A stretch of DNA of 64,000 nt. Origin: Arthrobacter castelli DSM 16402. GTDB taxonomy: Bacteria > Actinomycetota > Actinomycetes > Actinomycetales > Micrococcaceae. Where the stretch lies: assembly GCF_000430705.1 (NCBI RefSeq), contig NZ_AUMN01000012.1, positions 89,657-153,656 of the forward strand, read 5' to 3'. Position numbers and translations under genes: made by a program. Shown piece after piece: positions 1 through 64,000 of the stretch (its first letter is position 1; each line of letters opens with the position of its first letter). The notes below the pieces were generated by a model, which saw nothing but the letters and a program-made list of their open reading frames with translations, ran no database searches and was not told the DNA's origin.

Positions 1-279
1 TCCGCTTCAACGATCACCGAGATCACGACGCTGGTGGCCGACATGAGCGACTCCGAGAAGTCCGGTTCGCTGTTGTACGCGCTCAAAGAAAAGGAAGACA
101 ACTCCCGGCTGATCGAACAGCTGGCGGAGGCCACCGGCGCGATCGAATCCGATCACACCAAGACCCTGTTTTCGATGGTCTCTGCCCAGCAGGCGCACAC
201 GCCCAATATCGAAGCTCTGCTGGAGCTCGACATGCCGCTGACCAACAAAATCAAGCCGATGCTTTCGGCCTTCCTGTGA
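1..279 (+). CDS. C-terminal fragment of an unknown protein
   Basis: The reading frame is open from the first base and stops at 277-279, so the gene begins upstream of the window. The visible 92 residues are charged and helical-looking and end in NKIKPMLSAFL; I recognise no family. It lies upstream of a VWA protein and a ClpB-like ATPase on the same strand, separated from them by a strong hairpin. A role linked to those genes is only a guess from position. Confidence 0.6.
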   Translation, partial: SASTITEITTLVADMSDSEKSGSLLYALKEKEDNSRLIEQLAEATGAIESDHTKTLFSMVSAQQAHTPNIEALLELDMPLTNKIKPMLSAFL

Positions 280-299
280 CCGTCACAGGCATCAACGCA

Positions 300-349
300 C
301 CGCACAGGCCCTTCGAACCCCAAGCAACGGGTTCGAAGGGCCTGTGCGG
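300..349 (+). terminator. Perfect 21-bp inverted repeat, probable terminator
   Basis: Arms at 300-320 and 329-349 are perfectly complementary around an 8-base loop, starting 20 bases after the stop of the preceding gene. No T-run follows, so termination efficiency is uncertain. It could instead be an RNA processing or stabilising hairpin. Confidence 0.65.
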
Positions 350-459
350 CATGTGGTGGTCAATCATGACCGAAAGATGACACCCACCAGGGCTTTGGTT
401 GATCAGTTCCAACCACACCGACGACGGCCGCCACTATGCAATCCAAAAGAGGAGCACCG

Positions 460-2145
460 ATGATCATCACCGTCACCAACCAGCAACCGGCCGTCCTCGA
501 TGCCGTGCACACCATTTCCGCACAGGGTGACTATAACCCGTTGCCGGCGATCACCGACACGATCCTCGATCCGCTTCAAACACCCCTGGCTGCAGGGACA
601 ACCGCCGCCATCGTCGACAGCCGCGGCAACGACCTCAGCGCCGATCTCGAACCGATGCTGATGAACTGTCTCGGCCAGAGCGTTGACCCGGCCGCGGAGC
701 AGCTGATGAAAGAACTGCTGGGCCAGACTTTGGTCAACTTTGACCAGAACACCTCGCTGCCGGTCAATGAGCTGTTCGCCGCCCAGGCGGGCAGCAAGCA
801 CAAAATGCACGACCCTGACCCGCACAAGGTGATCTATTCACCCAAAGACGACGTCATCCCGGCCGCCAAGGCCCTGTTGTCCGGGTCGGGTGCCTCCGAC
901 GAATTCTTCGCCACACTGGCCTACACCTATCACCCCGACACCCTCGGGTTCTGGTTCCAGTCTTCGAGTGAGTTCGAGAATTTCACCACCTGGCTCAACA
1001 CGCAGCTGCAGGCCATGAGTTCAGCGTTACCGTCGGACACGGCCAAACTGCTGAGTGATTTCACGAACTTGTCGCTGAAAGACCTCACCGAGTCACTGCA
1101 GCTGCGCGCCGACGACGATGACAACAATGACGAACTCTCGTTCGCCCGGCTGATCATCAACATGCTGATGACCTACCTCGACCAGCAACGCACTCAGGGC
1201 CAGACCGGCGGTGAAGTCGTAGGCATTATGCCGTTCACGGTCACTGAGCTGTTCTGCCCGCGGTCGCTGGTACTGGTCAACGCCGAGGCACACGCGAGGG
1301 CCACATCGGCCAAAATCGCCGCGGAGTGGAAAGTCATCAACCAGTCACTGGCCGCGCCGGTCAAGGTCGTCTCGCACCGGAATCTGTCCAAGCTGACGGC
1401 TCTGCAGCGGGCCGCGACCCGGTCGCAGGCCGCCGGCAATGCTGCCCTGTCCGGCGCGAAGAAGAACGGGCGTTCGGCACAGATCTCCTTCCGCAAACAG
1501 CCGCCCTCGAAGCTGGACCTGTTCGCCGTGTTGACCCGGGTGCTGGCGCGCATGGGCAAGGTCAACCATTCCCAGAACATCTTCCGCAAGTCCAAGACCA
1601 CCTTCTTGAAGGCCAACCGCCGGGATCCGGACGATTACAACAAGCCGGGACGGATCACCTCGGTGTCCTATATGCCCGACCTGCACATCTACATCGACAC
1701 CTCCGGCTCGATCAGTGAGAACAACTATCAGGAGGCGGTCATGATGCTGGTCAGGCTCGCCAAAAAGCTGGGCGTCAACCTGTACTTCAACTCGTTCAGC
1801 CACATCCTGTCCCAGGAAACACTGCTGAAGGTGGAGAACAAGTCCGTGGGCCGGATCTGGCAGGAATTCCGCAAGATCCCCAAGGTCAACGGCATGACTG
1901 ATTACCAACAAATCTGGGACTACATCAACGCCAGCACGACCCGCAAGCGCCGCCTGTCCCTGGTTATCACCGACTTCGAGTGGAATCCGCCGTCATCGCG
2001 CGAAGAGCACCCGAAGAATCTCTACTACGCACCATGTTCAGCCATGGACTGGGACTCCATGGTCGGCAACGCCAAGTCATTCCACGACCGAATGAGGCAC
2101 ATCGAGCCCGCGATCGCCCAGCGTCTGCTGGGCGTGGTCGTGTGA
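460..2145 (+). CDS. VWA-domain protein
   Basis: A 561-residue protein with a von Willebrand A-like fold in its C-terminal third. The metal-ion-dependent adhesion motif is DTSGS (D413, S415, S417), followed by a threonine in GMTDYQQIW and an aspartate in VITDFEW, the expected MIDAS pattern. The first 400 residues resemble nothing I can name. The start at 460 is preferred over an in-frame ATG at 436 because AGAGGAG sits 5-9 bases before it. VWA proteins often work with AAA+ ATPases as substrate adaptors, and a ClpB-like ATPase follows directly. That pairing is known for MoxR/VWA systems but is inference here. Confidence 0.8.
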   Translation: MIITVTNQQPAVLDAVHTISAQGDYNPLPAITDTILDPLQTPLAAGTTAAIVDSRGNDLSADLEPMLMNCLGQSVDPAAEQLMKELLGQTLVNFDQNTSLPVNELFAAQAGSKHKMHDPDPHKVIYSPKDDVIPAAKALLSGSGASDEFFATLAYTYHPDTLGFWFQSSSEFENFTTWLNTQLQAMSSALPSDTAKLLSDFTNLSLKDLTESLQLRADDDDNNDELSFARLIINMLMTYLDQQRTQGQTGGEVVGIMPFTVTELFCPRSLVLVNAEAHARATSAKIAAEWKVINQSLAAPVKVVSHRNLSKLTALQRAATRSQAAGNAALSGAKKNGRSAQISFRKQPPSKLDLFAVLTRVLARMGKVNHSQNIFRKSKTTFLKANRRDPDDYNKPGRITSVSYMPDLHIYIDTSGSISENNYQEAVMMLVRLAKKLGVNLYFNSFSHILSQETLLKVENKSVGRIWQEFRKIPKVNGMTDYQQIWDYINASTTRKRRLSLVITDFEWNPPSSREEHPKNLYYAPCSAMDWDSMVGNAKSFHDRMRHIEPAIAQRLLGVVV

Positions 2146-2154
2146 GCCCGACAC

Positions 2155-2200
2155 CGCCACGGCCGTGTCGTCCGTTTCGGCGGACGGCACCGCCGTGGCG
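2155..2200 (+). terminator. Imperfect hairpin after VWA gene
   Basis: CGCCACGGC at 2155-2163 pairs with GCCGTGGCG at 2192-2200, and the interior can extend the stem through CGTCCG/CGGACG. It follows the VWA stop by 10 bases. CTTTC follows rather than a T-run, so this may be a weak terminator or an expression-tuning hairpin before the ClpB-like gene. Confidence 0.5.
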
Positions 2201-2275
2201 CTTTCACACACATCATCTGAAATCAGGCCGAAGAATCTGTCGGCCACCGAAGGCTAGCCATCGAAGGAGTACACC

Positions 2276-4201
2276 GTGGGACTGTCCAACTTCACCGGTC
2301 GTGGTGACGACGACACAAATTCGCCGAGCGGACCTGCCGGGCCCAACCCGCTGGCCGGACTGATGTCGGCCCCTGCTTCCGATCAGCCCAACTCCGTCGA
2401 TGACATGCTCGTCAACTACAACGAGAAGTTCGTCAACGCCGAGCCGACACTCTTCCGCGACCAGCTTATCGAGCAGGTGCTGTCGGTGCTGATCGGCAAG
2501 AACAAGTCCAACGCGCTGCTGGTCGGGCCGGCCGGTGTGGGTAAGACCAAAATCGCCGAAGATATTGCCCGCCGCATCGTGCTCTCGGACCCGTTGATCC
2601 CTGATCAGCTGAAGGGTTATACGATCTTCGAGTTGCCGATCTCCAGCCTCGTGGCCGGATCGTCTCTGGTCGGGGCGCTGGAGCAGAAGGTCAAAGACAT
2701 TGTCGAATATGCCTCTGAGCCAGCCAACAAGGCGATCCTGTTCATGGACGAGGTCCACCAGCTCACCAACGGATCCGACAGTGGCACCTACGCCAAGATC
2801 GCACAGATCCTCAAGCCGGCCCTGGCCCGCGGGGACATGCAGGTCATCGGTGCCACCACGACGCAGGAGGCGCGTTCGCTCGATGACGACCCGGCGTTCA
2901 AACGTCGGTTCTCCCGGCTCGTGGTCGACGAGCTCAACGCTGAACAGACCGCCACGATTCTGGGTAAGGTCCGGCCCGGTCTGGTGGCGCACTATCAGCA
3001 TCAGATCACCGTCGGTGACGATGTGCTGGACTCGGTGGTCCGCGTCGCTGACCAGAACACTCATGCCGGGGCGCACCGGCCCGACAGCGCCATCACGTTG
3101 CTGGACCGGGCGATGGCCGATCGGGTGCTGGAACAGAAGCGGCTGATCACCACAGCCCTGGGCAACGGTGACACCGTCGCCGCACAGGCACTGCAGTCGA
3201 TCCCGAAAGTCCCGCTGACCGAGAACCGGGTGCTGGACGTGGCCAGGCGCATGCTCACCGGCAACACCGCCAGGCACGTCTTCGATGTCCCGGCGCTGTC
3301 ATCGACCCTTAAGCAGCATCTGTACGGCCAGGACGACGTCCTCGATCAGCTCACTGACTGCATCGCCCGTGAAGAGCTGAACCTGTTTCCGCGCACCGCA
3401 CCGATTGCTTGGCTCTTCGCCGGTGCCTCCGGGGTCGGCAAGACTGAAACAGCCAAACATGTGGCCGAGCAGATGACCGGACAGGACCCGATCATCCTGA
3501 ACATGAGTGAATACAACGATGAGGCCTCAATCAACCGGCTCATCGGCTCTCCGGCCGGTTATGTCGGATCCGACTCCAATGCGGAATTGCCGTTCGACTC
3601 GCTCGAATCCAACCCGCACCGGCTGATCCTGCTCGACGAATTCGAAAAAGCCAACATCGCCGTGCAGCGTCTGTTCCTGCAGGCTTTCGACGAAGGCGTG
3701 ATCACCACCGCCAGGGGCAAGCCGATCGACTTCTCCAAGGCGACCATCGTGGCCACAACCAATGCTGCCCGCGAATCCCTCGACGGCGCAGCCGTCGGCT
3801 TTACCTCCGGGCCACAGAAGATCTCGCACCAGAGCCTCAACAAGGCCCTGTCACAGTTCTTCGAGGCCGAGCTGCTGGGGCGGTTCTCGTTGATCGTCGG
3901 CTTCAACCCGATCACCGGCCAGACCTATCGCAGCATTGTGGCCGCCTACTACGAGCGTGCCCGCGACCGGATTGTCGAGGCCAGGCCAAAGTTTGCCTCG
4001 TCGCTGCCGGCGGCCATGCCGGCAGAAGCCATTGAAACGCTGCTCGAAGAATCCTTCATCGCTTCCCAGGGTGCGCGGCCGGCCGAGCGGGCCGTGCGGG
4101 TCTGGATCGAAGACCGGCTGCTGGGGGCACACACACAACAACCTGCGGCAGCGGTGACGGCACCGGCCGACGCCGCACTGAACCGTCAAGAGGAGTCATG
4201 A
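2276..4201 (+). CDS. ClpB/ClpC-like double AAA+ ATPase
   Basis: A 641-residue protein with two AAA+ modules. Module 1 has Walker A GPAGVGKT (residues 84-91) and Walker B FMDEVH (D158-E159). Module 2 has Walker A GASGVGKT (383-390) and Walker B LLDEFEKA (D454-E455). It is shorter than ClpB (about 860 residues) and lacks the Clp N-domain and any obvious middle-domain coiled coil. It would be expected to use ATP to remodel or unfold a protein partner. GTG start with GAAGGAG 5 bases upstream. Its stop overlaps the ATG of the next small gene (ATGATGA), suggesting coupled translation. A second, different ClpA/B-like ATPase lies at 27167-28933. Confidence 0.85.
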   Translation: MGLSNFTGRGDDDTNSPSGPAGPNPLAGLMSAPASDQPNSVDDMLVNYNEKFVNAEPTLFRDQLIEQVLSVLIGKNKSNALLVGPAGVGKTKIAEDIARRIVLSDPLIPDQLKGYTIFELPISSLVAGSSLVGALEQKVKDIVEYASEPANKAILFMDEVHQLTNGSDSGTYAKIAQILKPALARGDMQVIGATTTQEARSLDDDPAFKRRFSRLVVDELNAEQTATILGKVRPGLVAHYQHQITVGDDVLDSVVRVADQNTHAGAHRPDSAITLLDRAMADRVLEQKRLITTALGNGDTVAAQALQSIPKVPLTENRVLDVARRMLTGNTARHVFDVPALSSTLKQHLYGQDDVLDQLTDCIAREELNLFPRTAPIAWLFAGASGVGKTETAKHVAEQMTGQDPIILNMSEYNDEASINRLIGSPAGYVGSDSNAELPFDSLESNPHRLILLDEFEKANIAVQRLFLQAFDEGVITTARGKPIDFSKATIVATTNAARESLDGAAVGFTSGPQKISHQSLNKALSQFFEAELLGRFSLIVGFNPITGQTYRSIVAAYYERARDRIVEARPKFASSLPAAMPAEAIETLLEESFIASQGARPAERAVRVWIEDRLLGAHTQQPAAAVTAPADAALNRQEES

Positions 4202-4413
4202 TGACAATCATCGATGAAAACCGCCAAACCGGTACTGATGATCTGGCCGAGGCAGCCCGCCTGCAACTGGCGGATTCTTGTCATGATCAGACTGACCTGG
4301 CCCGTCTGGGCCAGATGCTGGGCCTGTTCACCGGTGAAACCGGCGATGACGGGCCCCCGATGGCCAAAGCGTCACCGTTCGACATGGATCTGTCCGGCTA
4401 CATCCCGAAGTGA
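4198..4413 (+). CDS. Small protein coupled to ClpB-like ATPase
   Basis: A 71-residue acidic protein of unknown family. GAGGAG lies just upstream and its start overlaps the end of the ATPase gene, so the two are probably translated together. It has no membrane segment and ends in DMDLSGYIPK. A small partner or adaptor of the ATPase is plausible from position only. A second ATG at 4201 could also serve as start. Confidence 0.6.
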   Translation: MMTIIDENRQTGTDDLAEAARLQLADSCHDQTDLARLGQMLGLFTGETGDDGPPMAKASPFDMDLSGYIPK

Positions 4414-4426
4414 CAGGCAGTGCCTC

Positions 4427-4527
4427 TTCATCGATGAAGGCCTCACCGATGAACAGGCCCGAAGAAGGTGAGCGGCGAACCACCGCGCGTCGCCTGTGGC
4501 GCGCGGTGTGCGGGGCCTTACGGCCCC
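4427..4527 (+). repeat. Palindrome and two hairpins between small gene and helicase
   Basis: This 217-base gap (4414-4630) contains a perfect 12-bp palindrome TTCATCGATGAA (4427-4438). It also has a 9-bp hairpin (4481-4489 with 4500-4508) and a 6-bp GC hairpin (4512-4517 with 4522-4527). The hairpins lack T-runs. They may separate helicase expression from the upstream genes. I see no convincing gene in the gap. Confidence 0.45.
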
Positions 4528-4630
4528 TCCGGGGGAGACAGCAATGCTGTGAGACAACGACATGGTCAGCGCCCCGACTCATCATCGGCGAATACCCATC
4601 ATCCGCCCAGGACTCAAGAAAGCACATATT

Positions 4631-7429
4631 ATGCCTTTACTTCTCGACGACATCGACCTGACCGGTGTTCAGGCCACCCAAAAGTCCATCGACCCCAAAT
4701 TCTTCTCCTCCAAGCTCACCGGCAACGGCAAGGACAAGCCCGGTCTGCTCAATGGGCAATTGCTGCCGACCCACACGAGCACCAACACTGCTTACACAGC
4801 CGACGACCATATCGAAGTCAAAGGCGGTGCCACGCAGAACGGTGTCACGGTCACCACGATCCCGTTCGCGCCGGTGACGCGCAGGGCATTGGCCGATGCC
4901 GGCGGCTCGTTCACACTTGCCACCCCGCACATCGACGACCGTTGCGTCATCGAGACCGACTCGAATGATTGGGACGTCGCCTTTGACATGACACCGCAGG
5001 CAGCAAAGTTCTTCGAAGACTCCTCCGGCGGTCACGGCGCGATGAGTCGTGAGTTGATCATCCAGTATCGGATGGAACTGTTCGTCTTCAAGAAGGGCAC
5101 CACCGAGCCGGACCGCACCACAATCGTGACCGGCCGCGGCGTCCGTGACGCTTTCGCCCACATCGGCTGGGACACGAACCCGCTGGATTATGCCGGTGAT
5201 TTCGTCGGCCAGCGTCTTGCCGGACTGGGTCTGGTCCACAGGAATCCCGACGTGCTCACCGACTGGCTGTGCCAGAGCTTCAACATCTATGAGCGGATCA
5301 CGCGGCAGGCCGAAATGTGGAATTCCGAAGCCATCGCCGATGAGGTCTGTGCCTACATCGACGGTCTGGTCGCGAGCCCGTCCCAGCAGGATCTCAATGT
5401 CCTGGCCGTCCAGCTGCGCTACCTGGAAAACTACAACGTTCTGCTGGAGGCCTATCGGACGATTCACCAAAAGATCGAGACCACCTTCAGCGAGCCCGTC
5501 GCGGCAGCACTGTCCAAGCAGAACCTCAACCTGCTGATGAGTCATACCCTGTCTCATCTGGACTCGATGAAGAACCAGCTGGCGACCCCCGCCGTGCCGA
5601 CCACTGCGCCGGTGATCCCGGCACATCTGTCGATCCAGCAGAAAAATGCGCTCACCACCCATGAGCCGCTGGTGATGACCCAAGCCGGTGCCGGAACCGG
5701 AAAAACCACGGTGATCCTGGGCCGCATCAAGTACCTGGAAGGCTGCGGGGTGGATGCCGGTGACGTGACCGTGCTGTCCTTCACCAACGCCGCGGCTGAC
5801 AACGTCAGCGAGAAAAACCCCGATGTCGGGTCAATGACGATCGCGCGGATGATTCACGATATTTATTCGCTCAATCACCCGAGCCACGAGATTTCCACCA
5901 TCGACACCATCATCAACAGTATTGATATTTTCTATCCGGCAAGTGACTTCGCGGCCACGCTGCGCAGCCGGTTGTTGGCTGTTGATCAGAATAAGACCGG
6001 TGCCTTCACCGCGCTGAACACCTGTATCGAGAATCATTTCGATGAGGTGATTGAGCTGCTTGACCGGATCAAGCAGACCTCGCTGGAGCTGGAAATTGTC
6101 ATCTGCTATCAGCGGATCGATGACATGGTCGAGCCGGCGCATGTGCAGAGCAAGTACCTCATCATCGACGAGGTCCAGGACAACTCGATCTTCGAGTTCA
6201 TCTACATGCTCAAGTACGTCACCAAGCACGCCCAGTCGTTGTTCATCGTCGGCGATGCCTCCCAGACGCTGTACGAGTTCCGCTCGGCGAACCCGCGCGC
6301 ACTCAACACGCTGGAGAGCTCGTCGGTCTTCGAGACCTTCAAGCTCACGACGAACTACCGGAGTAATCAGGAGATCCTTGATTTCGCCAATGTCGCACTC
6401 GGGAACCTGGAGACCAACCAGTTCGCGGGTATCCAGCTGCGGGCCGATTCGCTCGATGTGCCGACCCTGGATACGTTCACGGAGAAGGTGACTCTCGATT
6501 ACCGGACGGTGCCGAAACTGACACAGTTCGTCGCCGAGGACCTGGCCGGCATCGTGTCCACCACCATCGTGCCGGATTATGTCGACGACTGCCTGGCTCG
6601 CGGTGAACAGGTGGCCTTTTTGGCCTACTCCCGCCGTGAGGTGGCAGTGATCCAGGAGACGCTGCAGCACAAGTATCCGCAGCGTCATGTGGCCAGCCTC
6701 GTCAGTGAGAGGCCTTTCTCCACCGACATCTTCTCGAAGTACATCAAGCACTTCTGGAACGATGTGTTGCAGGTCAAGCCCAGCGACGCTTCCTTCGTGG
6801 TGGCCCAGGGCATCATGGACAACCTGGACAAACTCACGAACAACGCGTCCAACAAGAAGGTCGAGTTCGCCGTGCGCACCATGGTCGCCAACTGGTGGAG
6901 TGAGAATGCGGCCACCATCCGCGGGTGGGAGCAGCTGTGTCTGCAGAGAATTCTGCAGCACGGTGACTTCTTTGATCGTCTGCGTGACAACATGCTCTCG
7001 TTCGAGATTCACCACAACTCGGTGCGCAAGTCGCTGATCAACCAGAAGAACCGGGAGCAGAAGACGAAGAACGCCGAGGCGAAGGCGGATCTGGTCGTCT
7101 CGACGATCCATGGTGCCAAGGGTATGGAATTCGACAACGTCGTGGTCCTGCACAAGGAGACCCCCAAGATGGGCCAGGACACCCGCCGGATGTTCTATGT
7201 CGCGCTTACCCGTGCGATCAAGAGTGAATACATCCTCTCCTACGGCACCGTGAAGGATCCGCCCATCGTCAGCAACTACGAGCAGGTCGTCAACCTGCTC
7301 ACCGCCCGGGACAAGCGCTCGACGGCAATCACCGCCGGTATCGATCCGGATCTGCTGGAGGAAAACGGCGACCTGGACGGGCAGGATCCAACGAAGTCCG
7401 ATACCAGGGCTCTGGCTCAGACTTCCTGA
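4631..7429 (+). CDS. UvrD/Rep-type superfamily 1 helicase with long N-terminal region
   Basis: A 932-residue protein. About 340 N-terminal residues are unrecognised. An SF1A helicase core follows: Q motif LSIQQKNAL, Walker A GAGTGKTT (K358), Walker B LIIDEVQD (D513-E514), motif III VGDASQTLYEF, a motif IV-like TTNYRSN, motif V STIHGAKGMEF and motif VI FYVALTRA. Such proteins translocate 3'-5' on single-stranded DNA. The ATG at 4631 is chosen because similarity-free sequence precedes it and the upstream in-frame ATG (4562) has no ribosome site. The fused N-terminal domain could be a DNA- or substrate-recognition module, as in several plasmid maintenance or defence helicases, but I cannot identify it. 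Confidence 0.85.
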   Translation: MPLLLDDIDLTGVQATQKSIDPKFFSSKLTGNGKDKPGLLNGQLLPTHTSTNTAYTADDHIEVKGGATQNGVTVTTIPFAPVTRRALADAGGSFTLATPHIDDRCVIETDSNDWDVAFDMTPQAAKFFEDSSGGHGAMSRELIIQYRMELFVFKKGTTEPDRTTIVTGRGVRDAFAHIGWDTNPLDYAGDFVGQRLAGLGLVHRNPDVLTDWLCQSFNIYERITRQAEMWNSEAIADEVCAYIDGLVASPSQQDLNVLAVQLRYLENYNVLLEAYRTIHQKIETTFSEPVAAALSKQNLNLLMSHTLSHLDSMKNQLATPAVPTTAPVIPAHLSIQQKNALTTHEPLVMTQAGAGTGKTTVILGRIKYLEGCGVDAGDVTVLSFTNAAADNVSEKNPDVGSMTIARMIHDIYSLNHPSHEISTIDTIINSIDIFYPASDFAATLRSRLLAVDQNKTGAFTALNTCIENHFDEVIELLDRIKQTSLELEIVICYQRIDDMVEPAHVQSKYLIIDEVQDNSIFEFIYMLKYVTKHAQSLFIVGDASQTLYEFRSANPRALNTLESSSVFETFKLTTNYRSNQEILDFANVALGNLETNQFAGIQLRADSLDVPTLDTFTEKVTLDYRTVPKLTQFVAEDLAGIVSTTIVPDYVDDCLARGEQVAFLAYSRREVAVIQETLQHKYPQRHVASLVSERPFSTDIFSKYIKHFWNDVLQVKPSDASFVVAQGIMDNLDKLTNNASNKKVEFAVRTMVANWWSENAATIRGWEQLCLQRILQHGDFFDRLRDNMLSFEIHHNSVRKSLINQKNREQKTKNAEAKADLVVSTIHGAKGMEFDNVVVLHKETPKMGQDTRRMFYVALTRAIKSEYILSYGTVKDPPIVSNYEQVVNLLTARDKRSTAITAGIDPDLLEENGDLDGQDPTKSDTRALAQTS

Positions 7430-7444
7430 GCAGGACCTGCGTTT

Positions 7445-7495
7445 CACCGTTTGCGCCGGTCATCGGGTATATGCCGGTGGCCGGGGCGAACGGTG
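7445..7495 (+). terminator. Imperfect hairpin after helicase gene
   Basis: A 15-base arm at 7445-7459 pairs with 7481-7495 with two mismatches, 15 bases past the helicase stop. No T-run follows. Probable transcription or RNA-stability element. Confidence 0.4.
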
Positions 7496-7555
7496 CCGGT
7501 CACCACCACTATCTCAATCACATCAAGAACCAGGCATGCAGGAAAGGGCGAAATC

Positions 7556-8173
7556 ATGTCGGCCATCAACTCCCGCACACACACCGACACTCTCGTCAAT
7601 GGCCAACAGGCCACCCATGATTTGATCGTGCTGAACGGGGACCGGATTGTGTTCCACGACCACTACGACTCACCACAACAGCGCCTCGACCGTTGTATTT
7701 CGCTGCTCACCATCGAAGACACTTTCAAAGACGTGATCGACGCGGTCCAGGTCCTGGACACCCATCACTCATTGCAGCGTCGACGGGTCGAGCCCGACCA
7801 GATTCTGAATGCGATCGCGAAGCTGTGCCGCCGGTGGGGCCTGAACATCTACCTGTCCACGACGCACAAGAAAACCGGCCCCTCACCGGCGGCGGCACCG
7901 CTTATTCTCTATTCGATGATCACCAATTACGGGCCTGATTCGACCATCGCCGAACATTTTTCCAGCCGACAAGCCAGGCATGAGGCCTTGATTGAGCGGG
8001 CGGAGACGTTCACCCGCGCCACGTTGATCCCATATGACGTCCTCAATGATGAAACACGCCTGGCCGAGCTGGTGGCCACGATCCTCATGCCGGCGACGAT
8101 CACGCTCACCGAATCTGCATTGGATAAAGAGAACAATTTCTATCGGCCCATCGCCGACAGCACTGACCATTGA
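7556..8173 (+). CDS. Conserved-looking hypothetical protein
   Basis: A 205-residue soluble protein with no family I recognise. It starts at ATG 7556 behind GGAAAGGG; longer in-frame starts have no ribosome site and run through the preceding hairpin. It contains a central segment ILNAIAKLCRRWGLNIYL and no membrane helix or cysteine cluster. It opens a run of short unknown genes (7.5-12.1 kb) in one direction, the usual form of an element's variable or early-expressed arm. Confidence 0.6.
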   Translation: MSAINSRTHTDTLVNGQQATHDLIVLNGDRIVFHDHYDSPQQRLDRCISLLTIEDTFKDVIDAVQVLDTHHSLQRRRVEPDQILNAIAKLCRRWGLNIYLSTTHKKTGPSPAAAPLILYSMITNYGPDSTIAEHFSSRQARHEALIERAETFTRATLIPYDVLNDETRLAELVATILMPATITLTESALDKENNFYRPIADSTDH

Positions 8174-8188
8174 CATGAAAGAGCAACC

Positions 8189-8611
8189 ATGAGCACGCAT
8201 AACCGCTTCAGTGATGAACAAGTCTCCGGCCTCGCCGCGGTGACTAATGAGCGGCGCTTCAACGCCTTGAAAGACCGGCTCACCGCAGCGACCGGCTCAC
8301 CCGGTTTAGTCTCCTTCCATGACGGCAAGGTCCACATGACCCTGGGGGAGTGGGAACGCCTGATTAACACCATCCGCGACGCACAGGAGCAGCCGCGGCA
8401 ACCCGGCATGGAATCGATCAATCAGGCGCTGATCCACGCTGCCGACGAGGTCATTGGTCTCGCTGATGGCGACGAGCGAATCACAGACGCCGCCAATCTC
8501 ATGGTCAACGCCGGGATGCACTTCATCGGGCATCCCGAAGACACCCTTGAGGATGCCATCGAGGCGAACTATGACGATGAAACCGACAACGTACTGGGTT
8601 GGATCCGCTGA
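8189..8611 (+). CDS. Hypothetical protein
   Basis: A 140-residue acidic protein, unrecognised. It begins 15 bases after the previous stop, with GAAAGAG upstream of the ATG. The second half has alternating hydrophobic residues (ALIHAADEVIGLADGDERI) and is probably helical. No motif suggests a function. Confidence 0.55.
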   Translation: MSTHNRFSDEQVSGLAAVTNERRFNALKDRLTAATGSPGLVSFHDGKVHMTLGEWERLINTIRDAQEQPRQPGMESINQALIHAADEVIGLADGDERITDAANLMVNAGMHFIGHPEDTLEDAIEANYDDETDNVLGWIR

Positions 8612-8711
8612 GCCCTCTTCAGCACCGAGTTAGATCCACGGACCACCCGCCCAGTCGCGGCCGCATCCGGCGTCGACGCTGCCACCGCTGAAAAGAATAC
8701 CCGGGCCGAAT

Positions 8712-9095
8712 ATGAGCAAAACATCGAAAACCTCGGGTGAAAATCCTCGCCCATATACTACGCGAAAGCCGGGACCAACCATGCCCTCTGTGATCTCCAC
8801 CATCAATACCTTCGCGGACGGTTTCGGTCGTTGGCGGGCCCTGGTGATCTTCACCCACAGCCTCAGCGAGTCCGACCTCCGGCCCGAATTCAATCTCGGG
8901 CACCGCTGGCCGCGACTGCGCGCCCGGGCACGGGCGATGATTCTCAATGATCTCGTCGACCGCGAGCAGAAAACAGGCGAGAGCCGTCCGGATGCGGAGC
9001 TGCGGGTGGGTCAGTCGCTGCCACGGCTGGTCGTCATAGCCCGGGAGATCGATTCATTGAATCGCTGGCACGGGGTGACCTTCGGCGAAGCCTGA
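8712..9095 (+). CDS. Hypothetical protein, start uncertain
   Basis: Up to 127 residues, unrecognised. Neither the ATG at 8712 nor the in-frame ATG at 8781 has a clear ribosome site. The later one removes a basic, low-complexity N-terminus and may be correct (104 residues). The core is rich in arginine (HRWPRLRARARAMILNDL), compatible with nucleic-acid binding, though this is weak evidence. Confidence 0.45.
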   Translation: MSKTSKTSGENPRPYTTRKPGPTMPSVISTINTFADGFGRWRALVIFTHSLSESDLRPEFNLGHRWPRLRARARAMILNDLVDREQKTGESRPDAELRVGQSLPRLVVIAREIDSLNRWHGVTFGEA

Positions 9096-9156
9096 GTCTC
9101 GACTCCATCCAACATTCCATCCTGCAGCCGAACCGACACACGTTCAGGAGAACACT

Positions 9157-9642
9157 ATGGCCGACCACGCACCGGTCCAACTAACTGTTTTCGATTGCCC
9201 GCCGACGCAGGCCGCCGCCGTCCTTGATCTCATCGACCAGAGAGATCTGGACCCCGAATACGGCACAGGCCATCAGCGGCACGACCAGCTCAGCCTCCAT
9301 CTCGCTTATCGGGATACGGAAGGCCCCTGCGGTTCGGCCGACGAAATTGCCACACAGTTGCAGCTCACTGCCCCTGATGCCTCCTGGCAGGTCTGGGAAG
9401 ACCCGAAGTACGAATGGCTCGGTAGTCTCTGCCGGTTCACCCCCGGCCTGGGGCTGTGGACGGCACCATGTGATGCTGACGGTTGCCCTGTCTTCACCGA
9501 TCAACAGGTGCTGACGCTCTACGACGAGACCAACAACCGTAACGAGCTTGAACAACGTACTGGCCGCCGCCACAACCTGGCCTTACGCACACTCGCCAGC
9601 ATCACAGGATACGCCGTCACCGCATCGGATAAGGATCAATAA
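9157..9642 (+). CDS. Hypothetical protein
   Basis: A 161-residue protein with a good ribosome site (CAGGAG 6 bases before ATG). It begins with a beta-strand pattern (VQLTVFDCPPTQAAAVLDLI) and has a tryptophan-rich middle (SWQVWEDPKYEWLGSL). The mixed alpha/beta pattern resembles many small phage or plasmid accessory proteins; I cannot assign a family. The next gene starts 3 bases after its stop, so the two form one operon. Confidence 0.6.
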   Translation: MADHAPVQLTVFDCPPTQAAAVLDLIDQRDLDPEYGTGHQRHDQLSLHLAYRDTEGPCGSADEIATQLQLTAPDASWQVWEDPKYEWLGSLCRFTPGLGLWTAPCDADGCPVFTDQQVLTLYDETNNRNELEQRTGRRHNLALRTLASITGYAVTASDKDQ

Positions 9643-9645
9643 TCC

Positions 9646-10596
9646 ATGAGAACCAACGAATCGACGAAACCAGCAAACCCCTATGCCGCCGCCTACGCCA
9701 GCTTCTGCAAACAGACCAAAGACCACAGTCTCGTCATTCTGCATAACGACGATCTCTACCGGCACCTCAGAGTCACGGCCCCCGGGACCCGCATCTGGAG
9801 CTGGGACATCACCACCTGGCCCGGCCACTTGGCCACCAGCGGCGACATCGCCGACGGATACATGTTCGCCCGCGAGCGTGACATGATCGAATTTTTCTCC
9901 TCCGCCGGCAAGGTCGATGATTACTACTTCGATGGCGCGCCGGGCATCGATTTCCGTTACTGGGCCCAGAAGCTCTGCGGCTCACGCTCGCACGAAGTCA
10001 AGAAATATGACCCCGAGATATTCCTGCAGCAGGTGCGCGAGCACCTCGAGGAGAGTGAAGAACTCGGCACCGAGGCGCAGGAATTCCACGAGAAGCAGCT
10101 CACGCTGCTGGAACGTCTGCACGAGCTGCGGGGACTCGATGACGATACGCAGGCAGCGCTCTTCGACGCCCACTGGGTCACCGAGGAACAGCTGGCAATC
10201 ACCGGCGGCACCTACGCCGTGCTGAACCAGGAGCGCCGCGACGCGTCCGCAACCGCCCGCATTGCCCTCTGGAGTGTCGACGGCGTCACGGATGAGCAGA
10301 TCGGCGCGCTGATCGAGGACCATGATTGGGGCGGACTCAAAGACAGTGAAGTCCCGCGGCAGTCACCCGCCGAGCATCGCGACGAGCTCTTCGACGACGC
10401 GCGCTGGCACGCCGACAGCGAGTCCGAGGCCCACAAGTGGCTCGCCGATCACGAGGAGTCCGTCGGCTCCGACACCTGGGAGTGGGATCTCTGTGACTTC
10501 GACGTCCACTTCCTGTTCACCTGCTACGCCATCGACATGGCTGTGCAGCTCCACCGTGACCACAAGGCGGCAGCTGAAGCCACGGCCACGACATAG
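9646..10596 (+). CDS. Hypothetical protein
   Basis: A 316-residue acidic protein, no recognised family. AAGGA precedes the ATG. The N-terminal 120 residues are aromatic-rich (WSWDITTWPGHLATSG; DDYYFDGAPGIDFRYW) and the middle is highly charged and probably helical (EHLEESEELGTEAQEF). It is tightly packed with its neighbours. No catalytic motif was seen. Confidence 0.6.
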   Translation: MRTNESTKPANPYAAAYASFCKQTKDHSLVILHNDDLYRHLRVTAPGTRIWSWDITTWPGHLATSGDIADGYMFARERDMIEFFSSAGKVDDYYFDGAPGIDFRYWAQKLCGSRSHEVKKYDPEIFLQQVREHLEESEELGTEAQEFHEKQLTLLERLHELRGLDDDTQAALFDAHWVTEEQLAITGGTYAVLNQERRDASATARIALWSVDGVTDEQIGALIEDHDWGGLKDSEVPRQSPAEHRDELFDDARWHADSESEAHKWLADHEESVGSDTWEWDLCDFDVHFLFTCYAIDMAVQLHRDHKAAAEATATT

Positions 10597-10610
10597 AAGG
10601 AGTCTTGACC

Positions 10611-11192
10611 ATGTCCACATTCCGCATCATCTCTGAACCGGATCCAGCGAGAACCTGTCGTGAATCGCGTGGAACACGGCTGTGCTCCGACGACAAACGG
10701 GTCTGCACCGTCGTTGAAACAGTCAGCCTGGCGGGAGCGGCTGTCGACGCGCGGGACACCGAACCCCATCGAGATCGACGCATCGTCTCCGTCGAAGAAG
10801 TCCACCGAGGCTTTGCCTACTCCGACGAGGACATCACCGCCGCTTTGACCGTGCCACGGCCAGAGCTCATGGACACCGCCCTGGTCGATTCCGGGGTGTT
10901 CGAGGACACGACTGAACCGTTGTATCTCCAAGAGGGTTTCACCGACACTGTCCGCGACGTCGTCGACGGGCTGAGGGAATCGAGTCTGGTGCCGGGCCTG
11001 AATATGTCCGTGCTCGACAACGAGACCGACGAGCCGTACGCCATGCTCGAAGTCCGCGACGAGGGTCGGTTCCTTTACCTCTCCCGCGGATGCGAGATCC
11101 GCAAGCTCACTGACGACCGCGACGCGGCCGGCTGGGACGGGGTGCTGGCTATTGCCCGGCAACTGATCGATATCAGCAACGACCTGCACTGA
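10611..11192 (+). CDS. Hypothetical protein
   Basis: A 193-residue protein, unrecognised. GAAGGAG at 10597-10602 lies 8 bases before the ATG at 10611; an in-frame TTG at 10605 is too close to that site. The C-terminal half (MLEVRDEGRFLYLSRGCEI) has a beta-rich pattern. It ends just before a strong hairpin that closes this transcription segment. Confidence 0.55.
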   Translation: MSTFRIISEPDPARTCRESRGTRLCSDDKRVCTVVETVSLAGAAVDARDTEPHRDRRIVSVEEVHRGFAYSDEDITAALTVPRPELMDTALVDSGVFEDTTEPLYLQEGFTDTVRDVVDGLRESSLVPGLNMSVLDNETDEPYAMLEVRDEGRFLYLSRGCEIRKLTDDRDAAGWDGVLAIARQLIDISNDLH

Positions 11193-11216
11193 CCTGTAGA
11201 AACAGCCACACCACGC

Positions 11217-11253
11217 AAAGCGCCGGCCGCCTGTGAAAGGTGGCCGGCGCTTT
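11217..11253 (+). terminator. Rho-independent-type hairpin
   Basis: A 15-bp stem (11217-11231 with 11239-11253, one G-T pair) surrounds a 7-base loop, rich in GC with AAAG/CTTT at its base. It follows the stop at 11192 and precedes the HNH gene, whose ribosome site begins 12 bases downstream. Confidence 0.7.
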
Positions 11254-11279
11254 GTGCTGCCATCAAGGAGCACAGACCC

Positions 11280-11642
11280 ATAAACGAGCCCATTCTGCTG
11301 ATCTGTCTGGCCGTTACTGTCATCGGGCTCTTCGTCATCGCGGCGGGTATCGGCCGGCGGCGGCGCTGGCGTGATCCCACCCGTCTGTTCAGTTGGCCCG
11401 ACAAGCAGCACCTGATCCGGCAGGCAAGTGGTCGCTGTGAGCACAAGTACCCCCTGTGGTTCCGTTGCCCGGCACCGGGGACCGAAGCCGATCACATCAT
11501 CCCCTGGTCCAGGGGAGGGGTCACTGAACTGTATAACGGCCAGCTGCTGTGCGCCCGGCACAATCAGCGTAAATCAGACACCGTCCCCGGTCCGATCCAC
11601 CAATGGCGACTGGCACGTCGCAGAAAGAAGTATCCATCATGA
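11280..11642 (+). CDS. Membrane-anchored HNH endonuclease with non-standard start codon
   Basis: This frame encodes about 120 residues: a hydrophobic helix (ILLICLAVTVIGLFVIAAG), a basic stretch, then an HNH nuclease domain. The domain has GRCEHK, then EADHIIPWSRGG, then LYNGQLLCARHNQRKSD, with the cysteine pairs of the zinc-binding HNH subtype. No ATG, GTG or TTG exists in frame. AAGGAG (11265-11270) lies 9 bases before ATA at 11280, the best candidate start; ATT 11292 and CTG 11295 are alternatives. The stop overlaps the next gene's ATG (ATGA), supporting real translation. The helix would hold the nuclease at the cytoplasmic membrane, perhaps to act on entering DNA; that is inference. A mutated start codon or sequencing error is the alternative. 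Confidence 0.6.
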   Translation: MNEPILLICLAVTVIGLFVIAAGIGRRRRWRDPTRLFSWPDKQHLIRQASGRCEHKYPLWFRCPAPGTEADHIIPWSRGGVTELYNGQLLCARHNQRKSDTVPGPIHQWRLARRRKKYPS

Positions 11643-12115
11643 CCGAGACCAAAGACATCATCAACATAGATGAGGCCAAAGCCATGGTTGAACATCAGGC
11701 CTTCGCGATTCACCGGCTGCTGTGGGATTCCATCAAGTTGCAGCAGCAGGCAGTACATGATGTGCTGCGGGTCAAAGACCTCGCATACAAAATTGACAAT
11801 GAAAACGTCCCACCCGGTTTGTTCTGGGCAGTCATCGGCGGCTTCGGCACGAGTCGATACACCCTCCAGGACGATCGCTGGATCGTCACTGAATACGACC
11901 GCAGACGCAAGCAGCACGGCCCGCGCCAGGTTGATATTCCCGCAGAATTCATCGGTGCATCCACCGGAACATGTCGTCGTCTGGCGCGGCGGATGATCAC
12001 CGAGCACCAGCTGCACATGGCCACTGAAGCAAAACAAACCCCGCGACTCTCTTCCAGTCAAGAGACACAGATCCGGCAACTGCGCCAGCGGCTTGATCAG
12101 CTGCAAGCGGCCTAA
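11639..12115 (+). CDS. Hypothetical protein coupled to HNH nuclease
   Basis: A 158-residue protein whose ATG overlaps the HNH stop codon (ATGA). An in-frame ATG at 11603 lies inside the HNH gene and is less likely. It is helical, with a middle segment (GLFWAVIGGFGTSRYTLQDDRW) and a C-terminal arginine/glutamine-rich helix (QIRQLRQRLDQLQ) that could form a coiled coil. The family is unknown. Coupled translation suggests a partner or regulator of the nuclease. Confidence 0.65.
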   Translation: MTETKDIINIDEAKAMVEHQAFAIHRLLWDSIKLQQQAVHDVLRVKDLAYKIDNENVPPGLFWAVIGGFGTSRYTLQDDRWIVTEYDRRRKQHGPRQVDIPAEFIGASTGTCRRLARRMITEHQLHMATEAKQTPRLSSSQETQIRQLRQRLDQLQAA

Positions 12116-12166
12116 TCCGCGCCGAAGATCGCCGATATACCAGATGATCGAGCCCGACAAAAAAGT

Positions 12167-12217
12167 AAGGCCGGCGAAGAGTGCAGTACGCGCTCTTCGC
12201 CAGCCTTATTTTTTTAT
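12167..12217. terminator. Bidirectional rho-independent terminator
   Basis: An 18-bp stem with two imperfect pairs (12167-12184 with 12190-12207) is followed by TTATTTTTTTATTT on the plus strand. It is preceded by an A-rich run (ACAAAAAAG) that becomes a T-run on the minus strand. It separates the plus-strand arm from the convergent HU-like gene. Confidence 0.85.
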
Positions 12218-12224
12218 TTCAGGC

Positions 12225-12593
12225 TCACACTGTCGCGGCGACCGGCTCACCAACAAGTTCGTCATTGAAGTCTTCGGTGTTGATCGCCTCGGCCGCGCCG
12301 GGATTCAGTCGACGGCTGACGCTTCTGGACGCCGAGAATTTCAACACCGGATAATCCTCGACGTCGGACTTGCCGAAGCGGACCTTATGCCCCTTGTGCA
12401 CCTGTCGATAGAAGCGGCCGAAACCGGTCAGGACCACAGCCTGATCGCCCGCCACCGTGTCGACGAGCTCGTCGAGGATCCCTTCATACACCGCGCTCAC
12501 CATTGCCGCCGATAACCCGGTCCGCGCCGAAACACCGGAGACGAACTGTTGTTTCGTGACTCGTTCACCTTCAGTCGTCGCTATGCTCATCAT
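12225..12593 (-). CDS. HU/IHF-family DNA-binding protein
   Basis: A 122-residue protein with the HU fold signature: N-terminal helices (KQQFVSGVSARTGLSAAM), then LTGFGRFYRQVHKGHKVRFGK in place of the usual GFGTF..R arm, then a strand LKFSAS. HU proteins bend DNA and assist recombination, replication and transcription. A 30-residue C-terminal tail beyond the usual 90 residues is unusual. AGGAGAG precedes two adjacent ATG codons (12593, 12590). It has its own AT-rich upstream region, so it may be expressed separately from the polymerase operon. Confidence 0.8.
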   Translation of the reverse strand: MMSIATTEGERVTKQQFVSGVSARTGLSAAMVSAVYEGILDELVDTVAGDQAVVLTGFGRFYRQVHKGHKVRFGKSDVEDYPVLKFSASRSVSRRLNPGAAEAINTEDFNDELVGEPVAATV

Positions 12594-12700
12594 TCACTCT
12601 CCTGTGCTGGCCACTCGTTGCATTTATAGTTCAGTCTATCTAAATTATATCCGGCATGAACAATCAATAATACAAAAAATGATCCTTCAATGAGCTATGA
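12594..12700 (-). promoter_or_regulatory. AT-rich promoter island of HU-like gene
   Basis: This 107-base gap is far more AT-rich than the flanking genes and contains TATAAT-like and TATAAA-like stretches on the minus strand (GGATATAATTTAGATAG). It is the only plausible promoter region for the HU-like gene. No clear -35 element was identified. Confidence 0.5.
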
Positions 12701-13039
12701 CTAGAACTCCATACCGGTGTCCAGTGTCTTCCGATCATCCCGGTCGGCATAATCGACAGTCTCGTTGATGGTGCGCCTGGTCGTACGACTCTGCTCACGC
12801 TTTTCCTGTTCTTCGACCTGCTCGGCTGCTTTCAGCCTGGCCTGCAGCTTCTGCTGGCCGACTTCAGAGGCCGAGGAGGCCGCCGATGTCATCATTTCTT
12901 TCAAGGCGCTCACGTGCTTCGGGGCCTGTTGCTGCCTGGCTTGATCCCATTTCGCACGGTCTTCGGCGGTTATAAAGCCGAATCCGCGGGCCATCTGGTC
13001 GGCACCGGGTAAGCCTGTTTGTTTCTGCTGTTCACTCAT
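12701..13039 (-). CDS. Hypothetical charged coiled-coil protein
   Basis: A 112-residue hydrophilic protein with AGGAGG 6 bases before its ATG. It is mostly helical and charged (LQARLKAAEQVEEQEKREQS). No family was recognised. It is the last gene of the unit that begins with the RNA polymerase-like gene (20461), 31 bases after the HEXXH protein, so it may be an accessory of either. Confidence 0.65.
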   Translation of the reverse strand: MSEQQKQTGLPGADQMARGFGFITAEDRAKWDQARQQQAPKHVSALKEMMTSAASSASEVGQQKLQARLKAAEQVEEQEKREQSRTTRRTINETVDYADRDDRKTLDTGMEF

Positions 13040-13070
13040 GATTGCCTCCTGCGCTCATATATCGCTTCGT

Positions 13071-14825
13071 TCAGGGCTGATACTCCGGTTGTGGCTCTTG
13101 TTCTGACGCCGCCGGTTGCGGTCTGGCCCGCGGCGTCCCGGAGGCACCATAGAATCCGGACCTTTCACGGGTTTGCCAGGTTTGATAGGCGGCAGCCGGA
13201 TCCATCGTGGCGTTGGCCATAAAATCATGCCAGTCTTCGCCATATTTCTGCCCCCACTGCCGGCTGAAATCCGGATACTTCTCGCGCATCGCCTCGATCG
13301 CGTCAACGTAGGCGTTCGAGTATGTCTGTTGCTGCTGCTCGTCCGTGAACCCGTCGGCGGTCATCGATGCCAGCATGGTCCGTGATTGGAACAGCCGGTC
13401 GGGAATCGCTCCGGGCAGGTCTTCACCGTCGAAATCCCGGGCCCGGGCGGAGTAACCGAGCATATAGCCGGCCAGGTCTTCGTTGAAGGCCTGCTCGTCG
13501 CCGTCGCTGATGGCCTGCGACATGGTCATCGTCATCGTCTCCGACATGGCCATCCGGTGGTGATCAGCACCCATGGATCCGCGCACCGTGAAAGCGCCGA
13601 GCACCTCGTCCTTGGTGTCAGGGTCTTTATAACGCGTGTGCTCGGTCTCATGGCCCAGATAATCCTCGAACTGGCCGTGCCAGACCTTCACCGTCGTGCC
13701 TGTGCCGTTCAAACGCTCATCACGGGGAGCGCACATGCGGTCGCGCCCGTGCGAGAGCCCCTCGGCTATCGTCTGCATGCGCGGATCTTCAGTGATCCGC
13801 TCACCTAGGACCACCCGTGAAGCCTCGGCCACCTCTTCACGGTTCAGGCCGTCGGCTTCAGCCTGCTGGTACAAGTGTTTGACCATGTTCTGGTAACTGT
13901 CGTTGATCTGCCCGGTGTCGGCGTCGGGTTCTCGCAGTTTCATAAATGCCTGCTCGGCCAGCGCCACCTCGGTCATCGCCGCCGAACGGGGCGTGTACAT
14001 CTCACGGTGGCCACGCTGGCGAAACCGCATATCGTCGAAGCGTTTCTGCCACTTGTTACCAACTTTTTCCCGCGGATCGACCTGCCGCTTTTCGGTTTTA
14101 CCCTCGGCGGACCGCTGCGCGTTCTGCCCGTCGATCCGCTCGTTTTTCCGGCCGGCCTCAAATTCAGCCCGGCCCATTTTCTTGTCCGCCTTGGCCTCGA
14201 CCCGCTCCTGTATTGCTTCGCCGACCGACTTGGCATATTCGCCGACCGCCGACCTGAAGGTGGGCGAAAGCATGTACATGGTCGCCATCATGGACGCCGC
14301 ACGCGTCACTGACGCCGCACTGACACCCTGCTGCAGCGGGCGCATGCACGAGGTCATCATCATCCGGGCATGGACGTCGTGCAGCGCACTGGTCTTCTGG
14401 TGCCGGTCATCGTCGTTGAACCCGGCGGCGAGAATGTTGGAGGCGCGCAGCGAATCCATGTACTGCGTGCCGGCGTCGGCAATGTTGGACCGCAGCAGTT
14501 TCAGCTCGTCGCGGTTGCTCAGATCATCACTGGCATTCATTTCTTCAACCCAATGTGCCCGGCCCTGCTGATACCGGTCCTTGCGGTCGCCGGCCCTGGT
14601 TGCGAAAAAGCCGCGCGCCTTCTCCCACTGCTGCTTCCAGCTATATCTTTGCCCTTGTTGTTGTTGTCGACCGGAACTGTGTTGACCGTGATCGTTCATG
14701 TTCGTCTCCTCCCATTCGGCATCGACCGGTTCTTCATGTGGATCGGGCTGCGCATACGAAGTGCCGCCGCTTGTACCGGTGTCATTGACCGGCAGATGCT
14801 TGCGTGCCCTGCTGTGATACGCCAT
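13071..14825 (-). CDS. Protein with HEXXH motif, coupled to the polymerase-like gene
   Basis: A 584-residue protein. GGGAGG lies 6 bases before the ATG at 14825, and the upstream polymerase-like gene stops at 14828-14830, so the two are translationally linked. The N-terminal 260 residues are basic, glutamine-rich and helical. The C-terminal half contains HETEH (392-396) in EDYLGHETEHTRYKD, matching the zinc-metallopeptidase HEXXH motif. No third zinc ligand is certain, so the motif may be coincidental. No signal peptide. A role as maturation protease or structural partner of the polymerase-like protein is speculation from gene order. Confidence 0.65.
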   Translation of the reverse strand: MAYHSRARKHLPVNDTGTSGGTSYAQPDPHEEPVDAEWEETNMNDHGQHSSGRQQQQGQRYSWKQQWEKARGFFATRAGDRKDRYQQGRAHWVEEMNASDDLSNRDELKLLRSNIADAGTQYMDSLRASNILAAGFNDDDRHQKTSALHDVHARMMMTSCMRPLQQGVSAASVTRAASMMATMYMLSPTFRSAVGEYAKSVGEAIQERVEAKADKKMGRAEFEAGRKNERIDGQNAQRSAEGKTEKRQVDPREKVGNKWQKRFDDMRFRQRGHREMYTPRSAAMTEVALAEQAFMKLREPDADTGQINDSYQNMVKHLYQQAEADGLNREEVAEASRVVLGERITEDPRMQTIAEGLSHGRDRMCAPRDERLNGTGTTVKVWHGQFEDYLGHETEHTRYKDPDTKDEVLGAFTVRGSMGADHHRMAMSETMTMTMSQAISDGDEQAFNEDLAGYMLGYSARARDFDGEDLPGAIPDRLFQSRTMLASMTADGFTDEQQQQTYSNAYVDAIEAMREKYPDFSRQWGQKYGEDWHDFMANATMDPAAAYQTWQTRERSGFYGASGTPRARPQPAASEQEPQPEYQP

Positions 14826-14827
14826 GA

Positions 14828-17800
14828 TCAACCTCCCATTTCATATTCGTCATCGGCCGTCGGTGTTGTAATGGCAATCGAGGGCGTATACGAAGGCGCA
14901 CCCGCGGTGGCCGCCACTGGCTGTGATCGCGGACCGCCGGCTGCCACCGCCTGTTTCGAACGACGCCCTTCGCCGCGGGCGCGGGCACTGACGTGGTCGC
15001 CGGCTATCACGTCACGCTTGATCACGGCATCAGCAATGACCGGTTCGGCGGGTTCGAATCCGGGCTCAGCCAACCGGTCGAGCTGCGTGCGGGTTTCGGT
15101 GCGGGCGGCGGCCGTGGCGATGGAGGCGAACTGTTCATTCCTGTCACCGTCGAAGAGATTCTCGTGGTTATCGGCGGCAGTGAGCAGGTCGCTGAAATCG
15201 CCGCCGTAGGCCATGCGGTCCATCAGCGAACCCTGCAGCGAGACGTCTTCTTCGAGGTTGCGCACCCGGCCGGTCTTTGGGTCGGTCAGCGCCGCCGCGA
15301 CCCGTTCGACGTATTCGGGGTTGACTGAGACGTTGAAGCCATCAGGGGCCTCATAGAAATCAATGAACTGGCCCGTCCATTCCTGTTCAGTGGCCGCCAC
15401 CGGTTCGCCGTCTTCAAAGACCGGCTTCCAACTGCCGGGCCCGTCGTGCTCGAGCTTGCGCCCGCGCCACAAGTCCCGCCCGGGGCCCTGGAGCATGTCA
15501 TACTTATGCCGCGCCTCACTGGCACTGTGCTTGGACTGCAGGATCGACTGCGTCACTGGATAAGTCACTTCCAGCACCGCCTTGAGATCCTTGTTGCCCA
15601 GCGCACGCACGGCCCGCTGACTGTATGAGCCGCCCAGGCCGGTGCCGTGGGCCTTGATCGCCGTGGCGAACATTGACGCTTCCTGGTCAGCCCGGGTCAT
15701 CCCCGGCTGACCATCTTCACCCAGGTACCGGGCATAGTCATCGAGCTTTCGTTGGTTGCCCTTCGCTCCGGTGTCGACGCAGACCGCCTCCACGCTGTCC
15801 AGGTGCGCCTGTTGGTCGTCGAAGCGCAACGCTGATCCGAACTCATTGCGCTGGGCATCGCGGTAGAAATCGGACAGTTGCCCGGTAATGTCCTCGTATC
15901 GTGCCCTGGTCACGTCGTCGGGCTCCGAATCCGCACCCATAACAGCAAGGTTCGTCTCACCGCTGAGGCTGTCGAGTTCGTCGCGCAGTTCACTGCTCTT
16001 TGACAGAGCGGCCTGAGTGTCCAGTGAGATCTGCATGGCAAACGGGTGCGTGCCGGCCTCGCTCTTGACTCCGGTGTCCAGCAGATTCGCCGGCACCGAG
16101 AGCTTGTCCATTGCCTCGGTCTTGGCGGCTTCGTGGTGCAGTCTGACCACTGCCACAGCGTCACCGTCGAAGTCGCCGTCGAAGCATTGATCCATCACCG
16201 GGTTGATAGCCACGCCGGTCAGTCGCTCGTCCACGGCCACCCGCATATAACGCATTCCCGCATCCCGCAGCACCGGGTCGCGCCAGATGAGGGCGTGATC
16301 GTCTTCGGCCAAACCCAGCTGCCCGGCCATCACCGGCGACAGCGCCACTTGGTCGATGTCCAGCCGCGGATCAGCAGTCCATACGGCCGTGGCCGAGTCG
16401 GCCAGCTTCGATGACATCAGGCCGGTCTTGAAAATGTTCTTCTTCTGGCTGAAGACCCGGTTTTGAAGATCACCGGTGATCGACTCGAACTTGCGCTGGG
16501 CCTGGACGGCCGCCTTGCCCATCCCGTCGGTCAATTCTTCGCGCTTGTCCTGGCTCAATGATCCGCCATCGAGCTTCTTCTGCATCGACCGGTATTTGCA
16601 GGCCTGCATATGCACATCCAGGTACCGGTTCGTGTAGTCGTGGGTCACTGTCGTGCCGTCCTCGAACTCCTGGCCTGAGCGCAGGTGCGACGAGAGCACC
16701 GGCATTTTCCATGATGAGTCCGTCACCGGCTCAGTCTGCTCACCGGTGGGGTAGGTCAGCGGGAACGGGATCTCCAAATCGCCGCCTTTGTCACCGATCA
16801 GTTCGCCGAACGATCGGCGCATTGCCGTGGTGTGCAGACCCCCGTTGGAGGTATGCACCAGGTCGGGCATGGCGAAGAGCCGGCGCTCGGGCCGGTCGTC
16901 GATTCCCTCGTGGCTCAGTCCCGTATGGTCTTCGTCGCGGCCGACGACCCGCAGGGTTCCGTCGGCTTCCATGTCCACACCGACGGTGAGCATGAATTCA
17001 CGCAGATTCGCTTCGGCCCCGCTGTTGTGGCCATAGAACTCGGCCATGATCGCCGGGCTGTCCTGGCTCTGCAGCGCCCAGGCCAGCTGCGAGGAGGCTT
17101 TCCGCCCCCGGCCGGCCGACACATCCTCGTCGTCATAGATTTTCGTCTTCTCGTCGACGGCCATATGGGTGACCATGAACCGCATCTGTCCCAGCGTGCC
17201 GGACTGAGCGGCATCGACCCCGGGTGCGTGCAAATCAGAAACCTCCCCGCCCAGCATCTCCCGTGCCGATCCCGCGTTGCGTCGCGAGATCAATGAGAAC
17301 GGGCTCATCACCACGTCCATGTCCGGGTTGTCCCGGAACCAGGCGACCTCCTGCTCCAGATCCTGCCGGCGGGCTTGTTCCGGTTCCATGTCCCGGTCGA
17401 CGACCAGGGAGACAACGCCCTTGTTGCCGTGCAGGTCCGAGAGCTTATCGCCGGCGACCAGGTCGCGCATTCCGCCGCCGGCACCGTGAATCCGGTTGCC
17501 CTCGGAGAATTCACGGCTGATCACGATCGGGTCGTCGGCGGTCCAGCCGCCGAACGTCATCATCGCCGTACCGGTGGGCGACGTCACCTTCGAGGACTGC
17601 ATCAGCGTCGAAGCCGTCATCTGCTGACGGTCGAACGGATCGAACTGCATCGTCTCGAGCTCAGGACGTGTCATCAACGGCGCGCGGGCACCGGTGACGG
17701 TCTCAGGGTCGCCGGGACTGATCCTGCCGTCGGTCGAGACCTGCGCGTCAGTGGTCAGGTAGCGCACGATGCCCTGATTGGTCGCCGACCCGGTCATCAC

Positions 17801-20461
17801 CGGGTCGAAATAGCCGGCCTGGGCGGCGATGCCGTTCTCGTCCACGCCGGTCAATACCGCCATATTCCGGCCGCCGGTGAGCCGCCACGCATCGAAATGG
17901 TTATCGTCGGCCGGATCAGCCTGGCCCGACTGGGCCCGATGTTCTGCGTAAACGGTTGAACCGGCCTTGATGTCGTTGGAGTAGCGCACCCGCCTGGCTT
18001 CGGTGGCCAGGGTCGATGCAATCCACGGGTCGAGCGCAAACCGGTTCGCGGCAGGCTCGTCGAAGTCGAAAGCGCCCTGTCCGTCATATTCGCGATGCTG
18101 CTCAATGAAGTCCACCGGGTGCTTAGTGCCGTACAACTTCGAATACACCCCGTTCAGCGAGGCACCTTCGCCGACCTCGCTGCGGCCCGAAACCAGGTCG
18201 GAGGCGACCTGATATTCGATCTGCTCAGTCATCATCTGTTCATAGCCGCGCAGCAGGGTGCGCTCTTCGACCGACCCGGTCTCACCCGGAACCTGGGCGG
18301 CGATTCGCGCCTCATAGCCGGGCACGATCAGGGCATTCTCGCCGCCGGCGAATTCAGTCACGATCTCACCGTGGTCACCGACGTCGAAAATCTGGCCGAT
18401 TTCGCCGCTGACTGTCGAAGCCGAGCCGTCGCGGCGCATCTTCTGCCCGCGCCACTTGATCACGCTCTGGTCGTCAATACGCACGTCGGCCTCTTCAACG
18501 GCGTTGCGCTGAAGGCTGGAGACCACCGTCTGCCCGGCGCGGCGGATGAAGTCACTGTCATGTTCATTGACGGGAACGGATGCTGACTCGTTGAAGCGCA
18601 CCAGTCGGTCCTTGAACCGCCCCGACTGGAATCCGGTGCCCATCATTTCGGACGGGGCGACGTTGATCCGGCGCAACGCCGATGCCAGATTGTCCAGGTT
18701 CGACCACTGTCCCGATGAGCTGGTCATATATTTGGCCACCCGCATCGGATCGAAACGCTGCTCGACCAGTTGTCCGTGTGCGTCAACCCGCGATTCGCAC
18801 TCGATGGTGCCGATAACCTCGTCGAGGACTTCATCGGCGTGGGCCCTTACCTTCTCCGGTGAGCTGCCGCCGTAGATCAGGTTGCCAAAGTCCGGTTCAA
18901 CACCGTCTTCGGCGGATAGTTCGCCGATCGCGCCGAGGCGCTGCTGGTACATCTCTTCAGTCGCACCCGGGCGCAACAGCTGCTCCCGGTTTCCGGCCAG
19001 CACGTCCCAGTAAGAGCGCTGGATCGCCGCAACTTCGGTGTCGGCCGAGAATTCAGGCTCAAGTGTTTCGGCACCGTCGAATTCAATATCGGGCCTCTGG
19101 CGTTCATAATCAGCGATCAGCCCTTCCACGTCGAGCGCGTTCGACAGGTTCGCCCGGGCGCTGTCCACTGCTCCGGCCAGATAGGCTTCGGCCGGTTCGG
19201 CGTCGACGAAGTATTCGGGCAGAGACCGGTCGGTGCCGTTGCGGCGGATGAAGACTTTTGAGCCATCGCGCGGTTGTTCGCCGGCGACCCGGTGATCAGC
19301 AATGGCGAACATCGAAATCTTGCCGACGTGATAGCTGTCCTCAATCTCGGACGGCTCCAGGGGCCCGTCGCGGCCGCGACGTGCCATTTCCGTGTGGGTG
19401 CTGCCCGTGGCACCGACGGCAACGCCGGGTTGATCCTTGCGCTGCAGCGGCCGGCCCTGACAGAAACGAAGCAGATCGACGGCCTCGGCGGGGCTCGGCG
19501 TATGTGTGGCGTACTTACCGCCGCCGATCTTGTGGTTGGTCGAATAGCGCATCACCATACCGTTGTCATAAATCCGGGCACCGGCATAGTCTTCGTGATC
19601 GCGGGTCTCGGTCAGGCGCACGTTCATACCGGTGCCGGAGACGCGGGCTTTGATCTGACCGGGGTTCTGATCCTTGAGCACCTCGTAGTCCAGACCCTGG
19701 CTCTGTAGTTCTTCGAGGATCGCCACAGACCGGCCCAACGCCGCCGGCGACATGAACCGGTTACGGTCGATCCGGCCGGTGCGCGGATCCCGGCCGCCGT
19801 CAATGACCCAGTTGCGCACCTGGTCATACTCTGCCGCGCTCATCTTGTCCATCAGTGCAGTCAGGCCCGAGGCGTCCTCGTCGCTCATCGCCCGGCCGGA
19901 CTCAACGGCCTTGCCATCACCATCGAGCTTCCACACCATCATCGGACCGCATTCGGGCGAGGACAGCCGGCCGGTCTGCCCGCCGACGGCACGTTCGATC
20001 GTCTCGTCGGGCACATAGCTCAATGCCGTGCCTGCATTTTTGATGGTCGCCCGCTCGGACCAGTCGGGGTCATAGGGACTGATCGGCAAGGCGGGGGAGG
20101 GGGAGGGGCGTGACCCGAAGCCGACCCGGCTCATGAAGGCCGCCTGCAGCCGCTGATAGTTCTCATTCGTCGGGCTGTGACCACCGTCGGCGTTGGCAAA
20201 GACCGGCTGATAGCCGGGCACCGATTCACCGATCGCGGCATCGACCGCCGTCAGCAGGTGTGAAACCTGCAGGTCCGGATTGGCCATGGTCAAACCTGGT
20301 GAAGACGCATCGATGGTGGACAGATGCTCATCAACACGGGCCCGAATCTCTTTTGCCTGCGAGATCGGGATCACCATTCCGGTCTGACTCCTGGCCTGCG
20401 AGATCGCATCATAATAAAGACCTTCATAAAAATACTTGCGCAGACCGTTTCTCTTTTGCAT
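14828..20461 (-). CDS. Single-chain two-barrel RNA polymerase-like protein
   Basis: A 1877-residue protein carrying the ordered core motifs of multisubunit RNA polymerase. Beta-like: ADDPIVIS (D976, D977), recalling EDAI; GDKLSDLHGNKG with K1006 and K1014, the same 8-residue spacing as the paired catalytic-site lysines of E. coli beta; then MDVVMSPFSLISRRNAG (around 1054), recalling VDIVLNPLGVPSRMNIG. Beta'-like: WRDPVL (R1394), recalling NRAPTL; DFDGD (D1430, D1432, D1434), the Mg-binding triad; and TYPVTQSILQSKH (Q1638, K1644), recalling the trigger-helix EPGTQLTMRTFH. About 950 N-terminal residues are unrecognised. Both barrels on one chain recall YonO of phage SPbeta and crAss-like phage polymerases. 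No sigma factor or alpha homologue is nearby. It heads a minus-strand operon inside the conjugation region, so transcription of element genes is the likely role (inferred). Confidence 0.85.
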   Translation of the reverse strand: MQKRNGLRKYFYEGLYYDAISQARSQTGMVIPISQAKEIRARVDEHLSTIDASSPGLTMANPDLQVSHLLTAVDAAIGESVPGYQPVFANADGGHSPTNENYQRLQAAFMSRVGFGSRPSPSPALPISPYDPDWSERATIKNAGTALSYVPDETIERAVGGQTGRLSSPECGPMMVWKLDGDGKAVESGRAMSDEDASGLTALMDKMSAAEYDQVRNWVIDGGRDPRTGRIDRNRFMSPAALGRSVAILEELQSQGLDYEVLKDQNPGQIKARVSGTGMNVRLTETRDHEDYAGARIYDNGMVMRYSTNHKIGGGKYATHTPSPAEAVDLLRFCQGRPLQRKDQPGVAVGATGSTHTEMARRGRDGPLEPSEIEDSYHVGKISMFAIADHRVAGEQPRDGSKVFIRRNGTDRSLPEYFVDAEPAEAYLAGAVDSARANLSNALDVEGLIADYERQRPDIEFDGAETLEPEFSADTEVAAIQRSYWDVLAGNREQLLRPGATEEMYQQRLGAIGELSAEDGVEPDFGNLIYGGSSPEKVRAHADEVLDEVIGTIECESRVDAHGQLVEQRFDPMRVAKYMTSSSGQWSNLDNLASALRRINVAPSEMMGTGFQSGRFKDRLVRFNESASVPVNEHDSDFIRRAGQTVVSSLQRNAVEEADVRIDDQSVIKWRGQKMRRDGSASTVSGEIGQIFDVGDHGEIVTEFAGGENALIVPGYEARIAAQVPGETGSVEERTLLRGYEQMMTEQIEYQVASDLVSGRSEVGEGASLNGVYSKLYGTKHPVDFIEQHREYDGQGAFDFDEPAANRFALDPWIASTLATEARRVRYSNDIKAGSTVYAEHRAQSGQADPADDNHFDAWRLTGGRNMAVLTGVDENGIAAQAGYFDPVMTGSATNQGIVRYLTTDAQVSTDGRISPGDPETVTGARAPLMTRPELETMQFDPFDRQQMTASTLMQSSKVTSPTGTAMMTFGGWTADDPIVISREFSEGNRIHGAGGGMRDLVAGDKLSDLHGNKGVVSLVVDRDMEPEQARRQDLEQEVAWFRDNPDMDVVMSPFSLISRRNAGSAREMLGGEVSDLHAPGVDAAQSGTLGQMRFMVTHMAVDEKTKIYDDEDVSAGRGRKASSQLAWALQSQDSPAIMAEFYGHNSGAEANLREFMLTVGVDMEADGTLRVVGRDEDHTGLSHEGIDDRPERRLFAMPDLVHTSNGGLHTTAMRRSFGELIGDKGGDLEIPFPLTYPTGEQTEPVTDSSWKMPVLSSHLRSGQEFEDGTTVTHDYTNRYLDVHMQACKYRSMQKKLDGGSLSQDKREELTDGMGKAAVQAQRKFESITGDLQNRVFSQKKNIFKTGLMSSKLADSATAVWTADPRLDIDQVALSPVMAGQLGLAEDDHALIWRDPVLRDAGMRYMRVAVDERLTGVAINPVMDQCFDGDFDGDAVAVVRLHHEAAKTEAMDKLSVPANLLDTGVKSEAGTHPFAMQISLDTQAALSKSSELRDELDSLSGETNLAVMGADSEPDDVTRARYEDITGQLSDFYRDAQRNEFGSALRFDDQQAHLDSVEAVCVDTGAKGNQRKLDDYARYLGEDGQPGMTRADQEASMFATAIKAHGTGLGGSYSQRAVRALGNKDLKAVLEVTYPVTQSILQSKHSASEARHKYDMLQGPGRDLWRGRKLEHDGPGSWKPVFEDGEPVAATEQEWTGQFIDFYEAPDGFNVSVNPEYVERVAAALTDPKTGRVRNLEEDVSLQGSLMDRMAYGGDFSDLLTAADNHENLFDGDRNEQFASIATAAARTETRTQLDRLAEPGFEPAEPVIADAVIKRDVIAGDHVSARARGEGRRSKQAVAAGGPRSQPVAATAGAPSYTPSIAITTPTADDEYEMGG

Positions 20462-20640
20462 GATTAATCGCCTCCGTTGGAGTGATCGGATACATAACTC
20501 TATATAGAGTATACCCGATTATTCGCAATGATGAGTCTAATAATCATCATTGGATCTCAAACATGAGTGCGAAGCCGCCGACGGCAACAGATTCTTCCCG
20601 GCAAAACCCGCCAACCGCCATTACCCAAGACCGGCGATCA
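20462..20640 (-). promoter_or_regulatory. AT-rich promoter island with 14-bp palindrome
   Basis: Upstream of the polymerase-like gene lies a perfect palindrome ACTCTATATAGAGT (20497-20510). On the minus strand TTGCGA and TATATA are separated by 16 bases, a possible sigma70-type promoter with the palindrome over its -10 region. A repressor site is plausible. Related CTC-TATA-GAG sequences occur upstream of other minus-strand units (27069-27082, 40562-40570). Confidence 0.55.
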
Positions 20641-20659
20641 TCCACGATGACCTGCAAGA

Positions 20660-20700
20660 ATGCCGGCGGTGCCCTGACGAAATCAGGGCACCGCCGGCAT
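20660..20700 (-). terminator. Perfect 18-bp hairpin terminator
   Basis: Arms 20660-20677 and 20683-20700 are perfectly complementary around CGAAA. It lies 25 bases past the stop of the coupling-protein gene, as expected for its terminator. No T-run on the minus strand. Confidence 0.7.
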
Positions 20701-20725
20701 CTGTCATCGGACGAACCAGCCGACC

Positions 20726-23700
20726 TCAGGCGTTATGCATCTCAAGAGCCATTGCCCGGTCGAAGGCACCGCCGGCCAGCGGCTCCCAGCTCGGCTGCGC
20801 GGCCAGAAAAAGGTAGAAATCCGCGTGGATCTTCATCGTCCCCACAGCCTGCAGGTCATTGGCGGTGATCTCTTCGTCCGCATATATCCGTGAATTTTCA
20901 TCCGCGGCCGAATCATTGAGCTTGCGTGCGGCATCGACATAAGCGGCAGTTCGCACCGGCGTGATATAGGTACGCGTCCCGTCGGCGCTGCGCAGTTCGT
21001 CGTCGCCGCCGACCGAGAAATGCTCCCGGTCCTGGTGCATGTCCCGCATCACCGACTTGTACGCCTCGGCAATCGGCCCGTCCAGATTCTTCACCTTCGC
21101 CGTGCCGTCGGGCTGGACCAGCATGTCCTGGCTGATCGTGGAGTCGGCATACACGAGCCGGGCCCGCTGTGCCGCCGTCGCCCCTCGTGTCTCGGCCTGA
21201 GCCTGGGCCTCGATATTCTCGACCACCTGGTCCTCATCGAAGATCATTGAGGCCCCGCCGTCGACATCCATTTCCGCCGGTGCGTGCGGGTCTCCGTTTT
21301 GTTCCGAGTTGACTTTCATCTGCACCAGCTCCATGACCTCGTCGGAATAGAGGTCCGGGTCCAGTCGGGCAATATCGACATCCTGGTATCCATAACTCTC
21401 CTGATACGTATGCTTCGCATCCGGTGCATGGATTGCCTGGCGCATGCGCTTATCAAGCATCTTGCTGAAATCGGGCTGATTCTTGCGCACATCGAAGTCC
21501 AGCGCCGACGACAGCGTCGGGATCGTCTGCAGCGAATACTCATGTCCGGGATGCTTAATAGTATTTTTGAGCAGCCGCCAGCTCATCGGCATCACCGTTT
21601 CATTGCGGTTCCACACCGGCGCATCGCCGGCGCGGAAGACGATCGAGTTGCGCGGCGGAATGAAGGCCATGTCGTTATAACTGATGACCGGCTCCTTCTC
21701 CGTGCTCATCGTGTATGAAACATGACCCTCGGCCGTGCCGCCAACGACCTTGTCCAGGTCCTGGCTGATCTGCTTGGAGTTGATGTGTGAAACATGAGTC
21801 GTACCCGACATCTTCTCCAGCGTCTCGATCATCGAATCGTCGGTCGACTTCAGATAGATGATATTCGAGACATTGCCCTGTACGATCCTATCCGTGTCTT
21901 CCCCGTAAACGTTCCTTAATTGTTGCAACGTCTGGAGAATGAGCGTGAATTGCTGTTCCTGACCCAAACCGACAGAAAGCATTGTTTCAAAATTCGCAAT
22001 GCCATGTCCGTCCGACTGCAGGTTGCCCAGTTCATCAAGCATGAACCGTGTCTTATACAACGGCTTCTGGTTGGACTTGGTCATGTACGACTTGTCGAAG
22101 TTCAGGTCCACCAGCTGCTTGACCAGAATCAGTACGAGTTTGGCGTATTTCATCAGGTGCGGGGGAGTGACCAGAAATACCGCCTTGGGCGCTTCACTGT
22201 ATCGGACCATCAATTGGGTGATGGCCCTGGCATCACCGGTGACTTTCTCCGGAACACCCGATTGGGACAGATCAAGGCGATCCTGCGGATACGTCGTATC
22301 TGCCGGCCTGTATGAAGTGATTGCACCATCGGCTTGGCCGTCAGCCTGATCATCAGCACGGACAGCCTTGAGTTCACGCAGCACCCCGTTTTTGACAATC
22401 TTCTGTCCCGTGACCGGCTCGATCACATAATGACGGCCGCCCAGCGAGACCTGGTAGTTCTTCTTGAAGTGGAAATAGAACGTGCGCATCAGCATCTTCG
22501 ACTGCGGGTTCACCAGTTCGAGCTTAAGCCAGGCCTGCTCGCCGGGAAATTTGCCCTTGAAGTAATATCTGGCCCAGCCTTCGCGGGAGACGATGTCGGA
22601 ATGATCGAAGTCTTCGCCGAGGGGCTCAGTGAACATCGAATCCCCGTAGGCCGACCATACGGCCTGCTGGCCGATCAGCCGGTTGCGCTTGAGGAAGTTG
22701 ATTGAAAACCGCACGCCCAGCCGGCGCGGAAACGACAATCCGCCCAGATCCGTGTTCTGGCTTGGCTTGCCACTGGTCAACGTTGAAATGGTCGGGTCGG
22801 TGAAAAAGCTCATTGCAGTAATGGCGATGCCATAGACCGACGCCAACATTTTCTCCGCTGAAGCCATGGCCCGCAGGGCATTGTTCGCGTTGCCGATCAG
22901 CGTACGCATGGTGTTGGTCGGCAGCGCGTCGGTGGCATTGAAGTAGAGAGTGAGCATGTCCTGCTCAGGCTGGCCTTCCCACAAAAACGCCTGCTTCGCC
23001 GCGGCAGCCCTTTCGATCTCCAGCCCTTCCTGGTCATCGTCGAATTCACCGGCCTTGGCGCGCTTGTCCAGCTCGGCCTCGGGATTCTTCAGCTTCTTCG
23101 AGGTTAGCTGCACGAACAATTGATAGCAGTTGTAGAGGGTGACCTGGCCCCACATGTCATCGAGGTTGCCCTCGAGCGTCTCCAGGTCCATCCCGGTCCT
23201 CGCGGCCTGCTCGCGCAGCTCTCGCTCTTCTTCCAGATAAAAGTCGATCAGGCCGTATGCGGCACGCTTGAAAGCATTATTGGCCGCGTTGGGCCAGACC
23301 GGATCCTCACTGCCGTCGACCGGGAAGAAGACATCGGCGATGTTTTCCACATACAGCGCGCATTTGGTCGAATCGCCTTCGCGTGCCGCGTCGGCGGCCA
23401 TGCCCAGGGGGTTGTAAATATCGGTCTTCATCGAGTTAATAAGATTGAACTGCACCGGCTCATACCCGCGAGTGACGAACGGAATGTAATTTTTCACCAG
23501 CAGTTCGCCCTTGGGGTCATTGATGACCATGTTCGACGGGTTGATCTCACGGCTCCACATGTCCAGCATGGGTTCGATGTAGCCCTGGCCTTTACCCGCG
23601 CGGGTGATGGCCAGCACCATCGTGTTCACCGGCGCGGTGTCGACGACGTAGGCACCGGCCGGACGCTGGACCTCATAATCGGGAAAATCCCAGTCATCGT

Positions 23701-24790
23701 TGATCAGGTCATTGACCCTTTTATACGTGCCGAGCCTGTCCCGGTCGCGACCATCGGCGTTATATGGAATGGCCGTGGTGTCGTATCTCTTGCGCAGGTC
23801 CTTGTCATCGGGCAGTTCCGACGCGGTAAACAGAGCCTCGCCGAATTCTTCGTCAATGATCGGTTTCCGGTCAGTGATCAGCTTGCCGTCTTCGTCGTCC
23901 AGGGCCTCGCCGGCGTAATAGAGAACATTGCCGTTGTCATCGAACGTGTCGGCCTCGGCGCGACGGGCGACATCGATCTTTTTCAGCCCTTTCTTCGCCA
24001 GCATCGCATGGCTGATCATTGACGAGGCCTGCACGCTCGAATGCGCGCCGGCGTCGGGAAACCAGTCGAACTTGCGCTGGATTTCTTCGGGCAGGGCAAT
24101 ATGCTGATCATTCTCGTGCTGGTTGATGTCGGCGGTGTCATTGGCCAGGTTGGCTTTCTTGACCCGCTTGCCCGACCATGCGCCCGTGATCGTGGCCACC
24201 AACAGCCCCAGGCCCAGGGACAGAAACAGCTTGAACCCGGAGACGGCACCCAGATACGGGCCCACTGTCATCGTCGACAGATCTGTCGGCGACGCCGCGA
24301 CGGCATCAGAGGCAGGGCCAGCCTGTGCTTGTTGTTTCGCCGCGGTGTACCAGCCGGGCACCGGCACCGCCTCCGCTGTGGGATAGCAGTCGCTGGCGGG
24401 CAGGCCCTGGTCACTGAGCTGGCGGAAGCATGGGGCCACATCGCCGCCGGTGACCGTCTGCATCGTCTTGGCGTAGTACGGACCCACGTCGCCGCCACCG
24501 CTGCCGCCGCTAGCGCCGCTGCCGAAACCGTCGATGATCGAGCCCGCCGCGACCAGGGCCATCGCGATCAGTGAGTACAGCACCCAGGCGGCGACCGTGA
24601 CGAATACGCCCGCGACAGCGGCCCCGACCCGGCCGGGCGTGGGCGAACGCAGTCGCTCGCGCTTGCTTCGATCCAGCTGCTGAGAACTGTGCACGTCCCG
24701 GTGTCCGAGTGTCTGTTCCGGGTCTCTGGCCGAGATCTTGTCCCAGCTGTCGGCCTTCGGTGCACGCGCCTTCCGTTTGCTACCGGCCAT
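20726..24790 (-). CDS. TraG/VirD4-type conjugative coupling protein
   Basis: A 1354-residue protein. Two membrane helices (about 55-80 and 181-203) enclose a glycine-rich, cysteine-containing external loop. The cytoplasmic ATPase has Walker A ITRAGKGQG (K400) followed by NDPKGE, and Walker B FMLDELGNL (D919), then LILQTLQQLRNVYGED, the TraG/VirD4 signature. Coupling proteins bring the relaxase-DNA complex to the mating channel and pump DNA. The 519 residues between Walker A and B are about twice the usual spacing, implying a large inserted domain. AGGAG precedes the ATG. A terminator upstream (24821-24877) suggests partly separate expression from the coiled-coil gene. Confidence 0.9.
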   Translation of the reverse strand: MAGSKRKARAPKADSWDKISARDPEQTLGHRDVHSSQQLDRSKRERLRSPTPGRVGAAVAGVFVTVAAWVLYSLIAMALVAAGSIIDGFGSGASGGSGGGDVGPYYAKTMQTVTGGDVAPCFRQLSDQGLPASDCYPTAEAVPVPGWYTAAKQQAQAGPASDAVAASPTDLSTMTVGPYLGAVSGFKLFLSLGLGLLVATITGAWSGKRVKKANLANDTADINQHENDQHIALPEEIQRKFDWFPDAGAHSSVQASSMISHAMLAKKGLKKIDVARRAEADTFDDNGNVLYYAGEALDDEDGKLITDRKPIIDEEFGEALFTASELPDDKDLRKRYDTTAIPYNADGRDRDRLGTYKRVNDLINDDWDFPDYEVQRPAGAYVVDTAPVNTMVLAITRAGKGQGYIEPMLDMWSREINPSNMVINDPKGELLVKNYIPFVTRGYEPVQFNLINSMKTDIYNPLGMAADAAREGDSTKCALYVENIADVFFPVDGSEDPVWPNAANNAFKRAAYGLIDFYLEEERELREQAARTGMDLETLEGNLDDMWGQVTLYNCYQLFVQLTSKKLKNPEAELDKRAKAGEFDDDQEGLEIERAAAAKQAFLWEGQPEQDMLTLYFNATDALPTNTMRTLIGNANNALRAMASAEKMLASVYGIAITAMSFFTDPTISTLTSGKPSQNTDLGGLSFPRRLGVRFSINFLKRNRLIGQQAVWSAYGDSMFTEPLGEDFDHSDIVSREGWARYYFKGKFPGEQAWLKLELVNPQSKMLMRTFYFHFKKNYQVSLGGRHYVIEPVTGQKIVKNGVLRELKAVRADDQADGQADGAITSYRPADTTYPQDRLDLSQSGVPEKVTGDARAITQLMVRYSEAPKAVFLVTPPHLMKYAKLVLILVKQLVDLNFDKSYMTKSNQKPLYKTRFMLDELGNLQSDGHGIANFETMLSVGLGQEQQFTLILQTLQQLRNVYGEDTDRIVQGNVSNIIYLKSTDDSMIETLEKMSGTTHVSHINSKQISQDLDKVVGGTAEGHVSYTMSTEKEPVISYNDMAFIPPRNSIVFRAGDAPVWNRNETVMPMSWRLLKNTIKHPGHEYSLQTIPTLSSALDFDVRKNQPDFSKMLDKRMRQAIHAPDAKHTYQESYGYQDVDIARLDPDLYSDEVMELVQMKVNSEQNGDPHAPAEMDVDGGASMIFDEDQVVENIEAQAQAETRGATAAQRARLVYADSTISQDMLVQPDGTAKVKNLDGPIAEAYKSVMRDMHQDREHFSVGGDDELRSADGTRTYITPVRTAAYVDAARKLNDSAADENSRIYADEEITANDLQAVGTMKIHADFYLFLAAQPSWEPLAGGAFDRAMALEMHNA

Positions 24791-24820
24791 GAGTTACGCT
24801 CCTGTGTCTGTCTTGTATCT

Positions 24821-24877
24821 AAAAACGTCAACAGTGCGTGCCCCGCCTGCTATGACGACGACGCGCGCACTGTTGAC
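24821..24877 (-). terminator. Rho-independent terminator between coiled-coil and coupling-protein genes
   Basis: A 12-bp perfect stem (24827-24838 with 24866-24877) is followed on the minus strand by GTTTTTAGA. It lies 44 bases past the stop of the coiled-coil gene and 30 bases before the coupling-protein start, so it may act as an attenuator between them. Confidence 0.7.
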
Positions 24878-24920
24878 CTCATGTTCTGTTCGACGTCTCT
24901 CGTCCATGTCGTAGTGACGA

Positions 24921-27032
24921 TCAGAGAATCGCCCCGAGGATGAAGCCGGCACCGAGCATGACCAGCCCCAGGCAGACCAACAGCAGGCTCATCATCCAGT
25001 TCGACCGTGAATGAATCACATCTGACTGCTCCAGTGCTTCGGCCATCGAGCGCTTCTCGTCTGTGAGGTCATTGACCTGAGTCTCATATTGGGCCTTGAA
25101 CGAGGTCCCCATATTCTCGAGCTGGGCCAGCAGATCATCGACACGCCTGGCCTGTGAGTCCGCCTTCTCTTTCTCCAGGTTGAGACTGTGTTGCCACGCC
25201 TCGTCACGTTCGGCCATCTGCTCGGCGGCACGGTGACGCACACGCTCGAGCTCATCATCCATGTGCTGTTGCCGCTGTGTCTGGTCCGCCTTCACGTCCT
25301 CCAGGGCCTGCTGGTGGGACGTCTTGAGAGCATTCACCTGGTCTGTGCGCGCCTGATCTTCGGCCAGCGTCTCGGCGCGGCTGATGTCGTCTTTTCGGTG
25401 GTCGTCGATCACGCGCTCGATTTGGGCCGTCCAGGAGTCCATGAGCTCGCGCTCGGCATCCAGGTTGGCTTTGTGCTGGTCTTCAAGCAGTTCCATAATG
25501 CGCGTCTGGCCGACCTGCATCTTCGAAGCCGCATCCTTGCGCCGCACCCGCAGAATCTCCTGTCGGGTGTGCGAATACGTGTTTTCGGCCAGCGCCTCGA
25601 TCTCGGAGACGGCCTCGACCTGCTCACGCGCCACGCGCGCCTTGTTGCGCTCCTTATACTGCATCTCCGCCTGCGCCGCCGCCTGCTGGCCGACCGCCGC
25701 CGCCGTGGTGTTGAACTCCTCGAGAATTTCTTTATGCCGGGTGCGGACATCCTCGTCTTTTGTGGCCAGCCGCTGCTTATGATCGGCTTCGGCACGATCG
25801 TTGAGAGCCTTGTACCGGCTGCCTTCACGATCGGTGGCCACTTCACGGGTGACCTGCTCAACATGTAAGGCCATGAGTTTGATGTATTCGGTGCGCAGAG
25901 TCGACTCGCCCTGATCATGCAGCTGCTCCAATGAGGCGTTGGCCTGCCGGGTCAGCTGCCCGATCTGGTCACCGAGCCATTGGCTGGCACCGGCGGGCGT
26001 GGCAATCCGGACCACCGGTATGCCGATATTGAATACGGTGTTGAACTCGTCGAGCCGGATGTCGAGATCGAGGTCATCGCTGAGGAACCGGCGGGCGATC
26101 TGCTCACGGATCTGATCCTGGTCCGCCACCAGAACCTCATCGTCTAACTCTTCTTCGTCTTCATCCTCATCTTCATCATCGTCATACCCGTCGTCGTGAA
26201 CGTACGGATCTTCATCAAATGGAACCTCTTCGGCTCCGGGGCCGTCATCGACCGATGGTTCATCGAACGCCGCCGCATCCACGCTGTCCGCGCCTGCCGC
26301 CTCCGCTGCAACCCCGGCATCTTCGTCGACAACATCCGAGAAGACCGGCTGAACTTCACCATCATCGGAATCAACTGCGCCGGTGTCGGTTTCAGGCTCG
26401 TCATCAAACAGTGGATCACCGTCGTCGACGGACTGATCCGCCCCGGCGGCGGCAATCGGTTCGGTCTGCCGCTGTCCATCGCCTGCTGGACCCGCCTGCC
26501 CCGCCTCGCCGCTGTGTTCGGCCCAGGCTGCATCCCCGACAGCAGTCTTAAGATCCTCAGTGCCGGCACAAACCCGCAGAGCCTGGGCGAAATCCGCGGC
26601 GGCGACGATGGTGTAATCCAGTTGCCGGCTGCCATCTTGCCAGAGCACGGCCCAGGAGTATTCAGCTTCAGTCAGCAGGCGATATTCCTCCATCCGCGAC
26701 AGCGTGTCCTCAGTGGGGATGATGCCGAAGGTCTCGCCCGCCAGCATGTCAGTGGTGGCCACGGTCTGAATCTGATCGGATTCGATCAGCCCGATAATGG
26801 AGCCTTTGGCCTCATCGCGGTTATGACGCTTGCTCAATCCGCCGATCGCGTCGGCTTCAAGCGTCAGGATCACCCAGCCCGTTCCGCCGGGGAAGATGAA
26901 CGGCTCGTTGGTGCGCAGCAATTCGACTGCCGCGGCAGTGGCGGTTTCACGGACCACGGACGCCAGCAGCTCATCCGGCTTCTTCTTTCGTTCCTTCTTT
27001 TGGCTGTCTTTCGTGGCTGGCAGAATGCTCAT
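24921..27032 (-). CDS. Acidic coiled-coil protein with C-terminal membrane anchor
   Basis: A 703-residue protein in four parts. An N-terminal globular region (about 1-150) is followed by a very acidic linker (about 160-300, with runs such as DDDEDEDEDEEE). A long helical coiled coil comes next (about 370-665, rich in E, Q, R), and a single C-terminal membrane helix (MMSLLLVCLGLVMLGAGFI) ends the chain. The layout is that of a tail-anchored cytoplasmic scaffold. I know no named family for it. It sits between the coupling protein and a ClpA/B-like ATPase, so a role in organising the transfer apparatus at the membrane is plausible. GAAGGGA precedes the ATG. Confidence 0.7.
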   Translation of the reverse strand: MSILPATKDSQKKERKKKPDELLASVVRETATAAAVELLRTNEPFIFPGGTGWVILTLEADAIGGLSKRHNRDEAKGSIIGLIESDQIQTVATTDMLAGETFGIIPTEDTLSRMEEYRLLTEAEYSWAVLWQDGSRQLDYTIVAAADFAQALRVCAGTEDLKTAVGDAAWAEHSGEAGQAGPAGDGQRQTEPIAAAGADQSVDDGDPLFDDEPETDTGAVDSDDGEVQPVFSDVVDEDAGVAAEAAGADSVDAAAFDEPSVDDGPGAEEVPFDEDPYVHDDGYDDDEDEDEDEEELDDEVLVADQDQIREQIARRFLSDDLDLDIRLDEFNTVFNIGIPVVRIATPAGASQWLGDQIGQLTRQANASLEQLHDQGESTLRTEYIKLMALHVEQVTREVATDREGSRYKALNDRAEADHKQRLATKDEDVRTRHKEILEEFNTTAAAVGQQAAAQAEMQYKERNKARVAREQVEAVSEIEALAENTYSHTRQEILRVRRKDAASKMQVGQTRIMELLEDQHKANLDAERELMDSWTAQIERVIDDHRKDDISRAETLAEDQARTDQVNALKTSHQQALEDVKADQTQRQQHMDDELERVRHRAAEQMAERDEAWQHSLNLEKEKADSQARRVDDLLAQLENMGTSFKAQYETQVNDLTDEKRSMAEALEQSDVIHSRSNWMMSLLLVCLGLVMLGAGFILGAIL

Positions 27033-27166
27033 GTCTGTGGATCCCTTCGATCAATACCGCCATTAGTCTCATATACGAGAATACTATTAATGAATGCAAG
27101 TCTGCAACGTTTCTAAATTATCAGTACTGGATCATTGAAACGATCATATATGATCAAAACACCCGC
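27033..27166 (-). promoter_or_regulatory. AT-rich promoter island
   Basis: AT-rich DNA upstream of the coiled-coil gene, with the near-palindrome TCTCATATACGAGA (27069-27082) and, on the minus strand, AGTATTCTCGTATATGAG. It resembles the island upstream of the polymerase-like gene. Exact promoter hexamers are uncertain. Confidence 0.45.
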
Positions 27167-28933
27167 TTATCTCATTGCGCTGACGACCACGTGGGCGTCC
27201 GAGGTCAGCAGGGACTTATGGTCGCTGACCAGCTCTCCTTCGACGTCGATGCGAATCCGGCGCTCGACTGGATGCTCGTTGACGAACAGTGCCACGGCTG
27301 TGGTCACTTCATCGGTCATTTTCGCCACCGCCGCACGGGCACCGCCGGCATCGGAGTCGCTGTCGGACCTGTCGTCGATGAGGTACTGCAGGACCCTCTC
27401 GTCGATCGTCACGGCCACGTTGTGCTTGACCAGCACCTCCTGGACCAACCCGCGCAGCTTGGTCTTGATGATCTTCTGCTGCGTGGGCAGCGACAACGGC
27501 TGGAACGGCACGATTGAATCAATACGTCCCAGCAGTTCCGGCGGAAACCGGTTGTCGCCGGAGGTCGAGGAGATCGACCGGCGGATGAGCTTCTCATAGT
27601 GCAACAGCTGCTTGCCCGAACCGGTGTCGTCGGGTTCGTATTGGGCGATGGTCGAGAAGATCTCGGAGCCGGCGTTGGTCGTCAACACAATGTAGGTGTT
27701 GAGGAAAGAGACCTCGCGGTTGTTGTCGTCGGAGAGCCGACCGTCGTCGAGGACCTGGAGCAGCACCCTGGTGACCATCGAATGTGCTTTCTCCACCTCG
27801 TCGAACAGCAGTACGGCATGGGATAAGTCCCACACCCGCTTGGTCAGCTCCGAGCGGAACGCCGCCAGCGAGTCTTCAGTTGCATATTCAGTCATGTCCA
27901 TGCGGATCAAATGCCGCTGGTCGTCGCCGAACAAGAGCTTCGCCAGCTGCTTGGCGGTCTCCGATTTGCCCACACCGGTCGATCCGGCGAACAGCAGGCT
28001 TGCCTGCGGCCGCGTCTTGTCGTTGAGGTCGGCCACGCACAGCTGCAGGCGGCGGGCCAGCACGCTGGTGGCCAGATCCTGGCTGAGCACCTTCGAGTCC
28101 AGCTGCCGCTTGATCTTGGTGCCGTCGACACGGAAGGCGACGTTGACGTTCAGCGACTCCATGAGCACGTCCGCGAGCAGGTCCTTGTCGATGGCGCGTT
28201 TGGTGTGCCGGTGCCAGCCGACCATCGAGTCGAGTACCAGGATCGACTTGCGCGGCTGTGCGTTGGCCGGCATATACCGCTGTGTGTACTCGTAGATCAA
28301 CCGGAAGATGTGATCGTCGAGGAACTGGTCGGCGACGTCGTAACGCTGTGCCATGCCTTCCAGGATCTGCACCGTCGTTTCTTCGTCCGGCGGTGAGAGG
28401 TTGATCCGCTGCAGACGCTCCACCAACGGCTGGTTCGCTGAAATGTGCAGATGGAACTCGTCGTAGGTCGTCGCGGCAATGACGCGGATACCGCGGGCAC
28501 CGGAGGCGGCCAGCACCGGCTTGATCGCCTCGACCGCGGCGTCGGAGAGCTGGATGATCTGGTGGAACTCATCGATGAACAGCACCAGTTCCAGGCCCTC
28601 GTCCGCGACGAAACGCTCGGCCTCGTCGAAGAAGCCTTTGAGCATCGCGGCCATGTTTTCGGCGTTGCCCGCCTCGGAGATCATCCTGGCCGGATCGACC
28701 TCGAGATACAGTCTCTTCGGGTCCGAGGCCATCGTGGCCTGGACAACACTGGTTTTGCCCGAGCCCGCGGGGGCCAGCATCAATGCGTTGCATAGTTCGG
28801 GGCGGTTCATCGAGGCCAGCAGCTGCGTCTTCTCGTGCTCGCGGCCGACGATGGCCCGTTCCGCCATTTTCATCGGCTGCGACAGCCGCCCCAACAGCTC
28901 ATAAGACTCGTTGAGCCGCACATCAGCGAACAT
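27167..28933 (-). CDS. ClpA/ClpB-like double AAA+ ATPase
   Basis: A 588-residue protein with two AAA+ modules. Module 1 has Walker A APAGSGKTS and Walker B VLFIDEFHQ; module 2 has GSTGVGKSE and VLLFDEVEKAH, with sensor-type VLTTNAGSE. It lacks the Clp N-domain and ClpP-docking loop, so an unfoldase or remodelling role is more likely than proteolysis. The start at 28933 is preferred over 28954 because GAAAGGG lies 9 bases upstream. Lying between the coiled-coil scaffold and relaxase genes, it might remodel relaxosome or channel components (inferred). It is only distantly similar to the plus-strand ATPase at 2276-4201. Confidence 0.85.
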   Translation of the reverse strand: MFADVRLNESYELLGRLSQPMKMAERAIVGREHEKTQLLASMNRPELCNALMLAPAGSGKTSVVQATMASDPKRLYLEVDPARMISEAGNAENMAAMLKGFFDEAERFVADEGLELVLFIDEFHQIIQLSDAAVEAIKPVLAASGARGIRVIAATTYDEFHLHISANQPLVERLQRINLSPPDEETTVQILEGMAQRYDVADQFLDDHIFRLIYEYTQRYMPANAQPRKSILVLDSMVGWHRHTKRAIDKDLLADVLMESLNVNVAFRVDGTKIKRQLDSKVLSQDLATSVLARRLQLCVADLNDKTRPQASLLFAGSTGVGKSETAKQLAKLLFGDDQRHLIRMDMTEYATEDSLAAFRSELTKRVWDLSHAVLLFDEVEKAHSMVTRVLLQVLDDGRLSDDNNREVSFLNTYIVLTTNAGSEIFSTIAQYEPDDTGSGKQLLHYEKLIRRSISSTSGDNRFPPELLGRIDSIVPFQPLSLPTQQKIIKTKLRGLVQEVLVKHNVAVTIDERVLQYLIDDRSDSDSDAGGARAAVAKMTDEVTTAVALFVNEHPVERRIRIDVEGELVSDHKSLLTSDAHVVVSAMR

Positions 28934-29095
28934 GCAGGCACACCCTTTCGACATGTATCAAATAGATTGAAAGATCAGTCAAACTCTATCATGTAAATGA
29001 TCTATCAAAGACAAAGAAATATCGTCCGACAAACCATTGGGGAAGGGTCTGTCAACATGGCGTCGACGACCTACGTGGGCCGCCGTGACGGCAGA
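28934..29095 (-). promoter_or_regulatory. AT-rich promoter island
   Basis: AT-rich region upstream of the second ClpA/B-like gene. It contains ATCAT-GTAA-ATGAT, a short inverted repeat (28989-29002), and repeated CTATCA units. It probably carries the promoter of that gene; no confident hexamers were found. Confidence 0.4.
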
Positions 29096-29683
29096 TCATC
29101 CGAATTCGGGCTCATCGTCAGCGGCCGGCTGTTCGTCAAAGACGGGCGCGGTGGACCTGGCAGAGGGCTTCGGTTCAGTGGCCCGTGCAGTGAGCCCCGG
29201 CGGCGGCACAGTGTGGTCCGTGTCCGCAGGGCTGCCCTGTGTGCGGGTGACCGGGTTGAACGGCCAACCCGGCTCACCCGGGCCCGGCACCAACAGAGGC
29301 AATCTATTCGGCCGTGCCCGCGCCGCCGCGGGTGGAGCCTGTGCATGCGGAGTTTCCGCCGGCGGGCCCGCATCCATCCCGGCCGGCTCTTTCGCGCCGA
29401 ACTGATCGGCTTCGTCGAGCAGGCTGTGGCCGGCTGAAAGAACAGCGCCGACGCCAGCGCCGGTCACCGGCCCGACCCGCGGGATCGGCCGGCCGATTCG
29501 AGCGCTTTGCCGGGCACCTTTGATCGCCTCCCTGCCGATCCGGCCCAGCGCCGAGACTTCGCCCGCCGTGGGGGCGCGCAGCTTTTTTCTCGCCCGTGAC
29601 GGATCCGCTGCCGGCTCAGCCCCGGACTGCCGCTGGCGCGATGACGAATTCAGCTGTGCCTCACGTGAAGAGCCATTTTTCAT
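29096..29683 (-). CDS. Hypothetical proline/alanine-rich protein
   Basis: A 195-residue protein starting at ATG 29683 with AAAGGAAAGG upstream; the frame is open further upstream but crosses a terminator hairpin. It has a basic N-terminal half (SRARKKLRAP), a glycine-rich helix (GPVTGAGVGAVLSAG) and a disordered proline-rich C-terminus. I recognise no family. A nucleic-acid-associated accessory is possible from the charge only. Confidence 0.5.
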   Translation of the reverse strand: MKNGSSREAQLNSSSRQRQSGAEPAADPSRARKKLRAPTAGEVSALGRIGREAIKGARQSARIGRPIPRVGPVTGAGVGAVLSAGHSLLDEADQFGAKEPAGMDAGPPAETPHAQAPPAAARARPNRLPLLVPGPGEPGWPFNPVTRTQGSPADTDHTVPPPGLTARATEPKPSARSTAPVFDEQPAADDEPEFG

Positions 29684-29702
29684 GATCGCTGTCCTTTCCT
29701 TT

Positions 29703-29754
29703 ACACACCACAGGCCCCCGACGAGCAGGAGCTCATCGGGGGCCTGTGGTGTGT
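29703..29754 (-). terminator. Perfect 19-bp hairpin terminator
   Basis: Arms 29703-29721 and 29736-29754 are perfectly complementary with a 14-base loop, 21 bases past the stop of the 185-residue protein. It separates that gene from the downstream proline-rich gene. Confidence 0.7.
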
Positions 29755-29774
29755 ATTCTCGCCGCTGTGACGCC

Positions 29775-30332
29775 TCAGCCGAGCTGCGGCTCTTCCGACT
29801 CGGCGACCCGCTCGGTCTCAGCTTCAACGCCGGCAGTCTGCTCAGCGGCGGGTTCTGCCGTCGCCTGCTGCTCGGTCGCCCTGGCATCACGGGCTTCGCG
29901 CATGGATGAGAACTGGCCATCCATGGTCTGACTATCAATGTCGAAGTCGGACCCGCCCAGTGACTCGGAGTTGAGCACCAGACCGTTACCCTTGGCCGAG
30001 GGCATCACGTTGGCTTTGACCCCGTAGAGCTGTCCGATCTTTTCGCCATCGGCGTTGGCGATCGGCTCCACATTCGGGCCGGCCGCCTCGGCGATCTTGT
30101 CGAATTGGCCCGCCGAATAGGGGGCACCGTTGTTGTAGCGCGTCTGGCCGTCGTCACCGACAGTGCGGTTGGACGTCAGATGCAGGTTCGTCTCGCTCTT
30201 GCCCCGCTCGTCACGATGATCGACCTGGACGTCCAAGAAGCGCGTCTTGCCATCTTTGGTCACATTGTTGTCGAACGTCTTGGCCACGAGATTGACCCCG
30301 GTGAAAGCGCCTTTTCCTTTGAGCTGTGCCAT
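29775..30332 (-). CDS. Hypothetical protein, beta-rich N-terminus
   Basis: A 185-residue protein with AAGGAG upstream of its ATG. The first 130 residues suggest a beta-rich domain (GKGAFTGVNLVAKTF; TRFLDVQVDHRDE; TNLHLTSNRTV), and the last 40 are a low-complexity acidic tail. The acidic tail after a beta barrel-like domain recalls single-stranded DNA-binding proteins, but I cannot show an OB fold. It lies next to the relaxase with its own promoter region and terminator, so it is probably strongly and separately expressed. Confidence 0.6.
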   Translation of the reverse strand: MAQLKGKGAFTGVNLVAKTFDNNVTKDGKTRFLDVQVDHRDERGKSETNLHLTSNRTVGDDGQTRYNNGAPYSAGQFDKIAEAAGPNVEPIANADGEKIGQLYGVKANVMPSAKGNGLVLNSESLGGSDFDIDSQTMDGQFSSMREARDARATEQQATAEPAAEQTAGVEAETERVAESEEPQLG

Positions 30333-30495
30333 GATCTTTACTCCTTTATTTGTTCCGACTCACACATGAGTCGGTCTCGATCAACGACCATCGCCCGATC
30401 ATTAGCAACCTATCCGGCGAATACTGTAGAGACTAATACAGTATAAATGCGGATGCAACCAGTCGATGATCTACTGAATGATCTATGACCGATAA
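30333..30495 (-). promoter_or_regulatory. AT-rich promoter island with 8-8-8 inverted repeat
   Basis: Upstream of the 185-residue gene lies an inverted repeat, ATACTGTA (30421-30428) and TACAGTAT (30437-30444), with an 8-base spacer. This spacing suits a dimeric repressor. On the minus strand GTATTCG lies nearby, a motif also found in other islands. Confidence 0.5.
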
Positions 30496-32856
30496 TTATG
30501 TCCCCATCGACATGTCGCCCGGCTGCCCGCCTCGGTCGGATCCGGCCGTGTCGGCATCGGGATACTGCGACAGATCAGGGGCCTCGAGTGCGGCCTGATC
30601 CACCTGTTGGCGGACGGACACGGCCAGACCGGCATCCAATGATGAGGCAGCTTGTCTGTCCACCTTCTCTTCGGCGCTACGCGCCGCACGCAGTTCTGCG
30701 AACCGGCTGGGCAGCACGCTGCGCCCGTGTGCATCGGCATTGTCATCCAAGACGGCCGTCAGCTTCGTCATCGCCGCGACATCGTCGACGGGCAGGTCGA
30801 CGATGGCCTCACTCTGGTGCGAGTCGTCGAGATAGGCCATGGCACCGAGCAGTAACTCGTGGCGCTGGTTCGCTTCGGCCACAAAGGCCTGCCGGCTGGA
30901 CGGGCCCACGGTGACATCGTTGAAGAAGTCGTAGCCAAGGTGGTGCAGGTCCAGGGCCTTGACTTCGTTGAAGTCGTAGGCGGCACCTTTTTCGATGACC
31001 AGATCCTGGAGGCCATCATCAGCGACGGAATCCGTATCTGCACCCGGATCGGTGCCTGTGCCGGTCGCTGCTGCAGGCCCGGCAGTATCGACAGCCGCCG
31101 CTGAGGCTTGTGCCGGCCTCAATATCAGCCCGGTGGCGGCCAGATCCGTACGCAGCTGCTCAAGCCGCTCGTCATATCCCGAGCGCATTGTCGAAATCCG
31201 GTGGTCCAGCACGCTGCGGCCGGCATCGCCTTCGGTGAGCAACCGGCCGCCGGGCTGGTCATAGATCTCGCGGCCCAAACGTTCGGCCTCATCGGGGTCT
31301 TTCATCCGCTGCAGCGAACCGTCGTGGCGCAGGCTCTTCAGTGCCAGCAGCCGCTGGCCGTAGTCGGCGACTTCCTGGTGCTGCTCGTACCAGGGGCCGG
31401 CCTCGCCCATGAATGGCAGAAAATGCTGGTATTTGGCCATCAGTCGAAGCTGATACTGCTGTTCGTGCCAGTAGAAGTCGTAGAGCGGCCTCGAATCGTC
31501 ATCGGCGACACCGGCATCATCGGCCCTCTCCCATTGCCGTGTCAGATCGCGATACACACCGGACTTGCGCTTGTGGTGATCCAGGCGCGAGGCGTAATTA
31601 CGCAGGCGAAAACCGAATGAGACCATATCGGCCGACTCGCCCTGGTCGTCGAGGCCGGCATCGTGGCGATCGGCGGCCAGCGTGGCCATCTGCTCATAAT
31701 CCATGCCCATTACGTCAAGCATCGGTGTGCGGATCGTCAGTTCATCTTCGGGCAGCGCGGCCACCATCCGGTAGACGCCGTTGATTCCGCGCTCGACAAT
31801 CCGGCCGCGGCCGGTGTCAACGAGGCTCTGCCACTGTTCGGTGCTCAGGTCTTCGGCCTCGCGGCGCTGGTTGGCATAGTCGACGATTTTTTCCATGGCC
31901 GCCGGCATGGGTGAGTCGCTGCGCTCGAGCTGTTCGGTGACCAGTTCGGTGGCCAGCTCATTGGCTTTGCGCATCCGGTGGTCATTGGTCCCGGCTCGCC
32001 ACAGGCTCCGATCCTCGGGCAGGCACGCGAGCATGAACTGCGGCAGTGACTCGTCACGCATTTTCTCGTGCGCCCACCGTTTGATGAAGGTGGTGACGTT
32101 GCGTCGTTCGTACCCGACGGCGCTGGATAAGTGGGCCACCGTCTGTTTCTCATCCAGCCAGGCATCGACCCCGCGGCGCAGCCGCGACTTGTGCCGGTCG
32201 GTCAGCTTGCCGCGCTGGGTGCCGTCTTTGGCCAGCTGACCTTCTCCGGCGTCGACGGCGGCGATATGTGCGTGAAGGTGTTCGGTGTCGACCTGGATGG
32301 TGGCGGTATAGCGCAGGTCGTCGAACCCGCCACTGCCGGCGGCCATCCGATCCATACCGCGCATCACCGCCATACGCAGCTTCATCTGATCAACATGGCC
32401 GCGATAGTCACCGGGCTGGCTGCAGTGGAAATCCCGGTCGATGATCCTGTGGCGCTTCAAATAATCCTCGTCGAACGACAGCACCGTCTTCATCACCGTC
32501 TTACCGACGTCGAACAAGTGCTGCATGTCGGCCGAGGCCGCTTTCAGCTGCTCATCGGACAGTGAGACCGAACCATAGCCGAACGCCAGCCCGCCCTCGC
32601 CCTGGGCCTGGCGCATCTCGCGCTTGGCACTGTTGGCAGTGCTTGGCGCGCGCTCGACCGCGTCCGTGCGGGCCATGTAGCGCAGGATGAAGTTGTCCGT
32701 CCGCAGGCGCTGGATCGGGGCCAGAGATTCCACGGCCTGATCACGGGCCATGTACTGCTGAATATAGTTGCCCGGCGTGCCGCCGCGGGAACCGCCGCCG
32801 CCAGGGGTCGGCACCGAGTATTCGTTGACCAGCACGATGTCTTGTTTGAGCCCCAC
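30496..32856 (-). CDS. Conjugative relaxase (MobL-like)
   Basis: A 786-residue protein. The N-terminus (LVNEYSVPTPGG...SRGGTPGNYIQQYMARD) resembles MobL-type mobilisation proteins as I recall them, and the metal-binding HxHxH motif of relaxases appears as HLHAHIAAVD (H193, H195, H197). Relaxases nick oriT, attach covalently through a tyrosine (candidates Y13, Y31, Y35) and pilot the strand. The C-terminal 500 residues are helical and unassigned. GTG at 32856 is chosen because GAGGAAGG lies 6 bases before it. It is the last of a four-gene unit starting at 34493. An oriT should lie nearby, but I could not identify it. Confidence 0.75.
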   Translation of the reverse strand: MGLKQDIVLVNEYSVPTPGGGGSRGGTPGNYIQQYMARDQAVESLAPIQRLRTDNFILRYMARTDAVERAPSTANSAKREMRQAQGEGGLAFGYGSVSLSDEQLKAASADMQHLFDVGKTVMKTVLSFDEDYLKRHRIIDRDFHCSQPGDYRGHVDQMKLRMAVMRGMDRMAAGSGGFDDLRYTATIQVDTEHLHAHIAAVDAGEGQLAKDGTQRGKLTDRHKSRLRRGVDAWLDEKQTVAHLSSAVGYERRNVTTFIKRWAHEKMRDESLPQFMLACLPEDRSLWRAGTNDHRMRKANELATELVTEQLERSDSPMPAAMEKIVDYANQRREAEDLSTEQWQSLVDTGRGRIVERGINGVYRMVAALPEDELTIRTPMLDVMGMDYEQMATLAADRHDAGLDDQGESADMVSFGFRLRNYASRLDHHKRKSGVYRDLTRQWERADDAGVADDDSRPLYDFYWHEQQYQLRLMAKYQHFLPFMGEAGPWYEQHQEVADYGQRLLALKSLRHDGSLQRMKDPDEAERLGREIYDQPGGRLLTEGDAGRSVLDHRISTMRSGYDERLEQLRTDLAATGLILRPAQASAAAVDTAGPAAATGTGTDPGADTDSVADDGLQDLVIEKGAAYDFNEVKALDLHHLGYDFFNDVTVGPSSRQAFVAEANQRHELLLGAMAYLDDSHQSEAIVDLPVDDVAAMTKLTAVLDDNADAHGRSVLPSRFAELRAARSAEEKVDRQAASSLDAGLAVSVRQQVDQAALEAPDLSQYPDADTAGSDRGGQPGDMSMGT

Positions 32857-32916
32857 GACGGCCCTTCCTCTTTCGACAGCAGCCACGGACAATAGATCAC
32901 GCCTGGGCGGCCTGAC

Positions 32917-34011
32917 CTACAGGTGATGATCGGCTTCGGTCTCGTCCTCGTTCTCGAGTTCGGCCGCACGTTCGGCCACCCGACGCTTGGTCTCCTCTAA
33001 TTCGGCCGCGCGCCGGATATCCTCCGGCTGCTGAGTCTTTGGCCGACGATCGGGTGCCATGACCGGCCCGGCTGTCTCGTCATCGGCCAGGTCCAGATCG
33101 TTCTGCTGGTCCGCCGGATCCTGGTTTACATCCGAAGCAGGCATCTGCTGGCCAACAGCCTGTTCATCGGTCTCAATCAGTGAACCGGCCACCAGCCGCT
33201 GATATAGGTTCTCCACTGTGCCTGCGGTGCGCTCACGCTCAGCGCGTCTGCTCTCGTCTTCGGCCTCCAGTTCGGATTCGACCTCGAGCAGTCGGGCCTT
33301 GACCTCGTCATGACCGGCCGGAACCGGTGCACCCTCCGCCGGCGAATCCGCCGCTGCCGGCGAACGAACCTCATCGAATGTCTCCTCGGCGAACAACGGC
33401 CGGATCTCATCGGAGCGGGAGCGCAGAATGCGATCATCGACGTGCCCGCCGAACTCTGCAGTGTGGTCCTTGGAGTAGTCGGCGAAGTATTCGACCGGAT
33501 CGTAGCCACAGGATTCGAGATCGATCACCAGATCGGCCGCGTCATGGACATTGACGAACACGACCGGTACATCCGCGACACCGTCTTCGCGCTGTTGGTC
33601 CTGTGGTGCCAGCACCAGGGTGTCCATGGTGGTCGATAATTCCCACTCGATACCGGTGATCTGCTCCGGCACGGCGAAGTCGCTGGAAAAATAGCCTTTG
33701 TGGGCCAGCTGCCCCAGCTGCAGATCGTCAAACTCGTAGAAAGCGTCGATTCGGTCGCCGCCGCCGGTGGGAAAATCAACCTCCCGAACCCCGTAGGGCA
33801 GTGTTTCAACCGGTCGGATCGAACTGAGCTCACCCGATAAGTGCAGATACGGCCGGTAGTTGGTCTCGGGACCGTGATGGGCCAAAGACAATGAGTCCAC
33901 CAGCACCGAGATCCCTGCCTCGTCCTGTTCCGTGCGGGCGGTTTCAACGCCTTGTTCGGCCAGTACCCGGTGGGCCCACACATTGTTCATGGTCAGTCCT
34001 GCGATTTTCAT
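32917..34011 (-). CDS. Conjugation-associated hypothetical protein
   Basis: A 364-residue protein whose start overlaps the preceding gene's stop (ATGA). The first 220 residues look globular (SLSLAHHGPETNYRPYLHL; VPVVFVNVHDAADLVI). The remainder is charged, helical and probably coiled coil, ending in EDETEADHHL. The family is unknown. Its place immediately before the relaxase gene fits a relaxosome accessory protein. Confidence 0.6.
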   Translation of the reverse strand: MKIAGLTMNNVWAHRVLAEQGVETARTEQDEAGISVLVDSLSLAHHGPETNYRPYLHLSGELSSIRPVETLPYGVREVDFPTGGGDRIDAFYEFDDLQLGQLAHKGYFSSDFAVPEQITGIEWELSTTMDTLVLAPQDQQREDGVADVPVVFVNVHDAADLVIDLESCGYDPVEYFADYSKDHTAEFGGHVDDRILRSRSDEIRPLFAEETFDEVRSPAAADSPAEGAPVPAGHDEVKARLLEVESELEAEDESRRAERERTAGTVENLYQRLVAGSLIETDEQAVGQQMPASDVNQDPADQQNDLDLADDETAGPVMAPDRRPKTQQPEDIRRAAELEETKRRVAERAAELENEDETEADHHL

Positions 34012-34493
34012 GCTTTACTCCCCTGCGTGGTCAGTTTCTTCTTTTTGGTGGCCTGACCGAATGGGGCAGTGCCAACGGTTCTCATGTTGGTCCGGCTCTG
34101 TCGTATCAGTGCCTCGACATCGAAGTCGCCGAGGCGAACGCGCTTCATCTTTTCGATCCGGCCGCCGGCCCGCCACAGCCATCGCATCAGGGCAATTTCG
34201 GCAACAGTGATCATCACCACGACAAAAACAAAAGGCACGATCCACAGGGCAATCGTGCCGCCGATGGTGATCGATCCTGATGCCGCCCCGGACGCCTCAT
34301 GGCTCCAGGCCCCGAGCGTGGGAATGATCAAGAACGCGGTCACGACCACCAACAGGTAATCAACAATCAAAGTGGTCAGCCGGATCAATCCACCCCGGAC
34401 CGCCACCGGTAAACCGGTCTTGAGACTGCCCAACATCAACTTCCAGCGCCCTGGCGGCGTTGACGTCTTCTCGGCTCTATTCGTACGTGTCAT
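34008..34493 (-). CDS. Two-helix membrane protein of transfer region
   Basis: A 161-residue protein with two clear membrane segments (LIVDYLLVVVTAFLIIPTLG and IALWIVPFVFVVVMITVAEI), the second followed by a basic cytoplasmic tail with KKKKL. It is coupled to the next gene through ATGA. Small two-span proteins are common channel components, but no family is recognisable. It is the first gene of the relaxase unit. Confidence 0.65.
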   Translation of the reverse strand: MTRTNRAEKTSTPPGRWKLMLGSLKTGLPVAVRGGLIRLTTLIVDYLLVVVTAFLIIPTLGAWSHEASGAASGSITIGGTIALWIVPFVFVVVMITVAEIALMRWLWRAGGRIEKMKRVRLGDFDVEALIRQSRTNMRTVGTAPFGQATKKKKLTTQGSKA

Positions 34494-34620
34494 GGTCGCC
34501 TGGCCTTCTTTCCAATGTTCTCTTTGACGGCATCATCCGGGATTCAATCAATCAGTTCACTCGAATATCAATGTAATCATATCAAATCATTGATCTGATA
34601 AAGGATTCGATACATGTGAA
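34494..34620 (-). promoter_or_regulatory. AT-rich promoter island sharing TCACTCGAATA
   Basis: A strongly AT-rich gap upstream of the two-helix membrane gene. TCACTCGAATA at 34557-34567 is identical to 40549-40559 in the island upstream of the pilin-like gene; both lie 60-85 bases before a minus-strand start. Read on the minus strand this is TATTCGAGTGA. Confidence 0.5.
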
Positions 34621-35310
34621 TCATCCCGAGGTGCGGGTGGTACCCGAGGCCGGCACACCGGACAGATCCGATACTTCTCCGCCACCGTTGACCGTCACGT
34701 AGAGCAGCAGCCGGCGCGTCGCCGTCGGCACAGGTTGTTTCTCGCCTTGGGCGTCGACTTTCACCGGAGCGTCAGAGCTGACTTCAATGTCGGCCAGGAC
34801 CGCATACCGGTACTCGGTGGCGCGCACCTTCACCAGCTCAATATCGACATCCTCACCGACGGCTGAATTGAGACCGGCGGCGTCGATATAGTAATACCGC
34901 TTGCCCTCGGCGTCCTGGTTGAACTTCGCAGGCGGCATAAAGTCACTCAGGAATTCGCCGTCTGCATTGAGATTAAAACGCTCGATCAGCGACTGGCGCG
35001 CCTGCGCATATTCGAGGCCTGAATCCCAGGTGAAGGCCATCGACAACAGCGAGTTGATCACTTCGGCGTCTTCGTCGAGCCTCGAGGCAGTGATGCCCAG
35101 GGCCTTGAAGGCGTTCTGCTCAGCGGCTTCGGCGTTGCGCTGTTGCTGATGCTTGAGCTCACTGCTGAGTTGATCAATCTTCTGTTGCTGTGCCGCCAGT
35201 GCTTGAACCTGACTGGCCCGTTCGGAGAAGGCCAGCAGGCCGGCGGCCAACAACAGCACCACCAGCACCAGCACCGCCAGGTTCCTGCCCCGGAATACAC
35301 CGCCGGTCAT
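34621..35310 (-). CDS. VirB8-like single-span membrane protein (putative)
   Basis: A 229-residue protein: short cytoplasmic N-terminus, one membrane helix (LAVLVLVVLLLAAGLLAF, about 11-28), a short coiled coil (QQQKIDQLSSELKHQQQ), then an external domain of about 150 residues. This layout matches VirB8/TcpC-type channel proteins with an NTF2-like outer domain; sequence similarity is not certain. It is coupled to the upstream gene by ATGA overlap. Confidence 0.6.
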   Translation of the reverse strand: MTGGVFRGRNLAVLVLVVLLLAAGLLAFSERASQVQALAAQQQKIDQLSSELKHQQQRNAEAAEQNAFKALGITASRLDEDAEVINSLLSMAFTWDSGLEYAQARQSLIERFNLNADGEFLSDFMPPAKFNQDAEGKRYYYIDAAGLNSAVGEDVDIELVKVRATEYRYAVLADIEVSSDAPVKVDAQGEKQPVPTATRRLLLYVTVNGGGEVSDLSGVPASGTTRTSG

Positions 35311-36230
35311 TGTCCGCCCCCTTTCAGCTCCGGAACATCGACCGCAGGCGAAGAATCATCGGTTCTCGTGTGCCGGCCGCCTGCGGCGGTCACGACCAGT
35401 TCGAGATCGCTGAAGACGGCCGACTCGCCGCTGTAGACGGCGCTGGCCCAGGCCAGCACCCGGCCCTGCTGATCCCGGCACGTCCAGACCACACTGGCTG
35501 CCGCCGGTGTATCCAAGTGCGGCATCACCGATTCGACCCGCCAGGTGTAGCTGTCAGGGTCGGCGGCGACCTGGTTGTCATAGCGGATGTACCAGGGGAA
35601 GCGGGGATCGATCTTGTCGGCCTCGTAATACCCGCCGGTGACAAACTCATCGGCATTGTCGCCGGCGACAAACGAGTCCGGGTTCCAGTATTTCTCCAGG
35701 TCCTTGCGGTGCTCGACGATGGCTTCGAGGGCCGCGGACGGGGTGCCGTCGCCGGAGGCGGTCGAAAGCTCATCGTTCATGGCCGTGTACAGCACCGCGA
35801 ACTTCTGTTGTTCGGCGGCGACTTTCGCCGCGGCGGAGGCCGCTGCGGTGTTCAGCGCCGCCAGTGATGCGGCGTCCATCGCCTCACTGGCGCTGTGGGC
35901 CGTCTCGGTGATCTGCGTCTTCAACTCGTCGATGCGGGCGGCGTTTTGCGCCCTGGCCGTTTCGAAGGAGGAGGTGGCCACACCACTGAGCACAGCCAGC
36001 GACACCAGTGCCAACCCAAGCACAACCACTACGACGAGGCACCCCGTGCGGCGGGTCTCTTGTGGTGTGCGTTCGTTGAACCGGGTCCGGCGGGCCGCGA
36101 CCCACTGGTCGAATCCGGCCTCCAGCTGGCCACCGGTGACCTTGGGGCGCTTGGGGCGCGCCGGCGTCGAATCGTCTCCTGAATCTTCATCGGTGTGTTC
36201 ATCATCGTCGGTCGTCGTCTCGGTGCTCAT
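35307..36230 (-). CDS. Single-span membrane protein of transfer channel (putative VirB8/TcpC-like)
   Basis: A 307-residue protein with an acidic, threonine-rich cytoplasmic N-terminus and one membrane helix (CLVVVVVLGLALVSLAVL, about 63-82). A helical external stalk and a C-terminal domain with a strand-rich, tryptophan-containing region (YTWRVESVMPHL; ASVVWTCRDQQGR) follow. The domain order matches the preceding VirB8-like protein, so the two may form a hetero-oligomeric scaffold. The start at 36230 overlaps the stop of the hydrolase gene (ATGA). Confidence 0.6.
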   Translation of the reverse strand: MSTETTTDDDEHTDEDSGDDSTPARPKRPKVTGGQLEAGFDQWVAARRTRFNERTPQETRRTGCLVVVVVLGLALVSLAVLSGVATSSFETARAQNAARIDELKTQITETAHSASEAMDAASLAALNTAAASAAAKVAAEQQKFAVLYTAMNDELSTASGDGTPSAALEAIVEHRKDLEKYWNPDSFVAGDNADEFVTGGYYEADKIDPRFPWYIRYDNQVAADPDSYTWRVESVMPHLDTPAAASVVWTCRDQQGRVLAWASAVYSGESAVFSDLELVVTAAGGRHTRTDDSSPAVDVPELKGGGQ

Positions 36231-38542
36231 GTGGTCATCGCCTCCTTGTCTTTGAGCAGATCGGAGACGTCGACGAACTCCCAGTTGCCCTGCTTCCAGG
36301 TCTCTTTGGGCACCGTGCGGATCCGGCCGGGGAACTCGCAATACGAGGCTTCGCCGATCAGGATGCTGCCGTCCTCATTGACCCCCAGCACCACGCCGGT
36401 GTGGCCGGCGGCACTGAAGTTGCCGTGCGAGAACACCGAATACGGGGCCGGTGTGCCCGTGGTCTTGCGGCCGGTCATGGACGCAATCGAATCGGCCGTG
36501 TTCACACCGTTGCCCGGTGCATACCGGTCAAACGTGGTGTATTTGTTCATGAAGTACGTCGAAAAGCTCACGCAGTTCTGCACATAGCTGCCGTTGCACT
36601 GGCCGGGCCCGCCGCCGTGATACTTCCTCGTCAAGAACGCGTCGCCTTCTTTGATGTAGAGATCGATCAGCGCCTGGGCCTGCTCTTTGGACATCCCGCC
36701 GTCATTGAGGGCGATCGTGGCGCTGGTGCCGTCTTCGCCGCCGGTGCAGGAACTGGTGGTGAACAGCGCGTCCGTGACCTCACTGACGCCGCTGACGAAG
36801 TCGCCGACGACCTGTTCGACCAGGCCCTCGTTGACCTCCCAGCCGCTCATCTTGGCGTACCACATCTCAGCTTTGGCCACGCGGGCGGCCATACCGGCGG
36901 CACCGTCGGCTGAACGCTCCCACTGTTCGTGGAAATAGATGGCGGCCTCGGCCGGCGATCCCTGCGAGTGTTTGATCATGGACTGGAAGATGGCCACGTC
37001 CGAGGCGTTGTCACCCTCCTTGTCGGCCATGAAGCGCAGCTGCAGGCCCAGGTCGTACCAGTGGGCACCCTTTTCCTGGGCGTAGTCGATCAGCAGCCGG
37101 TTGCGTGCGCCGGTCCACTGACCCAGCCCGATCCCCGAGTGCTCGACGTAACCCATATGGGAGAACCCCGAATCCCACGCGGCCTGCTTGCGCGGGCCGA
37201 TCGTGTAGGGCTCGTCGAAGATGCCCTCGACCGAAGTCGGATCGATCCCCGATTCCCGGGACCAGTTGCCCAAAATGCCCGCAATGTTCTCTTCGGGCAT
37301 GCCCCAGCTCTTGAGCACCGAATAGACCGCCTTGGCGTTCTCTTCGGCCTGGTCGGGCACCGGGGAGGAATCCGACACTGTCGTGACATCGGCACCGTCG
37401 GCACCGACCCGGTAGCAGCCGGCCGCGGAAGATTCGTCGAGCGACCCGGTCCGCGCCTCAGTCTCGAATGAGACCACGCCGAGCATGCCGCCGACCAGGG
37501 CGGTCGCACTGGCCGCGGAGGCCACGCCCACCGTGGCCGCGGCGACCGGGGTCGAGGCCAGAAAGCTGCCGCCGCCAAAGGCCAGGGCGGCCATTTTCGA
37601 CACCCCGGCTGCCATCGCCATGAACGGTTTGGTGACAAAAGAGACCAGCTGGGCGACCAGCATTTGAGCCAGCGTCCACAGCGCCTGCAGCAGGCTGACG
37701 GCCTTGGCCACGGCGGCGAAAAACATGGATTTGAGCCAGCTGAGGAACACGATGAGCCCGGCCATGATTGTGACCGGGGGAGTGGCCGCCGCAGCCGCAC
37801 CGGTGACGGCAGACTTTTTCGTGCCGGCGCGACCGCTTGAACCCTGGCCGCCGCCTGAGCCCTGGCCGCCGCCTGAGCCGCCGGTGTGTTCATTGTCGGC
37901 GTGGCCGCGCTCGAAGCTGGTTCCGCCGGCCCCCAGCAAAGCGGCCTCGTCGTCACCGTTCTGACTCTGATCCCGGCCCGGGTCGCCCTGGACTTTACTC
38001 CGGCTCTGGTTTTTGCCTTTGCCACTTGCCCGCTTGGCGGCCGCAGCCGAGGCATCGACAGCGGCCTGCGTGCCAACCTCCTTGCCGGCCCCGGCGGCGG
38101 CACCGTACATACCGCCGCGTACAGCGCCTTCGGCACCGCCGCGAACGGCCGCATCGGCGTATTTCTTTTTCCGGCTGGCCTGATCATCAGCACCACCACC
38201 GCCGGCCGCTGATACCCCGGTGCCTGTCTTCGACGCTTGTGGCGAGTCGGCCTCAGGCTTCTGCGGGGGCCCGGATGAGGCTTCGCCGGTGCCGGCTGCT
38301 CCGGTATGTTGCGATAACTGCGATGACCGGTTCGACGAAGACTGTTCGGGCTGATCCGCCCGTCCCGGCCGCCCTGGCGGCAATGACGACTGTGTCTTGT
38401 CAGTACGGCCCTGATCCTTCGACTGATCCGCCGGTTGCTGCTGCTTCGATCCGGAACGACGCGCCGCCTTCGAAGGCTCGGACTGATCAGAGTTGCCCCG
38501 CTGGTCAGAGTCGCCGGGCGGCTGTGGCTGATTCGTGCCCAT
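36227..38542 (-). CDS. Multi-domain transfer protein with lysozyme-like and CHAP peptidoglycan hydrolase domains
   Basis: A 771-residue protein. The first 240 residues are a disordered Q/S/G-rich region. A hydrophobic region with several helices (about 255-360) follows, then a lysozyme-like domain (GILGNWSRESGIDP with E430; GIGLGQWTGARN). A C-terminal CHAP amidase/endopeptidase carries C657 (NCVSFS) and H714 (AGHTGVVLG). Gram-positive conjugation systems use such bifunctional enzymes (VirB1/TcpG/Orf14-type) to open the wall for the channel. Fusion to a polytopic region like VirB6 is unusual. ATG 38542 is preferred over GTG 38554, which overlaps the GGAGG ribosome site. Confidence 0.85.
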   Translation of the reverse strand: MGTNQPQPPGDSDQRGNSDQSEPSKAARRSGSKQQQPADQSKDQGRTDKTQSSLPPGRPGRADQPEQSSSNRSSQLSQHTGAAGTGEASSGPPQKPEADSPQASKTGTGVSAAGGGGADDQASRKKKYADAAVRGGAEGAVRGGMYGAAAGAGKEVGTQAAVDASAAAAKRASGKGKNQSRSKVQGDPGRDQSQNGDDEAALLGAGGTSFERGHADNEHTGGSGGGQGSGGGQGSSGRAGTKKSAVTGAAAAATPPVTIMAGLIVFLSWLKSMFFAAVAKAVSLLQALWTLAQMLVAQLVSFVTKPFMAMAAGVSKMAALAFGGGSFLASTPVAAATVGVASAASATALVGGMLGVVSFETEARTGSLDESSAAGCYRVGADGADVTTVSDSSPVPDQAEENAKAVYSVLKSWGMPEENIAGILGNWSRESGIDPTSVEGIFDEPYTIGPRKQAAWDSGFSHMGYVEHSGIGLGQWTGARNRLLIDYAQEKGAHWYDLGLQLRFMADKEGDNASDVAIFQSMIKHSQGSPAEAAIYFHEQWERSADGAAGMAARVAKAEMWYAKMSGWEVNEGLVEQVVGDFVSGVSEVTDALFTTSSCTGGEDGTSATIALNDGGMSKEQAQALIDLYIKEGDAFLTRKYHGGGPGQCNGSYVQNCVSFSTYFMNKYTTFDRYAPGNGVNTADSIASMTGRKTTGTPAPYSVFSHGNFSAAGHTGVVLGVNEDGSILIGEASYCEFPGRIRTVPKETWKQGNWEFVDVSDLLKDKEAMTT

Positions 38543-38613
38543 GGGCCCCGCCACCTCCTGTCTTATCGTTGATCTGTCCTATTTCGGGCCGATACCGACG
38601 CTGCCATCGGCCT

Positions 38614-39927
38614 TCAGTCGAAGGTGACGAGAAAATCGTCGCCGGAGTTGGAGGAGCTGTTCGCCTGAACGTCCCGCAGCTCCATGTCCAGATGCAGCAG
38701 TTCGAGTTTGAGGCTGGACTGATACTGGGATTTGTTGGAGTAATAGTCCTGATAGGCCTGTGACAGGTTGTTCATCACGTTGATCAGCGGCTGCATGGCC
38801 GCATCCGAGGCCCCATAGTCCGTGGTCAGGTTCGAGCCATCCGAGAGGATCCACTCCATGCCGCCCACCCCGCTGGACGTGTCGTCGGATGTCGAGCTCT
38901 GTTGTGTCTTCTGCGACAAGTGGCGAACGTAGCTTTGATCCTCGGGCACCAGCTCATCCAGGTATCCGTCGTAGACATTGTTATTGCGCCAGCTAAAGCC
39001 GAAGCCGCCGGCCACCACCGTGTCGGTCTGTAATGCCAGCGTCGACTGGCCGTTCTTGGATTCGGCCGCGGACTGGCCGGTGATTTGATCGCCGGCGATG
39101 CTGTCGGGAACCTCCGGAGCACGCAGGGACAACCCGTCGACCTGCGTGGTCAAAAGATCATTGCTGTAGGCCTTGATCTGAGCCAGATTGGTCCGCATCG
39201 CCAGCAACTTCGAGTTCAGTTCTTGACGGGCCTGCTGTTCTTCTGGTTTGAGCACGATCTGGTAATAGACCTGCGCCGGTTTGAAGTCGTCGCCGTTCAA
39301 CGCTGAAAGCTCTTTCGCACCTGTTGCGCCGGGGTTGATGAACACCCGCCACTGGTCGTATTTGGCGAAAGTCTCATCCGAGGCCAGTTCTTGTGCGTCC
39401 TGGCCGTCGGCTTGCTGCTGTTTCAGCGACAACTCGGCGTTGGCGCGCACGGTCAGGTTGAGCACCTGCTGCTTGAACGGCTCGTCGGCGGTGAGCAACA
39501 CCGCCACGTAGCCGGTGGAGCCGAAGACGTGGAAGGACCCTTCGATACCGGCAGTGTCAAGCTTTTCGCTGTCGAGTCTTTCATCGGAGCCCAGCAGGAA
39601 TGCCTGGTAGTCGGCGGCGTTGTAGGAAATCTGTGCGCCGTCGTCGAAGTGCATCATCACCAGCGCCTGGTTGCCGGCGGCGTTGGTGTAGACCCCGTCG
39701 ACCTCGCCGGACAAGTCCGTCTTCGAGGTGGTGAAATCCGGCGTCCACAGCGCGGTGTCCCGAAGCGTGTCGCGGCCGGCCATAAAGGCCGAGGCCCCCG
39801 ACATCGACAACACCAGGGCACCGCCCAGCACCAACGCTCCGAAGAAAACCCCGAACCTCTCGATCGCGTGGTGCGAGGTCAGCCTGAACGTTTTGCCAAC
39901 AGCAAGTGCCTTGTCCTTGATTCCCAT
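38614..39927 (-). CDS. Membrane-anchored extracytoplasmic transfer protein
   Basis: A 437-residue protein with one N-terminal membrane helix (VFFGALVLGGALVLSM, about 27-42) and a long external region of mixed secondary structure, ending in a helical segment (LKLELLHLDMELRDVQAN). It lacks cysteines. It sits between the pilin-like gene and the wall hydrolase, so it is probably a channel or surface component. The family is unknown. Confidence 0.6.
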   Translation of the reverse strand: MGIKDKALAVGKTFRLTSHHAIERFGVFFGALVLGGALVLSMSGASAFMAGRDTLRDTALWTPDFTTSKTDLSGEVDGVYTNAAGNQALVMMHFDDGAQISYNAADYQAFLLGSDERLDSEKLDTAGIEGSFHVFGSTGYVAVLLTADEPFKQQVLNLTVRANAELSLKQQQADGQDAQELASDETFAKYDQWRVFINPGATGAKELSALNGDDFKPAQVYYQIVLKPEEQQARQELNSKLLAMRTNLAQIKAYSNDLLTTQVDGLSLRAPEVPDSIAGDQITGQSAAESKNGQSTLALQTDTVVAGGFGFSWRNNNVYDGYLDELVPEDQSYVRHLSQKTQQSSTSDDTSSGVGGMEWILSDGSNLTTDYGASDAAMQPLINVMNNLSQAYQDYYSNKSQYQSSLKLELLHLDMELRDVQANSSSNSGDDFLVTFD

Positions 39928-40066
39928 GTCTGTGTCCTATGCCCGTCATCGTCTGTGTCATCGCTGCCGCGGCGGCCACAGCGAAGGGCCGGGTCGACAC
40001 GAAGTCCATGACCCCGAACCGGTCCGGCCCGTGCGCCTGCCGACGCTATGGATAGTGCCTCTCAAC

Positions 40067-40477
40067 TCACGACGGCCCCGTTAAACCATCCAGCAGCAAT
40101 TGGCCGACGATGACTGTGCCGGTGCCCAGGTCCTGGATCGTCTCCTGCCCGCCGGAACCGATCATGCTGATCAGCTGCCAGCCTCCGGTGGCCATGGCAC
40201 CGCCGACGATGATCAGCGCGATGATCTCCCACCATTCGGTCTCCTGGCCTTTCTGCTTACTGGCGGTGAGCTTTTTGAACAGCTTGACGCCGCCCCAGAC
40301 CAGCGCCGCCGCCCCGAGCAGCATCAACAGCATGCCGCCGGCCGTCTGAACCCACGTCTTCGCGTTCGTCAACAGGCTTTTGACATCCCAGGCGGCCGAC
40401 GGGTTATCCCATGCCTGCGGCACGGACACCTGCGCCTGCCCGAGCGCGGCCGTCATCGGCTCATAGATTTCAATCAT
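40067..40477 (-). CDS. Pilin-like (VirB2/TcpD-type) two-helix membrane protein
   Basis: A 136-residue protein with two hydrophobic helices (GGMLLMLLGAAALVWGGVKL and IIALIIVGGAMATGGWQLI) separated by a short basic loop (KKLTASKQKGQETEWW). Size, helix-loop-helix layout and first position in the transfer operon match VirB2-type pilins and the small channel subunits of Gram-positive type IV secretion. The first 45 residues could be a poorly conserved leader. Confidence 0.65.
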   Translation of the reverse strand: MIEIYEPMTAALGQAQVSVPQAWDNPSAAWDVKSLLTNAKTWVQTAGGMLLMLLGAAALVWGGVKLFKKLTASKQKGQETEWWEIIALIIVGGAMATGGWQLISMIGSGGQETIQDLGTGTVIVGQLLLDGLTGPS

Positions 40478-40604
40478 GGTCTCTCTCCCTCATTGCTGGC
40501 CATATATGCGGCGTATGTAATGTGGTATCTATTAGCGTATCTCGTTTATCACTCGAATAATCTATAGAGAGTCTATACGCTAATCTGTCGATTCATCCAG
40601 TTAT
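40478..40604 (-). promoter_or_regulatory. AT-rich promoter island with 10-bp inverted repeat
   Basis: Upstream of the pilin-like gene, ATTAGCGTAT (40531-40540) and ATACGCTAAT (40575-40584) are perfect inverted copies 34 bases apart. Between them lie TCACTCGAATA (40549-40559) and TCTATAGAGA (40561-40570). This is the likely promoter and operator of the mating-channel operon. Confidence 0.55.
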
Positions 40605-40829
40605 TCACGTTCCGGTCCGGTCATGTCGCACTGAGGCAGAGTTCGCCTCCAACGCGCTCATCCACGCACGGACGTCGGACTCGCGATACACCACTGAAGC
40701 GCCGATCTTCACCCAGGGCGGGCCTTTGTCGTGATAATTGAGAGATCGCCACTGCCTCAGCGTGTGTACGCTGAACCCCGTGATCCGGGCCACTGCGGGC
40801 TCACGCAGCAGGCGATCCAGATCTATCAT
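40605..40829 (-). CDS. AlpA/excisionase-like helix-turn-helix protein
   Basis: A 74-residue protein with a MerR/AlpA-type winged helix: REPAVARITGFSVHTLRQWR, then GPPWVKIGASVVYRESDVRAWM. Such proteins act as excisionases or transcription factors on integrative elements. The start at 40829 has GGAAAGAGGG just upstream; an in-frame ATG at 40850 does not. It lies between the transfer operon and the recombinase, so control of excision or of the transfer promoter is plausible. Confidence 0.8.
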   Translation of the reverse strand: MIDLDRLLREPAVARITGFSVHTLRQWRSLNYHDKGPPWVKIGASVVYRESDVRAWMSALEANSASVRHDRTGT

Positions 40830-41151
40830 GTCGGCCCTCTTTCCTTGCATCTATAGAGCTTATTTACGATATGCATTCGAGCACGCATACATCAAGAAAT
40901 GCAAAGCTATATATAGACAGCATTGTATAGATCATTTAGTGAGTCAGTAGTTTGTCCGGCCGTCTGCGCCATAGGCAACAAACGCAGCAGCGACGACACC
41001 GGGGTCGATCCTGGGGCGCTGAACCGTGCTCAAATACGAGGAGAACCACCCAAGTTGTGTCCATGTGGTTTCAGCAGTCCAGAGCAGGTAACGTGCTGTT
41101 ACAGCACACCCGCGTACACCTGCGCGCGATCACGTCACTGAATGAGGATCC
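40830..41151. other. Divergent intergenic region between AlpA-like and XRE genes
   Basis: 322 bases. The left part is AT-rich (TCTATAGAGC; CTATATATAG) and probably holds the AlpA-like promoter. The right part has an inverted repeat GTGCTG-TTA-CAGCAC (41093-41107) upstream of the XRE regulator, a candidate autoregulatory operator. No gene seen. Confidence 0.45.
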
Positions 41152-41634
41152 ATGGAAGCACTGCCGTCAGATATATTTGTCCGTCGCCTGCGCACCGAGC
41201 GTGAACGCACGCAGGTCAGCCAGGCCGAACTGGCCCGGCGCATGGCCGAAGTGCTGGAGACGAACGTCGACCCGTCGGCGGTGACCCGGATCGAACAGAA
41301 ACTGCGGGCGGTCCGTCTCGACGAGGCCGTTGCCATGGCCTCTGTTCTCAACATCGACATAGCGGAGTTACTCAGCGACGACGCCCCCACCGACAATGAA
41401 CTACTCGTCCAGCAATACCTGGCCGATCTCGTCGTCGCCCGGCGGCAGTGGGAGAAGACCCGGCGCGAAATCGACCGGCTCACCCGGGCCATTGGCCATG
41501 TCAGCGGCGGCTATGAAATATACCGCCGATACGTCGAACAGGCTGACGCACTCGAGCCGGCATTGAAGGATGTTATCGATGCCCGGGTGGCCAAAGCCGA
41601 CCAAGACGACGATGCTACAGGCCCAGGCGCGTGA
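41152..41634 (+). CDS. XRE-family transcription regulator
   Basis: A 160-residue protein with a Cro/CI-type helix-turn-helix: FVRRLRTERERTQVSQAELA, then DPSAVTRIEQKLRAVRLDEA. A C-terminal helical domain (about 80-140) may mediate dimerisation. GAGGA precedes the ATG. It overlaps the convergent recombinase gene by 20 bases, so regulator and recombinase expression may interfere with each other. Likely a repressor of element functions. Confidence 0.8.
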   Translation: MEALPSDIFVRRLRTERERTQVSQAELARRMAEVLETNVDPSAVTRIEQKLRAVRLDEAVAMASVLNIDIAELLSDDAPTDNELLVQQYLADLVVARRQWEKTRREIDRLTRAIGHVSGGYEIYRRYVEQADALEPALKDVIDARVAKADQDDDATGPGA

Positions 41635-42811
41635 CGCTGTTCCTGGCAGCTGGGTTGAACTCCCGGTCATAGACCGTCACGGTCTCGGCCCGCTGCCACC
41701 GGCCGGCGCGCATGATCTCGTCAGTCGAGGCACCGTTGCGCCGGGCCTGGGTGACGTGGCCGGATCTAAGACTGTGGAAGCCGTATTCGCCCGGGTCCAT
41801 ACCGGCTTCGGTCATGCGTGTGTCCAGCATCGCGCCCAGCGCGTCGCCGGTGATGCCGGCTGCATGGATGCGCGCATTCTTCCGGTTGCGGTAGGTCGCC
41901 CGCAGCAGGGGAGCCGGCGAGGCCAGATCCGAGCTGCTGATCAACCCTGCACCGCCGCCAGCTGAGTCGACGCCGCAGACGTGGGTGTCCAGCTGGTAAG
42001 CGAACAGCCGGCTCATCACCGCCTGCCGGTAAAGACGAACATTATCGGTGATCGACTCCAGCAGCAGTGCGACCCACCGGTGTATCGCACACGGGGCGCA
42101 GGTGCGCGGTGTGGCCCCGAACGGCAACACGACGACATCGGCTCCGGTGTTATCCTGGCCGGCCTTGGAGCGGCCCACATGGATATGGATGCCGTCGACC
42201 GGGTGCAGCTGCAGGCTCTCCAGGGTCAGTGCTGCTGCTTCACTGCGTCGCAGCGCCCCGGCGAAGCCCAGCCATAACGCGGCCGTGTCCCTGGCCGCGG
42301 TCACGCCGGCAGGGTAGGCATCGTGTTCCATCGCGGCGATGATCCGCAGCAGGTCGTCGAGCAGTAGCGGCCTCTTGCGCGCCGGTCGAGTTGCCCGCAA
42401 CTTGGCCAAACCCCGCACCAGGGAACTGACGCCGTGGTGGCCGGTCGGATCCAGCAGCCCCTGCTGCAGATGATGATCAGCCACACCGGCCAGATGCTGC
42501 CGGATAGTCGCCACCGAGAAGCGCGGCAAACCATGGACGTCGTGCTGGACCGACATCCACGCCACATACCAGCGCACCGTCTCCGGGTGGGCCGGCACAG
42601 GGTCGAGACCGTGCCCGTGACAGAAGCCCTCGAAGGATCGCCACGCCTTGGCATAGGCGGCTCTGGTGTTCGCCGACAACGTGTGCGTCTGCAGGTTCCG
42701 CGATACCTCTTCAAGCTCGTGCAGTTCCGCGTCGATCTCGGGTACGGGTGCCGCATCAGGGGCGTGAAGCGCTGCCAGCGACGGTGTCGAGTTCATCTCA
42801 CCAGTGTCCAC
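41615..42811 (-). CDS. Tyrosine recombinase/integrase
   Basis: A 398-residue protein (393 if the ATG at 42796 is used). It has an N-terminal SAM-like DNA-binding domain (SANTRAAYAKAWRSFEGFC) and a catalytic domain with ArgI in GALRRSEAAAL, the H-x-x-R box GFHSLRSGH, and the terminal GRWQRAETVTVYDRE carrying W in place of the second His and the Tyr nucleophile. It carries out site-specific strand exchange, probably to integrate and excise the element or resolve multimers. Neither start has a good ribosome site, so a leaderless GTG is possible. Confidence 0.85.
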   Translation of the reverse strand: MDTGEMNSTPSLAALHAPDAAPVPEIDAELHELEEVSRNLQTHTLSANTRAAYAKAWRSFEGFCHGHGLDPVPAHPETVRWYVAWMSVQHDVHGLPRFSVATIRQHLAGVADHHLQQGLLDPTGHHGVSSLVRGLAKLRATRPARKRPLLLDDLLRIIAAMEHDAYPAGVTAARDTAALWLGFAGALRRSEAAALTLESLQLHPVDGIHIHVGRSKAGQDNTGADVVVLPFGATPRTCAPCAIHRWVALLLESITDNVRLYRQAVMSRLFAYQLDTHVCGVDSAGGGAGLISSSDLASPAPLLRATYRNRKNARIHAAGITGDALGAMLDTRMTEAGMDPGEYGFHSLRSGHVTQARRNGASTDEIMRAGRWQRAETVTVYDREFNPAARNSVTRLGL

Positions 42812-43096
42812 GAGAGGCCGGGCGTTTTCCAGAGGGGTCTCTGGTAACTGCTCTTATCGGGCCATGGAAACAGAGAGCCGTCGCGTGAGACGCTGAGACG
42901 CCGATCCGGGCGAAAACATGCAAAAGCAGCGGTCATGTCCTCATGGTTCTGCGCCTCCGCCAGTGTTGCCGACCCTTGATTAGCCGGTCTCCTATGTCAC
43001 AAAATGAGAACTCCTCTAGCGGGGACGAGCACGGGATGTGTAGAGTCAGTTATGCCAGATAAGCCACCTACGCCACCTGCGACAATTGGAGACATC
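42812..43096. other. Intergenic region upstream of recombinase
   Basis: 285 bases between the recombinase and a plus-strand regulator. A short inverted repeat, CCAGAG-GGGT-CTCTGG (42829-42844), lies just upstream of the recombinase start and may be an operator. The attachment site would be expected here, but I see no long repeat copy within the window to define it. Confidence 0.4.
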
Positions 43097-43504
43097 ATGA
43101 ACAGCACCCTCGACGTTCGAGCGTCTGACGTATCGAAGGTCGAAGTTGAAAAAGTCCACACCTTCGCCGAAGGTCTGGACGACTCGCCCTTGCGCACTGC
43201 GTTGATGACCATCACTGAGAATGTCTCTACCGACACCGATACCTTCGTCATGGGCAGCCAAGACCAGCTGACCCCGAACCAGGCCGCGAAGATCCTCAAG
43301 ATGAGCCGCACCCACCTGCGCAAGCTGCTCGACGACGGCGAGATTCCCCATGTGCTCGTCGGCAGCGACCGGCGCATTACCGCCACCGACCTCAAAGCCT
43401 TCGAGACCAAGCGCCAGGCCGAGCGCAAGAAGCTTGCTGAGTCGTTCGCGCACCACGACACGATCCAGGATGCTGCGATCGACGAGCTCGTCGACGAGTC
43501 CTGA
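43097..43504 (+). CDS. Excisionase-family DNA-binding protein
   Basis: A 135-residue protein. The helix-turn-helix lies in its C-terminal half: LTPNQAAKILKMSRTHLRKL, then IPHVLVGSDRRITATDLKAF, the excisionase/MerR-like winged-helix pattern. Proteins of this design often act as antitoxins or regulators paired with a following gene. GGAGA precedes the ATG at 43097; upstream in-frame starts lack ribosome sites. It may regulate the DUF3039-like gene that follows. Confidence 0.75.
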   Translation: MNSTLDVRASDVSKVEVEKVHTFAEGLDDSPLRTALMTITENVSTDTDTFVMGSQDQLTPNQAAKILKMSRTHLRKLLDDGEIPHVLVGSDRRITATDLKAFETKRQAERKKLAESFAHHDTIQDAAIDELVDES

Positions 43505-43553
43505 TTTCCACAAGCGACTCAAGACTGTCGGTGCACCCTGCCATAATGTATAC

Positions 43554-44567
43554 ATGCGTGATAACGTCCAGGCCCGCCCGACACTGCACCTGTTGAAAGG
43601 CCTGGATGAGGGCTGGACTGATTCGTGCCAACGCCGCCACATCGTGGAGGAGCGGTGGAAAGAACTTCACCCGCTTGCCCGGCTCGACCACCCTGCTCTT
43701 ACCAAGGCCGTCGGGCAGTTCGGGCCTGACCCTTCTGACGACATCAACAAAGGGACGATCTCCTGTTCCGGCGACCTGCACCTGTTGAAGGTGCGGGCCG
43801 GGCAATGGCGGGCTGGGGTATGGACAGACCCTGAGACCGGGGTTCGCTGGGTCGTGGCAGCAGGCCTTGCCAAAGGCGGGCACGGGGACGCTGACGACTT
43901 CTACGAACAGCTCAAGGCCATGCCCGGCCCGGCACTGCAGGCGTTGTTGCCCACCCGGCAGGACCACACCCTGCTGCGCCGCGAGACGGCAGCGGCCAGG
44001 ATGATCGAGTGGCGACTTGACCTGCAACGGCTGGTGATTGAGTTGCTGGACCAGGCGATGACTCAAGGCTCATCAGACCGCACAAAAGTGGCCCATCCAA
44101 CCACCGGTGTCCCGATGGCGATGGTCTGCGTGACCTGGTCTGCCCACGATGAGCCCGATTACGACTACGAAGACATCGTGGTGGAGTTCTTCGACGTCGC
44201 TCAGCCCAATTCAAACCTGACCGACATCATGCAGGTACAGATCCTGACTGCCATCGCCCCGCCAAGCCAGGACTGGGACGTCGCCGGTGGCATCTATTCA
44301 GCGCTCGAAGGACACGGGCACACGCAGCAGCAACTGACAGCCCTGCGCCAAGCCTGTCATGAAAACAGAGTGCTCGAGCCGCAAATGGGCCAGCTTGCCC
44401 ACTACACCCACACAGGCGACATCACAACAAAAACGGTCAATGGCGAGGCGCTGCGCGCCCTGTGCGGAAAGCACTTCGTCCCGATGCAGGACCCCAATCG
44501 ATTCCCTGCCTGCCCGGAATGCGGCGAAATCATGGCTCAGATTCGGAAACATGCCCACGTCGACTAA
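43554..44567 (+). CDS. DUF3039-like C-terminal zinc protein, probably leaderless
   Basis: A 337-residue protein of unknown function. The C-terminus (LCGKHFVPMQDPNRFPACPE ending in CGEIM) has a zinc-ribbon-like pair of cysteines and resembles the short DUF3039-type tail of actinobacterial proteins. The start at 43554 is 6 bases after a TATAAT-like CATAAT (43542-43547) with no ribosome site, the arrangement of a leaderless transcript common in actinobacteria. Upstream in-frame sequence overlaps the preceding gene in another frame and looks non-coding. Confidence 0.6.
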   Translation: MRDNVQARPTLHLLKGLDEGWTDSCQRRHIVEERWKELHPLARLDHPALTKAVGQFGPDPSDDINKGTISCSGDLHLLKVRAGQWRAGVWTDPETGVRWVVAAGLAKGGHGDADDFYEQLKAMPGPALQALLPTRQDHTLLRRETAAARMIEWRLDLQRLVIELLDQAMTQGSSDRTKVAHPTTGVPMAMVCVTWSAHDEPDYDYEDIVVEFFDVAQPNSNLTDIMQVQILTAIAPPSQDWDVAGGIYSALEGHGHTQQQLTALRQACHENRVLEPQMGQLAHYTHTGDITTKTVNGEALRALCGKHFVPMQDPNRFPACPECGEIMAQIRKHAHVD

Positions 44568-44586
44568 TTCACCGCTTTCGCCTCTC

Positions 44587-44682
44587 GTGATGCGCAGCAA
44601 TGGCCCGTTGATCATCCCGCCAAGCGGCAACCAAGGTCGCCAAGTGCGCTTCTGCGGGAAGCATGGCACGCTGGATCAATGA
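44587..44682 (+). CDS. Small ORF coupled to the following gene
   Basis: A 31-residue frame from GTG/ATG (44587/44590) ends in a TGA overlapping the ATG of the next gene (ATGA at 44679). It contains SGNQGRQVRFCGKHGTLDQ. No ribosome site is convincing. It could be a translational-coupling leader or a remnant. Confidence 0.35.
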   Translation: MMRSNGPLIIPPSGNQGRQVRFCGKHGTLDQ

Positions 44683-45512
44683 CGAGCACCCTGCCCGGCC
44701 TCTGGGTCGATTGGTGTGAGGTCACCGGTGCGGACGCTGCGCGGCCCAGCGAGGTGTCCATGGCACGTTTCGCGCGGCAGGCCTGCCCGCCGCGGTCCGT
44801 GCTCGATGCCCTTGCCCGTTTGGTCCGCCCCGATAAACCTGCACCCGCGCCGGCGTGGCCGTTCAGCCACTGCGGCGGCACCACGGCCCTGCACATGCTG
44901 GTGCGCCGCGGCACAGCGCTCATCGACAGCCCGGACACGCACTGGGTGGCCCGGCTGAGACTGTGCAGACTGTTGTTCGCAGCTGTGTTGATTGCGCCGG
45001 TCGGCCATGGCGGGCTGGGTTTGACCCGCGGCCGGGCCCTGGGCCTGCGACCACAGGCATTGGCGCACATGCAGCCGGCCATCGCACAAACCAACGAACC
45101 AGACTCATGTCCGGCGTGCGCCGTCCGTGCGTGGTGCGACATACTCGGCACGAACAACGACTGGTCGCACGCCTCGGTGCGGGCACTGGCCCATCAGCGC
45201 GGCGATCATAAGGACCACCGCCACGATCCCGATGACCCGAACCGTCACTGGCGCGACAGCCCCGGCCTGCTGCCGGCCATTGACCGCTGGGGCTACATCG
45301 ACATGTATGCCTCAATGCATCGCTCGTCACTGTCAGTCCTGATCAGCGCGATCGCGAGCATGATCGCGACTCCTGTTGTGCCGGGCCGTCCTTCCGATCC
45401 TGCGCCGGGACCGCCCGCCCGGCACATTGCCCCGGAAGAGGAAAAAGCAATCTTGGCACGGGCGGACGAACTCAACTCCCGGATCGCCGCGATCCTCGAC
45501 GACTGCAGATAG
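44679..45512 (+). CDS. Hypothetical protein with cysteine/histidine motif
   Basis: A 277-residue protein, no family recognised. A central motif EPDSCPACAVRAWCDILG could bind zinc. The C-terminus is helical (EEEKAILARADELNSRIAAI). Its start overlaps the preceding small frame by 4 bases. Position near the recombinase suggests an element accessory protein, but no function can be shown. Confidence 0.6.
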   Translation: MTSTLPGLWVDWCEVTGADAARPSEVSMARFARQACPPRSVLDALARLVRPDKPAPAPAWPFSHCGGTTALHMLVRRGTALIDSPDTHWVARLRLCRLLFAAVLIAPVGHGGLGLTRGRALGLRPQALAHMQPAIAQTNEPDSCPACAVRAWCDILGTNNDWSHASVRALAHQRGDHKDHRHDPDDPNRHWRDSPGLLPAIDRWGYIDMYASMHRSSLSVLISAIASMIATPVVPGRPSDPAPGPPARHIAPEEEKAILARADELNSRIAAILDDCR

Positions 45513-45522
45513 GGTCGTACCC

Positions 45523-45686
45523 ATGGGATTCGACTGGGAAAAGGTCCTCGACGCCGAAGGGGACGGATCGCCGACACTCACGACGACAGCGCCTCTGACA
45601 CGCTTTACCAGGACCATCTCAGAGCCCCGGCATACCCGGTCGACCCCGGCGACGAGAAGATCGTTCTACCGTTCGAAGAGAGCTGA
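45523..45686 (+). pseudogene. Small frameshifted gene remnant
   Basis: The frame starting MGFDWEKVLDAEGDG at 45523 appears to continue, after a shift near 45560-45580, as DDSASDTLYQDHLRAPAYPV and onward to a stop at about 45686. Both halves look protein-like; the unshifted continuation is low-complexity. Either a decayed gene or an indel in the sequence. No family recognised. Confidence 0.4.
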
Positions 45687-45849
45687 ACACCCAAGTAACG
45701 CGATAAGGTCATCCGACACACCATGGAAGCGTTACACCTCCCACCGGCACGGATTCCCGGTGGCGAACGCGCAAACGCAACCGCCCCTGCACCGTAATTC
45801 ACCATCGATCCGATGGCCGACGTCCGTGCATCGGCCGTACACTGGACAC

Positions 45850-46089
45850 ATGACTTCGAAGCTGGCTGATTACATCGAGGCAGGCAAGACGCTCGACGCC
45901 GACGAGCGCGAGATCGCCGCACTCGCGCTCCAACAGGTCGACGAGACGGAGCACGCCGGGATCGATGCCGCGTGGGACGAGACGATCGACCGTCGGCTCG
46001 ACGAGCTGGCGAGCGGTACAGTCGCGCCGGTCAGCGGGCGGGAGACTCGTGCGATGGGCCGAGACCTCCTCGCCCAACGGCACAGGTGA
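45850..46089 (+). CDS. Antitoxin of RelE/ParE-type module
   Basis: A 79-residue acidic protein, of the 'putative addiction module component' type: a short helical domain, then AAWDETIDRRLDELASGTV, the sequence that typically wraps the partner toxin. Its stop overlaps the toxin's GTG (GTGA), the usual coupling. Would neutralise the toxin and probably repress the operon. Confidence 0.75.
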   Translation: MTSKLADYIEAGKTLDADEREIAALALQQVDETEHAGIDAAWDETIDRRLDELASGTVAPVSGRETRAMGRDLLAQRHR

Positions 46090-46406
46090 CGCTCGACTGG
46101 AACGAGCACCCCGAGGCTCGCGAGGAGTACCTCGACGCCCTGGTCCGGTATGCGGGCATCGACGACGGCAGACTCGGCGACAAGTTTGCCGATGAAGCCG
46201 ACGCCGCCACGGACCTGATCCTCCAGTGGCCGGACTCGCCACCGCCGTACCGCGGCCGAAGGCGTGAACCAATGATCCGTTCATGGCATCTAGGAAAGTT
46301 CCCCTACCAAGTGATCTACGCCGTTCGGGACGACCAGATCTTCGTGCTCGCCTACGCCCACGAGGCGCGGCGGCCCGGTTACTGGTCGCATCGCCTGACC
46401 GACTGA
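46086..46406 (+). CDS. RelE/ParE-family toxin
   Basis: A 106-residue basic protein with the ParE/RelE pattern: LDWNEHPEAREEYLDALVRY, then YRGRRREPMIRSWHLGKFPY, then a closing strand QIFVLAYAHEARRPGYW. Toxins of this family cleave mRNA at the ribosome or poison gyrase. GTG start overlaps the antitoxin stop. Such pairs help keep mobile elements in the host. Confidence 0.8.
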   Translation: MTLDWNEHPEAREEYLDALVRYAGIDDGRLGDKFADEADAATDLILQWPDSPPPYRGRRREPMIRSWHLGKFPYQVIYAVRDDQIFVLAYAHEARRPGYWSHRLTD

Positions 46407-46796
46407 CCTACCATCGCAGCAACCCTGGCATTGCCACACCCGGAGAGACGTTCAGCTCTTGAACCTCGGCAAAACCCCGGGTTCGGCGCGCATGAATACT
46501 GAGGAACATACGCCCCCGGTCTATGTCCTTAAACATTCCTGGGATGCGTTTCTTGCAATAACGGGCATGTCACTCTGTGCGCACCCAATGTTCATCTTGT
46601 CGAAACAGCGCCGTTATGGCCACCGGCTGCTGCCTGGACTCGCGATGGAAAATGTGCGATCGATGAGCACGCGCTTTGACGCTGCAATCAAGCTCAGCAG
46701 ACGCCGGATTGTCTTGCTCGCTGACCGAGTTCATCGCTTCCGCCACTTCGGCGGAATAGCGGTTGGATTCATCCGGAGCGTCGCATCGAGCATCCC
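46407..46796. other. Intergenic region without supported gene
   Basis: 390 bases between the toxin and the MFS pseudogene. One plus-strand frame runs through it (46459-46848) but has no ribosome site, no recognisable domain, and runs into the pseudogene in the wrong frame. Probably degenerate DNA. Confidence 0.4.
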
Positions 46797-47968
46797 TTGC
46801 TTGACCTGCGTCCGTTCTCCAGTGTTCCGTTCGTGTTCGGCGTGCTGATGACGATGCTGGGCCTGGTGTTCGTGTTCGCGATGAACGGTCATCCCGTTGT
46901 TCCTGCAGTCCGCACGCGGCATGGACCCGCTGGGGGCTTCGCTCACGCTGGCACCGGGAATCCTCCTCACCCGTGGTGTTGGGACCTGTGGCCGGGCGTC
47001 TGTTCGACCGGCACGGCGGGCGCTGGTCGATTCCGCTTGGGTTCCCTCATCATGGCTGTCTTTGTCACTCTGGTCGCAGTGGCAGCTGGATACTCATCGA
47101 TCCTGCTCTTCGGGCTGCTCTACATTCCTGCCGTGTTGGCCACTGCCTTCATCGTTGGACCGTCGCAGACATTCGCGCTGTCCCATCGGGGCCGCGAGAC
47201 CGGCCCGCACGGCGTCACGGTGGTCTCCACCAGCTTCCAGATCGCCGGCAGTGTGGGCACTTCGCTGGCCGCCGGCATCTATGGCGCTCTCAGTGCCGCG
47301 AATATGCGTGCCGGGCGCAGCGAGCTCGACTCACTGCTCACCGGCTTCCGCGGTGCCGTTGGCCTGGTGATCGTAACCTCGCTCATCGGCATTGTGCTGG
47401 CGACCTTCGCGTACCGGTCAGTGCGGTCCCATCGCTCAACTGAGGCTGCTCAGGGTGCTCAGAGCCCGGCAAACACCGTCGAGTCGATCATGAAGTCCGA
47501 TGTATACGCTCTGTCCTCGGACCAAACGGTGCTTGAGGCTCTGCAAACTTTCGCCGAACGCGGCATCTCCGGGGCACCGGTCCTCGCCGCGGATGACTCG
47601 CTGGCAGGCTTCCTCTCCGACGGTGATGTCATGCGCGACCTGTCTGCAGCTCACCCGTCTTCTACGTCAATCTACTCCTACGCTATCGGTGCCGAGGACG
47701 ATTTAGAGCAGGCCATGTCCGATCTGACGGTCTGAATATCATGCGGCTGGCCACGCAGGACGTCATCACCATCGACGCCGGCGCACCGACCGCAGACGCC
47801 GTTGCTGCGCTATCGGACGCGCACCTCAAAAAGGTGCCGGTGGTCAACGGCCAGGGTGGTCGTATCGTGGGCATCGTCAGCCGATCAGCCATCAACCGAC
47901 TGGCGATAGCCAGCTACCTGCGCACGATGGAGGCGGTCCCGCAGACGGCGGGCACGAACGCAGTCTGA
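46797..47968 (+). pseudogene. Frameshifted, truncated MFS transporter with C-terminal CBS domains
   Basis: Pieces of a DHA2-type multidrug transporter follow in three frames: VFGVLMTMLGLVFVFAMN, then VIPLFLQSARGMDPLGASLT, then VVLGPVAGRLFDRHGGRW, then SLIMAVFVTLVAVAAGYSSI and onward. A CBS domain pair comes next (VESIMKSDVYALSSDQTVLE; GAPVLAADDSLAGFLSDGDV), with the second half in another frame after a stop at 47735 (MRLATQDVITIDAGAPTADA). The N-terminal half of the transporter is missing. At least four frame changes exclude normal translation. CBS-fused efflux pumps are seen in actinobacteria. Confidence 0.75.
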
Positions 47969-47989
47969 TCCACGAAGACAACGTTGATT

Positions 47990-48025
47990 GCAGTAGGCCG
48001 AGTCTCCTGCGACTCGGCCTACTGC
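47990..48025. terminator. Perfect 15-bp hairpin between convergent remnants
   Basis: Arms 47990-48004 and 48011-48025 are perfectly complementary around TCCTGC. It lies 22 bases past the MFS-CBS stop. On the minus strand it coincides with the stop (48020-48022) of a short protein-like frame. Confidence 0.6.
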
Positions 48026-48121
48026 TTGAAGGCGATCCTCATGTCCTGGGGCGTCGGCACGGGATCGGGCTCGTAGTCAGGGCCGCTCTCTGCGCAGATC
48101 CGGTAGCTCTCGACTCGCGTC
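48020..48121 (-). pseudogene. C-terminal remnant of an unknown gene
   Basis: A minus-strand frame encoding RVESYRICAESGPDYEPDPV and PTPQDMRIAFKQ before its stop looks like a genuine protein C-terminus. A stop codon lies about 100 bases upstream and no start fits. Likely a degraded gene end; family not recognised. Confidence 0.35.
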
Positions 48122-48501
48122 CGATCGGATCGATCCCGTCATTGATGCCGCCCCGCTCCTGAGTGCCGGAATGGGGGAGTGGCGAAGCTTGCTCCGTCCA
48201 CACCAGCGGCGTGAACCTCCGAACCGTTTTCGTGTCCCGGGCGCACACCGGCGCGACGGTTCGGACAGCGGGACGTGGGGCGCGCGTGGTCAGGTTCAGG
48301 CGTTCCCGGGTCCGTTGAGACCCCATCCCCTAGGGCGTATGGGCATTGTGACAGGACACTCCGGGAGTGATCTTCCCGAGCTGCGAGTGAAGGAGAGGGT
48401 GTGGCAACAACGACGGAATGGTGCAGCGGACTGGTGCGCTGCCGCCCTGGATTCCATCTGCTCCATCTTTCATGCAAGCGCCAAGTTGGCCGCGGACCCA
48501 C
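48122..48501. other. Intergenic region upstream of copper promoter
   Basis: About 380 bases with no supported gene. Frames on both strands are arginine/proline-rich and lack ribosome sites. Apart from the copper promoter at its right edge I see no structured element. Confidence 0.4.
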
Positions 48502-48557
48502 TTGACTCAAATACCCCAGAGGGGTATAAAAATCTTGGGGATACCTACTAGGGGTAT
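48502..48557 (+). promoter_or_regulatory. Copper-responsive promoter with two CsoR-type operators
   Basis: TTGACT (48502-48507) and TATAAA (48525-48530) are separated by 17 bases, a near-ideal sigma70 promoter. The spacer and -10 are overlapped by ATACCCC-AGA-GGGGTAT (48511-48527), and a related ATACCTACTAGGGGTAT lies at 48541-48557. These match the GC-block palindromes bound by CsoR. With csoR in the same cluster, Cu(I) would release the repressor and induce copZ and copA. Confidence 0.8.
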
Positions 48558-48579
48558 TCAGGTTAAGAGGAGTTTTAAA

Positions 48580-48792
48580 ATGGCTACAACGGAAGAGTTC
48601 ACAGTTTCGGGCATGACGTGCGGTCACTGTGAGATGTCAGTGCGTGAAGAAATCGAAGAGATTGCCGGTGTCACGGGTGTTGATGTGTCCCACCAGAGCG
48701 GGAAGCTCGTGGTGACCTCGGAGACCGGCGTGGACCAGGATATGGTTCTTCGGGCGGTGGAGGAGGCCGGCTACCAGGCGGTGCCGGCGTGA
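48580..48792 (+). CDS. copZ: Copper chaperone CopZ
   Basis: A 70-residue heavy-metal-associated (HMA) domain protein with the Cu(I)-binding motif GMTCGHC and the ferredoxin-like beta-alpha-beta pattern. It would carry Cu(I) to the CopA pump. AAGAGGAG lies upstream and the CsoR-type promoter is about 40 bases before. Its stop overlaps the GTG of the next small frame. Confidence 0.9.
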   Translation: MATTEEFTVSGMTCGHCEMSVREEIEEIAGVTGVDVSHQSGKLVVTSETGVDQDMVLRAVEEAGYQAVPA

Positions 48793-48944
48793 GCGTCGGC
48801 CTTCGCCTGACGTTGTATGCGGCCGTGCTCCTGGCGATCTTCGCCGGGGGCACACGGCGCGGGCAACGCGTTGATCCCTGATTCCGTAGTCGAGTCCTGG
48901 ACTCAGGATATTCAGCAAGACGACCACGGGAAGGAACATTCTTG
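48789..48944 (+). pseudogene. Frameshifted small membrane protein of copper cluster
   Basis: Begins GTGA-coupled to copZ with a membrane helix (LRLTLYAAVLLAIFAGG). In the starting frame it stops at about 48881, but the +1 frame continues sensibly as [20 protein letters not shown] to a stop at about 48943. One base change in CGGCGCGGG would join them to about 51 residues. Similar short membrane proteins sit between copZ and copA in related actinobacteria, as I recall. Decay or sequencing indel. Confidence 0.5.
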
Positions 48945-49024
48945 ATGAGTACCCAATCAGCGGGTACGCCTTCACTCAGGCTCGTGAGCTGCCCACCCTC
49001 GATCTGGAACTCGACATCGAGGGC

Positions 49025-51286
49025 ATGACATGCGCTTCGTGTGCCAACCGGATCGAGCGGAAACTCAACAAGCTCGACGGGGTGAGCGCAAGCGTCAACT
49101 ACGCCACGGAACAGGCCCGGGTATCCACGCCCGTCGACTATGATTCCCAGCGACTCATCTCCACTGTGGAAGAGGCCGGCTATCACGCCCGGCTGTCCGC
49201 CGCCCCCGAACAGGGTGACGGTGCCACCGTTGCCGGCGTTCCAGACCGCAAGGACCGTGAGCTGGAATCGCTGCGCCAGCGGCTGATTACCAGTGTGGTA
49301 TTGGCCGTGCCGGTCATCCTCATCTCGATGATTCCGGTCTTGCAATTCACATATTGGCAGTGGCTGTGCCTGACGTTGGCAGCTCCGGTCATCCTGTGGG
49401 CCGGTTGGCCATTCCACCGTGCAGCATGGACCAACCTGCGCCATGGTTCGGCCACTATGGACACCCTCATCTCGATGGGCACACTCTCAGCCTTTGTCTG
49501 GTCGCTGTACGCCTTGTTCCTCGGCACGGCGGGTGCGCCGGGTATGACCCATACCTTCGAGCTGACGGTCGAACCCACGGACGGGGCGGGAAGCATATAC
49601 CTCGAGGTCGGCGCCGGTGTCGTCATGTTCGTGCTGGCCGGCCGTTACTTCGAGAAGCGGTCCAAGCGTCAGGCCGGCACCGCGCTGCGGGCGCTGCTTC
49701 AGCTCGGCGCCAAGGACGTCGGCGTACTGCGCGGTGGTGTCGAGGTGCGCATCGCCACCGCAGAGCTGGTCGTCGGTGATGAGTTCATCGTCCGGCCCGG
49801 GGAAAAGATCGCCACGGACGGCACGGTGGTGACAGGTACCTCGGCAGTCGACGAGTCGATGCTGACCGGCGAATCCATGCCGGTCGAAGTCGGTGAGGGT
49901 GACACGGTCACCGGCGCCACCGTCAATTCCGGCGGTCGGCTGGTGGTGAAGGCCACCCGCGTTGGCTCCGATACACAGTTGGCCCAGATGGCAAAGTTGG
50001 TCGAAGACGCCCAGTCGGGCAAGGCCGAGGTGCAACGCCTCGCAGACCGTATCTCCGGCGTGTTCGTCCCTGTGGCCATCGCCATCGCGGTGGCCGCACT
50101 TGGGGCCTGGCTCGGCGCCGGCTTCCCGGCCGCTGCAGCGTTCACCGCCGCCGTCGCCGTGCTCATCATCGCCTGCCCGTGTGCGCTTGGCCTGGCCACG
50201 CCGACGGCGCTGCTGGTCGGTACCGGCCGCGGCGCCCAACTGGGTATCCTCCTCAAGGGGCCCGAGGTTTTGGAGTCGACCCGCAAGGTCGATACCATCG
50301 TGCTCGACAAGACCGGGACCGTGACCACCGGCACCATGGAATTGCACGACGTCTATCCCGCTGAGGGTGTCTCGACCGATCAGTTGCTCGGGCTGGCCGG
50401 TGCCGCCGAGTCCGGTTCCGAACATCCGATCGCCCGGGCTATCACCCGTGGAGCATCCGACCGGTTCGCTCCCCTGTCCGCTGCCGAGTCCTTCACAAAC
50501 AGCGAGGGCAAGGGCGTCCAGGCCATCGTTGACGGCCACCTGGTGGTTGTCGGCCGCGCTTCCATGCTCGCCGACCGGTCGTTGTCGCTGCCGGCCCCGC
50601 TGGCCCAGGCCAAGGCCGCCGCCGAGGGTAAAGGCCATACCGCAGTCATTGTCGGCTGGGACGGACAGGCCCAGGGTGTGTTGACCGTCGCTGACCAGAT
50701 TAAGGACAGCAGCGCCGAGGCCATCACCGGGTTCCGCAAGCTCGGGCTGTCGCCGGTACTGCTGACCGGTGACAACACCGCAGTGGCCAACCAGGTGGCC
50801 GACCAGGTCGGCATCGAGAAGGTCATCGCCGAAGTCATGCCGGCCGACAAAGTCGGCGTGATCACCCGGATGCAGGACGAGGGACGCACCGTGGCGATGA
50901 TCGGCGACGGTGTCAACGACGCAGCCGCACTGGCCCAGGCCGACCTCGGTCTGGCGATGGGCACCGGAACCGACGTGGCCATCGAAGCCTCCGACATCAC
51001 CCTGGTGCGCGGAGACCTGCGCTCGGCAGTCGACGCGGTCCGTTTGGCTCGCAAGACCCTGGCCACGATCAAGGGCAACCTGTTCTGGGCCTTCGCCTAC
51101 AATACGGCTGCGATCCCGCTGGCAGCCCTGGGCCTGCTCAACCCGATGCTCGCCGGTGCTGCGATGGCGTTCTCCAGCGTCTTCGTGGTCAGCAACAGCC
51201 TGCGTCTGCGGTCCTTTTCAACCCGTTACCGCCAAACCACCGGTGACCGGCGTACAGTCGCCAAACAACCGGCACCCAACCCCTGA
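49025..51286 (+). CDS. copA: P1B-type Cu(I)-exporting ATPase CopA
   Basis: A 753-residue copper pump. It has an N-terminal HMA motif GMTCASC (starting at M1), membrane helices, the actuator TGES, the ion-binding CPC (C384, C386), the phosphorylation site DKTGT (D428) and the hinge GDGVND. It moves Cu(I) out of the cytoplasm. The proper start seems to be ATG 48945 (AAGGAA upstream, [13 protein letters not shown]), but that frame ends at 49028. The copA frame is open upstream ([19 protein letters not shown]), implying a frameshift near 48990. As written, translation could restart at ATG 49025 through ATGA overlap, losing the first HMA strand. Confidence 0.88.
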
Positions 51287-51307
51287 TGAACTCTAAAGGA
51301 GCAACCA

Positions 51308-51685
51308 ATGACCACCACTGACGACGGCGCCGTTCCCGAAGCCGGACCGACTGCCACATCCGAAGTGGAGCCAGCGGGCGGGGCCTGCCAGATACCCGGC
51401 CACCACCACGGCTACATTCAGGACAAGCAGCGCTACCAGAGGCGGCTGACACGCATCGAGGGCCAGGTGCGCGGCATTCAGCGCATGGTCGATGAAGAAC
51501 AATACTGCATCGACATCCTTACCCAGGTCTCAGCCATCCAATCAGCACTGCGCAACGTCGCCCGCGGACTGCTGGACGACCACCTGCGCCATTGCGTCGC
51601 CGATGCAGCCAAAAACGGCGGAACCGAAGCCGATCAGATACTCAAAGAGGCCTCTGAAGCAATCGGCCGACTGATGCGCGGCTAA
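51308..51685 (+). CDS. csoR: Copper-sensing repressor CsoR
   Basis: A 125-residue all-helical repressor. The Cu(I) ligands are C67 (QYCIDIL), H92 and C96 (DHLRHC), with exactly the 25 and 29 residue spacing of the M. tuberculosis CsoR ligands (C36, H61, C65). The N-terminal 35 residues are an extension with HHH that might bind metal. It would repress the promoter at 48502-48557. It follows copA by 21 bases with AAAGGAG, so it is autoregulated as part of the operon. Confidence 0.92.
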   Translation: MTTTDDGAVPEAGPTATSEVEPAGGACQIPGHHHGYIQDKQRYQRRLTRIEGQVRGIQRMVDEEQYCIDILTQVSAIQSALRNVARGLLDDHLRHCVADAAKNGGTEADQILKEASEAIGRLMRG

Positions 51686-51819
51686 CACCCCGGCCAGCAA
51701 TCTGACACCGATCACCTTGTGCTGATGCCTCGGATACAACCACACAAGTAACAATCCTTCTCCGCCGGCCCCGGAAACAGGGGGTAAAGAGCGGTTTGGG
51801 AATAGACGAAGGAGATGGA

Positions 51820-52419
51820 ATGAAGCAATACAAGCTGATGACCCGTATGGCGGCGACTGCAGCTGTGGGCGCCATGGCACTGACCGGTTGTGCAGGAACC
51901 GGGGAGGACGAAGCGGCACAACCGACTCAGACGCAGACCCAGTCCGCGTCCTCGACGCCGACCTCGGGCAGCAGCTCCGGAGCTCACGAACACGCGCCGC
52001 ACGGTGGCCCGCCGCCGCAGGGAATCGAGAAGGCGGACAATCCAACCTACCCTGTGGGTACACAGGTCATTCTCACCGCCGATCACATGCCGGGCATGAA
52101 AGGGTCGGAAGCGACGATTTCCGGCGCCTTCGACACGACCGCTTACTCGGTCACCTACACGCCGACCAATGGCGGCGAGCCGGTCACCAATCACAAATGG
52201 GTCGTACACGAGGAACTCAAAAACCCCGCACAAGCTCCACTACCGGAGGGCACCGAAGTGACCCTGCAAGCCGAGCACATGAGTGGCATGAAGGGAGCCA
52301 AGGCGACCATCGAAGGCTCGACCGATGAAACGGTATACATGGTCGACCTCAAGATCAACGGCATGAAAATGACCAACCACAAGTGGGTCGTCGAGAGCGA
52401 GATCAAGCCTGCTCAGTAA
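51820..52419 (+). CDS. YdhK-family (DUF1541) lipoprotein
   Basis: A 199-residue lipoprotein with signal peptide and lipobox ALTGC, then a linker with HEHAPHGG. Two copies of the DUF1541 repeat follow, each with TADHMPGMKG / QAEHMSGMKG and TNHKWVV. Such proteins are often found beside copper and arsenic resistance genes; the His and Met residues suggest metal binding outside the membrane. GAAGGAGA precedes ATG 51820. Confidence 0.85.
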   Translation: MKQYKLMTRMAATAAVGAMALTGCAGTGEDEAAQPTQTQTQSASSTPTSGSSSGAHEHAPHGGPPPQGIEKADNPTYPVGTQVILTADHMPGMKGSEATISGAFDTTAYSVTYTPTNGGEPVTNHKWVVHEELKNPAQAPLPEGTEVTLQAEHMSGMKGAKATIEGSTDETVYMVDLKINGMKMTNHKWVVESEIKPAQ

Positions 52420-52423
52420 CACC

Positions 52424-52456
52424 GGTCGGCGCCGCGGAGCATCCGCGGTGCCGACC
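52424..52456 (+). terminator. Hairpin terminator of lipoprotein gene
   Basis: A 15-bp GC-rich stem (52424-52438 with 52442-52456, one G-T pair) and a 3-base loop, 4 bases past the lipoprotein stop. It separates the copper cluster from the complex I-like operon. Confidence 0.75.
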
Positions 52457-52583
52457 TCCACACAGTAAGAGCAGGACTCAATTTTGATCAGTATACTGAC
52501 GGAAAGTTGGCACATGTAGGTCCGGCTCTTCGATAGCAAGTGACAGTTTTCTTTGGCTCAATGACCGGGAAGGATCGATCGCC

Positions 52584-52928
52584 TTGTACTTCGGCATCAT
52601 CGTCATGGCGCTGCTGGCGATATTCGCTGTGGTGTTGCTCTATGCGCTCCATCAAGCCGTCAGTGTGCTGGCCGACCCGCTGAGAACACTTCCTTTCCAA
52701 TCGGGCTGGCTGCCCCGCCAACATGCCCTGTCCCGGTTCCACGCACGCTGGTATCCCGCCTCGATCGTCTTCCTCGCCTTCGACGTCGAGATGCTGTTCA
52801 TGTACCCCTGGGCGGTGGTTGTGGCTGATAAGGGGATCTCTGCGGTGGTGGAGATGTTCCTGTTCCTCGGCGCACTGCTGGTCGCCGTGGCGTGGGCATG
52901 GCGTGAGGGGGCCTTCCGATGGGCCTGA
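52584..52928 (+). CDS. nuoA: NuoA-like subunit of complex I membrane arm
   Basis: A 114-residue protein with three membrane segments and the NuoA signatures PFQSGW (normally PYECG) and ARWYPASIVFLAFDVEMLFMYP. NuoA contacts NuoJ/NuoK near the quinone site. The conserved loop cysteine of the YECG motif is absent. TTG start with GGAAGGA about 10 bases upstream. First gene of an eight-gene operon with overlapping ends. Confidence 0.85.
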   Translation: MYFGIIVMALLAIFAVVLLYALHQAVSVLADPLRTLPFQSGWLPRQHALSRFHARWYPASIVFLAFDVEMLFMYPWAVVVADKGISAVVEMFLFLGALLVAVAWAWREGAFRWA

Positions 52929-54253
52929 CCAAGATTCTCGCCGACGTGGCGGTCCGAGCGACACAGGTCCTCGTCGTCGAGGTCCCGGGCCAATGGCTCA
53001 CCCGCGTCGAGCTCGAACAGCAAATGCTGTGCCGTGGGTGGCGCCGGGCGTGGACCCCGGCAGACGCGGACGTACTCGCGGTGTGTGGTGTACCTGGTCC
53101 CGAACTGGCCGAAATAGTGGATCGCCTCTGGGAACAGATGCCCGGGCCCCGGGTCCGCGCTGACACCGTCTCACCTAAAGCCACAGGTCCCGCTCTCGAC
53201 GAGACCGCAGTTCTCCTGCTCGACACCGGCCATCACAGGACGGATGCCCGGCAGCGGACCCAGAGTCCCAGGATTCCCGAAGACCACAGCCAGATGGACC
53301 ACGGTGGGCACGAGAGCGACGCGGGGCACGGGGAAACGAATCACGGTGGACACGACGGCATGAGCGGTAACGAAGGCCAGGACCACGGCGGCGGCCACGA
53401 AGGCCACCAGGGCCATGGAGACATGGGCCATGAGGGTCACGAAAGCATGGAGCACGGCGACCACGAGGGCGACGAGAGCCACGAAGGCATGGGCCACGAG
53501 GGTCATGGCGGGATGGATCACAGCGGCCACGGTGGGCACGAAGGCATGGGCCATGGCGGTCATGGCGGGATGGATATGGCTCCGGAGGGGATTGCGCTGG
53601 CGCAGGGTGGGCCAGACCGGGACGGTCTGGAGATGGATGTGTTGCACCTGCCGCTCGGCCCTGTGCTTCCGTTCTGGCCGGCCGGTCTGGTACTGGATTG
53701 TTCACTGCAGGGCGATGTCGTGGTCGATGCCGCAGCGTCCGTCGTTGACGGCCACGACCACGGGGCCGGAGCCGGCGGCTCGACGGGTGTTGCACCTGCT
53801 GCGGCGGTCTGGTGTGACGGCGTCATGGCGCTGCTGGCGCTGACCGGAGCCGATGACGCGGCGGCTCGTTCCCGCCAGGCCCGGGACGCCCTGTTGCGTG
53901 GTGATCCGGCGGCTGCCCGGAAGACCGTCGTGCGGTTGCACCGGTCCGTCCGGAGGTCCTGGTTGCTGCGTTGGTCTCTGCGGGGAGTGTTACGGCTCGA
54001 TCAGTCCGATCTGGAACGTCACGGGTTGCCGGTGAGCTGCCGGGGCGACGCCTACGAGCGGCTGCTGTCAATGGTCGAACGGATCCGTGCCGGGCTCGGT
54101 GATACAGGTCCGGTTTCGGAGGAGGCTGGTGTGGTGCCGTGGCAGATGGTGCCGCACTTGGTCACTGGGTTGGAGCTGTCCGCTGTACGGCTGGCCGTGG
54201 CCAGTTTGTATCCGGGGCCGTTCCCGGCCGCCCGGGAGGTGGGGCATGCCTGA
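52919..54253 (+). CDS. His/Met-rich protein with NuoB- and NuoD-like ends
   Basis: A 444-residue protein. The first 90 residues (TPADADVLAVCGVPGPELAE and VDRLWEQMPGPRVR) resemble NuoB around its MPEP region but lack the N2-cluster cysteines. Residues about 120-220 are a dense His/Gly/Met tract (HEGMGHEGHGGMDHSGHGG). The C-terminus (LPVSCRGDAYERLLSMVERI) resembles a short piece of NuoD. No [4Fe-4S] site remains. It occupies the position of nuoB-nuoD between nuoA and nuoH. The tract recalls copper-binding segments of periplasmic copper proteins, but this protein has no signal peptide. It may be a metal-responsive cap replacing the electron-input arm (inferred). Confidence 0.65.
   Translation: MGLTKILADVAVRATQVLVVEVPGQWLTRVELEQQMLCRGWRRAWTPADADVLAVCGVPGPELAEIVDRLWEQMPGPRVRADTVSPKATGPALDETAVLLLDTGHHRTDARQRTQSPRIPEDHSQMDHGGHESDAGHGETNHGGHDGMSGNEGQDHGGGHEGHQGHGDMGHEGHESMEHGDHEGDESHEGMGHEGHGGMDHSGHGGHEGMGHGGHGGMDMAPEGIALAQGGPDRDGLEMDVLHLPLGPVLPFWPAGLVLDCSLQGDVVVDAAASVVDGHDHGAGAGGSTGVAPAAAVWCDGVMALLALTGADDAAARSRQARDALLRGDPAAARKTVVRLHRSVRRSWLLRWSLRGVLRLDQSDLERHGLPVSCRGDAYERLLSMVERIRAGLGDTGPVSEEAGVVPWQMVPHLVTGLELSAVRLAVASLYPGPFPAAREVGHA
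53281..53580 (+). repeat. His/Met/Gly-rich coding repeat tract
   Basis: Imperfect short repeats of GGCCACGAGGGC-type units encode HGGHEGMG/HEGHGGMD motifs over about 100 codons. The strong in-frame periodicity shows it is protein-level repetition. Likely a multi-site metal-binding segment and a place where copy number could vary. Confidence 0.7.
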
Positions 54254-55181
54254 CGATACTGTGGTGACCGTTGCCGCCGGGTGGGGTGTGCTGGCCGCGG
54301 TCCTCCTGTGCGCTCTGGCTGTCTTCGCGGTCGCTCTTGATGCGGTGTTGTCGGCCCGGGCCCAGGGTGCCGGTGGCGGATGGGCGGCTCCGCTGAGCCG
54401 TGCCGCCCGGCTGTTGCGGCAGCGCCGGCGCACGACCGTGGCCGCAGACACTTTACTGTGGCGTGCCGGTGGTGCCGGGATGTTTGTTGGCGCGTTCTTG
54501 ATGGTCGCGGTGATCCCGTTGGGCCGGTGGACGTTGTCTGATCTCAGCGTGGGTGTTGTCTGGTTCAATGCCGTCGATGTGATGGTCTGGGCCTTGGTGT
54601 GGCTGGTCGGCTGGGGCGCGAATTCGACGCATAGTCTGGTGGGCGGTTACCGGTTCCTGGCTCATGGGCTGGCCTATGAGCTGCCGCTGATGTTTGCGCT
54701 GGTGGCCCCGGCGATCGCTGCCGGCAGCCTCCGCGTGGCGGATGTGGCTGCCGCGCAGGATGATTTGTGGTTCGTGGTGTGGATGCCGGTGGCGTTCGTC
54801 GTCTACTTGATCGGGGTGATGGGTTTTTCCGTATGGGGTCCGTTTGCCCCGGCCCTGGCATCGGATATTGCCGGTGGGGTGCTGGCCGAGCTGTCGGGGG
54901 TGGACCGGTTGGTTTTCCTGGCCGGGCGGTATATGTTCCTGGCCGCCGGGGCGGCTTTCTCGGTGCCGTTGTTTTTGGGCGGTGGCGCCGGACCGGTCTT
55001 GCCGGGCTGGGCCTGGGTGCTGGTCAAGACCGTGGCGGTGTTGGCCGTGCTGGTGTGGCTGCGCCGGAAGGTGCCCCTGATGCGGCCGGACCGGTTCATG
55101 GAAATAGGGTGGATCCTCCTGCTTCCGGCTGCCGTGGTCCAGGACCTGGTGGTGTCTCTCATCGTTGTCTGGGAAGGCTGA
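54246..55181 (+). CDS. nuoH: NuoH-like subunit
   Basis: A 311-residue, roughly eight-helix protein matching NuoH in length and in conserved segments (LVGGYRFLAHGLAYELPLMF; FLAGRYMFLAAGAAF; MRPDRFMEIGW). The quinone-site loops are changed: the expected YGPNRVG loop reads AQGAGGG, and the expected PFDxPEAExEL loop reads PFAPALASDIAGG, losing acidic residues. Quinone reduction is therefore doubtful. The ATG overlaps the preceding gene by 8 bases. Confidence 0.85.
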   Translation: MPDDTVVTVAAGWGVLAAVLLCALAVFAVALDAVLSARAQGAGGGWAAPLSRAARLLRQRRRTTVAADTLLWRAGGAGMFVGAFLMVAVIPLGRWTLSDLSVGVVWFNAVDVMVWALVWLVGWGANSTHSLVGGYRFLAHGLAYELPLMFALVAPAIAAGSLRVADVAAAQDDLWFVVWMPVAFVVYLIGVMGFSVWGPFAPALASDIAGGVLAELSGVDRLVFLAGRYMFLAAGAAFSVPLFLGGGAGPVLPGWAWVLVKTVAVLAVLVWLRRKVPLMRPDRFMEIGWILLLPAAVVQDLVVSLIVVWEG

Positions 55182-55184
55182 ATC

Positions 55185-55748
55185 GTGCTGATCGGAATCG
55201 TTTTCTGGGTGCTGGCTGTGGTGGCTGTGGCTGCGGGAGTGGCCGTGTTCGTGGCCGATTCCATGGCCCGGGCGACGTATGCGCTGGCCGTTTCGTTCAT
55301 CGCCGTGGGCGTGCAGATCCTGCTGCTGCAGCAGAGCTACCTCGGGCTGATCACCATCTTGATGATGGTGATGGAGATGGCCGTGATGGCTGTCTACATG
55401 GTGATGTTCATGGGCATGAACCCGGCACTGATGCCGATGGACATGACCCACGGGAAAAAGACCGCGATTGGTGCCTCGGTCGGGGCTTTCGTCCTGTTGG
55501 CAGGCGGTGCCTTGCTCATCCCGTGGCCGCAGCGCCGCGGCGAACCACCCGACGAGCTGACCCATGCGCTTGGTCTCGAGATCATGGGCGAGAAGATGCT
55601 GGTGATGGCGGTGATCGGCCCTGTCATGGTCGCCACCATCGTGGCCGGGGTGGTGCTGGCCGCCGGCCGCACCCGTTATGACCGTTTCGGCGACGATCTG
55701 CACCGGCGTCCGGGCGACGACCCTCAATCAGGGGGTGTGGGCCGATGA
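55185..55748 (+). CDS. nuoJ: NuoJ-like subunit
   Basis: A 187-residue, five-helix protein matching NuoJ in length, with MARATYALAVSFIAVGVQIL in its first half. It contains a methionine-rich stretch (MMVMEMAVMAVYMVMFMGMN and PMDM) denser than usual for NuoJ. GTG start 4 bases after nuoH; the end overlaps nuoK. Confidence 0.85.
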   Translation: MLIGIVFWVLAVVAVAAGVAVFVADSMARATYALAVSFIAVGVQILLLQQSYLGLITILMMVMEMAVMAVYMVMFMGMNPALMPMDMTHGKKTAIGASVGAFVLLAGGALLIPWPQRRGEPPDELTHALGLEIMGEKMLVMAVIGPVMVATIVAGVVLAAGRTRYDRFGDDLHRRPGDDPQSGGVGR

Positions 55749-56047
55749 CCCTCGAAGCTGTACTGGTGGTGGCCGCCGCATTGTTCGCGGTCGGCCTTTA
55801 CGGTGCCCTGTCCCAGCAGGTCGTCGTGATGGTGATGATGGGATTGGAGCTGATGATCAACGGGGTGCTGTTGGCTGCGGCCGGGTTCTGGTGGTTCCTC
55901 GCGCCTGATCCCTCGGGACAGGTTCTGCTGCTGGTGGTGTTGGCTGCGATGACGGTGGAGATGGCTATGGGTTTCGCCGTGGCCACGCTGCTGCACCGCC
56001 GCAGGCAGACGGATATGACCGATATGAGCCAGGAGCTGTCCCAATGA
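55745..56047 (+). CDS. nuoK: NuoK-like subunit
   Basis: A 100-residue, three-helix protein, the same length as E. coli NuoK. Conserved glutamates are present in MGLELMINGV and AAMTVEMAMG, so the antiporter-like pathway looks intact here. The ends overlap nuoJ and nuoL by 4 bases (ATGA). Confidence 0.9.
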   Translation: MTLEAVLVVAAALFAVGLYGALSQQVVVMVMMGLELMINGVLLAAAGFWWFLAPDPSGQVLLLVVLAAMTVEMAMGFAVATLLHRRRQTDMTDMSQELSQ

Positions 56048-57876
56048 CCGCGGTTCAGGCTGCACTGCTGGTCATGGTTGCGCTTCCCGCCGCCGCCGGT
56101 GCTGTGCTCACCCTGACCCGGACGCACCGCGTGGCGGCCCCGATCGCGGTGGCAACGGCCGGGCTCACGACCGCCTTGGCGTTCGCCAGCGCGCTGGCGC
56201 GGCCCGCGGTGTCGTACCCGTTTGTGGCCGGCGCCGACTTCGCGCTTCAAGTCGATGCCCTCGCTGCGCTGACCGTGCCGATGATCGCCGCAGTGACGTT
56301 GCTGGTGCTGGTCTTCGCGGCCCGAAGCATCCGGCAATCCCGGTCCCGCTTCCACGGACTGATGCTGATCTTTTCGGCGGCCGCCCTGACCACTGCGACG
56401 GCCGCAAGCCTGCCGGCGCTGCTGTTCGCCTGGGAGGTGATGGGGGCGACCTCTTATGCGCTGATCGGGTTCTGGTGGCGGGACTCAGCCCGTGTATCGG
56501 CGGGTCTGACGGCCTTCCTCACCACCCGCACCGCGGATCTGGGCCTCTACGTCGCCGCCGGCGCCGCGCTGGCCGGCGGTGCGGGCATGGGCCTGGCCGA
56601 TCTGCCGGCCGCCGCGGACCCGTGGCGCCACGTCGCGACAGCGGGGATCGTGGTGGCGGCTCTGGGCAAGGCCGCGCAGCTGCCCTTCTCCTTCTGGCTC
56701 TCAGCAGCGATGAAAGGTCCCAGCCCGGTCAGTGCGCTGCTGCACTCCGCGGCGATGGTCGCCATGGGCGCATACCTGCTGTTACGCGTCGAACCCCTGC
56801 TGGCCTCGACCGGCTGGGCCGGGCCGGCGACCGCTTGGATCGGTGTGCTCACAGCGGTGCTCATGGGGGTCGTGGCACTGGGGCAGCGGGAGCTCAAGCA
56901 GCTGCTGGCCGCCTCCACAATCGCCCAGCTTGGCTTCGTGGTCCTCGCCGCCGGAGTAGGTACGGTCAGCGGCGGCGCCACCCATCTGGTGGCGCACGCG
57001 TTCGTGAAGGCTCTGTTATTCCTGACCGCTGGTGCGTGGCTAAGCGCATTGGGCACCGAGAAAATTGCCGAACTGCGCGGCGCGGCCCGCCCGTGGCCGA
57101 TCGTGGGTGTGACCGCGACCGTGGCGGCGCTGGCCCTGGCCGGGATCGCTCCGCTGTCGCTGTGGGCCACGAAGGACGCCGTGCTCACCGCCGCACTCGA
57201 ATCCTCCGGCTGGCTCTATGCTGCAGGACTGGCCGCTGCTGCATTGTCGGCGGCTTATGCCGGCAAGATCCTGTGGGTCGTGTGGCGCCGCGGCCCCCGC
57301 ACGAAAGTCCGGGCCAACGACGCCGGCAGAATCAGCGCTGTGGAACAGGCTCCGTTGGTCGTGCTCGGCGTCGGCGCAGCCGTGCTGGGCGTGCTCGCCC
57401 TGCCCCCGCTCAGCGGTGTGCTCGCCGATGCGCTGGGCGGACACGCGGCAATTTCGGTTGCCGGGCTGACGGTCTCGGCCGGGATCGCGGCGTTGGTGTT
57501 GCTGCTGATGTTACGGCTGCGTGCTCCGGAGCCGCGATGGGCTTTGCGGTGGTTGGGCTTGGAGGCAGCCGCCCACGCCGTCGTTGTCCGTCCGTGCCTG
57601 GCCCTGGCACGCGCCCTGGCACGGTTCGATGACCACGTCCTGGACCGGGCCGTGATGGCTTTGGCTGCTGCCGTCCCGGTGCTGGCCCGGGCTGCCGCCG
57701 GCGCCGACGACGACGGGCTCGACCGGGGCGTTGAGGCCGTGGCCGGGCGGGTCCGGCGGCTCGGGCAGGTGGCCCGGGTCCCGCAGACCGGGGCCGTGCA
57801 CCAGTACTTCCTCCAGACCGTCGCGGTTTTTACCGCCGGCGGCGTGATCTGGTCCGTCTACGCCGTGATGGGATAA
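56044..57876 (+). CDS. nuoL: NuoL-like antiporter subunit
   Basis: A 610-residue protein, nearly the same length as E. coli NuoL (613). Key residues are present: Glu in LFAWEVMGATSYALIGFW, Lys in LGKAAQLPFSFWLSAAMKG, and the conserved STIAQLGFV and HLVAHAFVKALLFL segments. The long lateral helix region is present at the C-terminus. It would move protons (or Na+) across the membrane if coupled. Confidence 0.92.
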   Translation: MTAVQAALLVMVALPAAAGAVLTLTRTHRVAAPIAVATAGLTTALAFASALARPAVSYPFVAGADFALQVDALAALTVPMIAAVTLLVLVFAARSIRQSRSRFHGLMLIFSAAALTTATAASLPALLFAWEVMGATSYALIGFWWRDSARVSAGLTAFLTTRTADLGLYVAAGAALAGGAGMGLADLPAAADPWRHVATAGIVVAALGKAAQLPFSFWLSAAMKGPSPVSALLHSAAMVAMGAYLLLRVEPLLASTGWAGPATAWIGVLTAVLMGVVALGQRELKQLLAASTIAQLGFVVLAAGVGTVSGGATHLVAHAFVKALLFLTAGAWLSALGTEKIAELRGAARPWPIVGVTATVAALALAGIAPLSLWATKDAVLTAALESSGWLYAAGLAAAALSAAYAGKILWVVWRRGPRTKVRANDAGRISAVEQAPLVVLGVGAAVLGVLALPPLSGVLADALGGHAAISVAGLTVSAGIAALVLLLMLRLRAPEPRWALRWLGLEAAAHAVVVRPCLALARALARFDDHVLDRAVMALAAAVPVLARAAAGADDDGLDRGVEAVAGRVRRLGQVARVPQTGAVHQYFLQTVAVFTAGGVIWSVYAVMG

Positions 57877-57878
57877 GC

Positions 57879-59369
57879 ATGCTGAGTTTGATTGTCTTCC
57901 TGCCCCTGGTGATCGCCGCCGTCATGGCAGCGGTGCCCTCGATCGGCCCTGCGGCCGCCAGGTGGACGTGGGTCGCCGTCAGCGCCGCCGAGCTGGTGCT
58001 CGTCGGTGCACTCTGGGCCGGTTACGAGGATCCTGGCCCGAATGGGTTGGCGTTCGAGGAGCAGGTGCCTTGGATCCCGGGGGTCAACAGCAGCTACCAC
58101 GTCGGGGTGGACGGGCTGTCATTGCCCCTGCTGGCCATGACCGCGGTCGTTTTCCTGGCTTGTGCCGTCTACGCCCTCAAGGATTCGGCACGGTCGCGCG
58201 CCCAGTCGGCGCTGTTCCTGTTCCTGCAGGGTGTGAGCTTCGGGGTGTTCGTCTCCGCCGATCTCATCTTGTTCTTCGTGTTCTTCGATCTGTCCATCGT
58301 GGGCATGTACTTCGTGATCGCCGGGTGGGGGCACGGTAACGCCGCGCGTTCGGCCCTGAAATTCTTCCTCTACACGTTCCTTGGATCCCTCGCCCTGCTG
58401 CTGGGCTTCATCGGGCTCTACGTGGGTTCGGACCCGCACAGCTTCGACATCCCCGAACTGGTAGGGGCCGCCCCGCTGGAGAACAATCCGGTGGCCGGGC
58501 CTCTGGTGATGGCGGCGATCCTGGTGGGGCTGGCCGTGAAGACGCCCACCGTTCCCTTCCACACCTGGCTGCCGCCGGCGCATACGGATGCGCCGGCCAT
58601 CGGCTCGGCCGTGCTGGCGGCGGTGCTGCTGAAGATGGGCACCTACGGGTTCGTGCGCATCGCCATGCCGATCCTGCCCGATGCGTGGCGGGCCTGGGCC
58701 TGGCCGATCGTGGTCATCGGTATTGTCTCGGTGCTGTACGGGGCGTTGGTGGCACTGGCACAGACCAACCTCAAACGCATGATTGCCTACACGTCGGTGA
58801 ACCATATGGGCTACATTGTCCTGGCCCTGGGAGCGGTGGGGCTCGTCGTTGATGACACCGCCGCCGCCCGTTCGGTGGCAGTGACCGGCGCGGTCGTGCA
58901 GATGGTCAGCCACGGACTGATCACGGCCGCGCTCTTCCTGCTGGCCGGGGTGATGCGGGCCAGGGCCGGCACTTACGATATGGACTCCTTCGGTGGCCTG
59001 GCGGGCCCGGCGCCGCGCTACGCGACACTGTTCGCCATCGCGGCGTTCGCCTCTCTGGGCCTGCCAGGATTATCCGGGTTCATCGCCGAGTTCCAGATCT
59101 TTGCCGGCAGCATCGCCCTCGCCCCGATCACCGCGATCGCGCTGCCGGGCATTTTGATCACCGCCGCTTTGTTCCTGCGGGCGCTGCAGCGGGTCTTCAC
59201 CGGATCCACACAGGGCCAGTCGCACGGATTCGCCGACGTGTCCGGCCGGCAACTGTGGTCGGTCGGCCCGTTACTGGCCCTGTCACTGCTCATCGGGGTG
59301 CTGCCCCAGGTGTTGCTCGCGGTGATCGAACCGGCCTCGGCCGCCCTCGTTGGCCTGGTCGGGCGGTAA
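57879..59369 (+). CDS. nuoM: NuoM-like antiporter subunit
   Basis: A 496-residue protein close to E. coli NuoM (509). Lysines in LAVKTPTVPFHTWLPPAHTD and VLLKMGTYGF are kept. The motif normally carrying the essential TM5 glutamate (WELM..PMYFLI) reads FFDLSIVGMYFVI, with Asp instead of Glu. It starts 2 bases after nuoL. Confidence 0.92.
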   Translation: MLSLIVFLPLVIAAVMAAVPSIGPAAARWTWVAVSAAELVLVGALWAGYEDPGPNGLAFEEQVPWIPGVNSSYHVGVDGLSLPLLAMTAVVFLACAVYALKDSARSRAQSALFLFLQGVSFGVFVSADLILFFVFFDLSIVGMYFVIAGWGHGNAARSALKFFLYTFLGSLALLLGFIGLYVGSDPHSFDIPELVGAAPLENNPVAGPLVMAAILVGLAVKTPTVPFHTWLPPAHTDAPAIGSAVLAAVLLKMGTYGFVRIAMPILPDAWRAWAWPIVVIGIVSVLYGALVALAQTNLKRMIAYTSVNHMGYIVLALGAVGLVVDDTAAARSVAVTGAVVQMVSHGLITAALFLLAGVMRARAGTYDMDSFGGLAGPAPRYATLFAIAAFASLGLPGLSGFIAEFQIFAGSIALAPITAIALPGILITAALFLRALQRVFTGSTQGQSHGFADVSGRQLWSVGPLLALSLLIGVLPQVLLAVIEPASAALVGLVGR

Positions 59370-59372
59370 CCG

Positions 59373-60812
59373 GTGCAGACTTCAATGCAGATGCAACCGG
59401 CACTTTTACTGCCCGAGATCATCATCTTCGCCGGTGGCCTCGCCGTGCTGTTGGGTGGATCGTTCCTGCCCCGGCACCGGCAGTGGATCGCCCGCGCCGT
59501 GGCCGCCGCCGCCCTGCTGGGCGCCGCGGCCACCGCCGCCGTGGCGATGGCCGGGACCGCGCAGACCGGGTTCTCCGGCACCTTCACCGTGGACACCGCC
59601 ACCGGCGCTGCACGGGTAATCGCCGCGGTGACCACCCTGTTGGTCCTGGGAGTGGCCGGCGGGGAAATCGCTGGCTCCCCGCGGGAGTCCGACACCTACG
59701 CGCTGCTGCTCTTCGCCACCACCGGCACGATGGTGCTGGCCGGCACGACCGATCTGCTGGTGCTTATCGTTGGGTTCCTGCTGGCCAGCATCCCCCTCTA
59801 CGGGATCGTGGGCCTCACCGGCGGCGCCTCCGGCGCTGAAGCGGCGATGAAGACCTACCTCATGGGGGCACTGTCCGGCATCGTGCTCATGCTCGGGGCC
59901 ACCGTGCTCTACGCCCTGGCCGGCGGCACCGGCTACGCGAGGCTCGCCGACGAGCTGCCCGCAGCGCCGGCCGCGGCCGTGGGCGTAGGCGTATTGTGCG
60001 TGCTCACCGGGCTGCTGTTCAAAGCCGGCGGGGTGCCCGTCCACTTCTGGGTACCCGACGCCGCGCAAGGATCCGGCGTCACCGCCGCGACCTTCCTGAC
60101 CACCGTGCCCAAAATCGGAGCACTGGTGGCCGTGTATCGGCTCGTGGCCACCGTCTCGACCGGGAACGACTCCTGGTTGATCGTCGCCGCGGTACTGGCC
60201 ACGGCCTCGATGTTCCTGGGCAATCTCGCCGCCTACTGGCAACGCGATCCCCGCCGGCTGCTGGGCTGGTCAACCGTGGCCCAAGTCGGGTTCCTGCTCG
60301 TGCCCATAGCCGCCGCTGGCCGCAGCGACCTCGCCCTGCCCTCGCTGCTGTTCTATCTCGCCGCCTACGCCCCCACTAACGTTGCCGCTTTCGCCGTCAC
60401 CGCAGCCCTGCCCAAGCACCGCGAACTCGCCGCCTACCGTGGCCTGGCCAGAACCCGCCCCGGACTGGCACTGGCATTGCTCGCCGCGCTGCTCGGACTG
60501 GTGGGCACCCCACCACTGGCCGTGTTCGTCGGCAAACTCACCACCGCCACCGCCGCCTGGGACAGCGGATACGGCTGGCTGGCACTGGTGGTGATGCTCA
60601 ACAGCCTGCTCAGCCTCTTCTACTACCTGCGCTGGTTCGGCCCCGTCTTCGCCCGTCCGGCCGAGGACACCCAGGGCTTTCCCCGCCCCGGCGGGGCGGC
60701 CGACTGGCCCACAGCCACCGCCGTCACCGCCGCGACCGCGGGCTTGGGACTCGGTATCCTCGCCGGTATCGTCTGGGCAGCTCTGGAAGGACCGCTGCTA
60801 CTTCAGGGCTAA
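59373..60812 (+). CDS. nuoN: NuoN-like antiporter subunit
   Basis: A 479-residue protein close to E. coli NuoN (485). Lysines in LLFKAGGVPVHFWVPDAAQG and TTVPKIGAL are kept. The TM5 segment that normally carries a glutamate (GIELLSLPL) reads GFLLASIPL, so the acidic residue is lost. GTG start 3 bases after nuoM. Last gene of the operon. Confidence 0.9.
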   Translation: MQTSMQMQPALLLPEIIIFAGGLAVLLGGSFLPRHRQWIARAVAAAALLGAAATAAVAMAGTAQTGFSGTFTVDTATGAARVIAAVTTLLVLGVAGGEIAGSPRESDTYALLLFATTGTMVLAGTTDLLVLIVGFLLASIPLYGIVGLTGGASGAEAAMKTYLMGALSGIVLMLGATVLYALAGGTGYARLADELPAAPAAAVGVGVLCVLTGLLFKAGGVPVHFWVPDAAQGSGVTAATFLTTVPKIGALVAVYRLVATVSTGNDSWLIVAAVLATASMFLGNLAAYWQRDPRRLLGWSTVAQVGFLLVPIAAAGRSDLALPSLLFYLAAYAPTNVAAFAVTAALPKHRELAAYRGLARTRPGLALALLAALLGLVGTPPLAVFVGKLTTATAAWDSGYGWLALVVMLNSLLSLFYYLRWFGPVFARPAEDTQGFPRPGGAADWPTATAVTAATAGLGLGILAGIVWAALEGPLLLQG

Positions 60813-61106
60813 CCACCGAGGAGCTTGATTGACCGGTGCGGCCGCAGGTGGGTCAGACAAGGTTATGTGATCGTATTCTCGGGATTGGCCCGCGGGAAGT
60901 GAGGAAACTGAGCTGGACCAGGGGGGGGTAGGAATCAAAGCCGCCCTTTGAGGGTGCCTGCCGGTCTGCACGGAGCTACCGATGGGAAACGACAGCTCCC
61001 GCTCATCATTTGCATGCATGAGGCAGATTCGACTGTACCAGTCCCGGGAAGCGTCCCACATGGACTGCTTGTCACGATTATCTTGGCCCGGACTGCATGA
61101 CGTTGA
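60813..61106. other. Convergent intergenic region
   Basis: 294 bases between the ends of nuoN and the M23 peptidase gene. A G-run (nine Gs near 60921-60929) is present. No clear terminator hairpin or gene was found. Confidence 0.4.
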
Positions 61107-61967
61107 CTATAACCAGTTTTCGGGATTCATGGTTTCACCGTTCACCACCACTTCAAAGTGCAAATGGCAGCCGGTCGAGTTTCCGGTGGTGCCGACGCCG
61201 GCGATCATTTGTCCACGGGTCACCGATTGGCCAACTTGAGCGCCAATGCGGGCCAAGTGGTTATAGGTGGTTTTCAGGCCGTTGCGGTGCTTGATTACGA
61301 TACGGTTTCCACCGCCATAGGGGCTGAATCCCGCCTCAACTACGACCCCTGGTGCTGCGCTCAATACGGGCGTCCCGCAACTACCGGCGTAGTCAGTGCC
61401 CGTGTGCCTTTCCCCCGGGGTTCCCGTGAGGGGATTTGTTCTGTATCCGAATGGGGATGCGATCGAAAGGCTGGTCAGGGGAGCGGTCAGGCCGGCTGTG
61501 GCGGTGCCGTTCGGTGTGTTGTTGTTCGCTGTGACTGCCGGTTCGGAATCACTACCGGGCTTTGTGGGCACTGCCCCGGCCGGTGCTATGACTGGTGCCT
61601 CCGCATTTCCATTGGTGCCGCCCACGCCGCCTCCCTGAACGGAAATGTCTGGGCGCGAAAAATCCATCGAAATGCCAGCCGCTGCGGTCACGGCATCCTG
61701 ATTCGCAGTCTCAGAGATCAGATCAACGGCGTCGGGGTGTGTCTGTTTGCGCTCGGGTTGTGTCGGGGCCGTGGCTGTCATGAGGGTCAGTCCGGCCACT
61801 GCAAGTGCGGTTCCTGCATGCTGGCTCCACCTGCGGACCCGAATACCAATACCCGCCGTACTCTGGTGTGCTTTACGCCGGCCGTGGGTCACAGCAAGGG
61901 GTGGTCCATCGCTTTTCCGCACCGCCGCAGCAGACTCCGGGTGATCTGTCAGGGCATGACGGGGCAA
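61107..61967 (-). CDS. Secreted M23-family peptidoglycan endopeptidase
   Basis: A 286-residue protein. A long signal region with helix HAGTALAVAGLTLMTATAP is followed by a low-complexity linker and a LytM/M23 domain: SPFGYRTNPL, HTGTDYAG, and HLHFEVVVNG, giving the zinc ligands H, D and H. M23 enzymes cut peptide cross-links in the wall. The start is TTG 61967, 5 bases after AGAGGAAAGA; longer frames run back through a c-di-AMP riboswitch and are not real. Expression should fall or rise with c-di-AMP. Confidence 0.88.
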   Translation of the reverse strand: MPRHALTDHPESAAAVRKSDGPPLAVTHGRRKAHQSTAGIGIRVRRWSQHAGTALAVAGLTLMTATAPTQPERKQTHPDAVDLISETANQDAVTAAAGISMDFSRPDISVQGGGVGGTNGNAEAPVIAPAGAVPTKPGSDSEPAVTANNNTPNGTATAGLTAPLTSLSIASPFGYRTNPLTGTPGERHTGTDYAGSCGTPVLSAAPGVVVEAGFSPYGGGNRIVIKHRNGLKTTYNHLARIGAQVGQSVTRGQMIAGVGTTGNSTGCHLHFEVVVNGETMNPENWL

Positions 61968-61980
61968 GGATCTTTCCTCT

Positions 61981-62135
61981 CTACACGCTTGCGGAGTTAG
62001 CTGTCGGATTCGAGCCAAAGAGTGCTCCGCCCGGACACCGCTGGCTTCTGCTTCATGCGCAAATGTGCACTGGCGCCAAGACTTCACCCCAAGGCAGCGT
62101 AGACGCTGCCGAACGTGGATCCTCCACCCTGTCAT
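61981..62135 (-). ncRNA. c-di-AMP (ydaO/yuaA) riboswitch upstream of M23 gene
   Basis: On the minus strand it reads GGAUCCACG, a hairpin GGCAGCG-UCU-ACGCUGCC, UUGGGGUGAAGUC, a variable stem, then CGAAUCCGACAGCUAACUC and CGCAAGCGU. These are the conserved ydaO blocks (GGGGUGAA and GAAUCCG-CAGCU). The 3' end (61981) is 14 bases before the TTG start. In actinobacteria this class controls resuscitation and cell-wall hydrolase genes. Confidence 0.85.
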
Positions 62136-62302
62136 GTGAGTGCGGACGGTACAGGTTTACCGACAGGGTTCAGCGTGTAAACCCGCAGCGTGCCCTGGCT
62201 GGACACGCCGAACGGCCACGTTAGTTGAGAAGCAGCCAAGGTTACAATTTCGTGATCAAACATATGTATGCATCAGTTCAGGATTCTCGATTGATGCCGC
62301 TT

Positions 62303-62341
62303 GGGATGCCCCAGGCGGGATATTCCGGCCCGGGGCATCCC
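62303..62341 (-). terminator. Hairpin downstream of LysM-NlpC gene
   Basis: A 10-bp GC stem (62303-62312 with 62332-62341) lies 31 bases past the stop of the LysM-NlpC gene on the minus strand. No T-run. Probable terminator separating it from the M23 riboswitch transcript. Confidence 0.55.
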
Positions 62342-62371
62342 ACAGAATGCTGCTACGGTTGCTGGACGTTG

Positions 62372-63253
62372 CTAGCCGTTCACCCGGTAGTACGCCGGAC
62401 CGGAACCAATGTCCACGCTTTTGACGACGGTTTGGTTGCCGTTCCAACCACTGTGCATGGCTTTGCCATTACCGATGTAGATGGCGTTATGGGAGAAACC
62501 CATGCCTCCATCCGCGTAGTAGATGAAATCCCCGGGCTGCGGGTTCGAAACCGGGGTCGCGAACTCCATGAGTGATTCGGGCGATTCATCGCCCACTCCG
62601 CTGATTCCCGCGGCCTCCAGTGCCTTCTCGCCCAATACCGTGCAGTCCTGAATGGCACCCAGCTGCGCTTTGGCAGAGGCCAGGATGGCAGCATTCGTTG
62701 ACGAAGCCGGGATTTCAGTGTAACCGGAGCCAGCCAGGCTCAGGCCCGAATTTGCCGGGGTGTTTGCTGCACCGGCACCTGCAGCTGCCGGCTCAACAGG
62801 CTGTGGTTCCTGGGCGTTTACGGGTGCGGATGCCGAAGTGCTCCCGCCACCAGGAAGGGCAATCACGTCTCCTGGATAAATGATGCTGTCCAGGCTGAGC
62901 CCGTTCAGTGAAAGAACCTTGTTGAGGCTGACGCCCTGTTGTGCGGCAATCTGACCAAGAGTGTCACCGGACTGCACGGTGTAACTTGTTGAGCCGGCAG
63001 ATCCCGATCCGGTATTGGCCGTATAGCTGCTGCTGGCGGTTCCGGAAGGGTCGTCCGTTGCGGATCCGTTGGCGGTGGCTGATGCCTGGGCCGGAGCGCC
63101 TATCCCGAGCATCAGGGCGGACGCGGCAGCCAGCGCCGCAGCGGGACGGCCGAGGTGGCCGGCATTGGAGGAAACGGCCGTTGAAATCATTTCCATGGTG
63201 CCGGACCGGACCGGGGTGGCGCGGTGACGTGCGGCATGAGTACTTCTAGACAA
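62372..63253 (-). CDS. Secreted LysM-NlpC/P60 peptidoglycan hydrolase
   Basis: A 293-residue protein. The signal peptide (RPAAALAAASALMLGIGAPA) is followed by one LysM domain (YTVQSGDTLGQIAAQQGVSL). An alanine/proline linker leads to an NlpC/P60 domain with catalytic Cys in IQDCTVLGEKAL and His in GFSHNAIYIG. It binds and cleaves peptidoglycan stems. The start is TTG 63253, 6 bases after GGAGAGGA at the end of a c-di-AMP riboswitch; longer frames are artefacts. This closely parallels the M23 gene downstream. Confidence 0.9.
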   Translation of the reverse strand: MSRSTHAARHRATPVRSGTMEMISTAVSSNAGHLGRPAAALAAASALMLGIGAPAQASATANGSATDDPSGTASSSYTANTGSGSAGSTSYTVQSGDTLGQIAAQQGVSLNKVLSLNGLSLDSIIYPGDVIALPGGGSTSASAPVNAQEPQPVEPAAAGAGAANTPANSGLSLAGSGYTEIPASSTNAAILASAKAQLGAIQDCTVLGEKALEAAGISGVGDESPESLMEFATPVSNPQPGDFIYYADGGMGFSHNAIYIGNGKAMHSGWNGNQTVVKSVDIGSGPAYYRVNG

Positions 63254-63261
63254 GATAATGT

Positions 63262-63415
63262 CCTCTCCCAATGCCTGCGGGGTGAGCTGTCGGATTCGGA
63301 TGGGAGGCACCCGGCCCCACACGCCCAGGCATCCAGTACTACCCGGGCGTGCGGGAGCTTAACCCCAAGGACTCCAGAGAGTCCGCTGATGGTTCCCCCG
63401 CCTCTGCCAGACGTA
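63262..63415 (-). ncRNA. c-di-AMP (ydaO/yuaA) riboswitch upstream of LysM-NlpC gene
   Basis: Minus-strand blocks in order: GGCGGGGGAACCA, hairpin GGACUC-UCU-GGAGUCC, UUGGGGUUAAGC, a long variable stem (ACGCCCGGGU / GCCUGGGCGU), CCGAAUCCGACAGCUCACCC, CGCAGGCAUU. This matches the ydaO consensus and aligns block by block with the riboswitch at 61981-62135. It ends about 10 bases before the TTG start. Confidence 0.9.
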
Positions 63416-63792
63416 TTGCGAACGGACCTTGCGGTGGTGGCAGAGTTCGGCAATCCACCCAAGGGCGCCGGTTCTATGGTGAAAGCGGCGCAGGGGCCAA
63501 ACTACATCATTTTCACCCTGAATGTCACGTTTTTATAACGACATTCAAAAGTCAGATCCGCGTGAAGATTCCGCCGCCGCAGCAACTGCCGGTGACCGGA
63601 TGCGAGTGATTGAGCCACATCACGATGGTCCTTACAGGTAGCTGCGTTTCACTACTCACTATACGCCGGGGGTGTCCCTATGTTCTTCGTCAAGGGGTTG
63701 GGCTTGGGTTTTTCGAGAATGCGCGGCATGGCGTTTTGGGCAGGGGTTAGCGGCCGGCGGCGTGGTGCTCGCCGGCTGTGGGGCTGGTCTGG
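63416..63792. other. Promoter region of riboswitch gene and gap before IS110
   Basis: About 375 bases. The left part must carry the promoter of the riboswitch transcript; GTTATAAAAACG on the minus strand (63530-63541) is a possible -10 region. The right part up to the transposase holds no gene I can support, and no clear insertion-sequence end repeat was recognised. Confidence 0.4.
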
Positions 63793-64000
63793 TCAGGCTG
63801 CCTTGGCGGTTGGTGTGTCGTAGAGGGCGCCGTCGCGGAGCATGGCGAAGAGGACGTCGCAGCGGCGGCGGGCCAGGGCGATGAGGGCTTGGTTGTGGCG
63901 TTTACCTTCGGCGCGTTTGCGGTCGTAATAGGCTCGGGACTGGTCGTGTTTGAGGGCGGCGAAGGCGGAGAGGAACAGGGCTCGTTTGAGGACTTTATTG
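63793..64000 (-). CDS. IS110-family transposase, C-terminal part (runs off window)
   Basis: The minus-strand frame enters from the window end and stops at 63793-63795. It encodes KVLKRALFLSAFAALKHD, then SRAYYDRKRAEGKRHNQALI and ALARRRCDVLFAMLRDG, the conserved C-terminal transposase region of IS110/IS116/IS902 elements. IS110 transposases use a RuvC-like and a serine-containing domain, and a guide RNA in at least some members. The rest of the element lies outside the window, so intactness cannot be judged. Confidence 0.85.
   Translation of the reverse strand, partial: NKVLKRALFLSAFAALKHDQSRAYYDRKRAEGKRHNQALIALARRRCDVLFAMLRDGALYDTPTAKAA

What the first reader, a model, noticed from the sequence alone, without database searches (positions are those of the whole stretch)
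14828..20461. Single-chain, two-barrel RNA polymerase encoded inside a conjugation operon
Seen: one 1877-residue protein holds, in order, D976-D977 (ADDPIVIS), K1006/K1014 (GDK...HGNKG, spacing 8 as in E. coli beta K1065/K1073), SPFSLISRRNAG, R1394 (WRDPVL) 36 residues before DFDGD (E. coli beta' R425 to D460 is 35), and TYPVTQSILQSKH like the trigger helix. Known: phage SPbeta YonO and crAss-like phage polymerases fuse both barrels in one chain, and I recall a divergent homologue on a corynebacterial mobile element. Inference: this conjugative element carries its own polymerase, perhaps for transfer genes or for priming and transcription in the recipient. The compact beta barrel (29 residues between the DD and first K motifs, against about 250 in E. 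coli) argues for a separate lineage.
Basis: partly seen in the sequence, partly recalled or inferred. Interest (0 to 1): 0.95.

Follow-up and report, generated by a model that had tools for sequence, protein, structure and literature searches.

The report
RNA polymerase built into conjugation machinery
A mobile element in an actinobacterium encodes, right beside its DNA-transfer genes, a one-piece RNA polymerase that keeps the active-site motifs of both halves of the cellular enzyme and is found together with the same kinds of transfer genes in two bacterial phyla; it is predicted to be an active enzyme and likely travels into the recipient cell with the transferred DNA to read it there, which has not been tested.

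The parts
14828..20461 (-). single-chain two-barrel RNA polymerase gene (1877 aa)
   Evidence: translation; Pfam; hhalign; models
18560..20461 (-). N-terminal region, residues 1-634, no family match
   Evidence: no PHROG match at E 0.01, Pfam best E 0.14; modelled, but no row covers it and it was not searched alone
17138..18559 (-). beta-like half, residues 635-1108, without room for the flap insertion
17531..17536 (-). D976-D977, counterpart of the beta ED motif (recalled)
   Evidence: D977 invariant in A3
17420..17446 (-). K1006-K1014 paired lysines (GDK...HGNK)
   Evidence: invariant in A3; GDKx5GNK in 276 of 283 homologues
15152..16966 (-). beta'-like half, residues 1166-1770
16160..16174 (-). 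DFDGD, residues 1430-1434
   Evidence: invariant in A3; D[FY]DGD in 283 of 283 homologues
15527..15565 (-). trigger-helix-like TYPVTQSILQSKH (1633-1645), at the end of a long modelled helix (1590-1642)
   Evidence: T, Q, K in 24 of 24, H in 20 of 24 of A3; aligns with cellular trigger helix at E 0.01; T[QH]xx[LM]xxK in 280 of 283; helix
14831..14857 (-). C-terminal acidic/hydrophobic tip (ADDEYEMGG)
   Evidence: tip patterns
20462..20725 (-). intergenic region upstream of the polymerase gene with a conserved TATgATCTATAnATAGTTATGT-like block before the start codon
   Evidence: alignment A4 of 12 sequences, the window and 11 loci
20726..24790 (-). VirD4/TraG-type coupling protein (CD1115-like), 1354 aa
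   Evidence: Pfam PF02534 2.4e-18; NCBIfam NF045973 2.6e-46, below its cut-off
24921..27032 (-). protein with long coiled-coil-like stretch and hydrophobic C-terminus (703 aa)
   Evidence: read from the sequence; conserved neighbour
27167..28954 (-). ClpA-like double AAA+ ATPase (595 aa)
   Evidence: Pfam AAA_2 6.5e-34; ClpA model 3.4e-66, below its cut-off
29775..30332 (-). conserved 185-aa protein downstream of the relaxase
30496..32892 (-). MobL relaxase (798 aa)
   Evidence: Pfam PF18555 1.4e-88
36227..38554 (-). lysozyme + CHAP protein (VirB1-like by recall)
   Evidence: Pfam
13071..14831 (-). 586-aa protein whose start overlaps the polymerase stop
   Evidence: found in 12 of 12 related loci
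12225..12593 (-). small DNA-binding protein, HU-like (HU by recall)
   Evidence: PHROG 379 'DNA binding protein' 3.9e-9; 12 of 12 related loci
41615..42811 (-). tyrosine integrase near the right end of the element
   Evidence: Pfam PF00589 2.2e-6

Best explanation
The gene encodes a single-chain RNA polymerase with the active-site motifs of both cellular barrels that belongs to the transfer module of a conjugative element; it is predicted to be catalytically active and is likely carried into the recipient with the relaxase-bound DNA strand, where it would transcribe the incoming element. Shown: beta-like and beta'-like sequence with its motifs, the company of coupling protein, ClpA-like ATPase and MobL relaxase, and independence from the replication genes. 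Predicted from models: the fold. Inferred and untested: activity, delivery by way of the C-terminal tip (with the ClpA-like ATPase unfolding the cargo for the coupling protein), and action in the recipient. The missing flap suggests that it does not use a sigma factor in the usual way.
For: Polymerase. Transfer module: MobL in 11 of 11 polymerase-bearing genomes, the window's and 10 of the 12. In 395 family genomes the polymerase is in 4 and MobL in 5, and the 4 are among the 5. Of 13 plasmids with the polymerase among 72,556, 12 are the 12 best-ranked of 124 records matching the staphylococcal coupling protein (E 6e-72 or better); the best of the other rows shown has E 2e-43, 64 rows are not shown, and the 13th polymerase plasmid is not among the 124. 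Dissociation from replication: in 10 elements polymerase, coupling protein and ClpA-like ATPase are together found in 9 and together missing in 1 (G527), while primase-helicase, DNA-polymerase-like protein and SNF2 helicase are found in 4, G527 included, within the stretches searched. Divergences of polymerase and coupling protein correlate at r 0.98 over 11 elements (pairs not independent, no unrelated control gene; the Lactococcus entry pools two plasmids). Delivery: a tip pattern ends 166 of 283 homologues, against shuffled-tail means of 3.7 of 120, 1.8 of 26, 0.9 of 17 and 3.8 of 120. In the stretches held of pHD75-1_1 and SAP020A the polymerase and the relaxase are the only ATG-started ORFs of 60 aa or more that match a strict form of it.
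Against: Tip patterns were written after seeing the tails. The strict one is met by 16 of 26 staphylococcal-type polymerases and by none of 271 ORFs on Lactococcus plasmids and phage SPbeta (overlapping stretches counted twice), so not by the Lactococcus polymerase either. The relaxases of the S. capitis and S. aureus plasmids end in a similar way (EYEIEL, HVIEL) but fail it; their polymerase tails were not extracted. In six actinobacterial elements 24 of 401 ORFs met a looser pattern: polymerase 6 of 6, MobL only 1 of 6 (the window's), coupling protein 3 of 6, an unrelated 361-aa protein 4 of 4. The Lactococcus plasmid pJM4A shows no coupling protein and the 5 Lactococcus plasmids no MobL's limit. 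G527 lacks one block of about 44 kb with other genes in it, and more genes further left. No VirB4 was found, so the channel is not standard. Whole-model TM-scores to single PDB chains are low (0.32 and 0.23 or less for the best-ranked rows). Nothing here separates donor from recipient action directly.
Confidence: 0.42

Rival explanations
1. Donor-side transcription: the polymerase is made in the donor and transcribes the element's own transfer operons from dedicated promoters, as phage polymerases transcribe late genes.
For: The gene goes with transfer genes, which this also predicts; precedent in jumbo-phage non-virion polymerases (PMC7824862, passages).
Against: No shared, oriented promoter found: the motif enriched between genes of six elements (EM log-likelihood 240 against 115 for one shuffled set) is operator-like, 72 sites in the sense of the gene and 56 against it. 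The polymerase gene has a conserved TATgAT block that looks like a host -10 box (consensus recalled). Absence of a found motif is weak evidence.
Confidence: 0.3
2. Primer synthesis: the polymerase is a transferred or donor-made primase that lays RNA primers for the complementary strand of the transferred DNA.
For: Transferred primases of conjugative plasmids are precedented (PMC5512222, passages); no Toprim or PrimPol domain was matched in the 20 window proteins.
Against: Some members carry a primase-helicase-type protein (phrog_864 1.8e-66), present or absent independently of the polymerase. A full cellular-type core is more than priming needs (inference).
Confidence: 0.15
3. Replication or maintenance polymerase of the element, unrelated to transfer.
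For: The window element also carries a DNA-polymerase-like protein (phrog_1252 3e-21) and a primase-helicase-type protein.
Against: Replication genes and polymerase dissociate both ways: replication genes without polymerase in G527, polymerase without them in 6 of 10 elements within the stretches searched.
Confidence: 0.05
4. Inactive or regulatory two-barrel protein that binds host RNA polymerase or nucleic acid.
For: No activity was tested; far in sequence from any assayed enzyme.
Against: D[FY]DGD in 283 of 283 and all three motifs in order in 272 of 283 homologues.
Confidence: 0.05

Closest known systems
[quoted passage not shown] earlier papers not held)
   Same: Two-barrel polymerase on mobile elements, beta barrel without the flap (SBHM) insertion. 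C. glutamicum, to which the NCgl1702 tag belongs (recalled), is the only one of 14 control genomes with MobL.
   Different: The NCgl1702 sequence was not reached by any search, so kinship is not tested. The passages seen say nothing of a transfer module, a C-terminal tip or Bacillota.
YonO of Bacillus phage SPbeta (PMC5467207, passages and Discussion read)
   Same: Both barrels in one chain; mobile element.
   Different: No BLASTP similarity; 839 aa against 1877; the paper reports no trigger-loop homology for YonO, here a trigger-helix-like motif is present.
Cellular RNA polymerase beta and beta'
   Same: Predicted folds of both halves, catalytic residues, profile match E 1.8e-39.
   Different: One chain, no flap, unmatched 634-residue N-terminus, 18% identity over the 456 aligned columns.
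Virion RNA polymerase of phage N4 (PMC5512222, passages)
   Same: Would work alike: delivered with the DNA to read it at once (inference).
   Different: The N4 enzyme is of the T7 type, another fold; that paper reports N4-type polymerases only in phages and prophages.

Membership tests
Two-barrel (double-psi beta-barrel) RNA polymerases | DxDGD metal-binding motif in the beta'-type barrel | tested here: met
   D[FY]DGD in 283 of 283 homologues; invariant in A3
Two-barrel (double-psi beta-barrel) RNA polymerases | Two conserved lysines in the beta-type barrel | tested here: met
   K1006 and K1014 invariant in A3; GDKx5GNK in 276 of 283
Two-barrel (double-psi beta-barrel) RNA polymerases | Fold of both subunits' cores | tested here: met
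Two-barrel (double-psi beta-barrel) RNA polymerases | The two barrels face each other | tested here: inconclusive
   Core fragment modelled in one piece with pTM 0.83; coordinates not available for measurement
[quoted passage not shown]
   29 residues between D977 and K1006; criterion from PMC7824862
[quoted passage not shown]
   Relaxase, coupling protein, integrase
[quoted passage not shown]
   Sequence not reached by any search
YonO-like polymerases | Detectable sequence similarity to YonO | tested here: not met
   BLASTP best E 6.6; profile comparison with YonO relatives not made
YonO-like polymerases | No trigger-loop homology | tested here: inconclusive
   T[QH]xx[LM]xxK in 280 of 283, but alignment with the cellular trigger helix only E 0.01; YonO statement
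Conjugative element | Relaxase and coupling protein | tested here: met
Conjugative element | VirB4-type ATPase | tested here: not met
   PF03135 in 0 of 7 genomes; PF12846 over cut-off in 1 of 7, the window's own, on another contig. A divergent VirB4 could be missed
Substrates of a type IV secretion system | C-terminal signal shared with the relaxase | tested here: inconclusive
   strict pattern: relaxase of 2 of 4 staphylococcal plasmids; looser pattern: 1 of 6 actinobacterial MobL
Substrates of a type IV secretion system | Translocation into a recipient | not testable with these tools
   needs an experiment

The most novel reading that the evidence does not exclude
Conjugation in this lineage ships its own transcription machine: a two-barrel RNA polymerase is exported with the relaxase through the coupling protein, unfolded by a ClpA-like ATPase, and reads the incoming element in the recipient, the plasmid counterpart of a virion RNA polymerase, in Actinomycetota and Bacillota.
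Probability: 0.38. Interest if true: 0.96.

Novelty: new variant of a known kind. Interest (0 to 1): 0.84.

Why it matters
Early gene expression in a recipient of conjugation is described as the work of host RNA polymerase, in part from single-stranded promoters (Frpo; PMC11541004 passages). A polymerase tied to the transfer module would be a second solution and could free the element from host sigma factors, which might help a broad host range (inference). It also offers a one-chain relative of the cellular enzyme with a switch-2-like stretch and a trigger-helix-like motif, useful for asking which parts of RNA polymerase are needed for what. The claim is directly testable by gene removal and with purified protein.

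Tried and rejected
YonO membership: no BLASTP similarity. Phage origin: tblastn against 50,697 phage records gave 1 weak match, to a phage-encoded beta subunit (E 7e-4); PHROGs gave one family at E 0.005. The 50 rows of the first VIA listing are Rpb1/beta'-type chains and those of the second beta/Rpb2-type chains; other folds are not excluded by that.

Dedicated promoters: word enrichment in the window alone was barely above shuffles; with more loci an operator-like motif emerged without clear orientation (193 sites in 47 kb between genes and 213 in about 429 kb of genes, score above 9). Attachment-site repeats: longest direct repeat between the left and right end stretches 14 bp; chance level not computed. 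VirB4: see membership test. Genome survey with profile A1 over 396 genomes of the phylum: 41 matched, but all except the window's own scored E 9e-6 or worse over the beta lysine motif in ORFs of about 800-1400 aa, which I read as host rpoB, so 1 of 396 carries the family.

Literature: the ten searches (held open-licence papers only; judged by titles and starts of abstracts) listed no paper on an RNA polymerase gene in a conjugation operon; the only mention met was one phrase in PMC7824862. Iyer 2003, Iyer and Aravind 2012, Ruprich-Robert 2010, Aravind 2012 and Ramsay 2016 are not held; what they say of NCgl1702 is not seen. Whether the staphylococcal plasmids belong to the pWBG4 family was not resolved (passages).

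Counts and rows dropped: homologue searches list the best 120 of 541 and 120 of 681; the unlisted ones may include cellular polymerases. One search lists 67 of 67. The 283 proteins leave out P0165-P0188 (24 of the 67), which are cellular-type fused polymerases or unclear, and include P0002, a copy of the window's own protein. The fused polymerases of A6 (15 of those 24) were themselves found with a family member as query. Tail patterns were tried in several forms.

Full report
What is there. The finding's ORF is real and lies on the minus strand, 14828-20461 (1877 aa). Pfam finds an Rpb2 domain-6 stretch and an Rpb1 domain-2 stretch in the right order. Residues 1-634 alone match nothing in PHROGs at E 0.01 and at best E 0.14 in Pfam.

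The trigger helix is less sure. In 24 diverse sequences T1637, Q1638 and K1644 are invariant, L1641 is in 23 and H1645 in 20. Aligned alone against the fused cellular polymerases, the stretch falls on their trigger helix (GEPxTQLxMRTFH) as best placement, but only at E 0.01, probability 4%. In the model it lies at the end of one long helix, 1590-1642. A bridge helix was not established.

Which lineage? YonO shows no BLASTP similarity, and the YonO paper stresses the absence of trigger-loop homology there. The 29 residues between D977 and K1006 leave no room for the flap. [quoted passage not shown] The window's protein therefore fits the NCGL1702-like kind, but NCgl1702 itself was not compared and no tree was made.

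Where is it found? Two searches gave 541 and 681 hits at E 0.001, of which the best 120 each were seen, mostly named hypothetical proteins of Arthrobacter, Streptomyces, Kribbella, Amycolatopsis, Actinomadura, Rhodococcus, Gordonia, Microbacterium and others. A staphylococcal query gave 67, of which I count 43 (P0122-P0164) as the family. In the plasmid collection it is in 13 of 72,556 records: Staphylococcus 5, Lactococcus 5, Streptomyces, Gordonia and Rhodococcus 1 each. In the phage collection it is not seen (1 weak match of 50,697 records, to a phage beta subunit). It is an accessory gene: 4 of 395 genomes of the window's family, with one further weak match (E 2.4e-5) outside the catalytic core, and 1 of 396 of the phylum. 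The family is that of Pseudarthrobacter, because G783 of the family search and G795, the genome of locus L008, show the polymerase at identical coordinates; this is an inference.

The company it keeps. In the window the order on the minus strand is lysozyme/CHAP, MobL, 185-aa protein, ClpA-like double AAA+ ATPase, coiled-coil-like protein, VirD4-type coupling protein, polymerase, 586-aa protein, 112-aa protein, HU-like protein, with further ORFs between lysozyme and MobL. Matches to all genes from ClpA to HU are found around the polymerase in 12 of 12 related actinobacterial loci; the Gordonia and Rhodococcus plasmids show ClpA, coupling protein and polymerase and weaker matches to the coiled-coil-like and 586-aa proteins, but no match to the HU-like one (annotations). 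The S. epidermidis plasmid pHD75-1_1 has MobL (E 5.9e-25), a Clp-type ATPase, coupling protein and polymerase in the same order, with other genes between. MobL is in 11 of 11 polymerase-bearing genomes examined (the window's and 10 of the 12), once each, same strand, about 10-15 kb upstream. In 395 family genomes the polymerase is in 4 and MobL in 5, the 4 among the 5.

Plasmids give a second view. With the S. epidermidis coupling protein as query, the 12 best-ranked of 124 records are 12 of the 13 polymerase plasmids (E 6e-72 or better). The best of the other 48 rows shown has E 2e-43; 64 rows are not shown, but the missing polymerase plasmid (pJM4A) cannot be among them, since all four Lactococcus records of the tally are in the top 12. 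No tree of coupling proteins was made. With its MobL as query, 16 records match, among them all 8 polymerase plasmids that are not Lactococcus. Of the Lactococcus plasmids two were looked at: pJM4A (Clp-type ATPase, VirB11-like protein, topoisomerase, no coupling protein annotated) and part of pLLUC147A (coupling protein, Clp-type ATPase, VirB11-like protein).

Transfer, not replication. In ten elements compared by tblastn, polymerase, coupling protein and ClpA-like ATPase are together found in 9 and together missing in 1. That one, G527, keeps integrase, MobL, lysozyme and the replication genes and lacks everything between the counterparts of window positions about -14100 and 29775, about 44 kb with other genes in it; it also lacks some genes further left. 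The replication genes (primase-helicase-type protein, 1088-aa DNA-polymerase-like protein, SNF2 helicase) are found in 4 of 10, G527 included; for the others the stretches searched were 42-80 kb. Divergences of polymerase, coupling protein and ClpA-like ATPase run in parallel (r 0.97-0.99, 55 non-independent pairs, 11 elements, no unrelated control gene).

The C-terminal tip. The chain ends in a variable tail and then a short acidic/hydrophobic tip (window ADDEYEMGG; staphylococcal type KDVEMEMS, GFELEM, DIQMEM). A pattern for it is met by 72 of 120, 23 of 26, 14 of 17 and 57 of 120 homologues, against means of 3.7, 1.8, 0.9 and 3.8 when the last 50 residues are shuffled; homologues are related, so this overstates independence. 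A stricter pattern is met by 16 of 26 staphylococcal-type polymerases, and in the stretches held of pHD75-1_1 and SAP020A only by the polymerase and the MobL relaxase (KDIELDI, NKDIELEL) among ORFs of 60 aa or more (51, 32 and 42 ORFs in three loci). It is met by none of 271 ORFs on Lactococcus plasmids (their polymerase included) and phage SPbeta, and by none of 70 and 68 ORFs of pAYP1020 and of an S. aureus plasmid, whose relaxases end in EYEIEL and HVIEL; the polymerase genes of these two lay outside the stretches. In six actinobacterial elements a looser pattern is met by 24 of 401 ORFs: polymerase 6 of 6, MobL 1 of 6 (the window's GDMSMGT), coupling protein 3 of 6, a 361-aa protein 4 of 4. 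Since relaxases are the classical cargo of coupling proteins (established knowledge; also PMC5512222), a shared tip would suggest shared export; it could instead be a docking or unfoldase tag.

How it most likely works. I commit to delivery: the coupling protein and ClpA-like ATPase hand the unfolded polymerase, like the relaxase, to the recipient, where it transcribes the incoming strand. Shown: gene company, joint presence and absence, motifs, tip. Inferred: activity, export, site of action. The main rival is donor-side transcription of transfer genes. I looked for dedicated promoters. The polymerase gene has a strongly conserved promoter-like block in 12 sequences. Between the genes of six elements there is an enriched CGACTCATC/TTCGACTGATCT-like motif, but it lies in both orientations (72 against 56) and reads as a regulator's operator. 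This neither proves nor excludes a dedicated promoter.

Novelty. Two-barrel polymerases on mobile elements are a known kind, mentioned in print. What this evidence adds is membership in a transfer module across two phyla, close sequence kinship to the cellular core and a tip shared in part with a relaxase. I rate it a new variant of a known kind, with a possibly much larger claim behind it.

Noticed in passing
window 1-42811 and L018, L019: No VirB4-type ATPase found for the element although it has relaxase and coupling protein; PF12846 hits of the host genome lie on other contigs (C41, C33). The ClpA-like ATPases may stand in for it.
   Followed up: partly
intergenic regions of window and of G789, G790, G792, G796, G798 stretches (L058-L077): Operator-like motif CGACTCATC / TTCGACTGATCT, often in tandem or inverted copies, upstream of many genes; regulator unknown.
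   Followed up: partly
window 2276-4201 (+), 436-2145 (+), L018:19050 to window 279 (+): A second ClpA-like double AAA+ ATPase, a protein with a DTSGS stretch that looks VWA-like (recalled motif) and a further protein with a GEPGIGKS P-loop, in a row.
   Followed up: no
L019:17199-19946 (+): SNF2-type helicase with an internal LAGLIDADG stretch (residues 448-506), probably an intein or homing endonuclease insert.
   Followed up: no
L019:12445-15711 (+): 1088-aa protein without a Pfam match but with a PHROG DNA polymerase match (3e-21).
   Followed up: partly
G527:C4 (L083-L085): Related element without the polymerase/coupling/ClpA block that keeps MobL, integrase and replication genes: a natural mobilizable-type derivative or an ancestral form.
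   Followed up: partly
L012 (G797:C1:133905-139501): Polymerase gene of Arthrobacter sp. Hiyo8 matches in three pieces over ORFs of 504 and 1453 aa; sequencing error or decay not decided.
   Followed up: no
plasmids CP052942, CP007602, CP150762: Typed non-mobilizable by MOB-suite in PLSDB although each encodes a MobL-type relaxase and a coupling protein.
   Followed up: partly
PDB 8h2n_A and BFVD A0A8S5SD80_1: A solved 'tape tail measure protein' aligns with the DFDGD region (E 0.0013) and a predicted phage 'minor tail protein' resembles the model (TM 0.37): phage two-barrel polymerases may hide under tail names.
   Followed up: no
window 49025-51286 (+) and 54087-60812 (+): Heavy-metal P-type ATPase and genes of a NADH dehydrogenase (nuo-like) operon beyond the integrase, presumably host chromosome; no attachment repeats recognised.
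   Followed up: no
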